Assembly: GCA_031296215.1 (NCBI GenBank)
Contig: JARLGE010000066.1
Coordinates: 1 to 42,747 of the forward strand
Direction: 5' to 3'
Source of the DNA: Occallatibacter sp.
GTDB lineage: Bacteria; Acidobacteriota; Terriglobia; Terriglobales; Acidobacteriaceae
Length of the DNA: 42,747 nt
Part shown: positions 1 to 42,747 of the stretch, piece by piece
How positions within the stretch are numbered: the stretch's first letter is position 1
How the letters are laid out: each line of letters starts with the position of its first letter
Notes under the pieces: model-generated
The model's database searches: none
What the model saw: the letters and a program-made list of their open reading frames with translations, nothing else
Told to the model about the DNA's origin: nothing
Made by a program: the position numbers and the translations under genes

Positions 1-1
1 C

Positions 2-2173
2 TTCTTCACCCATACGGTGTATCGCGTCAAGGTTTTGGGGCGCGACAACTTCCCGGACAAGACCGGCGCGCTGCTGGTGTGCAACCACATGTCATTCGTG
101 GATGCTCTGCTGCTGATTGCTTCCACCGACAGGCCGATTCGTTTCCTCATGTACAAGGGCATCTACGACAACAAGTTCATCAAACCCTTCGCCAGGGCGA
201 TGAAGGCGATTCCTATCTCCAGCGAACAAAGGCCGCGCGACATGATTCGCTCGCTGCGAACGGCCAGCGAAGCTCTACGCCAGGACGACATTGTTTGTAT
301 CTTCGCCGAGGGTCAGATCACGCGCACCGGGCAGTTGCTCCCCTTCAGACGCGGCCTGGAACGCATCATGAAGGGCGTCGATGCGCCCATCATTCCCGTC
401 AATCTCGACGGCGTGTGGGGCAGCATCTTCAGCTTCGAGCGCGGGCGGTTCCTGTGGAAGATGCCGCGCCGCATTCCCTATCCGGTCACGGTAAGCTTCG
501 GCCAGCCCATGCCGCCGGCGTCCACGGCCATCGAAGTGCGGCGCGCAGTGCAGGAATTGCAGGCCGAAGCATTCCAGCAGCGCAAGCGCCGCATGAGGAC
601 GCTTGACCGCGCCTTCGTCCGCACCGCGCGGCGCTTTCCCCTGCGCTTCATGATGGCCGACGGCAAGACCCCAAAGGTGACCTTCGGCTCGGCTCTCACC
701 AAGGCCATCTATATCGCGCGCAGGCTGCGTCCGCTCATCGGCGAGCGGCAGATGGTCGGCCTGCTGCTGCCTCCTTCGGTGGGCGGAGCGCTCACCAACT
801 ATGCGCTGATGATGCTGGACCGCATTGGTGTGAATCTAAACTACACCGCATCCAGCGAAGGGATCGCATCGTGTGCGGGCCAGTGCGGCGTGGATGTGGT
901 CATCACCTCAAGAGCTTTTGTCGAGCGCTTTCCCAAGCTTGAAATTCCCGGGCGAACTCTCTTCCTGGAAGACGCATTGCATGCGCCTCGCCTGGCTGAG
1001 AGGCTCGTTTCCTTCGGCAATGCATGGCTTTTGCCCCAGGGATTGCTGCGCAAGGCAATCGGAGCCAGGCGCACGACTCCCAAGACCACAGTTGACGATT
1101 TGGCCAGCGTCATCTTTTCCAGCGGCAGCACCGGCGATCCCAAGGGAGTCATGCTGACGCACTTCAACATCGCGTCCAACATCCAGCAGGTTTCGCAGGT
1201 CTTCATGCTCGACGGCAGAGACAAGATCCTGGGCATCCTGCCCTTCTTCCACTCGTTCGGCTTCATGGCCGCGCTGTGGATGCCCGCGGTCCATGGCGTC
1301 GGCGTGGTCTATCATCCCAATCCACTGGATGCGAAAGTGATCGGCGAGTTGGTGGGCAACTATAAGGTAACCTTCCTCATCGCTACGCCGACCTTCCTGC
1401 AGGCCTATATGCGGCGATGCTCGCCGGAGAGTTTTGGCAGTCTGCAATACGTCCTGGTCGGCGCAGAGAAGCTGCCGGAGCGCGTAGCACTGGCCTTTGA
1501 AGACACTTTCGGCATTCGTCCCCTGGAGGGTTACGGATGCACCGAATGCTCGCCCGTGGTGACCGTGAATGGCCGCGACTTCCGCGCACCGGGGTTCAGA
1601 CAGGTGGGCGGAAGACGCGGCAAGATCGGGCATCCACTGCCGGGCGTCTCTGTCAGGGTTGTGGATCTCGACACGGGCGAGCCAGTTGCGCCGGGAACTC
1701 CGGGCATGCTGCTCGTCAAGGGGCCCAATGTGATGAAGGGCTATCTCGGCAAGCCAGAGAAGACTGCCGAAGTCCTGCACGATGGCTGGTACACGACCGG
1801 CGACGTTGCTGTGATAGAAGAGGACGGCTTTCTCACCATCACCGATCGGCTCTCGCGCTTCAGCAAGATCGGCGGCGAGATGGTTCCACACATCAGGGTT
1901 GAAGACAAGCTGCACGAATTGGCCGGGGTGACCGAGCAGGTATTCGCCGTCGCCGCCCTGCCGGACGAGAAGAAGGGCGAACGCATCGTTGTCGTCTACA
2001 CGGTCGCGGCAGAGAAGCTTGCGCCGATTCTGGAGAAGCTGGCGCAGTGCGATCTGCCGGCGCTGTGGAAGCCGCGCTCGAATCAGTTTTTTCACGTCGA
2101 TGCGCTGCCGATCTTGGGCACTGGAAAAATCGACCTGCGCGGAGTGAAGGCACTGGCTTCCGCGTTGGCTTGA
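2..2173 (+). CDS. Fused 1-acylglycerophosphate-type acyltransferase / acyl-ACP synthetase (Aas-like), 5' end cut by window
   Basis: The frame is open to the left edge, so the true start lies outside; the GTG at 17 is only the first internal start codon. Counting from that GTG (718 residues), a PlsC acyltransferase domain fills about residues 1-190, with the HX4D motif NHMSFVD (H24, D29) and FAEGQITRTG near residue 97. An adenylate-forming domain follows, with SSGSTGDPKG at 368-377, GYGCTECSP and a C-terminal GTGKID carrying the catalytic lysine. By family knowledge the protein activates a fatty acid as acyl-AMP, loads it on acyl carrier protein and re-acylates a lysophospholipid at the inner membrane. 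Many relatives carry an N-terminal MFS-type flippase domain, which could be encoded upstream of the window. The fusion is clear; the exact substrate is not. Confidence 0.9.
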   Translation, partial: FFTHTVYRVKVLGRDNFPDKTGALLVCNHMSFVDALLLIASTDRPIRFLMYKGIYDNKFIKPFARAMKAIPISSEQRPRDMIRSLRTASEALRQDDIVCIFAEGQITRTGQLLPFRRGLERIMKGVDAPIIPVNLDGVWGSIFSFERGRFLWKMPRRIPYPVTVSFGQPMPPASTAIEVRRAVQELQAEAFQQRKRRMRTLDRAFVRTARRFPLRFMMADGKTPKVTFGSALTKAIYIARRLRPLIGERQMVGLLLPPSVGGALTNYALMMLDRIGVNLNYTASSEGIASCAGQCGVDVVITSRAFVERFPKLEIPGRTLFLEDALHAPRLAERLVSFGNAWLLPQGLLRKAIGARRTTPKTTVDDLASVIFSSGSTGDPKGVMLTHFNIASNIQQVSQVFMLDGRDKILGILPFFHSFGFMAALWMPAVHGVGVVYHPNPLDAKVIGELVGNYKVTFLIATPTFLQAYMRRCSPESFGSLQYVLVGAEKLPERVALAFEDTFGIRPLEGYGCTECSPVVTVNGRDFRAPGFRQVGGRRGKIGHPLPGVSVRVVDLDTGEPVAPGTPGMLLVKGPNVMKGYLGKPEKTAEVLHDGWYTTGDVAVIEEDGFLTITDRLSRFSKIGGEMVPHIRVEDKLHELAGVTEQVFAVAALPDEKKGERIVVVYTVAAEKLAPILEKLAQCDLPALWKPRSNQFFHVDALPILGTGKIDLRGVKALASALA

Positions 2174-2174
2174 C

Positions 2175-2441
2175 TTGGCGCCACTGCCGCGATGTGCTGT
2201 TTTTGACCAGCGGTTCCCGGCGATGTTGCCTCGGCTCTGGCCCGGATGGAAGCAGGTGTTGATCCTCGGCCAACCGAAGACCGTTATTCGCTGGCGCAGG
2301 GCATGGTTCAAGTTGTATTCGACGTGGTTCTCGCGCCATCGGACCCGCACGGCAGGAAAATTCGTCAGCAGAGAATTGCGCGAACTCATCTTCCGCATGG
2401 TCGCTGCGAATTCAACCAGGGCTGCACCGCGCATTCATGGC
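2175..2441 (+). pseudogene. Decayed integrase-core transposase fragment (IS481/IS3-type)
   Basis: This frame begins one base after the stop of the preceding gene and reads RLWPGWKQVLILGQPKTVIR, then SRELRELIFRMVAAN and APRIHG. That series (LWPGW, QPxTVxRWHR, ELRELIxRM, APRIHGEL) is the linker between the helix-turn-helix and the DDE integrase core in transposases common in Acidobacteria. Here the similarity stops at RIHG, before the first catalytic Asp, and the frame then continues as unrelated residues to a stop at 2579. The first about 24 residues are only loosely similar. I read it as an old insertion remnant. No terminal inverted repeats could be assigned. The recognition is from family memory, not from an alignment. 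Confidence 0.7.
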
Positions 2442-2916
2442 ATTCGGAGAAATGCTCCGTTGCAGGTGTGTCCGCCGGACCTTCACAGCCGACTCAGTGC
2501 TGCTCTCGGGACGATCCGTTGTCACCGAACGCCACCCTCCTCTCACTTGAAAAGCGGCCAGGATTGCCCCCAAAACTGAAAACCGAGCCCCCGTCGTGCC
2601 CGGATAGAGTTGTGGCGAGGCACAGCAGGTTGTCTCAGTCTTCCTGGAAAAAAAGAAGACCGCACTTGACGTGTGGACTTTCGGGTGTATCATTCTGTTC
2701 AGATTCAACGAGAGATTCAGCCCTCGGATATGTTTGCCAGTTACGCCTCGTGCGAACCGGGAGGATCCGCCGATGTTCGCCGACCAGTGAGACTTCGGTC
2801 TCGCTGCTGTTGTGTTTGCGGAACTGCAAAGGGCTGGGCCGTTGTGCCGAACTTTTCAGCAATTCCTTTGGCGAATTCCGACACAACGCCACTCCCGGGC
2901 ACCTTGAGGAGGCGAT
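2442..2916. other. Non-coding stretch upstream of the hydBGDA operon
   Basis: About 475 bases between the transposase remnant and hydB. Open frames cross it, but their translations are rich in Ser, Arg, Cys and Pro with no motif, so I see no gene. It may hold further unreadable transposase sequence. A promoter-like pair lies at 2666-2693, and a strong ribosome binding site TTGAGGAGG lies at 2904-2912, four bases before the hydB ATG. Confidence 0.5.
2666..2693 (+). promoter_or_regulatory. Candidate sigma-70 promoter for hydBGDA
   Basis: TTGACG (2666-2671), a 16-base spacer and TATCAT (2688-2693) resemble a -35/-10 pair, 223 bases upstream of the hydB start. Five of six bases match the -35 consensus and four of six the -10. 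No start site is known, so this is inference. Confidence 0.4.
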
Positions 2917-4044
2917 ATGGTCGGCTCCACTGCCCCACGGGTTTCTGCTACCGTACTTCTCGCCAAGTCTGTCCTGCAACGGGTTCTCGACAATCTTCAT
3001 GAGGGTGGCTTCCAACTTATCGGCCCTACGGTGCGCGACGGCGCCGTGATTCTCGACGCTATCCGGAACATCTCCGAACTGCCCATCGGATGGTCGCTTG
3101 AACAAAAGGCAGGAAGCTCGCGTTTGTTGCGAACCCACGCAACAGACTACTTTGGCTGCACCGTTGGCCCGCATTCGTGGAAGCGGTATCTTTTCCCCCC
3201 TCACTTGGATCTGCTGATTGCGCACAGGAACGGCGAAGGCTGGACGTTTGAACCTCCCCTGGATGATTCTCCTCCGCTTGCCTTCATCGGCGTGCGCTCG
3301 TGCGACCTGCATGCGATTGCCATCCAAGACGATGTCTTCGTCAATGGCGCGGTACGGGATCCGCATTATGCGCGTCGCCGCGAGCGGGCTTTCATCCTGG
3401 TGGCGAACTGCAACACCGCGGCAACAACATGCTTCTGCACGTCGATGAAGACAGGACCTCGGGCGCCCTCCGGATTTGACCTTGCATTGACAGAGCTTCC
3501 CGAATCGTTTGTTCTTGAGATCGGCTCGGAGGCTGGCTCGAATGCACTGGCCGGCGTGGACTGGCAGCCGGCCAGCGCCTTCGACCAGGGCCGCGTGGCG
3601 CAGATCATGCAGCGGACTGAGCGGCAGATCCAGCGCCAGGCGACGACAAGCGACCTGCCGCAACTGTTGTACGACAGGATCGACCATCCCTATTGGGAAG
3701 CCATTGCGGCGCGATGCCTCTCCTGTGGAAATTGCACCCTGGTCTGTCCCACCTGCTTCTGCTCAACGGTTGAGGAGCATAGCGATCTGACAGGGGCAAG
3801 CACGAGGCGAACGCGCGTGTGGGACTCCTGTTTCATCCTCGATTTTTCCCACGTCCATTCCGGAAACAGCCGACCCACCATCAAGTCGCGCTACCGCCAG
3901 TGGATGACCCACAAGCTGGCGGCGTGGATCGATCAATTCGGCCGTTCCGGCTGCGTGGGGTGCGGGCGCTGCATCGCATGGTGCCCGGTGGGAATCGACA
4001 TCACCGAAGAGTTGAGCGCCCTTCGTTCACTGGGGGCACGATGA
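2917..4044 (+). CDS. hydB: Group 3b [NiFe]-hydrogenase (sulfhydrogenase) beta subunit, 4Fe-4S protein
   Basis: 375 residues. The subunit carries electrons between the hydrogenase small subunit and the flavin subunit of the cytosolic complex. Two ferredoxin-type cluster sites are visible in the C-terminal third: C267-x2-C270-x2-C273-x3-C277 (with extra C280 and C282) and C346-x2-C349-x2-C352-x3-C356. The N-terminal part contains the conserved VRSCDLHAI stretch typical of the HydB/HyhB and anaerobic sulfite reductase A family. The start is fixed by TTGAGGAGG ending four bases upstream. It is the first gene of a four-gene operon and overlaps the next gene by ATGA. AsrA-like sulfite reductase subunits are the main alternative, but the hydrogenase subunits downstream decide the call. 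Confidence 0.93.
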
Positions 4045-4898
4045 GCCAGACAGCAATGCTCGAGCCGGCGATCATAGCAGATCCCATGCTACCCTCTCCG
4101 GCGGTGGTGCGCGCCATCCGCCCGGAGACTTACGGAATCTCGACCTTCTCGCTGGAATACCTTGACCCCGCCGCACCGGCAGGATTCGCCCCGGGCCAGT
4201 TCAACATGATTCATCTGCCTGGATTAGGCGAGGTTGCCATATCCATCTGCTCCGATCCCAATACGCCAAAAGTGATGGAGCACACAGTCCGTTACGCAGG
4301 CAGCGTCACGCGGGCCATTGGCCGCCTGAAGGTTGACGACACGGTGGGTCTGCGCGGGCCCTACGGAAACCCCTGGCCCATGCAGCTTGCAGAGGGCAAG
4401 GACCTCATGATCGTCTCTGGCGGAATTGGGCTGGCGCCTTTGCGCCCCGTGATACTGGAGGTTATCCATCGCCGCAGCAGCTTCGGCCGGGTGCTCATCC
4501 TTTATGGAGGCCGCACGCCCCAGGACTTGCTCTATACCAGCGAATTCGAAAGATGGCAGGACTCCGGAATTGAGATAAACGTTAGCGTAGATCGCGCCGA
4601 CGAGACGTGGAAGGGCCAGGTCGGCGTGATCCCAATGGCCTTTTACCGCATCCGCCTCGATCACCGCAATACGCTGGTGTTCTCCTGCGGCCCGGAGATC
4701 ATGATGCGCTTCGTCATCTACGAAGCGATGGCGCGGCGCATTCCCAAAGACGCCATTTACGTCTCCATGGAACGCAATATGAAGTGCGCCATCGGACTCT
4801 GCGGGCATTGCCAGGTTGGGCCAGTCTTCATTTGCAAACAGGGCCCGGTGTTCCGGTTTTCCGAGATTGAAGCGTTCTTCGGAAGGGAGGAGTTCTGA
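4041..4898 (+). CDS. hydG: Group 3b [NiFe]-hydrogenase (sulfhydrogenase) gamma subunit, FAD/NAD(P)-binding
   Basis: 285 residues from the ATG at 4041, which overlaps the hydB stop; an upstream in-frame start at 3819 would lie inside hydB and is rejected. The fold is ferredoxin-NADP reductase-like: an FAD-binding beta barrel (about residues 20-110), an NAD(P)-binding domain with [12 protein letters not shown] near residue 130, and [10 protein letters not shown]. The C-terminus has a 2Fe-2S-type site, CAIGLCGHC with a further Cys in VFICKQGP. The role is hydride exchange between NAD(P)H and the iron-sulfur chain, usually with NADPH in group 3b. The stop and the next start share TGATG. Confidence 0.93.
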
Positions 4899-5686
4899 TG
4901 GCGGGAGATGCAAAGCCGCGCTTGGCGGTTTTCAAACTGGCTTCCTGCGACGGCTGCCAGTTGCAGATGCTGAATCTGGAAGACGAACTCCTGGAGATTG
5001 CAGGCGCAGTCGATATCTGCTATTTTCTCGAGGCGCGCTCGCAGGTCCTCGACGGTCCTTACGACGTGGCGCTGGTGGAAGGATCGGTGACCACGGAGCA
5101 CGACGTGGAGCGGGTGCGCGACATCCGGCGAAAATCTAAGATGCTGATCACCATCGGCGCCTGCGCCAGCGCCGGCGGAATCCAGGCGCTGCGCAACATG
5201 CACAATGTGGATGAGTACACCCGCTCCATTTACGCCAATCCCTCTTACATCCATACGCTATCGCAATCGACGCCGGTGGCAGCGCACGTGACGGTGGATT
5301 TTGCCATCAACGGCTGCCCAATCTCAAAAGAGCAACTGCTGGAAGTGCTTACGGCTCTGCTGATTGGGCGCGCCCCGCAACTGCCGACTTACTCGGTGTG
5401 CGTCGAGTGCAAGCGCAAAGGGAATGTCTGTCTGCTGGTGGCGCGGGGCATCGCCTGCATCGGTCCCATCACGCAGGCCGGTTGCGGCGCGTTGTGTCCG
5501 GGTTTCAACCGCGGCTGTTTTGGCTGTTACGGCCCCATGGAAAGTCCCAATCCCGATTCTCTTTGCCAAACCCTCACCGTGCGCGGCATTCCACGCGCCG
5601 AAACGCTGCGCCTGCTGAATGGATTCACCGGCTGGGCGGAGGAATTCCGCTCCGCCGCGGAGAAGCTTGAAAAGGCATCGATATGA
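4898..5686 (+). CDS. hydD: Group 3b [NiFe]-hydrogenase (sulfhydrogenase) delta / small subunit
   Basis: 262 residues. The small subunit holds the iron-sulfur clusters closest to the NiFe site. Visible ligands are SCDGCQ near residue 15, GACASAGG, NGCPISKEQ, and a Cys-rich C-terminal part with CVECKRKGNVC and CGALCPGFNRGCFGCYGP. These match the proximal cluster and additional [4Fe-4S] sites of the group 3 small subunit (oxidored_q6 family). There is no Tat signal, which agrees with a cytosolic enzyme. The start overlaps the hydG stop (TGATG) and the stop overlaps the hydA start (ATGA), indicating translational coupling. Confidence 0.95.
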   Translation: MAGDAKPRLAVFKLASCDGCQLQMLNLEDELLEIAGAVDICYFLEARSQVLDGPYDVALVEGSVTTEHDVERVRDIRRKSKMLITIGACASAGGIQALRNMHNVDEYTRSIYANPSYIHTLSQSTPVAAHVTVDFAINGCPISKEQLLEVLTALLIGRAPQLPTYSVCVECKRKGNVCLLVARGIACIGPITQAGCGALCPGFNRGCFGCYGPMESPNPDSLCQTLTVRGIPRAETLRLLNGFTGWAEEFRSAAEKLEKASI

Positions 5687-6987
5687 CCGCGACCAATGGA
5701 ACGCGCACAATCCGCCTGGAATCGATGACCCGTGTTGAGGGAGAGGGTGGCCTCCGCATTGAGGTCCGCGATGGGCGGCTTCAGGACGTCAGGCTGGACA
5801 TTTACGAGCCGCCGCGCATGTTCGAGGCATTTCTGCGCGGGCGCTCGATACGCGAAGTGCCCGATATCACCGCGCGCATCTGCGGCATCTGTCCAGTTGC
5901 CTACCAGATGAGTTCCGTGCAGGCCATTGAAGCCGCGCTGGAGATCACGCCGGGGCCGGGGATTCAGGCGCTGCGCCGGCTGCTTTACTGCGGGGAATGG
6001 ATGCAGAGCCATGCGCTGCATATCTACCTGCTGCAGGCTCCCGACTTTTTCGGGATGGAGAGCGCGGTGGAGCTGGCGGGGAAACAGCCCGATCTGGTGC
6101 GCCGCGGACTGGAGCTGAAAAAGGTCGGCAATGCGCTGATGGAGACGATCGGCGGCCGGTCCGTGCATCCTGTTTCTGTCTGTGTGGGCGGATTCTGGAA
6201 GGTCCCGCGCCGCAATGAAATGTTGGCACTGCGCGGCCGCCTGGAGTGGGCGCTGAAGGCCTCGCTCGAAACCGTGAAGTTCGTATCTTCGCTGCCGCTG
6301 CCGGAGTTCAAGGCGAACTATGAATGCGTGGCGCTCTCCCATCCCCGGGAATACCCGATGAACGCAGGACACATTGTCTCCTCGGCGGGGCTGGACATAC
6401 CTCTTAAGGAGTTCGAGCAGGTGTTTCTCGAAATGCACGTGGCGCATTCAACGGCGCTGCACTCGGTGCGCGCCGAGCATGGATCGAGTTACCTGGTTGG
6501 GCCGCTGGCACGCATCAACCTGAACCTCAACCATCTGCCCCCGGCCGCGCGTCAGGCCGCGGAGGAGAGCGGAATCGCATGGCCCTGCTCCAATCCTTAT
6601 GCGGGAATCGTGGCCCGGGCTGTTGAACTGGTGATGACCTGCGAAGAGAGCCTGCGGCTCATCGACGCCTACGAGGAACCGGAACCGCCCAGCCTTCCCT
6701 ACACGGTTCGCGCGGCGGAGGGATGCGCTGCAACGGAGGCTCCGCGAGGATTGCTCTATCACCGATATCGCATCAACGATCAGGGCATCGTCCAAACCGC
6801 AAGAATCGTCCCGCCCACGGCGCAAAACTACCGCCGCATGGAAGACGACCTGCGGCTGCTGATTCCTGGAATTCTGGAGCAGACGGATGCTGAGATTGTA
6901 GACGAATGCGAAAGGCTCGTGCGCAATTACGATCCCTGCATTTCCTGCTCTACGCATGCGCTCAGGGCTCGCATTGTCCGGTCCTGA
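5683..6987 (+). CDS. hydA: Group 3b [NiFe]-hydrogenase (sulfhydrogenase) alpha / catalytic large subunit
   Basis: 434 residues. The NiFe-binding cysteines are present in both signatures: R65-I-C67-G-I-C70 near the N-terminus and D417-P-C419-I-S-C422-S-T-H425 near the C-terminus. Nine residues (ALRARIVRS) follow His425. In this family such a tail is removed by a dedicated endopeptidase once nickel is inserted, so the gene product is a precursor. The enzyme reversibly oxidises H2 with NADP(H); some relatives also reduce polysulfide. No hyp maturation gene or protease is in the window, so maturation must be supplied from elsewhere. The operon ends here, with no convincing terminator after the stop. 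Confidence 0.96.
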   Translation: MTATNGTRTIRLESMTRVEGEGGLRIEVRDGRLQDVRLDIYEPPRMFEAFLRGRSIREVPDITARICGICPVAYQMSSVQAIEAALEITPGPGIQALRRLLYCGEWMQSHALHIYLLQAPDFFGMESAVELAGKQPDLVRRGLELKKVGNALMETIGGRSVHPVSVCVGGFWKVPRRNEMLALRGRLEWALKASLETVKFVSSLPLPEFKANYECVALSHPREYPMNAGHIVSSAGLDIPLKEFEQVFLEMHVAHSTALHSVRAEHGSSYLVGPLARINLNLNHLPPAARQAAEESGIAWPCSNPYAGIVARAVELVMTCEESLRLIDAYEEPEPPSLPYTVRAAEGCAATEAPRGLLYHRYRINDQGIVQTARIVPPTAQNYRRMEDDLRLLIPGILEQTDAEIVDECERLVRNYDPCISCSTHALRARIVRS

Positions 6988-7168
6988 GCCCCACCTGAAG
7001 GAGCGATCCTGGAAGCAACGCGGGCGGGGAGTTCGCCGAGGGCTCACACACCGGGACCTTGCATCGTGATACGCCTTTCAAGTTTGCAAGGCTCGAACTT
7101 CGGGAGTCCGGACGGGACGAATGAGCCGTCCAGAAAGCCCGCGCGGCATTCAAGGACACCGGTCGCAT

Positions 7169-7486
7169 TCACGCAGCGCGGTGCAGATCGACGGTGACCT
7201 TCAATTTCGGCTCATTGTCGGCGGAGCCGTGCAAATTCCCCGAATCTCCACTCACTGAGCCCCAGAGCACAAAGTGCAAGGGCCGGTCCATATCCGCGGG
7301 AACGTGGCCCGCATTGGGGCTCACGCGAACGTCCAGGTAGAGCTCCGGTCCATCGGATGTGTATGAACCGGTGTATGTATGGGCGGGATCGCCGCCCAGA
7401 ACCTCTCCATCGCGCAACACTGCCAACCCGTCGCCCTGCGCATCTCCCAGACAAAAGTGCGTACGCCAGAGGCCTTCCATTTTCAT
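7169..7486 (-). CDS. GrlR-like small regulatory-fold protein
   Basis: 105 residues if started at the ATG at 7486, which has AGGAGA nine bases upstream; a longer frame from 7546 lacks a good ribosome binding site. The opening MKMEGLWRTHF, the central DGEVLGGD and a later YTGSY match the pattern of the GrlR family (small eight-stranded barrel proteins named after a type III secretion repressor). In soil bacteria the function of these relatives is unknown. It faces away from the group 4 hydrogenase operon and shares the intergenic region with a CRP/FNR-like palindrome. No secretion genes are nearby, so a secretion role should not be assumed. Confidence 0.65.
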   Translation of the reverse strand: MKMEGLWRTHFCLGDAQGDGLAVLRDGEVLGGDPAHTYTGSYTSDGPELYLDVRVSPNAGHVPADMDRPLHFVLWGSVSGDSGNLHGSADNEPKLKVTVDLHRAA

Positions 7487-7529
7487 CGCTTCAAGTCTCC
7501 TGTTCGCGGTAAAGCTACTTCGGCGACAA

Positions 7530-7558
7530 ATATTACTCCAACACAAGCAAAGGGTCGA
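7530..7558 (-). promoter_or_regulatory. Weak promoter candidate for the GrlR-like gene
   Basis: Read on the minus strand: TCGACC (7558-7553), a 17-base spacer and TAATAT (7535-7530), 44 bases before the start codon. Both hexamers match the sigma-70 consensus only partly. Confidence 0.3.
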
Positions 7559-7637
7559 CTAATCTTCGGAAATGGGCAATCCGCGCGGAAAAACCCTTGA
7601 CACTGCCATCGTTTTCGCGAGCGGCTCCAACTCCCGT

Positions 7638-7653
7638 AGTGACGCCCGTCACA
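7638..7653. promoter_or_regulatory. CRP/FNR-like palindrome AGTGA-N6-TCACA
   Basis: The bases AGTGA CGCCCG TCACA differ at one position from the classical CRP site TGTGA-N6-TCACA. The core GTGACGCCCGTCAC is a perfect inverted repeat. It lies 152 bases upstream of the GrlR-like start and 249 bases upstream of the group 4 hydrogenase operon, so it could act on either. A second site with the same GTGA-N6-TCAC layout lies at 25495-25508. Binding by a Crp/Fnr protein, for example the one at 31189, is inference. Confidence 0.45.
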
Positions 7654-7901
7654 GGGAATACCCAAAGTGACGTGCTAAAAAAAGGTCGGGTAAATGGTTT
7701 ATTGCCGCGGCGCAAAGCGGCAACGGGCGGGAATTCTCCATGTGGCGCCCGCTGCAATCGCCTTCCGGTAAACAGTCGTAGCCGGGCGCCGTCCGCTCAG
7801 AACGCGAATAGCGCTCACAAGTTCCGCCAAGTGGTTGCAACCGATGGCTCGGCAAAACTGCCCTGGATTTTGGCGCTATCCCATCATACTGGGAGGTATT
7901 G

Positions 7902-10900
7902 ATGCCGACCATTACCGATCCAGCACTCCTTCTGATTGCGCCATGTTCGCTTTTGTTCGGCGCTCTGCTGCAGATTCTTGTAGCGCGGCTCTGTTCTGCC
8001 CGAACGAAAGGAATTCTGGCCGTTCTCGCCTGCCTGCCTGCGGTCGCCGCCGTAGCCGGCATGGTGCGCCTGGTGCAGGCGGGAAGGTCGGTCGAGCTCA
8101 ATCTGCTGCAATGGGATGGACCGCTCGCTCTTGTCTTCCACGTAGACGCGCTCAGCGTCCTGTTTGCCTTTATGGGGGCAAGCATTGGCGCGTTGGTGCT
8201 CTTGTATTCGGTCGCGTATATGGCTCACGACCGGTCCGCGACCCGCTTCTATTGCACGATGCAGCTGTTCATCGGCGGATTCATCGCGCTTGTCTATAGC
8301 GCCAACCTGTTTCTGCTCTACCTGTGCTGGGAATTGATCGGACTGTGCTCCTTCAGCCTGGTCGGCTTTTGGTACACCAACCGCGAGGCCGTTGCGGGCG
8401 CGCGCAAGGTCCTGTTGATGACCCACATCGCCGGATACGGCCTGCTGGCGGCCATCCTGATCATCTTCCACCGCACTGGAAGCGCCTTGTGGACCGATCC
8501 CGCCGTGGCGCGCAGCTTCACCGGTGGTGTCTTTGTGTTGATGCTGGCCGCGCTGATGGCCAAGTCTGTGCAGGTGCCTCTGCACACCTGGATTCCAGAG
8601 GCAATGGCGGCGCCAACCCCGGTAAGTTCCCTGCTTCATGCTGCATGTTATGTCACCGCCGGCGTGTACCTTGCCGCGCGCATGCACAGCTTTGGCACGT
8701 GGCCGGCCGCCTGGGGCGCAACTCTCGTGTGGGTGGGCGTCATCACCATGACAGTTGGCGTGATGTACGCCATGGTTCAGACCGATTTGAAGCGCATGCT
8801 TGCCTTCTCCACGGTGAGTCAGATCGGATACATGATGATGGGCCTGGGAATCGGTACGCCGCTGGCCATCGTCGCCGGCCTGCTCCATTGCCTCAATCAC
8901 GGATTCTTCAAAGGAGGCCTGTTCCTGAACGCCGGCGCGGTGCAGCACGCCGCGGGTACGCGCGACATGAACCAACTCGGCGGCCTCGCCGCACGCATGC
9001 CGCGCACCACGCTGTGGTGGCTGATCGGGGTGGGCAACATGGCCGGTATCCCCCTGATGAGCGGCTTCGTCAGCAAGTGGATGCTGTACGCCGCGGCTTT
9101 GCAAGCAGGATGGGCCGTTCCCGCCATGGTGGCCTGGGTGGTTAGCCTGGGCACGGTCTTCCTTTGCGCAAAGGCGACCAGTGCGGTGTTCCTGGGGCCG
9201 CTGACGGAAAAGACCATGGACGCCCATGAGGCTCCGGCCACCATGCAGTGGGGCATGGGACTGATGGCCGCGGGAAGCATTGTCCTGGGCATCGCGCCGC
9301 AGTTGGCCGTGAACTACCTTCTCAATCCGATTCTGGGCGCACTTTCGCTTGGCGCGGGCTTGCAGGTAACGTGGTTTGGACTGTTCGCCGGCGCCGGAAG
9401 CTTCTCGACCACCGGCGGTCTGGTGCTGGCTCTGGTTTCGCTGATTCTGGGCGGCATAATCTACGCCATTGCCTACGTGGCGCGCCCGGCCACTGCCACA
9501 GCCCAAGTCTCAGGAGGTCCGGCGCTGGCCACCGCGGGCGGCGGAATCTTTACCGGCGGCGAGCCTTTGTCCGACCAGGGAAGGCTTACGGCCGGCGACT
9601 TCTCCGATATATTCCTGCAGAACTGGCATGAGTTCTTTCGCTGGACCAATGTGGATCGTGTCTACCTGGGCATCTGGCGCGGTTTGCAGGCGGCTTCGCG
9701 CGTGCTGGGCGTCGCGGTCTGCTGGATGGAGCGGCGGGCCACGGTTCTCGTCGTCCTGTTGGCGGCGGTGGTCTTTGTATTTGTTCGCTGGATCGCAGAT
9801 AGTACTCCGGGTTCCTATGAAGGCGGCATAGCTCCCATGCCTCCTCTCATGATTGCCGCCTGCGCAGTGGCCGCAGTGGCACTGGTTCTTGCTGCGCTGG
9901 CCAGCTCAGTTAGCCGCAAGCGCGCGCCGTTGATGCTGTTGATTGGCGCCTCCACAGTTGCCGGTCTGCTTTCTACCGCGCCTCGGCTTCGCCTTGGACT
10001 GCTGGAACTCGGCGCGCTTCTGACCGTTGTGCTGGTCTGGCAGACGGCGCGAACGCAAGCAGCCAAACTCACCTATCTGGCTGTGGTTCTCATCTCCTCC
10101 GGGACGATGGTGGCGAGCGAGTTGTTCAACAACCCGGCGCAACAACATTGGCCGCGAGCCCTGATGCTGACCAGCATCTGTGTCAAGCTGGCTGCGGTGC
10201 CAATGTTCTTTTGGCTGCTCAGTCTGGCCGATGAACTGCCCTCTCTGGTGCTCGGACTCATCATCGCAGTTGTCGATATGGCGGCCTTCGGCGAATTCTT
10301 CACCGGCGTGATGAATATCAACAGCGCGCTGACTCCTCAACCGTTGTGGCTCTACGCAGCGGTCTTCACCTCGTTGCTCGCCGCTCTTCTGATGCTCACG
10401 CAGCGCAGTCTCAAGCGGTTGCTGGTTCTCTCCACTGTCGAGGATGTTGGCTTCCTGTTGCTCGGGCTGGCCTCCGTCAGCATTCTTGGAATGACTGGCG
10501 TAATCATTGCCGCCTCAACCCACGCATTGGCCAAGGCTCTCTTATTCATCTGCCTCAGCGGTCCCGAGGCAGCCGGCGCGCTCGATGGTGAACACACTGG
10601 ATTGGCCAGCCGCTACCCCGTCAGCGCCTTCGGCTTCCTGTTCGGAATGCTCGCCATGCTGGGCGTGCCACCGACGCTCGGATTCATCGGGCGCTGGCGG
10701 CTCTATGAGACCGCATTGCAAATCAGCCCAATTCTGCTGACGGTCTTTGTTCTATCGTCCATCCTCGCGCTCATCGCATATGTACTGGCGTTGACCCGCG
10801 TATGGTGGGGTCCGGCGCAGGGCTCCGATCCGCCGCTGGCCACTTCGCCAGAAGGTGCCGCGCTTCCGATGAAGGAGCCGCTGGTTCTGCAAGGCGTGAT

Positions 10901-10979
10901 CGTGGTGCTTGTAGCCTTGTTGCTGGTTGGCGGTCTTTGGCCCAGCCTGATCGGAATGCTCGTTGGGGGTAGGCCATGA
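7902..10979 (+). CDS. Fused double antiporter-like membrane subunit of group 4 hydrogenase (CooM-like; NuoL + NuoN/HyfF)
   Basis: 1025 residues from the ATG at 7902, preferred over TTG at 7899 because GGGAGG ends five bases upstream. Two complex I antiporter-like modules are fused. Module 1 (about 1-500) is NuoL-like with the key charged residues in place: E144 (CWELIGLCSF), K221 (AKSVQVPLHTW), K337 (HGFFKGGLF) and K392 (GFVSKWMLY). Module 2 (about 640-1025) is NuoN/HyfF-like with E702, K762 (KLAAVPMFFWL), K878 (HALAKALLF) and R931 (GFIGRWRLY). It has Phe where FHxWL normally has His, and Arg at the last position instead of Lys. A soluble linker of about 100 residues lies between. It would move H+ or Na+ across the membrane, driven by the hydrogenase. 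CooM of CO-linked hydrogenases is the closest known design. Confidence 0.9.
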   Translation: MPTITDPALLLIAPCSLLFGALLQILVARLCSARTKGILAVLACLPAVAAVAGMVRLVQAGRSVELNLLQWDGPLALVFHVDALSVLFAFMGASIGALVLLYSVAYMAHDRSATRFYCTMQLFIGGFIALVYSANLFLLYLCWELIGLCSFSLVGFWYTNREAVAGARKVLLMTHIAGYGLLAAILIIFHRTGSALWTDPAVARSFTGGVFVLMLAALMAKSVQVPLHTWIPEAMAAPTPVSSLLHAACYVTAGVYLAARMHSFGTWPAAWGATLVWVGVITMTVGVMYAMVQTDLKRMLAFSTVSQIGYMMMGLGIGTPLAIVAGLLHCLNHGFFKGGLFLNAGAVQHAAGTRDMNQLGGLAARMPRTTLWWLIGVGNMAGIPLMSGFVSKWMLYAAALQAGWAVPAMVAWVVSLGTVFLCAKATSAVFLGPLTEKTMDAHEAPATMQWGMGLMAAGSIVLGIAPQLAVNYLLNPILGALSLGAGLQVTWFGLFAGAGSFSTTGGLVLALVSLILGGIIYAIAYVARPATATAQVSGGPALATAGGGIFTGGEPLSDQGRLTAGDFSDIFLQNWHEFFRWTNVDRVYLGIWRGLQAASRVLGVAVCWMERRATVLVVLLAAVVFVFVRWIADSTPGSYEGGIAPMPPLMIAACAVAAVALVLAALASSVSRKRAPLMLLIGASTVAGLLSTAPRLRLGLLELGALLTVVLVWQTARTQAAKLTYLAVVLISSGTMVASELFNNPAQQHWPRALMLTSICVKLAAVPMFFWLLSLADELPSLVLGLIIAVVDMAAFGEFFTGVMNINSALTPQPLWLYAAVFTSLLAALLMLTQRSLKRLLVLSTVEDVGFLLLGLASVSILGMTGVIIAASTHALAKALLFICLSGPEAAGALDGEHTGLASRYPVSAFGFLFGMLAMLGVPPTLGFIGRWRLYETALQISPILLTVFVLSSILALIAYVLALTRVWWGPAQGSDPPLATSPEGAALPMKEPLVLQGVIVVLVALLLVGGLWPSLIGMLVGGRP

Positions 10980-11524
10980 ACCTCTGGAATCGACTGATGT
11001 GCTACAGCCGCCGCCGCAGCCCCTGGCTCTTTCACATGAACGGGGGCAGTTGCAACGGCTGCGATATCGAGTTGATCGCCAGCCTCACCCCTCGTTACGA
11101 CGCCGAGCAGTTGGGAGTGCGCCTCGAGGGAAGTCCCCGCCACGCCGATATTCTCTGCATCACGGGACCCATAACCCACAACGCGGTGAATCCCATTAAA
11201 ACCGTCTACGATCAGGTTTGCGGACCCAAGGCTGTGGTCGCAATCGGCTCCTGTCCGGCTACGACCAATGTTTTCATTGACAGCCGCACCCTGGCAGGGC
11301 CGCTCAATCTCCATATCCCCGTCGATGTCTTTGTTCCCGGTTGCCCGCCGCGCCCCGACGCCATTATCCAGGGCGTGGCCAAGGCGGCCGAGATACTGGC
11401 CGAGAGAGCGGCGAAAAAGTTGCCCGTCGAGCCTGTCGTCATGCCTTTGGTCGGGCCGGGATGCGGTGGCGCTTGCGGATGCACGGCCGCGGACAAATCC
11501 GGAGCCAAGGAGGCCCAGCCATGA
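10976..11524 (+). CDS. Group 4 [NiFe]-hydrogenase small subunit (NuoB/CooL/HyfI-like)
   Basis: 182 residues, starting by ATGA overlap with the preceding gene. It binds the proximal [4Fe-4S] cluster that passes electrons to the NiFe site, through C-N-G-C (in NGGSCNGCDIEL), GSCPAT and PGCPPRPDAI, the standard oxidored_q6 ligands. There is no signal peptide; the subunit sits on the cytoplasmic side of the complex. After the core, the C-terminus carries a short Cys-rich patch, GPGCGGACGC, followed by a charged tail. That patch is not needed for the known cluster and its purpose is unclear. The gene lies between the fused antiporter gene and the NuoH-like gene. Confidence 0.93.
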   Translation: MNLWNRLMCYSRRRSPWLFHMNGGSCNGCDIELIASLTPRYDAEQLGVRLEGSPRHADILCITGPITHNAVNPIKTVYDQVCGPKAVVAIGSCPATTNVFIDSRTLAGPLNLHIPVDVFVPGCPPRPDAIIQGVAKAAEILAERAAKKLPVEPVVMPLVGPGCGGACGCTAADKSGAKEAQP

Positions 11525-12435
11525 ATCTGACCACCGCACTGGCGCGCCTGCTCATCTTTCCCGGACTCCTTTTCGCCGTGCCTGCGGCGTGGTTCTTCCT
11601 TTGGGTAGAACGCAAAGCCGTTGCATTGATGCAGGGGCGCATTGGCCCTCCCTTCATGCAGCCGTTCTACGATTTCATCAAGCTGCTGGGCAAGAGCACG
11701 CCCCCTCGCAGCGGAGTAAGCGGCCTGCTGATGAAGATGTGGCCGCTGATTGCGGTGTCGGCGGCGGCTGGAGCGGTTGGGCTGCTGCCCGTGCTGCCCT
11801 CCTCCGGCGGCTTCGAGGGCGACCTGATCCTGCTCCTGGCCCTGCTCGAACTCCCCTCCATTTGCATCATCGCCGCCGGCTTCTCTTCGCGCTCCATCTT
11901 CGGCGAGATCGGGTCGGCGCGCGAGGCCGCCTTGAGCGTCTCCTATAACGTGGTCTTCCTTCTGGCCATTGTTTCCATTGCGGCGTCGCAGCATACCTTC
12001 CGGCTCGAAGCCCTGGCGGGACTGCCGACCTCGCCGCTGCATTGGCTTGGCGTGGTTGCGATTCTGGTGTGCCTGCCCGCCAAGCTGCATATCAATCCTT
12101 TCTCCCTACCCAACGCAGAACAGGAGATCTACTCCGGACCCATGACCGAATACGCCGGCCCCGAACTGGCCATGTGGGAGCTGTCCCATGGTCTTGAGTG
12201 GGTCGCGGCTACCGGCCTGGTGGCCACGCTGGCCGCTCCCCATCTCACGCTCTGGTGGCTCGCCGCCCTCGTCTTCGTTGGACTTTCCTTCGCGGTGGTT
12301 TTGCTCTTGTCGGCGGTTGCCGCCGCAACCGCGCGCTTGGCCATCGATACGACGGTGCGGTTTTACTGGCAATGTACCCTGATCTTCGCGGTCCTCGCCA
12401 TCTCCTCCGCGCTCTTCATGAGGATTCGATCATGA
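11521..12435 (+). CDS. Group 4 hydrogenase membrane anchor subunit (NuoH/CooK/HyfC-like)
   Basis: 304 residues from the ATG at 11521, which overlaps the stop of the small subunit; an upstream in-frame start at 11341 lies inside that gene. About eight hydrophobic segments are visible. NuoH signatures are WVERKAVALMQGRIGPPFMQ near residue 29, EIGSAREAALSVSYN, and INPFSLPNAEQEIYSGPMTE with acidic residues. The protein docks the hydrogenase module to the antiporter module and forms part of the coupling channel. It is shorter than true complex I NuoH at the N-terminus, as is usual for hydrogenase relatives. Its stop overlaps the next start (ATGA). Confidence 0.93.
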   Translation: MNLTTALARLLIFPGLLFAVPAAWFFLWVERKAVALMQGRIGPPFMQPFYDFIKLLGKSTPPRSGVSGLLMKMWPLIAVSAAAGAVGLLPVLPSSGGFEGDLILLLALLELPSICIIAAGFSSRSIFGEIGSAREAALSVSYNVVFLLAIVSIAASQHTFRLEALAGLPTSPLHWLGVVAILVCLPAKLHINPFSLPNAEQEIYSGPMTEYAGPELAMWELSHGLEWVAATGLVATLAAPHLTLWWLAALVFVGLSFAVVLLLSAVAAATARLAIDTTVRFYWQCTLIFAVLAISSALFMRIRS

Positions 12436-12857
12436 ACATTCTCACCATGCTGTGGAGGAATCTGTGGGGCGGCAACCGGACGTTGCGCTTTCCCGCGCGC
12501 CCCAAGGTGAGTGAGGGCTACCGGGGCCTGGTCCGGTTCGATCCTGAGCTGTGCACCGGCTGCGCGATCTGCAGATTCCGCTGTACCGCGCGCGCCATCG
12601 AGTTTCGCGCCGGCAAAGGCGAATTTGTGTGGAGCTACGATCCCGGGCATTGTACTTTTTGCGGGCGCTGCGTGGAAGGCTGCAAAACCCATGCGCTCAG
12701 CCAGGACCCTGTCTGTCCGCCCGTGTATCTGAACATCGGCGAGTTGAAGAACTCCTACACCGTGGCGCGCAAGACGCCTGCTCCCAAGTCCGGCGCTGCG
12801 ACCCCGCCAGCGACTGAAAGCAAGGCCGCCGATACTGCCCCTGGAGGCACACAATGA
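12432..12857 (+). CDS. Group 4 hydrogenase polyferredoxin subunit (NuoI/CooX/HyfH-like)
   Basis: 141 residues from the ATG at 12432, coupled to the preceding stop. Two [4Fe-4S] sites are visible: CTGCAICRFRC around residue 38 and CTFCGRCVEGC around residue 74. In both, the fourth ligand is followed by Thr or Lys rather than the usual Pro. The protein passes electrons from a soluble donor, in relatives a ferredoxin, to the small subunit. The C-terminal about 35 residues are a low-complexity Ala/Pro/Lys/Thr tail without clear structure. Confidence 0.92.
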   Translation: MNILTMLWRNLWGGNRTLRFPARPKVSEGYRGLVRFDPELCTGCAICRFRCTARAIEFRAGKGEFVWSYDPGHCTFCGRCVEGCKTHALSQDPVCPPVYLNIGELKNSYTVARKTPAPKSGAATPPATESKAADTAPGGTQ

Positions 12858-13288
12858 ACGTACTTGAGGCTGTACCGAAAGAGAACATTCTTGAGCGCAT
12901 CCCGGAAAAGCTGGGGGTTGCGGATCGCTGGATTGAGAAAGGCGGCGTGCACTGGCTGTCCCCAGGCGCATTGAAAGTGCGCGAACTTGCCTTGGAAATG
13001 AACGCCTGCCATGCCCGCTTTGTCACCATTACTGCTTACCAGTTGCCGGGCGACCAAGGCTTCCGGCTGGAGTATCACTGGGACCTCGATGGCCAGTTGC
13101 TCGGCTTCCCGTTTCTGCTTGCCGGCAATTCCATCGAGAGCATCTACGACCTGTCCGAGGCCGTGGACTGGATTGAGCGCGAGATTCACGAAGGCTTCGC
13201 CATCGACTTCCTGGGACGCGAGTACGAACCGCTGCTTCTGCGCCAGGGAGACAAGGCGGGAGTGAACCTGCGCGAGGAGCTCCTATGA
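12854..13288 (+). CDS. Group 4 hydrogenase NuoC-like subunit (CooU / HyfG N-terminal part)
   Basis: 144 residues. It matches the 30-kDa NuoC family in its C-terminal half, where EREIHEGFAIDFLGREYEPL corresponds to the complex I signature around ERE.wD.fGi.F.gHP. In formate hydrogenlyase-type enzymes this module is fused to the large subunit; here it is a separate gene, as in CooU-CooH. It supports assembly of the small and large subunits and has no cofactor of its own. The start overlaps the previous stop and its own stop overlaps the large-subunit start. Confidence 0.9.
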   Translation: MNVLEAVPKENILERIPEKLGVADRWIEKGGVHWLSPGALKVRELALEMNACHARFVTITAYQLPGDQGFRLEYHWDLDGQLLGFPFLLAGNSIESIYDLSEAVDWIEREIHEGFAIDFLGREYEPLLLRQGDKAGVNLREELL

Positions 13289-14367
13289 GCTACAAAATTC
13301 CCATGGGTCCGTACCACCCCGCGTTGGAAGAGCCTTACAAGCTGGATATGATCTGCGAAGGCGAAAGGGTTTCCGACGCCAAACTGCATATCGGATTCAA
13401 CTTCCGCGGTATCGAGCATCTGGCGGAAACCCGCAACTACATTCAGGTCATCGCGCTGATGGAGCGCGTGTGCGGAATCTGCTCGAACATCCACACACTC
13501 ACGCTTTGCCAGGCCATGGAGCAGTTGACCGGCCAGGAGCCGCCGCCGCGCGCGCTGTATATTCGCGTCGTCATGGCGGAACTGGAGCGTCTGCACTCCC
13601 ATGTGCTCTGGGCGGGCATCGCAGCCAAGCTCATGGGCTTCAAGACCATGTTCATGACCTGCTTCGAGATCCGCGAAAAGGTCATGGATGTGCTTCAGGC
13701 AATTTCCGGCAACCGCGTCAACTACTCGATGAACAGGATTGGCGGGGTCAATCGCGATATCGACGATCCGCTTGCGGTACTGGCCATGGTTGAGCAACTG
13801 GAGCGCGAGATGGTCCGCACCGTCATCCCCATCTTTACCACCAGCACGACGGCGAGGATGCGCTGTGCCGGCATCGGAGTCCTCACCCATGAGAAGGCTA
13901 TCTCTTGCGGTGTGGTAGGGCCCGCGGCAAGGGCTTCCGGGGTGCCCCAGGATCTTCGTCGCGCCGCGCCCTACGCGGCCTACTCCGAACTCGAATTCGA
14001 CGTGCCGGTCGAGAAGGATGGCGACGTGCGCGCACGCCTGCTGGTGCGGGCGCTGGAGATTATGGAGAGCTGCCGCATCCTTCGCCAGGCACTCGCCAAG
14101 ATGCCGTCCGGCGAGTTCCACACCGGAGAGGGGAAAATCGTTTTTTCCACGGGAACGGCCACGAGCCGCGTCGAGGCGCCGCGCGGAGAAGTGATGTACA
14201 GTGTTTCGTGGAAAGAGAATTCCAGAAATCCGAGCCGAGTGCACGTCCGCACGCCGACGTTCGCAAACATGCCGGCGATCCGCTGGATGGTGATTGGGGC
14301 CCGGCTTGCCGATACACCCTTGATCCAGGCCTCCATCGACCCCTGCTACTCGTGCACCGACAGGTAG
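13285..14367 (+). CDS. Group 4 [NiFe]-hydrogenase catalytic large subunit (CooH/HyfG/EchE-like), no C-terminal extension
   Basis: 360 residues. All four NiFe cysteines are present, R61-V-C63-G-I-C66 and D352-P-C354-Y-S-C357, so this is a hydrogenase and not the Cys-lacking NuoD of complex I or an Ehr protein. Translation ends with CTDR and a TAG. In precursors such as E. coli HycE, the maturation protease cuts directly after that Arg, so this subunit is encoded in already mature form; CooH and some Ech proteins are reported to share this. With CooM-like and separate CooU-like partners, group 4c or a nearby branch is most likely, but the subgroup needs a tree. No CO dehydrogenase gene (cooS/cooF) is in the window. 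Confidence 0.93.
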   Translation: MSYKIPMGPYHPALEEPYKLDMICEGERVSDAKLHIGFNFRGIEHLAETRNYIQVIALMERVCGICSNIHTLTLCQAMEQLTGQEPPPRALYIRVVMAELERLHSHVLWAGIAAKLMGFKTMFMTCFEIREKVMDVLQAISGNRVNYSMNRIGGVNRDIDDPLAVLAMVEQLEREMVRTVIPIFTTSTTARMRCAGIGVLTHEKAISCGVVGPAARASGVPQDLRRAAPYAAYSELEFDVPVEKDGDVRARLLVRALEIMESCRILRQALAKMPSGEFHTGEGKIVFSTGTATSRVEAPRGEVMYSVSWKENSRNPSRVHVRTPTFANMPAIRWMVIGARLADTPLIQASIDPCYSCTDR

Positions 14368-14369
14368 CG

Positions 14370-14406
14370 CAGGCATGAGAAGAGATGCCTGACGCTTCAG
14401 AAGCGT
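14370..14406 (+). terminator. Two adjacent hairpins after the group 4 hydrogenase operon
   Basis: CAGGCAT (14370-14376) pairs with ATGCCTG (14385-14391), and directly after it ACGCTT (14392-14397) pairs with AAGCGT (14401-14406). They begin three bases after the stop of the large subunit. The downstream sequence TACTCTGCTT is only mildly T-rich, so a terminator or a 3'-end stabiliser is plausible, not certain. Confidence 0.45.
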
Positions 14407-14414
14407 TACTCTGC

Positions 14415-14435
14415 TTGACATTTGCGCCGGCGCAA
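14415..14435 (+). promoter_or_regulatory. TTGACA box next to a perfect palindrome upstream of trpB
   Basis: A consensus -35 hexamer TTGACA (14415-14420) is followed after one base by the 14-base perfect palindrome TTGCGCCGGCGCAA (14422-14435). That places a possible operator inside the -35/-10 spacer. No good -10 hexamer follows at 16-18 bases, so promoter activity is unproven. The trpB ATG is 130 bases downstream. Confidence 0.35.
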
Positions 14436-14564
14436 GGGAGGCGATGGAGAAGATCGGTGCTGAAAAGCGCCCCGTCGCGATGCTATTTGTTGCGAAGCTG
14501 CCACTGAAAGACGCTCCTGTAAACTGAATAGTTCCCCATTTTGGGCAAGCGGACAGGAGGCCCC

Positions 14565-15782
14565 ATGGCATCGGTAATTCTTCCAGCAGGACAAATGGAT
14601 TCATCGGAGTCGCGGCCGGGGCGGTTTGGCGTTTATGGCGGCAGGTATGTGCCGGAGACGCTGATGGCGGCGCTGGTGGAACTGGAGCACGAGTACGACC
14701 TCGCCAAAAACGACGCGGCGTTTCAGGCGGAGCTGGCCGGCCTCTTGAAAGACTACGCGGGGCGGCCGACGCCGCTTTACTTTGCCAAGCGGCTCACGGA
14801 GCAACTTGGCGGGGCAAGGATCTATCTGAAGCGCGAGGACCTGCTGCACACCGGGGCGCACAAGATCAACAATGCGCTGGGGCAGGGCCTCTTGGCCAAG
14901 CGGATGGGCAAAAAGCGCATCATTGCCGAAACGGGCGCGGGCCAGCACGGCGTGGCTACGGCAACGGTGTGCGCGTTGCTGGGCTTGGAGTGCGTCGTCT
15001 ACATGGGCGATGTGGACATGGCGCGGCAGGAGCTGAACGTGCTGCGCATGCGGCTGCTGGGGGCGGAGGTGCGCGGGGTGTCTGCGGGGTCGAAGACGCT
15101 GAAGGACGCGATCAGCGAGGCGATGCGGGACTGGGTTACCAATGTGCGGACCACGTATTATCTGCTGGGCTCGGCGCTTGGGGCGCATCCTTATCCGACC
15201 ATGGTGCGCGACTTTCATCGCTGCATCGGCCGCGAGATCAAAGAACAGATCCTGGAGAAAGAAGGCCAGTTGCCGACGGCGGTGATCGCCTGCGTGGGCG
15301 GCGGGTCGAACGCGATTGGCGCCTTCTACGAGTTCATTCCGGAGAGACAAGTCCGGTTGATCGGCGTGGAGGCCGGCGGGCGCGGCACGGCGCTGGGCCA
15401 GCACGCGGCGCGCTTCAGCGGCGGGTCGCCGGGGGTTTTGCAAGGCACGTATTCTTACGTTTTGCAGGATGAAAACGGGCAGATTGCGCTGACGCATTCG
15501 GTTTCGGCGGGCCTCGACTATGCCTCGATCGGGCCGGAGCACGCGGCGCTGCACGATTCGGGACGCGCGGAGTACGTCTCGCAGGACGATGCGGCGGCGC
15601 TCGACGCGGTGGTGCGGCTGGCGCGTACGGAGGGAATTCTGCCGGCGCTGGAAAGCGCGCACGCGGTGGCCGAGGCGTTGAAGATGGCTCCTACGATGGC
15701 GGCCCATGACATACTGGTGGTGAATCTTTCTGGACGCGGCGACAAGGATATGGGCATCCTGGCGCGGGAGTTGAAATTATAG
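14565..15782 (+). CDS. trpB: Tryptophan synthase beta subunit
   Basis: 405 residues from the ATG at 14565, chosen because AGGAGG (14555-14560) lies four bases upstream; a TTG at 14541 is the only earlier start. It condenses indole with L-serine to form L-tryptophan using pyridoxal phosphate. The Schiff-base lysine is K100 in [10 protein letters not shown], the phosphate-binding loop is [10 protein letters not shown], and [12 protein letters not shown] and YVGQ-type substrate residues are conserved. The length is typical of TrpB1. It opens the aromatic amino acid cluster and is separated from trpA by a small membrane-protein gene, which is unusual because trpB and trpA are usually adjacent. 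Confidence 0.97.
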
Positions 15783-15815
15783 TGGGGCCTATTCAAAGGC
15801 GAGGAGCTAAGAGCA

Positions 15816-16028
15816 ATGACATATTTCGGACCAGTTGCTCAGGCCGCTAATGGTGGACAAGGCAGTCCAACGTTCGATCTGGCTGTCGGTTTCGCAGTTC
15901 TTGCACTCACTTGGGTTGGTTTCTTTAGGAAAAAGGAGCGCAAGAAGACAATAGTGTGGATTGCAATCGGCATTAGTGCAATCTGCGGGGTATTCATTTA
16001 TTCAGGTGTGACGGAGTTGATTCGATAG
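15816..16028 (+). CDS. Small two-helix membrane protein between trpB and trpA
   Basis: 70 residues, with GAGGAG (15801-15806) nine bases before the ATG, so it looks genuinely translated. The sequence shows a short polar N-terminus, a hydrophobic segment at about 22-37, a basic loop FRKKERKKT and a second hydrophobic segment at about 46-65. This suggests an inner-membrane hairpin with the basic loop in the cytoplasm. No family is recognised. Its base composition is clearly more AT-rich than the flanking trp genes, so it may be a later insertion into the operon. No link to tryptophan synthesis can be shown. Confidence 0.6.
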   Translation: MTYFGPVAQAANGGQGSPTFDLAVGFAVLALTWVGFFRKKERKKTIVWIAIGISAICGVFIYSGVTELIR

Positions 16029-16066
16029 TTCACGTGCGAGTTTCATGACAAGGACGGCGAGTTAGC

Positions 16067-16081
16067 CACGGCTTTGCCGTG
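16067..16081 (+). other. Short perfect hairpin upstream of trpA
   Basis: CACGGC (16067-16072), loop TTT and GCCGTG (16076-16081) form a six-pair stem that ends 21 bases before the trpA ATG. It could fold in the message and affect trpA translation, or be a relic of the hairpin repeats seen elsewhere in the window. There is no T-run, so a terminator is unlikely. Confidence 0.4.
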
Positions 16082-16102
16082 ATGGCAAGTTGGCGGGCAT
16101 TC

Positions 16103-16912
16103 ATGGCTATTCGATTTGATCACAAACCCGGACTGGTCGTGTACCTGACGGCTGGCGACCCGAGCCTCGACGCCACGCGAGAGATCGCGATCGCGGCAAT
16201 CGATGCGGGCGCGGATGTGATCGAGCTGGGCGTGCCGTTCAGCGACCCCCTCGCAGACGGGCCGGTGATTCAGCGGGCGATGGAACGGGCCGTGGCGCGC
16301 AAGACGCGGCTGAAGGATGTGCTGGCGCTGGCAGGCGAGATTCGCGCGGCGCGGCCCCAGGCGGGCCTGGTGATCTTTACCTATCTGAATCCGATACTGC
16401 GTTTCGGGATGAGCAAGTTTGCGGATGACGCGGCGGCGGGCGGGGCGGACGGCGTGCTGGTGACGGATTTGATTGTGGAAGAGGCCGCTTCGTATCTGGC
16501 CGAGATGCAGCGTGTGGGGCTGGCTCCGATTTTTCTGGCCGCGCCTACCAGTCCCGATGAAAGGCTGGAGGCGATCGCGGCGCACTCCAAGGGATTTATC
16601 TACGCCATTTCGCGCGTGGGGATTACGGGGACGCAGCAAAGTTTGACTGGCGATGCGGCGGCACTAGTTGGGCGCATACGGGAGATTTCGGAGAGGCAGG
16701 GTCGCACGCTGCCGGTGGCCGTGGGGTTCGGCATCTCGAACAGCGAGCATGTGGCCCAGGTGGGGCGGTTCGCGGATGCGGCGGTGGTGGGCAGCGCGAT
16801 TGTGGAGTTGATTGAACGGACAACCGCCGAGGGCGGGGCGGAGACAGCGCCCGGCGCGGTGGCTCGATTTATCAAGGGCCTGTGCCTGCCTGAGGCGGCG
16901 CTGGCCCGGTGA
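16103..16912 (+). CDS. trpA: Tryptophan synthase alpha subunit
   Basis: 269 residues from the ATG at 16103 (MAIRFDHKPGL), the start that fits the family; in-frame starts at 16079 and 16082 would add only a few unconserved residues. It cleaves indole-3-glycerol phosphate to indole and glyceraldehyde 3-phosphate, and passes indole through a tunnel to TrpB. The catalytic Glu is in VIELGVPFSDPLADGP, the catalytic Asp is in GADGVLVTDLIVEE, and the phosphate-binding AVGFGIS is present. No strong ribosome binding site is visible; translation may depend on the hairpin region upstream. The gene sits between the small membrane protein and aroQ. Confidence 0.96.
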   Translation: MAIRFDHKPGLVVYLTAGDPSLDATREIAIAAIDAGADVIELGVPFSDPLADGPVIQRAMERAVARKTRLKDVLALAGEIRAARPQAGLVIFTYLNPILRFGMSKFADDAAAGGADGVLVTDLIVEEAASYLAEMQRVGLAPIFLAAPTSPDERLEAIAAHSKGFIYAISRVGITGTQQSLTGDAAALVGRIREISERQGRTLPVAVGFGISNSEHVAQVGRFADAAVVGSAIVELIERTTAEGGAETAPGAVARFIKGLCLPEAALAR

Positions 16913-17033
16913 ATGCCGAAAAAAGCTTTCAGCTCTCAGCCTTCAGCCCACGCTGCGGCGGGTGAAGCCGCTGCCGCTTGGAACATCGAGACGGAGCTGA
17001 TAGCTGATAGCCTTTAGCTGACACGAGGATGGA

Positions 17034-17384
17034 ATGACGCTGGAAGAATTGCGGAAGCAAATCGATGTGCTGGACCAGCAACTTGTGGAGTTGCTGAGCG
17101 AGCGGGCGCGGGCGGCGCAGATGATCGGCCACCTGAAGGCGGCGACGCAGTTGCCGGTGTATGAGCCGGCGCGCGAGAAGGTGATCTATGCCAATGTGCG
17201 GTCGCACAACAAGGGGCCGCTGCCGGACATTGAGCTGACACATATCTACGAGCGCATCATCGACGTGATGCGGGCCCTGCAGAGGGACGAGTTGGCATCG
17301 GAGAGGAACGCCCAGGGTCGCCACGGCGACCAGCCGGGCACGGAACAGGCGCTTGAGACGCCCGAGACAGGGAAAAAGCAATGA
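17034..17384 (+). CDS. aroQ: Chorismate mutase, AroQ type
   Basis: 116 residues. It converts chorismate to prephenate, the branch point to Phe and Tyr. The all-helical AroQ pattern is visible: LEELRKQIDVLDQQLVELL with the N-terminal Arg, then RARAAQMIGHLK, then the REKVI region, with a final helix around YERIIDVMRALQ. GAGG lies a few bases upstream of the ATG. After about residue 87 there is a charged low-complexity tail beyond the usual about 90-residue domain. The stop overlaps the aroF start (ATGA), so the mutase and DAHP synthase are probably translated together. In several bacteria these two proteins form a feedback-controlled complex. Confidence 0.92.
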   Translation: MTLEELRKQIDVLDQQLVELLSERARAAQMIGHLKAATQLPVYEPAREKVIYANVRSHNKGPLPDIELTHIYERIIDVMRALQRDELASERNAQGRHGDQPGTEQALETPETGKKQ

Positions 17385-18397
17385 TCGTAGCCATGCAGGA
17401 AAAGGCCACCGAGGAAGAGATCTACGCCGTCATCGAAGCGATGGAGGAGGCGGGGGTGGATGTTCACCGGACGACCGGAACGACGCAGACGATTCTGGCC
17501 GGGGTGGGATCGACCGCCAGCCTGGATTTGAGCAAGTTCGAAGTGTTTCCCGGCGTGCTGCATGTGCACCGCATCAGCGCGCCCTACAAGCTTGCCGGGC
17601 GGGCGTGGCGGCCGGAGGGAACAGTTGTCGAGTTTGCCAACGGTGCAACCATCGGCGGCGAGAAGGTGGCCATCATCGCCGGTCCGTGCGCCATCGAGAA
17701 CCGCCAGCAGATCTTCGCCATTGCCGCGTGCGTGCAGGGTGCGGGCGGCGGGTTTCTGCGCGGAGGCGCGTTCAAGCCGCGCAGCTCGCCCTACTCATTT
17801 CAGGGGCTGGGCATTGCGGGACTGGAGCTGATGCGGGAGGCGGCGGACGCGCACGGGCTGCTGACGGTGAGCGAGGTGATGGAGATTGCGCAGATCGAGG
17901 CGATGCTTCCGTATGTGGACTGCTTCCAAGTGGGGGCGCGCAATATGCAGAACTTCAACCTGCTGCGCGAGTTGGGCCAGGTGCGGAAGCCGATTCTGCT
18001 GAAGCGTGGCATCGCGGCAACGATTGAGGAGCTGCTGCTCTCGAGCGAGTACATTCTCTCCGGCGGCAACTACGATGTGATCCTGTGCGAGCGCGGGATA
18101 CGGACATATGAGACTGCGACGCGCAACACGATGGATATCGCTGCCATTCCGGTGGTGAAGAAGCTGTCGCACCTGCCCATTGTGGCCGACCCCTCGCACG
18201 GCACGGGGCGGCGGGACATGGTTCCGGCGATGGCCAAGGCGGCGGTGGCGGCGGGCGCGGACGCGCTGCTGATCGAGATTCATCCCAACGCGGACAAGGC
18301 GGCATCGGATGCGGCGCAGACGCTGTTCCACGACCAGTTTGAAAAGCTGGTTGAGGAGCTGAGGGCGATTGCGGCGGCGGTGGGAAGAACGCTGTAG
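17381..18397 (+). CDS. aroF: 3-deoxy-7-phosphoheptulonate (DAHP) synthase, type I beta
   Basis: 338 residues. It makes DAHP from phosphoenolpyruvate and erythrose 4-phosphate, the first step of the shikimate pathway. An N-terminal ferredoxin-like regulatory domain (about 1-70, opening MIVAMQEKATEEEIYAV) precedes the barrel. IIAGPCAIEN, RGGAFKPRSSPYSFQGLG, LLKRG and VADPSHGTGRR carry the PEP- and metal-binding residues. The N-terminal domain is the Thermotoga-type feedback module that senses Tyr or Phe. It overlaps aroQ by four bases. The stop codon TAG lies at the edge of a long nested palindrome (18397-18451). Confidence 0.96.
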   Translation: MIVAMQEKATEEEIYAVIEAMEEAGVDVHRTTGTTQTILAGVGSTASLDLSKFEVFPGVLHVHRISAPYKLAGRAWRPEGTVVEFANGATIGGEKVAIIAGPCAIENRQQIFAIAACVQGAGGGFLRGGAFKPRSSPYSFQGLGIAGLELMREAADAHGLLTVSEVMEIAQIEAMLPYVDCFQVGARNMQNFNLLRELGQVRKPILLKRGIAATIEELLLSSEYILSGGNYDVILCERGIRTYETATRNTMDIAAIPVVKKLSHLPIVADPSHGTGRRDMVPAMAKAAVAAGADALLIEIHPNADKAASDAAQTLFHDQFEKLVEELRAIAAAVGRTL

Positions 18398-18451
18398 CGG
18401 AGTTAGCAAAAGCAAGCTCCGCTAACACACGCGGAGCGAGGCTAACTCCGC
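18397..18451 (+). repeat. Nested palindrome between aroF and tyrA
   Basis: GCGGAGTTAGC (18397-18407) pairs perfectly with GCTAACTCCGC (18441-18451). Inside it, GCTCCGC (18416-18422) pairs with GCGGAGC (18431-18437), so a long stem with an inner hairpin can form. The motif GCTAAC/GTTAGC recurs within it, which suggests a duplicated unit. It may be a REP-like element, or act as a terminator or mRNA stabiliser between the two genes. Confidence 0.6.
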
Positions 18452-18495
18452 AGACTCCGCTATCTTTTTAATGCAGTTGGAGCAAGGAAAGAAGA

Positions 18496-19359
18496 ATGAT
18501 CGAGCGCATCGCCATTCTCGGTACCGGGCTGCTCGGCACTTCCGTCGGACTTGCGCTGCGTGCGGCGGGGTTTGGCGGATCGCTTGTGGGCTGGAATCGC
18601 GGCGCCGACGGCGCACAGACTGCGCTCAGGATGGGCGCAATTGACTCCATCGCTCCCGACGGGATCGAAGCTGCGCGCGCAAGCCAGGTCACAGTGCTGG
18701 CTGTGCCCATCTACGCGACGCTCGACTGGATGGAGAAGTTGTCGGGCGTGCTGGGGCCGGAGCACCTGGTGACGGATGTGGGGAGCACCAAGGCGCGGAT
18801 TACGGCGGCGGGGGGGCGGCTGTTTAATACGCCGGAGCGGGCGGCGTTTCTGCCTGGGCATCCGATGGCGGGCAAGGAGCGGGGCGGGGCGGCGCTGGGC
18901 GACGCTCACCTGTTTCGCGGGGCGGTGTGGCTGTTTACGGACGACCCCGACTGGCAGCGCTCGCCCCATTCGGCCGCGCTGGTGAAGGGCTGGCGGGAGT
19001 GGGTGGCGGCGATGGGGTCAAAGACCATCGACCTGGACGCCGCGCGCCACGATGAGCTGGTTGGCTGGGTGAGCCATCTGCCGCAGTTTGTGGCTACAGC
19101 GCTGAGCGCGCTGCTCGAAGAAGAAGTAGGCGATGCGCCGGAGCTGAAAGACGTGGGCGGGCGCGCTTTGCGGGAGATGACGCGGCTGGGCGCGAGTCCC
19201 TACTCGATGTGGCGCGATATTGCCTACACTAATACCGAGGCGGTGCAGAGGGCGCTGCTTGCGCTGGAGCAGCGGCTGGCGCATCTGCGCGAAAACCTGC
19301 GCACGCCGGGGCTGCGGGACGAGTTCGAGCAGGCGAACCGGTTTCGGCGGGAGTCGTAA
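18496..19359 (+). CDS. tyrA: Prephenate dehydrogenase
   Basis: 287 residues. It oxidises prephenate to 4-hydroxyphenylpyruvate with NAD(P)+, for tyrosine synthesis. The Rossmann start IAILGTGLLGTSVGLAL has GxGxxG, VTDVGSTK precedes the active site, and HPMAGKERGG is the conserved substrate loop with the catalytic His. The C-terminal helical dimerisation domain is present, including the HDELVGWVSHLPQ stretch. No ACT domain follows, so direct tyrosine feedback through ACT is not expected. A purine-rich AAGGAAAGAAG lies just before the ATG. The gene is separated from aroF by a 98-base gap with the nested palindrome. Confidence 0.95.
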   Translation: MIERIAILGTGLLGTSVGLALRAAGFGGSLVGWNRGADGAQTALRMGAIDSIAPDGIEAARASQVTVLAVPIYATLDWMEKLSGVLGPEHLVTDVGSTKARITAAGGRLFNTPERAAFLPGHPMAGKERGGAALGDAHLFRGAVWLFTDDPDWQRSPHSAALVKGWREWVAAMGSKTIDLDAARHDELVGWVSHLPQFVATALSALLEEEVGDAPELKDVGGRALREMTRLGASPYSMWRDIAYTNTEAVQRALLALEQRLAHLRENLRTPGLRDEFEQANRFRRES

Positions 19360-19394
19360 CGCTCCATCTCAGGAGCCGGTCTAGAGTTGTGGTT

Positions 19395-19435
19395 TCCCAC
19401 CCATTCGCAAAAAGACGCGAATGGATGGGGCACCC
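19395..19435 (+). repeat. Dispersed hairpin repeat, GGGGCACCC type
   Basis: CCATTCGC (19401-19408), loop AAAAAGAC and GCGAATGG (19417-19424) form the stem. The flanks are TCCCAC on the left and ATGGGGCACCC on the right. The same frame (TCCCA, variable stem, GGGGCACCC) recurs at 36923-36955 with a different stem, so this is a family of hairpins rather than a single terminator. It lies between convergent genes. Confidence 0.6.
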
Positions 19436-19485
19436 ATCGTTTGCGGCGGGTTGGCAGTGGCAAATTCCGGTTGTTGGGCCGGTTC

Positions 19486-20241
19486 TCAGAAGACTTGGAC
19501 TTTGGCGACTTTGCCGTTGAGGAATTTGACTACCCAGCGATGGCCTTCGCGGAGGTAGTACCAGGTTTCGTGGAGGCTGTCGTCGGTGGTGTCTTCGACC
19601 TTCTTCTGGTCGGGCTCGCCGGCCGAGAGCAGGACCATCTGGTAGGTCATGCCCTGCACCACATCCTTGGCGCGGATGGCTTCCTGGAACTCCGGCGGCA
19701 GGCCCTGGATTTCCTTGTTTTCGTGCAGCTTGCCGGTGTCGAGGACGCGCTCGAGGAGGGGCAGAAAGGCATCGAGCTGGATGTCGGCGTCGCTGAGATC
19801 GCGGCCGTAGCGGAAGTTGATGCGCGACCCGCCGGCACGCTTGAATCCGGCACCCTTCTTTTCGGCGTTCTTGCTGGCGCCGCGGCCCTCGCCTCCGCCG
19901 CCGAGGTGAATCTCGACGCGGTCGCTGTCGACTTTGACGTCGGTTACGGTGACCCACTCATCGCGCTCCACGCCGACGCCTTTGTCCTTGAGATACTTGC
20001 TGAGCTCCTTGAGATCGAGGCCGCGCTCGTCGAGGCGTTTTTCCCCTTTGGGGTAGACGTAGAGGTCGAGGCCATCCTTGTAGGCGGGCATGTCGAGCAG
20101 GGCTTTGACGTCCTTGCCCAGCAACGCCTTGCCCAGGGCCGTTTTGGCCTTTTCTGAGGCCTCGGCGGCCAGGCGCATGGCGCAGCCGGAAGCGAGCAAG
20201 ACCAGGAGAACCAGCAGGCCGTGTTTCAAGGGAAGCTTCAT
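19486..20241 (-). CDS. Predicted lipoprotein of unknown function
   Basis: 251 residues from the ATG at 20241, which has AGAGGA nine bases upstream; the frame continues to 20619 but that part has no protein character. The N-terminus MKLPLKHGLLVLLVLLASGC is a lipoprotein signal with lipobox LASGC, giving lipidation at Cys20. The mature part is charged, with a basic Gly/Lys-rich region around GGGGEGRGASKN, and ends in a compact domain with WYYLREGHRWVVKFLNGKVA resembling small SmpA/BamE-type beta modules; that resemblance is weak. It is convergent with tyrA and probably a single gene. The function is unknown. Confidence 0.75.
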   Translation of the reverse strand: MKLPLKHGLLVLLVLLASGCAMRLAAEASEKAKTALGKALLGKDVKALLDMPAYKDGLDLYVYPKGEKRLDERGLDLKELSKYLKDKGVGVERDEWVTVTDVKVDSDRVEIHLGGGGEGRGASKNAEKKGAGFKRAGGSRINFRYGRDLSDADIQLDAFLPLLERVLDTGKLHENKEIQGLPPEFQEAIRAKDVVQGMTYQMVLLSAGEPDQKKVEDTTDDSLHETWYYLREGHRWVVKFLNGKVAKVQVF

Positions 20242-20787
20242 TGTGCAGTTCCTCTCGCTCGATTCTCTTAGACGTGAAACTGCAGGTCTGGCCAAATTGT
20301 ACGGCATGGCAGTCCCCGGGGTTTGGCGTTTCCGGGCGTCGTAGTTTTTAATCGGTGCGTGGAGCGTCGGACGTAACCCCTTTGTTTTTCTTTGAACGAT
20401 GGAGCGGAAGGTCTCTAGGGCTCTGCGTAACCTGCTTGTTTTCAACGCAGGCCGAGGGGTTTTTAACCTAACCTCTTTGTTATCAATATGAGAGGAGGGG
20501 GGGTGGGGTACACGCCTTCCCTGGGGGAGTGAATTCCAGGGTTTTGAGCAGGCCGCGAATCGGCCTGATGATTTGATCTGCAATACCATTCTGCGCCGGA
20601 GGCGGGTAATTATGTGCAAGAGAAAGCTGCCAAGTTTTCCAGGTCTTCGGCCGCGGCGGACGAGATCCCCTTCGGCTCCGCTCAGGGCAGGCTTTCGACA
20701 GGCTCAGGACAGGCTCTGGGGCACGGGCACCCTCCCTTGAAGTGGCGCCCTGGCACGGGACTCAGGTTCTTGAAGAAGCTCTTCGAA
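20242..20787. other. Intergenic region with repeat-like sequence
   Basis: 546 bases without a credible gene. It contains near-duplicate strings TAACCCCTTTGTT and TAACCTCTTTGTT about 100 bases apart, and a G-run GGAGGGGGGGTGGGG near 20500. The tract around 20665-20715 (CTTCGGCTCCGCTCAGGG, then CTTTCGACAGGCTCAGGACAGGCTC) has the look of a dispersed bacterial repeat. I see no tRNA or conserved RNA. Confidence 0.5.
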
Positions 20788-21258
20788 TTACTCCGCCACC
20801 GCCGCGGCGGTTTCCTTGGCGGGGTCGAGGGTGTGGAAGCCTTCATTTTTGGCGGCTTCGAGCAGGTGCGGGGCGGCGGAGACGAAGATGATCTCAGTAT
20901 TCTGGAACATGTCGCGGGCGACGATGGCGGCGGCCAGTTGCAGGGTGTCGGGCCAGCGCAGGGTGGTGCGGTCGAGGAGCTGGCGGGCGGCTTCGAGGAC
21001 GGCTGGGTTGAGCGGCTCCTGGACCATGCGGGCGGCTTCGAGGCGCAAAATGTCGAGCGCGGCCGCGGCGTCTTCGGCAGAGATTCCGCCGTCGCGCTGG
21101 CGGCGGCGGATAGCGGCGTAGACCTCGAGCGGCGTGGAGGCGGAGATGAGCTTGCGGTTGTCTTCTACGGCCTCCATGAGTTGGATGAGCGCGTCGGTGC
21201 CTTGTTCCTGAACGAAGAGCTTGGCGAAGGCCGTGGACTCGAGAAAGTAGCAGCTCAC
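20788..21258 (-). CDS. PIN-like domain protein with altered acidic residues (VapC-like)
   Basis: 156 residues. The layout follows the PIN nuclease fold: an opening YFLESTAFAKLFVQEQG, a central TPLEVYAAI with E45, RWPDTLQLAAAI with D104, and IIFVSAAPHLLEAAKNEG near the end. In active VapC-type RNases the first acidic residue is Asp (here E7), and an Asp precedes the last helix (here A129). Two of the four catalytic acids are therefore changed, so nuclease activity is doubtful. The gene starts four bases inside the end of the upstream gene (ATGA), the arrangement of antitoxin-toxin pairs, but the upstream protein matches no known antitoxin. Confidence 0.75.
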   Translation of the reverse strand: MSCYFLESTAFAKLFVQEQGTDALIQLMEAVEDNRKLISASTPLEVYAAIRRRQRDGGISAEDAAAALDILRLEAARMVQEPLNPAVLEAARQLLDRTTLRWPDTLQLAAAIVARDMFQNTEIIFVSAAPHLLEAAKNEGFHTLDPAKETAAAVAE

Positions 21259-21974
21259 AGGTTCCCCCGTTCCTCTTCGATGGCCTCGGCGATGGACTCG
21301 CCATGGACGGCGACGGGGTGGAAGCGCTGCGCCTCTTCAGGCATGCCGGCTTCGGCGCGGTTGAGGCGGATGGTGGTGGTGGGGTAAGCGGGGGTCTTGG
21401 GATTGGCGATCTTGCTGGTGATGACTACGCCACGCTGAATGGCCTCGGCCAGGACGGCCTGGCGCGACTCGGGATGCTGATTCCAGCGGAAGGCCTTGCG
21501 GGGCAGGAACGAATCGCGGAACCACTTGAGGGCGATGAAGGCGTGACCGCCGCGTTCGGCCTCGGCGAGGGCGGCGCAGAGCTCTTTGACGCGCGCGTCC
21601 AGGTCGGCGGGGATCTGCGCTTCCTGTCCGTCGTCGTCCTCGTCTTCGTCGCGCGTCGCGGCAGCGCGGGGAGCGCGAGCGGGGCGCGGGGCAGAGTCGC
21701 CCTCGTCGACGCGCTCAAAGTAGATGCGGACCTCGTCGTCTTCCGGGGACCAGGTGTCGGCGGCGGCGTTGCGGCGCTTGCTGCGGCCGTTCTCGCCGCA
21801 CAACTCGACGATGGCCTGGTATCCAGGGGGCGCCAGGAAGTGAAGCGCGCGCGCCAGGCCGGGATCGGAGGAGAAGCCGAGGTCGTTCAGGGCTTCTTCG
21901 ATGATTTCTTCGGCGTCTGGAATGGAGAGGTTGCTCACTTCTGCGCTGCCCGGTGCAGCTTTCAGCGATTTCAT
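21255..21974 (-). CDS. Hypothetical protein paired with the PIN-like gene
   Basis: 239 residues; AGGGAG lies nine bases upstream of the ATG. I recognise no family. It has a helical N-terminal segment (DAEEIIEEALNDLGF), a mixed region, an acidic linker (RDEDEDDDGQEAQIP) and a C-terminal segment that may be helical then beta (RVKELCAALAEAERGGHAFIA, then TTTIRLNRAEAG). The C-terminal part could bind nucleic acid or the PIN partner. Its stop overlaps the PIN-like start, so the two are co-translated. The pairing suggests a toxin-antitoxin-like or RNA-related module, but this is inference from order alone. Confidence 0.65.
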   Translation of the reverse strand: MKSLKAAPGSAEVSNLSIPDAEEIIEEALNDLGFSSDPGLARALHFLAPPGYQAIVELCGENGRSKRRNAAADTWSPEDDEVRIYFERVDEGDSAPRPARAPRAAATRDEDEDDDGQEAQIPADLDARVKELCAALAEAERGGHAFIALKWFRDSFLPRKAFRWNQHPESRQAVLAEAIQRGVVITSKIANPKTPAYPTTTIRLNRAEAGMPEEAQRFHPVAVHGESIAEAIEEERGNL

Positions 21975-22096
21975 CTTGATTTCTCCCTATGACGCACTGT
22001 TCCGTCTGACTGTGCAGCGCCGTTCCGGTTGTTCTGAAGTCTCGATTCCGGAGATTGGCATTGCGGCGCCACGGGCGGAAGGGTGCGGCTTGAGTT

Positions 22097-22257
22097 CTAA
22101 GAAATCTCTGATTAAGTCGGACAAGCGGCTGTTGTTTTCTTCTTGGAGCATTCCCTCAGGGGCTAAAGCCCAACAGATTGAGGCGCAACAGGCGGCACGG
22201 CTAAAGCCGTGCCCTTTCAAAGCAGCGTACATTCGACTTAATCAGAGGCTCCCTAAG
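22097..22257. repeat. Composite palindromic repeat (MITE-like) flanked by CTAAG
   Basis: Outer arms CTCTGATTAAGTCG (22106-22119) and CGACTTAATCAGAG (22234-22247) are perfect inverted repeats of 14 bases. Inside are two hairpins of the same style: GGGCT-AA-AGCCC (22160-22171) and GGCACGGCT-AA-AGCCGTGCC (22194-22213). The direct repeat CTAAG lies on both sides (22097-22101 and 22253-22257), like a 5-base target duplication. Read on the minus strand it gives a spurious peptide with KGHGFSRA and ALAPEG, which I associate with repeats in acidobacterial genomes. It is probably a non-autonomous mobile or REP-like element. Confidence 0.65.
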
Positions 22258-22647
22258 TCATGTCCATCTCTGGACTTTTATCCCCGAATCCTTGCATGGA
22301 TTCGCTCGGTTCAGGGCCAGTGTCATGCTACGAAAGATAGAGTGGAGAGGTCCCAGAAGCGATTCTCAGAGGATCTCAAAGGCAAACCCGGGCAATTTAG
22401 TGGCTTGTCTACAAAGTAAGAGCCAATTCTTGCTTCTCTTCATTTACCCCAAAGGGATTTGAGAAACAGTTTAGGCCAGTCCCTTGGCTCAAAGCTATAC
22501 CAGCGACAGTGTACCCGATTCCATGAAATTGCGCGCAAGGAAATAAGCGGCCGGGCCGAGCGAGACTGCGACGGCAACACGGATGCGAAGAGAAAGTTGC
22601 GGGGCTGGGCAAATTCTCTCAAGCGCCGGAGTTCGTACAATAAGAAT
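22258..22647. other. Intergenic region before the large secreted protein
   Basis: 390 bases with no credible gene. It holds one small hairpin, CGAATCC (22285-22291) with GGATTCG (22298-22304). A TACAAT hexamer (22636-22641) resembles a -10 box only seven bases before the ATG at 22648; no -35 partner was found. If it works, the message would be nearly leaderless. Confidence 0.45.
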
Positions 22648-25164
22648 ATGCGCTGCTGTTTGAAGGTTTTGCTGCTTTGGAGTTTGGCATTGACCGGAGT
22701 GCACGCCGAGGGCCCGGCATTCGATCTGTTGGGACCGAAGGTGGACGTGCACGTGAAGCGCGGGACGGTCACCCTGCCCATCGGCGAGGTGGCGAACCTG
22801 GAGCCGGGCGACCGGCTATGGATCCACCCCGATCTGCCGGAGACGCAATCGGCGCGCTACGTTCTGATTGTCGGATTTCTGCGCGGGGCGACCAATCCAC
22901 CGCCGGCGGAGTGGTTTACGCGGGTGGAGACCTGGAACAAGGACGTGCGCAACGAGGGCGTGTTTATTACGGTTCCGGCGGAGGCGCAGCAGGCGCTGGT
23001 GTTTCTGGCGCCGGAGACGGGCGGGGACTTCAGCACGTTGCGGGGGGCGGTGCGGGGGCGTCCGGGCGCGTTTGTGCGGGCCACCCAGGACTTGCAGGCC
23101 GCGAGCCTGGACCGGATGCGTCTGGAGGCCTACCTGGCGGATGTGAAGGTAACCTCGCAAACCGACCCCAAGCTGCTTAAGGAGCGCACCGAGAAGTCGG
23201 CGCGGAGCCTGGGCATCAAGCTGGACAAGGAGTGCTTCGACAAGCCGAGCGACCAGCAGGCGCCGTGCCTGGTGGAGCACACCGAGGGGCTGGTGCTGGA
23301 CGACTCGAACGCGCAATCGATGGTGAACCAGTTGGCCGGCGGAGCGACCGGGGACCTGATGAACCAACTGAGCTACTCGCCGATGGCGGGCGGAGGCGCA
23401 TACAGTCCGTACGTGGGCGCGATCGTGGATACGGCGCGGATTCTGGCCTCGCTGCACACGGCGCATTTTCAGTACATTCCGGCGCTGGCGCTGCCGACCA
23501 AGGACACGCTGAACCTGCGGTTGAACGTGCCGCCGTCGTTTCGCGATCCCAAATCGGTGGTGGTGGTGGCGCTGCCGCCGATCGGGCCGGGGAAGCCGCC
23601 GCCGCTGCACCCGATGAACCCGGAGGAAAAGTACTGTGCGCAGAGGCCAGGGCTGGTTCTGCCGGCCGAGGGCGCGCCGGCGGTGTTTTCAACACAACTG
23701 GCCTACGGGCTGACCATGCATATCGAGACCCAGGCGGATGGGAAGGCTACTTCGGTTGACCTGCCGCTGAAGGCCGACTCGTCGGCAGGCGGGCTGGTGC
23801 CGGTCGACGCGGTTCCCGCGCTGGGGGCGGGCGAGGTGACGGCGGTGGTGCGGGGCAAGTGGGGCTTTGACGACTGGGAAGGGCCGCACTATCACCTGCA
23901 CGCCGCGCAGCCAGGCAAGTGGACGCTGGCGGCGGGCGAACAGTCGGCGCTGGTGGTGGGGCGCGAGGATACGCTGCATCTGGAAGACGACAGCTCGCAG
24001 TGCGTGGAGCGGGTGGAGGAAGAGGCGGATGGAGCCAATCCGCGCACGCTGAGCTGGAAGTCTTCGAAGCCGGACGGGCTGGAGGTGGCCGTGCCCATGA
24101 AGGATGCGGCGCCCGGGCCGGTGACCCTGGCGATTTACCAGTTCGGGCAGGAGAAGCCCGACCGGCTGGCGCTGCGCGCCTATGCCGAGGCCGCATCCCT
24201 GGACCGGCTGACGCTGAGCGCCGGCGACCCGGTGGCCCAACTGCGGGGCAGGCGGCTGGACGAAGTGGCCAAGGCCGAGCTCGAGGGGATCACGCTGACG
24301 CCCTCCACGCTGAGCCGGGTCGGGGACTTCGATCAACTGGCGATGAACGCCGATCTGGCCACTGGCAATCTGGCGGCGGGCAAGGCCTATGTGGCCAAGG
24401 TGCAGCTCGAGGACGGCCGGCAACTGAAAGTACCGGTGACGGTGGGCGCGCCGCGGCCGCAGGTGACGCTGCTCAACAAGGGAGTGCAGGAGGAGGCTTC
24501 CGCGGCTCCCTCGCCGGTGCGGCTGGGCAGCCTGGACGACCTGCCCGTGGACGGAAGGCTGGTGTTCTTCCTCAAGTCAAAGGTGCCGGTCAATTTTCCG
24601 CGCACGGAGCGAGTGGAGGTAGCGGCGGTGGATGGCAGCTTCAGCACGGTGCTGTCGCTGGCCGATGCAGGACTGATGCTGGAGGACGCGCGCACCGCGA
24701 TGGGCGCGGTTGAGCCGCTGGCGCGTTTCGGCGCCTCGGCCTTCGGGCCCATCCAGGCGCGGGCGCTGTCGGCCGATGGGGCCACCGGGGACTGGCTCAG
24801 GCTGGGAACGCTGGTGCGGCTGCCGGGATTCAAGGAACTGCGCTGCCCCCATGCCGCGGCCAAGCCGTGCGTGCTGACAGGCAGCAATCTGTTCCTGGCG
24901 ACCGACGTCGGCGCAACGCCGGACTTCAACAACGCAACCGATGTGCCGCCTGACTTTACCGGAACCCAGATCAGCGTGCCCCACCCCACCAACGGCACGC
25001 TCTATCTGCGCCTGCGCGACGAGCCGGAGACCGTGCAGACGCTGACCCTGCCGGTTACGCCGCTGCAGCAATCAAGCATGCAAGCGCCGTCGCCAACGCC
25101 GGCTGCGCCGCCGGATAAGACCGAGCACCCAACGGCTCCGAATCCGGACGCGCCTGTGAACTAG
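22648..25164 (+). CDS. Large secreted or cell-surface protein of unknown function
   Basis: 838 residues from the ATG at 22648, chosen because MRCCLKVLLLWSLALTGVHA is a signal peptide; the frame is open back to 22459 but that part reads as non-coding. After the signal comes a beta-rich domain (VDVHVKRGTVTLPIGEV, EPGDRLWIHPDL) that resembles a polysaccharide-export-type beta module only loosely. A middle part with repeated Ala/Leu-rich strands follows, and the C-terminal tail is Pro/Ala-rich. Paired cysteines (CFDKPSDQQAPC, CPHAAAKPC) suggest disulfides outside the cytoplasm. No enzyme motif is seen. It shares its terminal CTAG with the ferredoxin gene on the other strand. Confidence 0.75.
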   Translation: MRCCLKVLLLWSLALTGVHAEGPAFDLLGPKVDVHVKRGTVTLPIGEVANLEPGDRLWIHPDLPETQSARYVLIVGFLRGATNPPPAEWFTRVETWNKDVRNEGVFITVPAEAQQALVFLAPETGGDFSTLRGAVRGRPGAFVRATQDLQAASLDRMRLEAYLADVKVTSQTDPKLLKERTEKSARSLGIKLDKECFDKPSDQQAPCLVEHTEGLVLDDSNAQSMVNQLAGGATGDLMNQLSYSPMAGGGAYSPYVGAIVDTARILASLHTAHFQYIPALALPTKDTLNLRLNVPPSFRDPKSVVVVALPPIGPGKPPPLHPMNPEEKYCAQRPGLVLPAEGAPAVFSTQLAYGLTMHIETQADGKATSVDLPLKADSSAGGLVPVDAVPALGAGEVTAVVRGKWGFDDWEGPHYHLHAAQPGKWTLAAGEQSALVVGREDTLHLEDDSSQCVERVEEEADGANPRTLSWKSSKPDGLEVAVPMKDAAPGPVTLAIYQFGQEKPDRLALRAYAEAASLDRLTLSAGDPVAQLRGRRLDEVAKAELEGITLTPSTLSRVGDFDQLAMNADLATGNLAAGKAYVAKVQLEDGRQLKVPVTVGAPRPQVTLLNKGVQEEASAAPSPVRLGSLDDLPVDGRLVFFLKSKVPVNFPRTERVEVAAVDGSFSTVLSLADAGLMLEDARTAMGAVEPLARFGASAFGPIQARALSADGATGDWLRLGTLVRLPGFKELRCPHAAAKPCVLTGSNLFLATDVGATPDFNNATDVPPDFTGTQISVPHPTNGTLYLRLRDEPETVQTLTLPVTPLQQSSMQAPSPTPAAPPDKTEHPTAPNPDAPVN

Positions 25165-25412
25165 TTGAAGTAAGCGTGGTTCAATTCCGCAAAGTGAGCC
25201 TTGTCGGCGGGCAGATCGTCCTGGGCGAAGATTGCATGCTGGGCGCAGATCGTGGCGCAGTTGCCGCAGTCGATACACTCATCGGGGTTGATGAAGAGCT
25301 GGGAAACCGCGCCCGCGGCCGGGTCGTCCGGGGCAGGGGAGATAGCAGCGGTTGCGCACTCCGCCACGCAAACAAAGTCCTTGGTGCAGGCATCGGTCAC
25401 GACATAAGCCAT
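25161..25412 (-). CDS. Small ferredoxin, 4Fe-4S type
   Basis: 83 residues; GAGGAT lies a few bases upstream of the ATG at 25412. Cysteines are arranged as a first set CTKDFVCVAEC and a second set CIDCGNCATIC, which resembles FdxA-type seven-iron or 2[4Fe-4S] ferredoxins opening MAYVVTDAC. The Pro that usually follows the last cluster Cys is Ala in both sets. Such proteins carry low-potential electrons, and a hydrogenase of the type encoded at 7902-14367 needs one. The stop codon shares the palindrome CTAG with the convergent gene. A GTGA-N6-TCAC palindrome lies 83 bases upstream of the start. Confidence 0.85.
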   Translation of the reverse strand: MAYVVTDACTKDFVCVAECATAAISPAPDDPAAGAVSQLFINPDECIDCGNCATICAQHAIFAQDDLPADKAHFAELNHAYFN

Positions 25413-25494
25413 AGATTATCCTCAATTCTTGCTCCGGGACCGCCTTGCCAGGCGTCCCTGATTCAAAGGCTAGCCAGGGCTGGGCCAGGGCTCG

Positions 25495-25508
25495 GTGACC
25501 CGAGTCAC
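25495..25508. promoter_or_regulatory. CRP/FNR-like palindrome GTGA-N6-TCAC upstream of the ferredoxin
   Basis: GTGA (25495-25498), six bases CCCGAG and TCAC (25505-25508) have the same half-sites and spacing as the site at 7639-7652. It lies 83 bases upstream of the ferredoxin gene (minus strand) and 118 bases before the metallophosphoesterase (plus strand), so either could be the target. The match is to the core only. Confidence 0.4.
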
Positions 25509-25625
25509 GTCCGGCAAGATGGGCTCCCACGTTGCGGGAAGAACCAAGCGCGCTTTGAAGTCGGGCGCAGCAGGTTTTGCCGGAAATTGACCCGCCCATG
25601 CGGCCTTTCAGGCTATGCTGGTTGC

Positions 25626-26750
25626 ATGTCCAGGCTGCTTGCTTCCCTTGCCCTCCTCGCCCTCACCGCCATTGCCCCCTGCCGCGCCGCCGGGCAGGCC
25701 TCCACCGGGCAGGCCGCCACCGGGCAGGCCGCCACCGGGCAATCCGCCACCGCTCCATGGACCTTCGCGGTCAGCGGCGACAGCCGCAACTGCGGGGACT
25801 TTGTAATGCCCGCCATCGCCGCCAAGGTGAAGGCGGAAAACGACGCCTTCTACTGGCACCTGGGCGACTTCCGCTGGATCTCGGAGGAGGACCAGGACAT
25901 GAAGGCGATGGAGCCGGCAGGGAGCAGCCGGTCTACCGAGCAGTATCAGCACGGGGCCTGGGACGACTTTCTGGAGCACCAGATGGCCTCGTTCGGATCG
26001 ACGCCGGTGTTCCTTGGGCGCGGCAATCACGAGAACAACAAGCCCATGACGCGGGAGGGCTACATGGCCAAGTTCGCGAGCTTCCTGACCCGGCCGGAGA
26101 TCGAGGCGCAGCGCAAGGCGGACGGGGAAAGCGGCGCGGCGGTCGAGCCATGGTTTCACTTTACCCGCGACGGCGTCGATTTCATCACCCTGGACAACGC
26201 CAGCAAAGAGGAGTTTTCCGACGCCCAGTTGCGCTGGCTGCGCTCGGTGCTGGACCGCGACCTGGCTGCCAACTCCGGCATCCGCGCCATTGTCACGGGG
26301 ATGCACGAGGCGCTGCCCCACTCGACCAGCTCGGATCACGGCATGGACGACTGGGACCTGGGCATCCGGACAGGCGAGCTGGTCTACACCTGGCTGTTCG
26401 ACGCCCAGGCGGCCGGCAAGCATGTGTACATCCTGGCCAGCCACTCGCACTTCTACTCGCCCAATATTTTCAACACGCCATATTGGAAGCAGCACTCGAG
26501 CAAAGTGGTTCCGGGCACGATCATCGGCAGCGCCGGTGCGCACCGCTACCAACTGCCCAAGAACGCCGACAAGGCCTCAAAAACAAATACCTACGGCTAC
26601 CTGCAAGCGACGGTGCACACCGACGGGTCAATCGAGTTTGGGCTGCACGAGCTGAGCGAGGCTGACCTGGTGGCCAACAAGTGGCCGAATGCGCCGCTGG
26701 ATGCGATCCACGAGTGCTTCATCCACAACTCCGACGAAAAGGAAAAGTGA
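25626..26750 (+). CDS. Secreted calcineurin-like metallophosphoesterase
   Basis: 374 residues from the ATG at 25626; the frame is open further upstream, but only this start gives a signal peptide (MSRLLASLALLALTAIAPCRA, cleavage near residue 22). A Thr/Gly/Gln/Ala tandem repeat follows, encoded by the 15-base units at 25692-25751. The dinuclear metal site is visible as SGDSRN, HLGDFRW, GRGNHEN, a His in VTGMHEALPH and SHSHFY. The GNHE variant is used in place of GNHD. It would hydrolyse a phosphate ester in the periplasm or outside the cell; the substrate cannot be told. Confidence 0.9.
   Translation: MSRLLASLALLALTAIAPCRAAGQASTGQAATGQAATGQSATAPWTFAVSGDSRNCGDFVMPAIAAKVKAENDAFYWHLGDFRWISEEDQDMKAMEPAGSSRSTEQYQHGAWDDFLEHQMASFGSTPVFLGRGNHENNKPMTREGYMAKFASFLTRPEIEAQRKADGESGAAVEPWFHFTRDGVDFITLDNASKEEFSDAQLRWLRSVLDRDLAANSGIRAIVTGMHEALPHSTSSDHGMDDWDLGIRTGELVYTWLFDAQAAGKHVYILASHSHFYSPNIFNTPYWKQHSSKVVPGTIIGSAGAHRYQLPKNADKASKTNTYGYLQATVHTDGSIEFGLHELSEADLVANKWPNAPLDAIHECFIHNSDEKEK
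25692..25751 (+). repeat. In-frame tandem repeat, four 15-base units
   Basis: Units of GGGCAGGCCKCCACC are at 25692, 25707 and 25722, with a diverged fourth unit GGGCAATCCGCCACC at 25737. They encode the five-residue repeats GQAST, GQAAT, GQAAT and GQSAT just after the signal peptide. Because the unit is 15 bases, copy changes keep the frame. Confidence 0.85.
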
Positions 26751-26768
26751 GCGGAAGCGAAGTTCTTT

Positions 26769-26788
26769 CCGGCGCTCTCCGGCGCCGG
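26769..26788. terminator. Bidirectional terminator candidate between convergent genes
   Basis: CCGGCGC (26769-26775), loop TCTCCG and GCGCCGG (26782-26788) form a perfect seven-pair GC stem, lying between the metallophosphoesterase stop (26750) and the stop of the gene on the other strand (26796). The plus-strand side continues CTCCTCCTTATT; on the minus strand the tail is AAAGAACTTCG. The T-run is weak. Confidence 0.5.
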
Positions 26789-26795
26789 CTCCTCC

Positions 26796-29700
26796 TTATT
26801 GGGCGAGGTTCAGCGTCATATTGGCCGACTCGACAAGGTTGCTGGCGGCGCCAGTGCCGGTGACCTGGATGGTGCAGGAAGCGGCCTTCTTCGGGTTCAA
26901 CTGGAGGACGGTGCAGCCGGTGGCCAGCAGGGCCGCGCAGAGGAGCAGGAGCAGCAGCGCGCCGTGGCGGAGTTTGCCGCGGCCTTTGGCACGCCGGGCG
27001 ACGAGGCAGGCGGAGAGGAATCCGATCGGCAGGAACAGGCCAGCCAGCGAGAGGCCGCGGCCCGTGGCGCCGGGTCTGTTCGCGGGGCGGGTGGACGCAA
27101 TGGCGGCGGCGGTGTCGATGGTCAACTGCGCGGCTGCCGAACCGTTGGCCGCGAGGGTCACGGTGGACTTCGAGAACTGGCAGGTGACTCCGGTGGGCAG
27201 GTTGGCGCAGGCGAGGGCGATGTTGTCGGTGAAGCCGCCGGTCGAGACCAGGGTCACGGTGGCGGTTGCGTTCTGACTCGGTTGCAGATAGACGGTGGAG
27301 GGAGCGACTGCCAGGTTGAAGGCGCTGGCAGCCTCGGTTATCGAGATGGGCCGCGATGTGGAGGGAGAGTGCCAGGCATCCCCGCCATAGGCGGCCACCA
27401 CGGTGTAGACGCCGGCAGACAGCGTGGGCGCGAAAGCCGCCACGCCGGTCGAATCGAGCGGAGCCGAGCCCAGCATCGCGACGCCGGCGGTGAAGGTGAC
27501 AGTTCCTGTAGGCGAGGGTCCGGCGTCGCCTGAGACCGTAGCGGACAGGCTGGCGGTTCCGCTCACGGACGCCGCCGCCAGGGCCGTGGTGGTGGGAAGG
27601 GTGTCCACGACCTGGTTGATGGGGAGCGATGTGCTTGCCGCATTGTCCTGGTCCCCGGCGTACCCGGCGGTGACGGAGTGCGTGCCCGGCATGAACGAGG
27701 AGTTTGAAAGCGTGGCGACGCCTTTGGCGTTCAGGTTCGAGAAACCGATGGATGCGCCGTCGGCAAAGAACGTGACGCTGCCGGTGGGAATTGCGCCGTT
27801 GCCGGTGACTGTGGCTGTGAAGGCGACCGCGGAGGCGGCGGCGGAGGGATCGGGTGAGGACGTGAGAACCGTGTTTGTGGCCGCAGGCTGCACCGTGATC
27901 GCGAGGGGCGCGGAGACGCTGCCGTTGTCGCCGGCGTCTCCGCCATAGGTGGCGACAATGGAATGCAATCCAGGCGCGAGCGCGGGGTTGAGGATGGCGG
28001 TTCCGGCTGCGCCCAGGGGGGCGCTGCCCAGCGTCACGGTTGCGCTCTGGAATGCGTCGGCGAACACGACCGTTCCCGCAGGCGTGGCGGAGCCGCCGGT
28101 GTCTTCGACAATTGCGGTCAGGGTTTCGGTGGCCCCGGCCGGCGACGGATTCGGAGCCGCACTCAGAGCTATGGACGTTTGCGCCTTGTTGACCTGCTGG
28201 GTGATGGCCACCGAGGTGGACGGAGCGTTGTTGGCATCGCCCTGGTAGGCTGCCGTGATGGAATGCGACCCCCTGGCGAGCGCGGTAGTGATGAAGGAGC
28301 CGATGCCGGTGGAACCAACCAGCGTGGCGAGCCCAATCCGGTTGCCCGCATCCAGGATGTTGACGACGCCGGTGGGAACCTGGGTTCCGCTGGATTTGGC
28401 CGTGACTGTGAAAGTGACCGGGCCGCCGAGGTTGGAGGGGTTGGGCGCCGAGTTGAGGGAAACCTGCGACGAAAACAGCACCTCCTGCGTCAGCAGGATC
28501 GAGACGCTGGCGGAGACTTCGAGCGCGGCATCGCCGGTGTAGGCGGCGGAGATGGCGTGGGAGCCGTTGGCCAGGTTTGCGGTGGCGCAGGCCGCGACGC
28601 CGTCGGCGCCCAGCGGGACGGTGGCGAGGATTGCTTCGCCGTCGGTAAACGTGACGTTGCCTTGGGGCGCAACGGCTCCGCCGCCGGCGGCCTTCACCGT
28701 GGCGGTAAAGGTGACGCTCTGACCGACGGCGGACGGGTTGACGCTGGAAACCATCGCGGTGCTGGTGGCTTCAAGCACCGATTGGGTGAGGACGGCGGAG
28801 ACGCCGGAGGCGTGGGTGCTGTCGCCGGCATAGGACGCGGCGATGGCATGAACTCCGGCGGCCAGCGCGGCGGTCTGCCAGGTGGCAGCCCCGGAACCGT
28901 TGACGGCCACTGGAGCGCCCAAGGCGGTTGCGCCGTCGAGGAAGGTGACCTTCCCGGTGGGGATGCCCGCCGCCGCGCCGCCGGCCACGGTTGCGATGAA
29001 GGTGACGGGCTGGCCGAATCCGGAGGGGTTGACGCTGGAGTCGAGCGTGGTGGTGGTGGGGAAGACCTGGCTTGCGTCGCCGGCAAGGCCAATGGTGAGA
29101 GGCGCATTTGCGGCGTCTTCGGCAACCATCACGCCGCCAAAGAGCGGATTGCCCGCCGCAGCGGGCGCGAAGATGGCGCCGATCGCGCAGCCGGCGTTCA
29201 CGGCAAGAGCCGGCGCGCCGGGGTTGCAGGTGGTGACGGCCTGGTCCAGCGCGGCGTTGACGCCCGCCGCGATGGAGGTCAGTTGCAGGCCGGCATTGCC
29301 GTCGTTTTCGACAGACTGATCCCGCGCCGCGGATTGCGCGCCCTCCCCGATCGGGACGCCCAGGTAATCCAGAACGGCGAAGTTGGCCTGAATCTGGCGG
29401 ACGCGGTTGTTGAGCGAGTCGGCAAAGTAGAGATCGGCGGCGCTGTCGAGAACGAGGCCGGTGGGCCCGGCAATTCTGACCGAATAAGGCCCGCCATTGT
29501 CGTTCACGTAGACACCGGTGTTGTTGCGAGCAATGGTGGAGATGAAGCCGGTGGCCGAGCTGACCTTGCGGATGCCGGCGTTGCCCGTGTCGGCGATGTA
29601 GAGGTTGCCGGCCGCGTCGGCGGCCACCCCCGATGGAGAGGAGAGCATGGCCATGTTGGCCGAAGCGCCGTCGCCGGTATAGCCCGCTGCGCCGGTTCCG

Positions 29701-30920
29701 GCAAAGGTGATGATGGTGCTGGCGGCGGCGATAACGCCGTTGACGGCGGCAACCTGTCGCACCGCGTTGTTGCCGGAGTCCGCGATGTAGAGGTTGCCGG
29801 CGGCGTCGAAGGCCAGCGCCAGGGGAAGGTTGAGCTCGGCCGCGGTGGCCAGGCCGGTGTCGCCCTGGAAGCCTGCGGTTCCGTTGCCGGCGATGGTGGC
29901 GACGATGCCGGTCGAGGCATCGACCCGCCGGATGCGCTGGTTGGCGGTGTCGGCGATATAGAGGTTTCCGGCGCTGTCGAGGGAGACTCCCTGGGGCTGG
30001 TGGAGCGTGGCGGCGGTTGCAGGACCGAGGTCTCCTGTGCTGCCCTCTGCGCCGGTGCCGGCAACCGTGGAAATCACGCCGTTGGCTGAGTTGATTTCGC
30101 GGATGACTTGGTTGCCGGTGTCGGCAATGTAGAGGTTGCCCGCGCCATCCACGGCCAGGCCGGTGGGCGCGTTCACGCTGACGGCGGCGTTGGTTGAGAT
30201 CAGCCCGTCGCCTGCATAAGCCGGGGTTCCATTGCCGGCGAGGGTGGAGATGAGACCGGTAGCGGCTGTGACTTTGCGGATCCGGTTATGGTCCCGGTCG
30301 GCTATGTAGAGATTGCCCGCGCCATCCAGGGCCACGCCGGTGGGGTTATCGAGAGAGGCCGCGCCGGCGGCGCTTCCGTCGAGGATGGGGCCGGTAGCTG
30401 TGCCGTCGCCGGCCACAGGGCGAATGTTGCCAGGAATGAGGACGCCCAGTCCGCCCACGCCCGCGGCGGAGAGGACGGTTGAGCCCAGGACGTTGTTCCG
30501 GCTATCGAGGAGGACCACAGCGCCCACGCGCAGGCCCGGGTAGATTGGGGTAAAAGTCACTGATTCCGTACAGGTTGAGCCGGCACTGAGTGTTGCGCCC
30601 GCGCAGTTCGCAAGGCCGATGCCGGGGGCAAAGTCGAGGCCGCCGGCGCCGAGTGTGAGGACTTCCACGGCGGCCACCGTGCCCGCGGTCCGCGCCTCGA
30701 CGGGGACATTGTGGGCACCGGATTCGAGGCCGACGGGCTGCGAGCAAAAGCTGCCGCCCAGGGCGACACAGGGAGGCGGCGGGAGCTGCGCCAGGGCCAG
30801 CACTGAGGCGGCAAGGAGCGCCGCCAGGGGCAGCACGCGCCTTCTCCATCCGGCCGTTGGGCCGGAAACCTGGCTCATCTCTGGCTCCATGCCGTCTCCG
30901 GTACCGAGATCTGTGTTCAT
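26796..30920 (-). CDS. Giant secreted NHL-repeat / Ig-like-repeat protein
   Basis: 1374 residues. Order: basic N-terminus and signal-like helix (RRRVLPLAALLAASVLAL, about 26-43), a Cys-containing N-terminal region, then about six NHL units (about 190-520) with the pattern GxxxDxxGNLYIADxxNxxIR, forming a beta propeller. After that come about six bacterial Ig-like domains (about 640-1240), each with VNPSxxGQxVTFTATV, TGxVTFxDG and AGxHxIxAxYxGD. A C-terminal segment with hydrophobic stretches near 1290-1336 may anchor it. Such proteins are frequent in Acidobacteria and are taken to mediate adhesion or polymer binding. The start may instead be the ATG at 30890, which has GGAGAC upstream. The gene points away from the Crp/Fnr regulator. 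Confidence 0.88.
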   Translation of the reverse strand: MNTDLGTGDGMEPEMSQVSGPTAGWRRRVLPLAALLAASVLALAQLPPPPCVALGGSFCSQPVGLESGAHNVPVEARTAGTVAAVEVLTLGAGGLDFAPGIGLANCAGATLSAGSTCTESVTFTPIYPGLRVGAVVLLDSRNNVLGSTVLSAAGVGGLGVLIPGNIRPVAGDGTATGPILDGSAAGAASLDNPTGVALDGAGNLYIADRDHNRIRKVTAATGLISTLAGNGTPAYAGDGLISTNAAVSVNAPTGLAVDGAGNLYIADTGNQVIREINSANGVISTVAGTGAEGSTGDLGPATAATLHQPQGVSLDSAGNLYIADTANQRIRRVDASTGIVATIAGNGTAGFQGDTGLATAAELNLPLALAFDAAGNLYIADSGNNAVRQVAAVNGVIAAASTIITFAGTGAAGYTGDGASANMAMLSSPSGVAADAAGNLYIADTGNAGIRKVSSATGFISTIARNNTGVYVNDNGGPYSVRIAGPTGLVLDSAADLYFADSLNNRVRQIQANFAVLDYLGVPIGEGAQSAARDQSVENDGNAGLQLTSIAAGVNAALDQAVTTCNPGAPALAVNAGCAIGAIFAPAAAGNPLFGGVMVAEDAANAPLTIGLAGDASQVFPTTTTLDSSVNPSGFGQPVTFIATVAGGAAAGIPTGKVTFLDGATALGAPVAVNGSGAATWQTAALAAGVHAIAASYAGDSTHASGVSAVLTQSVLEATSTAMVSSVNPSAVGQSVTFTATVKAAGGGAVAPQGNVTFTDGEAILATVPLGADGVAACATANLANGSHAISAAYTGDAALEVSASVSILLTQEVLFSSQVSLNSAPNPSNLGGPVTFTVTAKSSGTQVPTGVVNILDAGNRIGLATLVGSTGIGSFITTALARGSHSITAAYQGDANNAPSTSVAITQQVNKAQTSIALSAAPNPSPAGATETLTAIVEDTGGSATPAGTVVFADAFQSATVTLGSAPLGAAGTAILNPALAPGLHSIVATYGGDAGDNGSVSAPLAITVQPAATNTVLTSSPDPSAAASAVAFTATVTGNGAIPTGSVTFFADGASIGFSNLNAKGVATLSNSSFMPGTHSVTAGYAGDQDNAASTSLPINQVVDTLPTTTALAAASVSGTASLSATVSGDAGPSPTGTVTFTAGVAMLGSAPLDSTGVAAFAPTLSAGVYTVVAAYGGDAWHSPSTSRPISITEAASAFNLAVAPSTVYLQPSQNATATVTLVSTGGFTDNIALACANLPTGVTCQFSKSTVTLAANGSAAAQLTIDTAAAIASTRPANRPGATGRGLSLAGLFLPIGFLSACLVARRAKGRGKLRHGALLLLLLCAALLATGCTVLQLNPKKAASCTIQVTGTGAASNLVESANMTLNLAQ

Positions 30921-31032
30921 TCAGAACATCGGCACGGCTGGACTGAGTATTAAAGTCATGTGCGGGGAAAGGGCGCGGGCGCGGATGGGAGCGAGGCAAG
31001 CACGAGCGATGACGCCGCAGATTGGGACTCAA

Positions 31033-31050
31033 CTGAGCTAAACGGCTCAG
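31033..31050. promoter_or_regulatory. Small palindrome in the region shared by the NHL/Ig gene and the Crp/Fnr gene
   Basis: CTGAGC (31033-31038), TAAACG and GCTCAG (31045-31050) form an inverted repeat in the 268-base divergent intergenic region. It could be an operator for either gene; no consensus is matched, and no clear promoter hexamers were found. Confidence 0.25.
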
Positions 31051-31188
31051 ATTATTGAGGAAATGGGTGCCATGCTGAGGTAGTGTGCGATGATGGGTCA
31101 CCCTGGCAAAGGGAGCCAACCCTCCAGCGAACACCACCGCCGTGCACAATTGGCGGTGCCGGAACCGTTTTGAGGAAGAGGCTGCCCG

Positions 31189-31932
31189 ATGGACGGCGAA
31201 ACCAGAAAATCCTTTAATACTGCGAGTTACCTTTCCAGCGAAGGGGAGGGCCGCAAGGTTGTGCGCCTCCGGGCCAAGCAGCTTTTCTTCTCCCAGGGGG
31301 GTCCGGCCGACTCGGTCTTCTTTCTGCAATCGGGGCGGGCGAAGCTGACGGTTGTTTCGAAGAAGGGCAAGGAAGCCACGGTGACGCTTCTTGCGGCCGG
31401 CGATTTTCTCGGCGAGGAGTCCCTCACAGCGGCCGGCGGGACTCGATCGGCCAGCGCGAGCGCCCTGGTGGTTTGCGTCACGCTCAGGATCGCGCGGGAG
31501 CAGATGCTTAAGGTGCTGCACGAGCATCATGAATTCTCAAAATTCTTTCTGAACTTCATGCTGCTGCGGGGCATGCGGACGCAGGCGGACCTGATTGACC
31601 AACTTTTCAATTCCAGCGAGCGGCGGCTGGCCCGGACCCTGCTTTTGATGGCGGATTTTGGGCAGCCGGGCGAGCCGGTGGCGCTGATTCCCCCTGTCAC
31701 GCAGGAAACCTTGGCGGAGATGATCGGGACCACCCGGTCGCGGGTCAGCTTCTTCATGAACCGCTTCAGGAAACTTGGCTACATCGAGTACGACGGACGG
31801 ATTCGCGTGAACAAATCGCTGCTGAATGTGGTTCTCCAGGATCACTTGCCGGGGCAGAATGCCTCCCGGCCCGTGCTGCTGGACCCGCCGCCCAGCAAAG
31901 CGCGAGCCAAAAAGAGAGCCAAGCTGGCGTAA
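31189..31932 (+). CDS. Crp/Fnr-family transcriptional regulator
   Basis: 247 residues; GAGGAAGAGG lies eight bases before the ATG. The cyclic-nucleotide-binding-like barrel spans about 20-135 (ADSVFFLQSGRAKLTV, LLAAGDFLGEESL). The C-terminal winged helix has PPVTQETLAEMIGTTRSRVS as its recognition part and NRFRKLGYIEYDG as the wing. There is no N-terminal Cys set for an FNR iron-sulfur cluster and no Cys/His heme pair as in CooA, so it senses neither by those known means. The residues binding cAMP are not all conserved, so the signal is unknown. It could bind the GTGA-N6-TCAC sites in this window. The tail (SKARAKKRAKLA) is basic. Confidence 0.9.
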   Translation: MDGETRKSFNTASYLSSEGEGRKVVRLRAKQLFFSQGGPADSVFFLQSGRAKLTVVSKKGKEATVTLLAAGDFLGEESLTAAGGTRSASASALVVCVTLRIAREQMLKVLHEHHEFSKFFLNFMLLRGMRTQADLIDQLFNSSERRLARTLLLMADFGQPGEPVALIPPVTQETLAEMIGTTRSRVSFFMNRFRKLGYIEYDGRIRVNKSLLNVVLQDHLPGQNASRPVLLDPPPSKARAKKRAKLA

Positions 31933-31948
31933 GGGTCATGGAGCCAGG

Positions 31949-32170
31949 ATGGAGGCTCGCAGCGAAAGCCGCGGAAGAGCCGCCGCGACGGGAGACGTGG
32001 TGTCGTTCGGAATCTGCGCAGGCGGTTACGCTATTCTGATCTGCGGGCTGATCTACGCCGCGCACCTGATGCATATCCCTACTCAATGGATCGCGGCGGG
32101 CGCGGTTGTGCTGTGCGGCATCGGGATTCTGTCGGCGGTGAAAGCGACTCGACCGAAAGATTCGGCGTAG
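31949..32170 (+). CDS. Small two-helix membrane protein
   Basis: 73 residues from the ATG at 31949, with GGAG five bases upstream; the longer frame from 31826 overlaps the regulator gene. Hydrophobic segments at about 16-37 (VSFGICAGGYAILICGLIYA) and 45-62 predict a membrane hairpin with a charged C-terminus (KATRPKDSA). No family is recognised. It follows the Crp/Fnr gene by 16 bases and may be in the same message. The function is unknown. Confidence 0.55.
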   Translation: MEARSESRGRAAATGDVVSFGICAGGYAILICGLIYAAHLMHIPTQWIAAGAVVLCGIGILSAVKATRPKDSA

Positions 32171-32229
32171 AGCCTGCCGCCGTCCGCCCGTCATCCGGTG
32201 CGATCGGGCGGGAACCGCGTGACCTGGCC

Positions 32230-32724
32230 TCAATACTCAATCTTGCTGGACGAAGCGATCCAGGCGGCAAAGCAGGCCCCGGCCTCGACGCCGTTGAGCT
32301 GCGTGGCGGGCAAGGCGCGCTGGTGCCGGTGCTTGCGAAATTCCTCATACAGGAAGGCGTCGTCGAAGCCGGCGCGGGCGGCGTCGGAGGCGCTGGAGCC
32401 GTAGTAGATGGCGTCGAGCCGGGCCCAGTAGCAGGCGGCCAGGCACATGGGGCAGGGCTCGCAACTGGAGTAGAGCTGGCAGCCGGCCAGCGAGAAGACG
32501 CCCAGCGCCTTGCAGGCGGCGCGGATGGCGTTGACCTCGCCGTGGGCGGTGGGGTCGAGGCTGGCGGTGACGGTATTCACACCCTCACCGACAATTCGGC
32601 CGTCGCGCACAACGACCGCGGCAAACGGGCCTCCGCCGCCGGTCTCGACGTTCCGGATGGCCAGCGCGATGGCGCGGCGCAGAAACTCCGGATTGGGTGT
32701 GGTGGATGGGGCCAACTGGCTCAT
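32230..32724 (-). CDS. guaD: Guanine deaminase (nucleoside deaminase family, GuaD-type)
   Basis: 164 residues. It removes the amino group of guanine to give xanthine and ammonia. The zinc-binding motifs of the cytidine deaminase fold are DPTAHGEVNAIR (His ligand and catalytic Glu, with Gly in place of the more usual Ala) and SSCEPCPMC (two Cys ligands). The downstream AGFDDAFLYEEF closely follows the B. subtilis GuaD pattern AGFDDSFIYKE, which separates it from the tRNA adenosine deaminase TadA. It is divergent from an allantoinase remnant and next to a MocA-like gene, which fits purine breakdown. Confidence 0.85.
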   Translation of the reverse strand: MSQLAPSTTPNPEFLRRAIALAIRNVETGGGGPFAAVVVRDGRIVGEGVNTVTASLDPTAHGEVNAIRAACKALGVFSLAGCQLYSSCEPCPMCLAACYWARLDAIYYGSSASDAARAGFDDAFLYEEFRKHRHQRALPATQLNGVEAGACFAAWIASSSKIEY

Positions 32725-32755
32725 CGACTGCCTCAGACACGAAAGTAGTCACAGT

Positions 32756-32911
32756 ATGGCACAGGCATTTCGATCGGCACGGGTGGTGACGCCAAAGAAG
32801 CTGGGACCCGCCAGGCTGCCGGTGGAGGGTGAGCAGATCGCCGCGGTGCTGGGCTGGGACGAGACGGCTGGCGGCGCAGCGCAGCGCGACTTTGGCGATA
32901 TCGAGCGGTGA
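32756..32911 (+). pseudogene. N-terminal remnant of allantoinase
   Basis: A 51-codon frame whose translation includes RSARVVTPKKLGPARLPVEG, EQIAAVLGWDE and ends RDFGDIER. This follows the N-terminal beta domain of AllB-type allantoinases (R.RVVTP..-..VEGE.IAAV, then the Gly-Asp before VLPGLVDTHVHIN). The stop comes just where the metal-binding His-x-His motif should begin, and nothing of the remaining about 400 residues follows, because the next gene ends three bases later on the other strand. It therefore looks like a gene truncated by deletion. There is no ribosome binding site of note. It could instead be a small expressed peptide, but that is less likely. Confidence 0.6.
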
Positions 32912-32914
32912 GTT

Positions 32915-33505
32915 TTATTGAAGCCGGGTGAGATCTTCCGGCTCGTCGATGTCAACTTCGCCGCCCAGGAACGGGACCGCAAGCACCGGGCAGGGCGGAT
33001 GGAGCAGCAGCGCACGCGCGCCCTTGTCGCCGCTGAGGGCGCGGAGAAACGGGAACGCACAGCGCGGGAAGACGGCCGGCACCCCGTGCACGCCCGCGTA
33101 GGCTGACGCCACAATCGAAGGCTCCGACTGCGCGGTGAAAGTCTGGATCAATGCGCGCAGGTGATCGGCCGACAGTCGCAACTGGTCGCAGTTGAGAAGC
33201 AGCGCGCCCACCGCGTTGCGGGCAACGGCATCGAGCGTCTTGAGGCCTGCGTGAATCGAAGTGGAGATTCCCTGCTGCCACCGTTCGTTGATGACAGAGA
33301 TCGCAGGGTCCAATGCCACGGAAGCACAGATGATTTCGGAGTTGGCGCCGAGTACCGCGAGCACAGGAGTCGCGCCCGCTTCGCAGGCCAGCCGGATGGC
33401 GCGCGCAAGCAGCGTCTCTCCCGCGTGGACAAGCAACTGCTTTGGCTGACCGAGGCGTCGGCTTGCGCCGGCGGCAAGAACGATGGCGGCAACCGCGGCG
33501 CTCAT
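32915..33505 (-). CDS. mocA: Molybdenum cofactor cytidylyltransferase, MocA-like
   Basis: 196 residues from the ATG at 33505, which overlaps the upstream stop by four bases; the open frame beyond that is not coding. The N-terminus AAIVLAAGASRRLGQPKQLL is the nucleotide-binding signature of NTP_transf_3 enzymes, and LLLNCDQLRL holds the metal-binding Asp of the DQ motif. VDIDEPEDL near the C-terminus is also typical. It attaches CMP to molybdenum cofactor for xanthine dehydrogenase-family enzymes. XdhC at 37033 supports the same pathway. The nearest alternative is MobA. Confidence 0.88.
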   Translation of the reverse strand: MSAAVAAIVLAAGASRRLGQPKQLLVHAGETLLARAIRLACEAGATPVLAVLGANSEIICASVALDPAISVINERWQQGISTSIHAGLKTLDAVARNAVGALLLNCDQLRLSADHLRALIQTFTAQSEPSIVASAYAGVHGVPAVFPRCAFPFLRALSGDKGARALLLHPPCPVLAVPFLGGEVDIDEPEDLTRLQ

Positions 33506-33999
33506 GGCTGGCCTTGCGTATCGGGTTGAAGCACGATCAGCAGAACCAAAGCCACCACGGCGAACATGCGGAAGGCAGCATCCTGGCCGTTCCAGGTGTG
33601 CGACTGCCACATCAGGAACCACTCGCCGCCGATGGCAAGAAAGGCGACCAGCCACATGAGGAGCGAAAGCGTCAGCGCCATCACCGGCACGCGCCTGGCC
33701 GCATTGAATGAGGCGGAGGATTGCCCAAACGCGCGCAACAGGCGGACAACACCCCACCAGAGCAGGATGGCGGTGACAACCTCCCATGCGATGATGCCGA
33801 TGTAGAAGGCAAGGTGGAAGGCAGGCGAAAGAATCGCCCGGCCCATGGCGCGATTGCCGGGGAAGGTCGAGTCCATGGAGAGCACGTGGCGAACAAACTG
33901 ATAGTTGGAGTCGAAGTCGGTGAGGTTGTTGAAGACAACCAGGGTGTCATACAGGGCGACCGCCGCCAGCAGCAGCACCTTCGCGGCGCGGGTGATCAT
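33502..33999 (-). CDS. DUF2165-family inner-membrane protein
   Basis: 165 residues with four hydrophobic segments (about 7-27, 62-84, 100-122, 135-155). The loop after the first helix, NLTDFDSNYQFVRHVLSMDS, is the conserved signature of DUF2165 proteins. The function of the family is unknown. It is the first gene of a two-gene operon with mocA (ATGA overlap), and it is divergent from the RidA-family gene. A link to molybdenum cofactor or to purine metabolism is suggested only by position. Confidence 0.8.
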   Translation of the reverse strand: MITRAAKVLLLAAVALYDTLVVFNNLTDFDSNYQFVRHVLSMDSTFPGNRAMGRAILSPAFHLAFYIGIIAWEVVTAILLWWGVVRLLRAFGQSSASFNAARRVPVMALTLSLLMWLVAFLAIGGEWFLMWQSHTWNGQDAAFRMFAVVALVLLIVLQPDTQGQP

Positions 34000-34116
34000 G
34001 GTCTTCCCTGCCGGGGGGGACGCGCCGCAAGCAGAAATGTTCGCATCATGGCCTCATGCTAACGTGATTGCGAAAGAAGGCCAAAGAAAATATCCCCATC
34101 CGCGTGCTAAATTCAA

Positions 34117-34593
34117 ATGCAAATGACTACGCCTTCTTCACCGGAAAAGAATCTCGCGGCGCTCGGGCTTGCCTTGCCGCTCGCGCCCGCTCCGGGCGGG
34201 AATTACGTTTCATCCAAGCAGGTGGGCTCCGTCGTCTACCTCTCCGGAGTGATTTCGTTGGGGACAGAGGGCATCCTTACCGGCGTCGCCGGCCTGGACC
34301 GGTCCATTGAAGAAGGCTACGCGGCGGCCAGGGCGTGCGCTCTGACGCAACTGGCGGTGCTGAAGCGCGACCTGGGATCGCTGGACCGCGTGGCAGAGGT
34401 GTTGACGGTGAACGGCTACGTGAATGCAGCGCCGGGATTTCCGGACTCGCCTGCCATCATCGACGGCGCTTCCGATCTGCTGGTGAAAGTGTTTGGCGAG
34501 GCGGGGCGGCATGTGCGCGCGGCGATCGGCCTGAACGCGCTGCCGCGCAACGCCCTGGTGGAGCTGCAAATGACCGTGCGAGTGAAGGAATGA
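34117..34593 (+). CDS. RidA/YjgF-family protein (Arg-lacking subgroup)
   Basis: 158 residues; the ATG at 34123 is a close alternative and no clear ribosome binding site is seen for either. The family pattern is visible: PAPGGNYVSSKQVGSVVYLS, GYAAARACALTQLAVLK, PAIIDGASDLLVKVFGEAG and HVRAAIGLNALPRNALVEL. In imine-hydrolysing RidA, an Arg binds the substrate carboxylate just before the LP motif; here that position is Asn (GLNALP), as in the YjgF-like subgroup of unknown activity. The gene begins a plus-strand run with formamidase, amidase and XdhC, so a role in amide or nucleobase turnover is possible. The stop overlaps the next start. Confidence 0.88.
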   Translation: MQMTTPSSPEKNLAALGLALPLAPAPGGNYVSSKQVGSVVYLSGVISLGTEGILTGVAGLDRSIEEGYAAARACALTQLAVLKRDLGSLDRVAEVLTVNGYVNAAPGFPDSPAIIDGASDLLVKVFGEAGRHVRAAIGLNALPRNALVELQMTVRVKE

Positions 34594-35540
34594 TGACCGG
34601 GCACGCGCTATCAGCGAAACCGACGCACTCCGCGTGGGACCGCTCGCTTCCGCCGCGGTTGCGCGTCGAGCCGGGCGATGAAGTTGCGTTTGAATGCGTG
34701 GACTCGAGCGGCGGCCAGGTGCATCCCGGGATGACGACAGCGGCGTTCCTGACGATTGATCGCAGCCGCATTCATGCGCTTACCGGACCTGTGTGGGTTG
34801 AAGGAGCGGAGCCGGGCGATGTGCTGCAGGTGGATGTGCTGTTCACGCGGCACGCCGGCTGGGGATGGTCCAGCGTTATCGAGGGCCTGGGATTCCTGAA
34901 AGACCGTTTCCGCGAGCCCTATCTCTTTCATTGGCAACTGGACGGAGAGTCCACGAGCTCGCTGGCCCCGGCGGTTGTACCGGTGCGGCCGTTTCTGGGC
35001 GTGATGGGCGTGGCGCGCGCCGAGGACGGCGCATTCCGCACGCGCCCGCCGGGCCCGTTCGGCGGCAATCTGGATGTGCGCGAACTGTGTGCCGGCTCGC
35101 GGCTTTACCTGCCGGTGTTCAACCATGGCGCGCTGTTCAGTTGCGGCGATGGCCATGCGGCGCAGGGCGACGGCGAGGTGTGTGTCAACGGCATCGAGTG
35201 CCCGCTGGACGTGACGTTGCGCTTCCAACTGCACAAGCGGCAGGTGCTCTCCGGGCCGATCGTCGAGGCCAGCGAAGTTGCCGCGCCTGATTCGACGGCC
35301 GACGCATGGGTGGTGATCGAGACGGGAACGGATCTGGCCGCTGCCGCGCGGGCTGCCACCAGCCGCATGATCGACCTGCTGGTCAGCCGCTGGGGCTTCT
35401 CGGAGATCCATGCGTACATTCTTTGCAGCGTGGCGCTCAAGCTGCGTCTGAGCCAGGTGGTCAACGATCCCGTCTCGACAGTGAGCGCCGCGCTGAGCAA
35501 GCAGATTCTGCCGGAGCGGGAGCTGTTTCCGGCACCATGA
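34590..35540 (+). CDS. Acetamidase/formamidase family amidohydrolase
   Basis: 316 residues. The first ATG (34590) overlaps the RidA stop, and a second in-frame ATG follows at 34593. Family signatures are PGDEVAFECVDSSGGQVHPG, GPVWVEGAEPGDVLQVDVL, PPGPFGGNLDVRELCAGS and a Cys/Gly-rich loop FSCGDGHAAQGDGE that contributes to the zinc or active site in FmdA/AmdA enzymes. It splits formamide or short amides to acid and ammonia. Formamide-like products arise in purine and histidine breakdown, which fits its neighbours. Confidence 0.88.
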   Translation: MMTGHALSAKPTHSAWDRSLPPRLRVEPGDEVAFECVDSSGGQVHPGMTTAAFLTIDRSRIHALTGPVWVEGAEPGDVLQVDVLFTRHAGWGWSSVIEGLGFLKDRFREPYLFHWQLDGESTSSLAPAVVPVRPFLGVMGVARAEDGAFRTRPPGPFGGNLDVRELCAGSRLYLPVFNHGALFSCGDGHAAQGDGEVCVNGIECPLDVTLRFQLHKRQVLSGPIVEASEVAAPDSTADAWVVIETGTDLAAAARAATSRMIDLLVSRWGFSEIHAYILCSVALKLRLSQVVNDPVSTVSAALSKQILPERELFPAP

Positions 35541-35594
35541 CGGTCGAGGATTTCACCGCGGACGGCTTCCTTTCCGAGCCCCTACAATCCATGT

Positions 35595-36890
35595 ATGAAC
35601 TCTACGCGGTGGGCCATGGGCGGCCTGAGGCGCGCGTTGGCGGATGGAACATTGCGGCCCTCCGCCTTGGCGGAGCAGGCCCTGGCCCGGTCGAATGCGA
35701 ACGCCGGACGCAACACCTACTTGTGGCAGAGCGCGGAGTGGACTCTGGCCGAGGCTGCGCGCGTTGAGGCCATGCCGCACGGCGAGGGCGGACCCTTTGG
35801 CGACGGCCGGAGCGCACTGTGGGGATTGCCGGTTTCGGTGAAGGATTGCTTTGACCTGGCTGGCGCGCCCACCAGTTTCGGGGTGCGTTTCTATCGCGAA
35901 CTGAACGGCGACGCGACGCGGGATTCCTGGCTGGTGGAGCGGCTGCGGATGGACGGCGCGGTGATCGTCGGCAAGACCCATCTGCATCCACTGGCCTACG
36001 GGATTACCGGCGAGAATCCCGAGTTCGGCGACTGTGTGCAGCCCGGCAACCCTGGCGCACTGACCGGCGGCTCGTCCTCGGGCGCGGCGGCGAGCGTGCT
36101 GGAAGGGTCGGCCGTAGCTGCGATCGGCACAGACACCGGCGGCTCGGTGCGCGCGCCTGCCGCGCTGTGCGGGCTGGCCGGCTATCGCGCCTCGCTGGGC
36201 CGCGGCGACTGGCGGGGAGGCGCGCATCTGGCGCAGTCGTTCGACACCATGGGGTGGCTGTTCCGCGATCTTGAGGACGCGCCGCTGCTGGCGAGTGTCT
36301 TTGCTCCAGAGGCAACCGCACGAGACCGAGCATTCAATCGGTTTGCGGTTGTGGACGATGGCTTTTTACTCGATTGCGAGGCGGAGATTGCCGATGGCCT
36401 GAAGGCCGCCGTTGGCGCACTGGAGGCGCTCGGCCTGAAGGGCGCGCGGATCGACGTGGACTGGTGGGCAGAGTCCCTTGCGATCTATGCGCCCATCCAG
36501 GCGTGGGAGGCGGCGCGCATTCACGCCGGACACCACGACCGGTTCGAGACTTCGATTCGCGAACGGCTGGAATGGGGCGCGGGCATTGGCAGTTCTGAAA
36601 TCGCCGCGCTGCGACAGCGTCACGCGGACTTTCGTGCGCGGATGGATGAGCTGCTTGCCAGGCACGAACTGCTGCTGCTTCCGGCCTCGCCGGTGGTTCG
36701 GCTTGAGGCCGGAGCCGACCACAGGCAGACGCGCGCCCGGCTGCTGCGTTACACCACGCCGTTCAGCCTGGCAGGAGTGCCCGTCGTCGTGATTCCCTGC
36801 GCCGCCGGCGGCATGCAGTTGGCCGCCGCGCGCGGTTGCGACGAGGCGCTGCTGCAACTGGCCGCGCGGCTGGCGGACCTGGGCCACTGA
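35595..36890 (+). CDS. Amidase-signature family hydrolase
   Basis: 431 residues. The Ser-cisSer-Lys triad of the amidase signature family is visible: the Lys in GLPVSVKDCFD, the Ser-rich loop TGGSSSGAAASV and the nucleophile region GTDTGGSVRAPAALCGLAGY. The start at 35595 has no strong ribosome binding site and lies 54 bases after the formamidase stop. Members act on many amides; related genes near purine genes are sometimes called allophanate hydrolase or AtzF-like, but the C-terminal domain of those is absent here. The substrate cannot be fixed from sequence. Confidence 0.87.
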   Translation: MNSTRWAMGGLRRALADGTLRPSALAEQALARSNANAGRNTYLWQSAEWTLAEAARVEAMPHGEGGPFGDGRSALWGLPVSVKDCFDLAGAPTSFGVRFYRELNGDATRDSWLVERLRMDGAVIVGKTHLHPLAYGITGENPEFGDCVQPGNPGALTGGSSSGAAASVLEGSAVAAIGTDTGGSVRAPAALCGLAGYRASLGRGDWRGGAHLAQSFDTMGWLFRDLEDAPLLASVFAPEATARDRAFNRFAVVDDGFLLDCEAEIADGLKAAVGALEALGLKGARIDVDWWAESLAIYAPIQAWEAARIHAGHHDRFETSIRERLEWGAGIGSSEIAALRQRHADFRARMDELLARHELLLLPASPVVRLEAGADHRQTRARLLRYTTPFSLAGVPVVVIPCAAGGMQLAAARGCDEALLQLAARLADLGH

Positions 36891-36922
36891 CCGCATAATT
36901 TCGTGTGTTGAGACTCGTGCTA

Positions 36923-36955
36923 TCCCAGGTCTCAAAATCGAGACCTGGGGCACCC
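36923..36955 (+). repeat. Dispersed hairpin repeat, GGGGCACCC type
   Basis: CCCAGGTCTC (36924-36933), loop AAAATC and GAGACCTGGG (36940-36949) form a perfect ten-pair stem, then GGCACCC completes GGGGCACCC. The frame (TCCCA, variable stem, GGGGCACCC) is the one at 19395-19435 with a different stem centre. It lies in the 142-base gap between the amidase and xdhC. Confidence 0.6.
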
Positions 36956-37032
36956 GGCTCCCGGCTCCGGCGCGGCTGGCTGAGCTGACCAGCCGGGACC
37001 GGCGCTGAGGCAAGGCGTCGCAAATTCCCGCG

Positions 37033-38235
37033 ATGTTGAGCGACAATGGAACAATGACTGACCTGAAACGCATCCTGGCCCTGTGGCGCGCAAGGGAAGC
37101 GGATGGGACAGACTACGTGCTCGCGACGGTGGTTGCCGTCGAGGGTTCCAGTTATCGTCGGCCCGGCGCGCTGATGCTGTTGAGCGCGGATGGGCAGCGC
37201 GCGGGAACGGTAAGCGGAGGCTGCCTTGAGGCGCAAGTGGCCAGCCGCGCCTGGTGGCTGACCAGCGGCGGACCAACCGTGAAGCGCTACTCCACAGCCG
37301 AAGAAGACGGGGAACGGCCTTACGGCTCGGGCTGCGGAGGCGTGGTCTACCTGCTGCTGGAGCGGCGCGCTACTGCCGGACTGTTTCTGGCCGCGGTGGA
37401 GCAGGCATTTCAACGCCGCATTCCGCTCGGCGTTGCCACGGTGCTGAACGAACCGGAGATTGGGCGCCGGGCATTTGCCGGCATCAACCCAGGGCCGGCG
37501 GGGAGTTTGGGAGCGCCGGCGCCGTTGGCTGGGAAGGGCGATGCGCCGTTGCAGGCTCTGGCCGAGCGGGCGCTGGCGGGGCGCGAATGCTTCGAGCAGC
37601 AGATCGCGGACCATGGAACCGAAGCTCGCGTCTGGGCTCACTACCGGCCGGCCCGGCCTGGGCTTTGGATCTACGGAGCGGGCGACGATGCGCAGCCGCT
37701 TCAGCGCCTGGCCTGCGAGTTGGGCTGGCGAGTCTCCGTGGCCGACGGCCGCAGCCACCTTGCCACCCGCGAGCGGTTTCCGCAGGCCGATGAGGTGCGT
37801 TCGCTGGCGATCGAAGATCTGGCGGGCAGCTTTGCGCATGGTGCGCCGGCAGTGCTGGGCGACTTTCGCCGTGACGACGCAGCCGTGTTGATGACCCACA
37901 GCTTCGAGCAGGACGCGAAGATCCTCACCGGCCTGCTGGCGCTCGAGGCTCGGCCTGCGTACATCGGCGTGCTCGGCCCGCAGCGCCGCACGCGCGAGCT
38001 GCTCGCGGAAGCGGCGCAATTGCTTGGCCTGCCGGCAAGCGCAATCGCCAGGCAGGTGGAGCAGTGGCTCACTGAACTGCATGCGCCCACCGGTCTCGAC
38101 CTGGGTGCGGATGCGCCCGAGACCATTGCCTTGTCGGTGCTGGCCGAAATGCAGAAGTTCCGCGCCGCCGCCACCGCTCTGCCTCTTCGCCAGGTGCGCA
38201 CCGCGTTGGCGCCGGTGGCCGGCTGCCTCGTCTGA
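37033..38235 (+). CDS. xdhC: XdhC-family xanthine dehydrogenase accessory protein
   Basis: 400 residues; a second ATG at 37054 (MTDLKRILALW) is a plausible start closer to the family N-terminus. The N-terminal XdhC domain has ATVVAVEGSSYRRPGALML and TVSGGCLEAQV, and GSGCGGVVYLLLE holds conserved cysteines. A Rossmann domain follows, with GLWIYGAGDDAQPLQRLA and the conserved VLMTHSFEQDAKIL and YIGVLGPQRRTREL. By family knowledge it binds molybdenum cofactor, helps add the terminal sulfur and delivers the cofactor to xanthine dehydrogenase. The enzyme subunits themselves are not in the window. Confidence 0.9.
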   Translation: MLSDNGTMTDLKRILALWRAREADGTDYVLATVVAVEGSSYRRPGALMLLSADGQRAGTVSGGCLEAQVASRAWWLTSGGPTVKRYSTAEEDGERPYGSGCGGVVYLLLERRATAGLFLAAVEQAFQRRIPLGVATVLNEPEIGRRAFAGINPGPAGSLGAPAPLAGKGDAPLQALAERALAGRECFEQQIADHGTEARVWAHYRPARPGLWIYGAGDDAQPLQRLACELGWRVSVADGRSHLATRERFPQADEVRSLAIEDLAGSFAHGAPAVLGDFRRDDAAVLMTHSFEQDAKILTGLLALEARPAYIGVLGPQRRTRELLAEAAQLLGLPASAIARQVEQWLTELHAPTGLDLGADAPETIALSVLAEMQKFRAAATALPLRQVRTALAPVAGCLV

Positions 38236-38286
38236 AGAGGCGATATGTCTCTTGCTTCCCGAAGGAATTGAACTAGAATATGAAAT

Positions 38287-38300
38287 CTGCCCTTGGGCAG
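38287..38300 (+). other. Short hairpin between xdhC and preT
   Basis: CTGCCC (38287-38292), TT and GGGCAG (38295-38300) form a perfect six-pair palindrome 52 bases after the xdhC stop, followed by AGTTGTT. It may end the xdhC message or mark the leader of the preT operon; the T-run is short. Confidence 0.35.
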
Positions 38301-38393
38301 AGTTGTTCCCCGATTTCAATGCCTGAGGGCAAAGCCCGCTGCCCCAATCGTGACGATGCAGGAAGAAGCCAGGCCAGTAGAAGGAGTGGATGG

Positions 38394-39731
38394 ATGGAGC
38401 CGGCACGGATCGATCCCGGAAAGGCGCTCCAAGAGCTAGTGCCGCCTCTCACTGCGCACGCCGCGGCCGTGGAAGCAGACCGATGTTTGTACTGCTACGA
38501 CGCGCCCTGCACGCATGCCTGCCCAACCCACATTGATATTCCCCGCTTCATCAAAAAGATCGCCACCGATAATCTACGCGGATCGGCAGAGACCATCTTT
38601 GCCTCGAACCTTCTGGGCGCAACCTGCGCCCGCGTCTGTCCGGTGCAGGAGTTGTGCGAAGGCGCATGCGTGCTGGGCGCCGACCACAAGCCCATCGCCA
38701 TTGGACGCCTGCAGCGCTTCGCGATGGACTACGCGCGGGAACACCGCAGTTATCCCGTGGTGAAGGCAAAGCCGACCGGCAAATCAATCGCCGTGATCGG
38801 CGCCGGGCCGGCAGGGCTCTCCTGTGCGGGCGAGTTGGCCAGGCTGGGTCACAAGACGACGGTCTTTGAAAAGCGCGAAATGCCTGGCGGGCTTTCCACC
38901 TACGGCATCATCGCGCTGCGCGAACCGGCGGATGTCGCGCTGGAAGAGACGCGCATGATCGAAAGTCTCGGCGTCGAGATCAAAACCGGAATCGAGTTTG
39001 GCCGAGACGTTTCGATCGCCGAGCTTCAGCGGCAATTCGACGCCGTGGTGTTGAGCGTGGGCATGGGCAGCACACCTACCCTCGGAATTGAAGGCGAAGA
39101 GGCCGTTGTCGACGGCCTTCGATTCATTGAGGCGAGCAAGACCGATGCCGCGCAACTGCGCGTGGGCCGCAACGTGATTGTGATCGGCGCGGGCAACACG
39201 GCGGTGGATTGCGCCACCATCGCGCGGCGGCTCGGTGCTGCGCGCGTGACCATGGTCTATCGCCGCAGCGATCGAGAGATGACCTGCTACGAGCACGAAT
39301 ACGATTTTGCCCGCAAGGAGGGCATCGAGTTTCGCTTTCTCGCGCAGCCCTCGCGGGTGCTGGTGAGCGATGACGGCCCGGTTGGCCTGGAGTGTCTGCG
39401 CGTGGAGTTGGGCGCGGCGGATGCGTCCGGGCGACCGTCGCCGCAGCCGGTAGCAGGGTCTGAGTTTGTGCTCGACGGGGACCAGATCGTGAAGGCTGTG
39501 GGGCAAAACAAGCCTGCACTGGCCGCACTGCCGGGCCTGGAAACACGCCAGGGCTTCATTGCCGTAGATGACGCGTTCCTGACCAGCGTGGCCGGCGTCT
39601 ACGCCATCGGCGATTGCATTCGCGCATCGGGCGCGGCGTCCACCGTGATGGCGGTAGAGGACGGCAAATTGGTTGCCACCTCCATCCATCGGCAGCTTGT
39701 GTCAGCATCCGCTCCGCTCGAGGTGAGCTAG
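38394..39731 (+). CDS. preT: Dihydropyrimidine dehydrogenase NAD(P)-dependent subunit (PreT)
   Basis: 445 residues from the ATG at 38394, with AAGGAG seven bases upstream; the frame is open to 38280 but the added residues are not family-like. The N-terminal domain binds two [4Fe-4S] clusters (CLYCYDAPCTHACP, CARVCPVQELCEGAC). A double-Rossmann GltD-type part follows, with IAVIGAGPAGLSCAGELARL for FAD and VIVIGAGNTAVDCATIARRL for NAD(P)H, then GVYAIGDCIRASGA. It passes electrons from NAD(P)H to PreA, which reduces uracil and thymine. It is two bases upstream of preA. A stand-alone glutamate synthase small subunit is excluded by the PreA neighbour. Confidence 0.92.
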   Translation: MEPARIDPGKALQELVPPLTAHAAAVEADRCLYCYDAPCTHACPTHIDIPRFIKKIATDNLRGSAETIFASNLLGATCARVCPVQELCEGACVLGADHKPIAIGRLQRFAMDYAREHRSYPVVKAKPTGKSIAVIGAGPAGLSCAGELARLGHKTTVFEKREMPGGLSTYGIIALREPADVALEETRMIESLGVEIKTGIEFGRDVSIAELQRQFDAVVLSVGMGSTPTLGIEGEEAVVDGLRFIEASKTDAAQLRVGRNVIVIGAGNTAVDCATIARRLGAARVTMVYRRSDREMTCYEHEYDFARKEGIEFRFLAQPSRVLVSDDGPVGLECLRVELGAADASGRPSPQPVAGSEFVLDGDQIVKAVGQNKPALAALPGLETRQGFIAVDDAFLTSVAGVYAIGDCIRASGAASTVMAVEDGKLVATSIHRQLVSASAPLEVS

Positions 39732-39733
39732 GC

Positions 39734-41119
39734 ATGGCAGACCTTCGCATCAATTTCGCTGGCATCAAGTCGCCCAACCCGTTCTGGCTGGCCTCGGCGC
39801 CGCCCACCAACTCGGGAGCGCAAATTCACAAGGCCTTTGAAGCCGGCTGGGGCGGGGCGGTGTGGAAGACAATCGGCGCGCCGGTGCTCAACGTGTCCAA
39901 CCGCTACGGCGCCTGGCACCAGGGCCGCCAGCGCATGCTGGCTATCAACAACGTCGAACTCATTTCCGACCGGCCTATCGAAATCAACCTGCGCGAGATT
40001 GCCGAGGTGAAGCGCGCCTGGCCCGATCGCGCGGTGATTGTCTCTGCGATGGTGGATTCCAAGCCCGAGGCCTGGCGGGAGATCGTCGAGCGCATTGAAG
40101 ACACGGGCGCGGACGGCATCGAGCTGAATTACGGCTGCCCGCACGGCATGAGCGAACGCGGCATGGGCAGCGCCATCGGCCAGGTGCCGGAGTACTGCGA
40201 GCGGATTACGCGGTGGGTGATGGAAGCAGCCACCATTCCGGTGATGGTGAAGCTGACGCCCAACATTACCAACATCGTGTTGCCGGCGCGCGCCGGAGTT
40301 GCCGCGGGCGCCAACGCGCTGTCGCTCATCAACACCATCAACTCCATTGTCGGCGTGGATCTTGACACGCTGGAGCTGACGCCGAGCATTGGCGGCAAGG
40401 GCGGCCACGGCGGCTATGCAGGCCCGGCCGTGAAACCTATCGCGCTGAACATGCTGGCAGCGCTAGGCACCGACGAGGTCGTGTCCAAGTCGGGCATTCC
40501 CATCTCCGGCATGGGCGGTATTGCAACCTGGCAAGACGCCGCGCAGTTTCTGCTTCTGGGCGCATCGAGCCTGCAGGTGTGCACCGCGGTTATGCATTAC
40601 GGGTTTCGCATCGTTGAAGATCTTTGCGACGGGCTGTCGAATTGGATGGACGAGAAAGGGTTCAAGACTATCGGCGAGGTCACGGGCCACAGCCTGCATC
40701 GCGTATCTGAGTTCAAGAACCTCGATCTTTCCTATCGCGCCGTGGCCCGCATCGACCAAGCGAAATGCATCAAGTGCAACCTTTGTTACGTTGCCTGCAA
40801 CGACACCGCGCATCAGTGCATCGACCTGATCTCGGCCCAGGGCGCGGTGGTTGCGCCGCACTCCTACGATGTGAGGTCGAACGGCAGGCGCGAGGCAGTG
40901 GAGACACGCCCGCAGCCGCAGGTGCGCGAACCGGATTGCGTGGGCTGCAGGCTGTGCTATAACGTCTGTCCGGTGGATGAGTGCATCGCCATGGTCGAGG
41001 TCGATTCGGGACGCAACGCGGTCACCTGGAGCGAGCTCGCGCAGGGCCAGACGCCGGTGACTGAAGACTGGGAAGCCATGAAGGACTACCGCAGGCAGGT
41101 GGGAATCGACATTCACTGA
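39734..41119 (+). CDS. preA: Dihydropyrimidine dehydrogenase catalytic subunit (PreA)
   Basis: 461 residues from the ATG at 39734, with GAGGTGAG eight bases upstream; an earlier in-frame start at 39614 is inside preT. The FMN-binding barrel (about 1-320) has PNPFWLASAPPTNSG, ELNYGCPHGMSERGMGSAIG, VKLTPNITNIV and SGMGGIATWQDAAQF. Two C-terminal ferredoxin sites follow: CIKCNLCYVAC and CVGCRLCYNVCPVDEC. It reduces uracil or thymine to the 5,6-dihydro form. The loop position that holds the catalytic Cys671 in pig dihydropyrimidine dehydrogenase (LACGQ) appears to be Ile here (SAIGQ), by motif comparison. The stop overlaps an ATG at 41119 (TGATG). Confidence 0.93.
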   Translation: MADLRINFAGIKSPNPFWLASAPPTNSGAQIHKAFEAGWGGAVWKTIGAPVLNVSNRYGAWHQGRQRMLAINNVELISDRPIEINLREIAEVKRAWPDRAVIVSAMVDSKPEAWREIVERIEDTGADGIELNYGCPHGMSERGMGSAIGQVPEYCERITRWVMEAATIPVMVKLTPNITNIVLPARAGVAAGANALSLINTINSIVGVDLDTLELTPSIGGKGGHGGYAGPAVKPIALNMLAALGTDEVVSKSGIPISGMGGIATWQDAAQFLLLGASSLQVCTAVMHYGFRIVEDLCDGLSNWMDEKGFKTIGEVTGHSLHRVSEFKNLDLSYRAVARIDQAKCIKCNLCYVACNDTAHQCIDLISAQGAVVAPHSYDVRSNGRREAVETRPQPQVREPDCVGCRLCYNVCPVDECIAMVEVDSGRNAVTWSELAQGQTPVTEDWEAMKDYRRQVGIDIH

Positions 41120-41169
41120 TGCACCTTGCGCATTGCCGCAAGCCGGATGGAAGAGGGGAGAGCGCCTGC

Positions 41170-42588
41170 ATGGGATTGCTGATCAAGGGCGGGGAGATCG
41201 TAACGGCGGAGTGCCGCTCGCAGAGCGATATCTATATCGAAGATGAAACCGTCAGCCTGATTGGCCGCGGACTCCACGTTCCCCCGGACACAGAAGCGAT
41301 CGACGCGACGGGCAAGCTGATTTTTCCGGGCTTCATCGATCCGCACGTCCACATTCACCTGCCCTTCATGGCCACCTTCGCCAAAGATACGCACTCGACG
41401 GCGAGCAAGGCGGCGCTGATTGGAGGGACGACAACATTTATTGAGATGTGCTGCCCCTCGCGCAACGAGGACGCGCTCGCAGGCTATGAGCTGTGGAAGC
41501 AGAAGGCGGAAGGATCGAGCGCCTGCGACTACGCATTCCACATGGCCGTGACGCGCTGGGATGCAAAGACCGAAGCGCAGTTGCGCGAGATTGTTCGCGA
41601 CGGGACAGCGTCGTTCAAAATCTTTCTCGCGTATAAGAATTTCTTCGGCGTCAATGACGAGGAGATGTTTGAGACGCTCAAGCTGGCCGCGGAGTTGGGC
41701 GTCATTACTACGGCACACTGCGAGAATGCCGAGCTGGTGGCGCAGTTGCAGCAACGGCTGCTGGCGGAGGGGAAGACCGGGCCGGAGTGGCACGAGCCCA
41801 GCCGTCCCGAGGCCGTCGAGACGGAGGGCACCAGCCGCTTTGCCACATTTCTGGAACAGACCGGCGCGGCGGGCTACGTGGTGCATCTGTCCTGCGCGCC
41901 GGCGCTGGGCGCTGCTGTTGCCGCCAAGCTGCGCGGGGTGCGGCTTTATGTTGAATCGGTGCTACCGCACTTGCTGCTCGACAGGAGTTACGCCGAGCGC
42001 GAGGGCGTTGAGGGCATGAAGCACGTAATGTCGCCGCCGCTGCGCGATAAGCGCAACCTTGCCGTGCTCTGGAATGCGCTGCGGGCCGGGCTCATTGACA
42101 CAGTCGGCACAGACCATTGTCCTTTCGATTTGCAGCAAAAGCTGCTTGGCGCAGGTAATTTTACGCAGATTCCCAACGGAATTCCGGGAATTGAAGATCG
42201 GGTAAACCTGATGTACACGCACGGCGTGAAGCGCGGCGCGCTCAACATTCACCGGTTCGTCGATGTGCTGAGCACGCGTCCGGCCAAGATCTTCGGACTG
42301 TTCCCGCGCAAGGGAACGATCGCAGCGGGATCGGACGCGGACCTGGTCATCTACGACACCGATTATCGCGGCACCATCTCCGTGGCCACGCAGCACTCGG
42401 CCAACGACTACAACGGATTCGAAGGCTTCGCCATCGAAGGCCGCCCGTCTGTGGTTATGGTGCGCGGCAGGGTGCAGGTGCGCGACGGAGTGTTTGTGGG
42501 CGAGCCGGGCCGAGGGCGGATGCTGCGCCGCGAACCGCAGTACGGCGCGCGCAAAGCTGCGCAAGGGGAAATGACTCATGGCGGTTGA
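41170..42588 (+). CDS. Dihydropyrimidinase / hydantoinase
   Basis: 472 residues from the ATG at 41170, which gives the family start MGLLIKGGEIVTA and has GGGGAG ten bases upstream; an ATG at 41119 overlapping the preA stop is the alternative. It opens the ring of dihydrouracil or a hydantoin by hydrolysis. Metal ligands are visible in order: FIDPHVHIHLPF (His-x-His), the carbamylated Lys in SFKIFLAYK, TAHCENAE, VHLSCAPAL and GTDHCPFD (catalytic Asp). The C-terminal beta domain is intact. Its position after preT-preA favours dihydropyrimidinase over hydantoinase; allantoinase is less likely, although the true allantoinase is broken nearby. It overlaps the next gene by 11 bases. Confidence 0.92.
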   Translation: MGLLIKGGEIVTAECRSQSDIYIEDETVSLIGRGLHVPPDTEAIDATGKLIFPGFIDPHVHIHLPFMATFAKDTHSTASKAALIGGTTTFIEMCCPSRNEDALAGYELWKQKAEGSSACDYAFHMAVTRWDAKTEAQLREIVRDGTASFKIFLAYKNFFGVNDEEMFETLKLAAELGVITTAHCENAELVAQLQQRLLAEGKTGPEWHEPSRPEAVETEGTSRFATFLEQTGAAGYVVHLSCAPALGAAVAAKLRGVRLYVESVLPHLLLDRSYAEREGVEGMKHVMSPPLRDKRNLAVLWNALRAGLIDTVGTDHCPFDLQQKLLGAGNFTQIPNGIPGIEDRVNLMYTHGVKRGALNIHRFVDVLSTRPAKIFGLFPRKGTIAAGSDADLVIYDTDYRGTISVATQHSANDYNGFEGFAIEGRPSVVMVRGRVQVRDGVFVGEPGRGRMLRREPQYGARKAAQGEMTHGG

Positions 42589-42747
42589 TGCCCAGGCAGC
42601 CATTGGACTGCTCAAGGAATTGCGCGCTTTGACCGCGGATGAGGCCGGCGCGCAACGGCTGGCCTGGAGCCCGGTGTGGCTGAAGGCGCGCGCGTGGTTC
42701 CAGGGCAAGCTGCGCGAGCTGCGGGTGGAGCACCACCTGGACGCGGC
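42578..42747 (+). CDS. M20-family Zn-dependent carbamoyl amidohydrolase, 3' end cut by window
   Basis: Only the first 56 residues are present. The opening LLKELRALTADEAGAQRLAW, then WLKARAWFQGKL and a final HHLDA, follows the N-terminal pattern of M20-type enzymes (GxxRxxxSxxxxxAxxWxxxxLxxxGxxxxxDxxGN), which include beta-ureidopropionase, N-carbamoyl amino acid hydrolase and allantoate amidohydrolase. Context after preTA and dihydropyrimidinase points to beta-ureidopropionase, giving beta-alanine, CO2 and ammonia. The start overlaps the dihydropyrimidinase end, so they are co-translated. Too little is visible to choose among the substrates. Confidence 0.65.
   Translation, partial: MAVDAQAAIGLLKELRALTADEAGAQRLAWSPVWLKARAWFQGKLRELRVEHHLDA

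What the first reader, a model, noticed from the sequence alone, without database searches (positions are those of the whole stretch)
2917..14367. Tandem NADP-linked group 3b and membrane ion-pumping group 4 [NiFe]-hydrogenases in one locus
Seen: two complete operons in the same direction, four and six genes, with only a small divergent gene between them, and all four NiFe cysteines intact in each large subunit. Known: group 3b couples H2 to NADP(H); group 4 couples ferredoxin to H2 and ion transport. Inference: together they could interconvert reduced ferredoxin, NADPH and an ion gradient through H2, as a ferredoxin-NADP exchange device. I do not know of a described system with exactly this pairing in an acidobacterium.
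Basis: partly seen in the sequence, partly recalled or inferred. Interest (0 to 1): 0.75.

Follow-up and report, generated by a model that had tools for sequence, protein, structure and literature searches.

The report
Two neighbouring hydrogenase operons, not conserved
An acidobacterium carries two complete hydrogen enzymes side by side, one predicted to work with NADP(H) and one predicted to pump ions, but close relatives do not share the arrangement, so it looks like a chance neighbourhood of two known enzyme types rather than a dedicated machine.

Summary
Window 2917-6987 is a complete four-gene group 3b [NiFe]-hydrogenase operon; 7899-14367 is a complete six-gene group 4 operon with a fused double antiporter subunit. 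Both are on the + strand, each large subunit has its four NiFe cysteines, and 911 bp with a small divergent gene lie between.

Comparison does not support a conserved exchange unit. Of 80 genomes held for the genus (it includes Occallatibacter savannae), 39 have this group 4 enzyme, 3 have a 3b, and only this one shows them adjacent (many loci are cut by contig ends). None of 80 named group 4 loci has a 3b in the held flank, and none of 37 other 3b loci has this group 4. The sister genome G300 has both on separate contigs.

The group 4 operon does lie beside other NAD(P)-linked modules: a Hox/HydABC-like hydrogenase in 7 of 39 genomes, a NuoE/NuoF-GltA-like module in 3. A loose ferredoxin-NAD(P)H link through H2 stays possible, but that idea is already published for Pyrococcus (PMC4620386, passages). 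Verdict: known enzyme types, one-off adjacency.

The parts
2917..4044 (+). 3b beta subunit (HydB/AsrA-like, iron-sulfur)
   Evidence: NCBIfam sulfhyd_HydB 152 bits, below its cut-off; Fer4_22; 15 Cys invariant in 35 rows
4041..4898 (+). 3b gamma subunit (FAD/NAD(P)-binding, DHODB-type Fe-S)
   Evidence: PF00175, PF10418; closest solved chain SHI gamma 9nez_C, 172 bits
4898..5686 (+). 3b delta, small hydrogenase subunit
   Evidence: sulfhyd_HydD 197 bits, below its cut-off; PF01058
5683..6987 (+). 3b alpha, NiFe large subunit; C67, C70, C419, C422
   Evidence: PF00374; PDB match; Cys positions
7169..7486 (-). small divergent gene orfX, function unknown
   Evidence: no family hit; homologues in L122, L067, L075
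7899..10979 (+). group 4 fused double antiporter-like subunit, 1026 aa (start TTG 7899 or ATG 7902)
   Evidence: two PF00361 stretches; single frame in 8 of 14 loci checked, two or split frames in the rest; E145, K222 invariant in 29 rows; E703, K763, K879 in nine acidobacterial rows
10976..11524 (+). group 4 NuoB-like small subunit
   Evidence: PF01058; C26, C29, C123 invariant in 29 rows, C93 present in the window but not invariant
11521..12435 (+). group 4 NuoH-like membrane subunit
   Evidence: PF00146
12432..12857 (+). group 4 two-[4Fe-4S] ferredoxin-like subunit
   Evidence: Fer4 families; 8 Cys invariant in 28 rows
12854..13288 (+). group 4 NuoC-like subunit
   Evidence: PF00329
13285..14367 (+). 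group 4 NiFe large subunit, ends DPCYSCTDR; C63, C66, C354, C357
   Evidence: PF00346 and PF00374; MbhL closest solved relative; Cys
14541..15782 (+). trpB, flank whose trpA/DAHP-synthase neighbourhood is syntenic in the genus
   Evidence: trpB-trpA-d17381 in 8 of 8 fetched relatives, none with hydrogenase genes upstream in the held stretch

Best explanation
Two ordinary [NiFe]-hydrogenases sit side by side because a rearrangement placed them next to each other, upstream of trpB. The group 4 enzyme most likely oxidises reduced ferredoxin (a PFOR is encoded on contig C264), evolves H2 and pumps ions through two fused antiporter-like modules. The 3b enzyme reversibly exchanges electrons between H2 and NADP(H). 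They are probably separate transcription units and meet only through the common H2 pool, which a Hox-like hydrogenase and a group 1 uptake hydrogenase in the same genome also share. Shown: gene content, cysteines, adjacency, lack of conservation in the collections searched. Inferred: electron donors, direction, ion pumping, rearrangement.
For: Adjacency only in G000 among 39 group 4-bearing genomes of the genus; 3b in 3 of 80 genus genomes and 0 of 42 that are at least 90% complete and at most 5% contaminated. 0 of 80 named group 4 loci with a 3b; 0 of 37 other 3b loci with this group 4. Window group 4 is sister to G300 (100/97) inside a six-row clade in which four have a Hox operon beside group 4 instead, while the window 3b groups with G300, G208 and G250 (100/100): different neighbours, same enzymes. 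The stretch 1-14 kb has GC skew near zero, 14-38 kb about +0.05 to +0.18. PFOR 1799 bits over cut-off, group 1 b-type cytochrome over cut-off; HypD present; no RnfC above cut-off.
Against: Only 16 of 40 group 4 loci had 4 kb or more held on both sides, and 27 of 40 had 1 kb or more upstream, so further cases could be missed. 11 of 39 genomes have some NAD(P)-linked module beside group 4, which hints that such neighbourhoods may be more than chance. No expression data were available.
Confidence: 0.7

Rival explanations
1. Dedicated ferredoxin-NADP exchange device: group 4 makes H2 from reduced ferredoxin while storing an ion gradient, and the adjacent 3b captures it as NADPH, or the reverse.
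For: Both enzymes look complete; the scheme was suggested for Pyrococcus MBH and SHI (PMC4620386 and PMC2865534, passages).
Against: Adjacency not found elsewhere; separate units; the genome has two further [NiFe]-hydrogenases that could use the same H2; SHI deletion without phenotype.
Confidence: 0.12
2. Interchangeable-partner reading: in this lineage the group 4 operon tends to settle beside one or another NAD(P)-linked module (Hox/HydABC-like hydrogenase, NuoE/NuoF-GltA fusion, here 3b).
For: Hox in 7 of 39 genomes, six co-directional downstream and one convergent; NuoE/NuoF-GltA in 3; 3b in 1. The tree needs at least three label changes for each of the first two.
Against: Label shuffles do as well (222 of 500 for Hox, 500 of 500 for NuoEF), so the tree shows no clustering; no background rate of such neighbours was measured; 28 of 39 genomes show none in the held flank, many cut by contig ends.
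Confidence: 0.2
3. Assembly chimera joining the two operons in a metagenome bin.
For: The 3bA-orfX junction is seen in this one contig only; assembly in 350 contigs, 3.36% contamination.
Against: orfX-group 4 is shared with G300 and G111, trpB-trpA with 8 relatives; GC3 of both operons is alike, 0.70-0.79.
Confidence: 0.05

Closest known systems
Pyrococcus furiosus MBH (group 4d) with SHI (group 3b)
   Same: Same two enzyme classes in one cell and the same proposed H2 recycling from ferredoxin to NADPH (PMC4620386, PMC2865534, passages). MbhL and SHI chains are among the closest solved relatives.
   Different: MBH has fourteen subunits (PMC2865534) with Mrp-type partners; here six genes and one fused antiporter chain. 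I did not test whether the Pyrococcus loci are linked.
CooMKLXUH CO-linked hydrogenase (group 4c; gene set and order recalled)
   Same: Same six kinds of subunit and a short large subunit ending just after the last cysteines.
   Different: No PF03063 (CODH/HCP) match in the own genome, 88% complete; no CooH reference sequence was compared.
Group 4 operons of Anaerolineae and of Azospirillum plasmids
   Same: Same subunit order, large subunit 53-63% identical.
   Different: In Longilinea, Levilinea and L167 the antiporter is two frames; the two Azospirillum loci read have two antiporter CDS and an added ferredoxin and aldehyde:ferredoxin oxidoreductase.
Electron-bifurcating NiFe HydABCSL (7t2r), for the Hox-like neighbour in relatives
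   Same: Closest solved relative of HoxH, HoxF-like and HoxU-like chains (480, 668, 218 bits).
   Different: The HoxF-like chain ends about 60 residues short of HydB, where the C-terminal clusters lie; HydA-like chain is 237 of 692 aa. Bifurcation is not shown.

Membership tests
[NiFe] group 3b | four subunits, HydB-HydG-HydD-HydA | tested here: met
   NCBIfam scores are below the archaeal equivalog cut-offs
[NiFe] group 3b | L1 and L2 CxxC in the large subunit | tested here: met
[NiFe] group 3b | NADP(H) as partner | not testable with these tools
   NAD(P)-binding domain present; specificity not read from sequence
[NiFe] group 4 | NuoD-like large subunit with four NiFe cysteines, closer to hydrogenases than to complex I | tested here: met
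[NiFe] group 4 | NuoB-, NuoH- and antiporter-like subunits | tested here: met
[NiFe] group 4 | ferredoxin coupling and ion translocation | not testable with these tools
   consistent charged residues only; their role is recalled
group 4a formate hydrogenlyase | large subunit fused to NuoC-like part | tested here: not met
   separate genes 12854-13288 and 13285-14367
group 4c CO-linked | CO dehydrogenase present | tested here: not met
   no PF03063 match in own genome; assembly 88% complete, so a gap is possible
group 4d Mrp-linked | Mrp antiporter small subunits in the operon | tested here: not met
   six genes only, none of that kind
HydDB subgroup of the group 4 enzyme | placement among 4a-4i references | tested here: inconclusive
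   tree has only HycE as a named subgroup reference, on a long branch
dedicated 3b-group 4 exchange unit | conserved adjacency | tested here: not met

The most novel reading that the evidence does not exclude
In the Occallatibacter lineage the six-gene group 4 operon serves as a platform beside which different NAD(P)-linked electron modules are installed (Hox/HydABC-like hydrogenase, NuoE/NuoF-GltA fusion, or 3b as here), so that H2 or direct contact lets reduced ferredoxin, NAD(P)H and an ion gradient be exchanged with a swappable partner.
Probability: 0.18. Interest if true: 0.55.

Novelty: new member of a known kind. Interest (0 to 1): 0.25.

Why it matters
As a one-off adjacency it matters little beyond annotating hydrogen metabolism in this genus. 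If the swappable-partner reading were true, it would show how soil and peat acidobacteria tie fermentative ferredoxin disposal to NAD(P)H supply and ion pumping, and it could be tested in cultured members such as Occallatibacter savannae, which has the group 4 operon and a Hox-like hydrogenase (G209).

Tried and rejected
Group 4c assignment: rejected for lack of a PF03063 match in the own genome. Formate hydrogenlyase: rejected for the window, because the large subunit is unfused and no formate dehydrogenase was seen among the window proteins scanned (I scanned 26 window proteins, not every ORF). Insertion as a block between conserved neighbours: trpB side is syntenic in 8 of 8 relatives, but the left gene (17-2170) was not found in any of the loci scanned with it and the contig starts there, so the left edge of the rearrangement stays unknown. 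Upstream ORFs at trpB were looked at by eye in two relatives only. Promoter and terminator scans gave no more sites than shuffles and were not used. Structure prediction was not run. Metatranscriptomes were not available.

Full report
What is there. The four genes at 2917-6987 are a group 3b hydrogenase and the six at 7899-14367 a group 4 hydrogenase. Genes within each operon overlap by 1 or 4 bases, while 911 bp and a divergent small ORF separate the operons. Large-subunit cysteines are complete. The 3b large subunit is closest among solved structures to cytosolic hydrogenase and sulfhydrogenase alpha chains, and the flavin subunit to SHI gamma. The group 4 large subunit is closest to MbhL, then HycE. 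The 1026-residue membrane subunit has two antiporter domains. It is one frame in the acidobacterial loci looked at and in one Anaerolineales MAG, and two frames in three Anaerolineae loci; the two Azospirillum plasmid loci annotate two genes.

Who it is. The own genome has four [NiFe] large subunits in all: the two in the window, one on C79 with a b-type cytochrome (group 1-like) and one on C264 with Hox-like genes, a maturation protease and a PFOR. HypD is present. PF03063 gave no match. RnfC gave two matches below its cut-off, one of them the HoxF-like gene. The assembly is 88% complete, so absences are weak.

Is the pair conserved? In 298 genomes of the order, the 3b large subunit is in 18, own genome included. 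A group 4 large subunit at 65% identity or more was listed in 20 genomes, own included, and none but G000 had both on one contig. In all 80 genomes held for the genus, group 4 is in 39 (40 places) and 3b in 3: G000, G300 and G331. I fetched all 40 places. Only G000 has a 3b next to group 4. Flanks are a limit: 27 of 40 had at least 1 kb upstream and 16 of 40 at least 4 kb on both sides. G300 has its 3b on C365 with 10.7 kb before it and at least 5 kb after it, and its group 4 on C22 beside another module. In G331 the 3b is in two short contigs, one starting with the end of a HoxH and the other running into a PFOR, and group 4 is on a third contig cut just upstream, so remote linkage cannot be excluded there. 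In the phylum, 25 of 396 genomes have a 3b at E <= 1e-100, own included. I read the flanks of 14 of 17 order loci, 20 of 24 phylum loci and three genus pieces, 37 loci in all. No full-length relative of this group 4 large subunit was there. Partial matches of 22-36% identity occurred in 12 loci and fall on the 3b large subunit itself or, in L138 and L155, on another hydrogenase-like match. From the other side, the scan of named genomes kept the best 80 of 588 confirmed loci. None has a 3b gene; two matches at 29% fall on HoxH. Forty-nine of these 80 hold 20 kb or more, and ten of them are Acidobacteria records, at least several being genomes already counted in the G set.

What does lie beside group 4. 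A Hox-like operon follows it co-directionally in six genomes (G299, G286, G191, G298, G334, G096) and convergently in G313. A divergent NuoE / NuoF-GltA fusion / HoxU-like module precedes it in G300, G310 and G111. That is 11 of 39 with an NAD(P)-linked neighbour, counting G000. The Hox-like large subunit itself is in 70 of 80 genus genomes, so mere co-occurrence says little. Shuffled labels on the tree do as well, so I do not claim clustering.

History. In a tree of 61 group 4 large subunits (36 of the 40 genus places; G301, G303, G312 and one G314 piece were left out) the window is sister to G300 (100/97). Both lie in a six-row clade (99/89) whose other four have Hox beside group 4. The tool warned of long branches among the outgroup rows, which does not touch this clade. 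In a tree of 37 3b large subunits the window groups with G300 and G208 (100/99) and then G250 (100/100), apart from the rest. The simplest reading is that the group 4 operon moved from the hypF-Hox setting of its relatives and came to lie by the 3b, upstream of trpB. trpB-trpA and a DAHP synthase gene stay together in 8 of 8 fetched relatives without hydrogenase genes there. GC skew changes at about 14 kb, which fits a rearrangement but does not prove it.

Mechanism. From the families involved (HydDB table, PMC5037454, passages), 3b couples NADPH and H2 reversibly, and ferredoxin-coupled group 4 enzymes evolve H2 and move ions. With PFOR in the genome, ferredoxin to H2 by group 4 and H2 to NAD(P)H by 3b or Hox is feasible, as is disposal through group 1. 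Nothing found ties group 4 to the 3b in particular. The Pyrococcus literature holds the same proposal and a null phenotype for the SHI deletion (PMC4620386, passages).

Prior work. Peatland acidobacterial MAGs with groups 1, 3 and 4, with group 1 and 3 genes upregulated in anoxic incubations, are in PMC6018796 (passages). Group 3b-3d and 4a-g counts in Acidobacteriota are in PMC11245096 (passages). Listings showed no paper on this exact pair; these cover one open-licence library only.

Noticed in passing
L091, L092, L093 (other genera of the family): A different group 4 operon (large subunit about 44% identical) is preceded by HydB- and HydG-like genes without HydD or HydA; in L092 a formate dehydrogenase-alpha-like gene stands before them. 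It may be a formate hydrogenlyase with an NAD(P)-linked side module.
   Followed up: partly
window 7169-7486; L122 5039-5386; L067 7928-8281; L075 12268-12633: The small gene orfX occurs divergently beside a group 4 operon (G300, G111) or a 3b operon (G208); it could be a hydrogenase-associated protein of unknown function.
   Followed up: partly
L090 9531-14341 (own contig C264): Hox-like operon closest among solved structures to the electron-bifurcating HydABCSL, but the HoxF-like chain lacks about 60 C-terminal residues.
   Followed up: partly
L122 506-5132: NuoE, NuoF-GltA fusion of 1059 aa and a NuoG-N-like ferredoxin, without hydrogenase subunits in between, divergent from the group 4 operon.
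   Followed up: partly
L077 7103-7693: A cNMP-binding protein lies between HydB and HydG in this 3b operon; other 3b loci show a similar gap, the window-type 3b does not. Only L077 was checked.
   Followed up: partly
L269, L270 (Azospirillum plasmids): Plasmid-borne relative of this group 4 operon with an aldehyde:ferredoxin oxidoreductase and a ferredoxin upstream.
   Followed up: no
window 34335-42588: Genes resembling formamidase, amidase, XdhC, a GltA/PreT-like oxidoreductase and dihydropyrimidinase, perhaps a pyrimidine or hydantoin degradation cluster.
   Followed up: no
L135 10506-11550: In G301 the group 4 large subunit matches in two pieces (residues 1-44 and 58-360), a possible frameshift or assembly error.
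   Followed up: no
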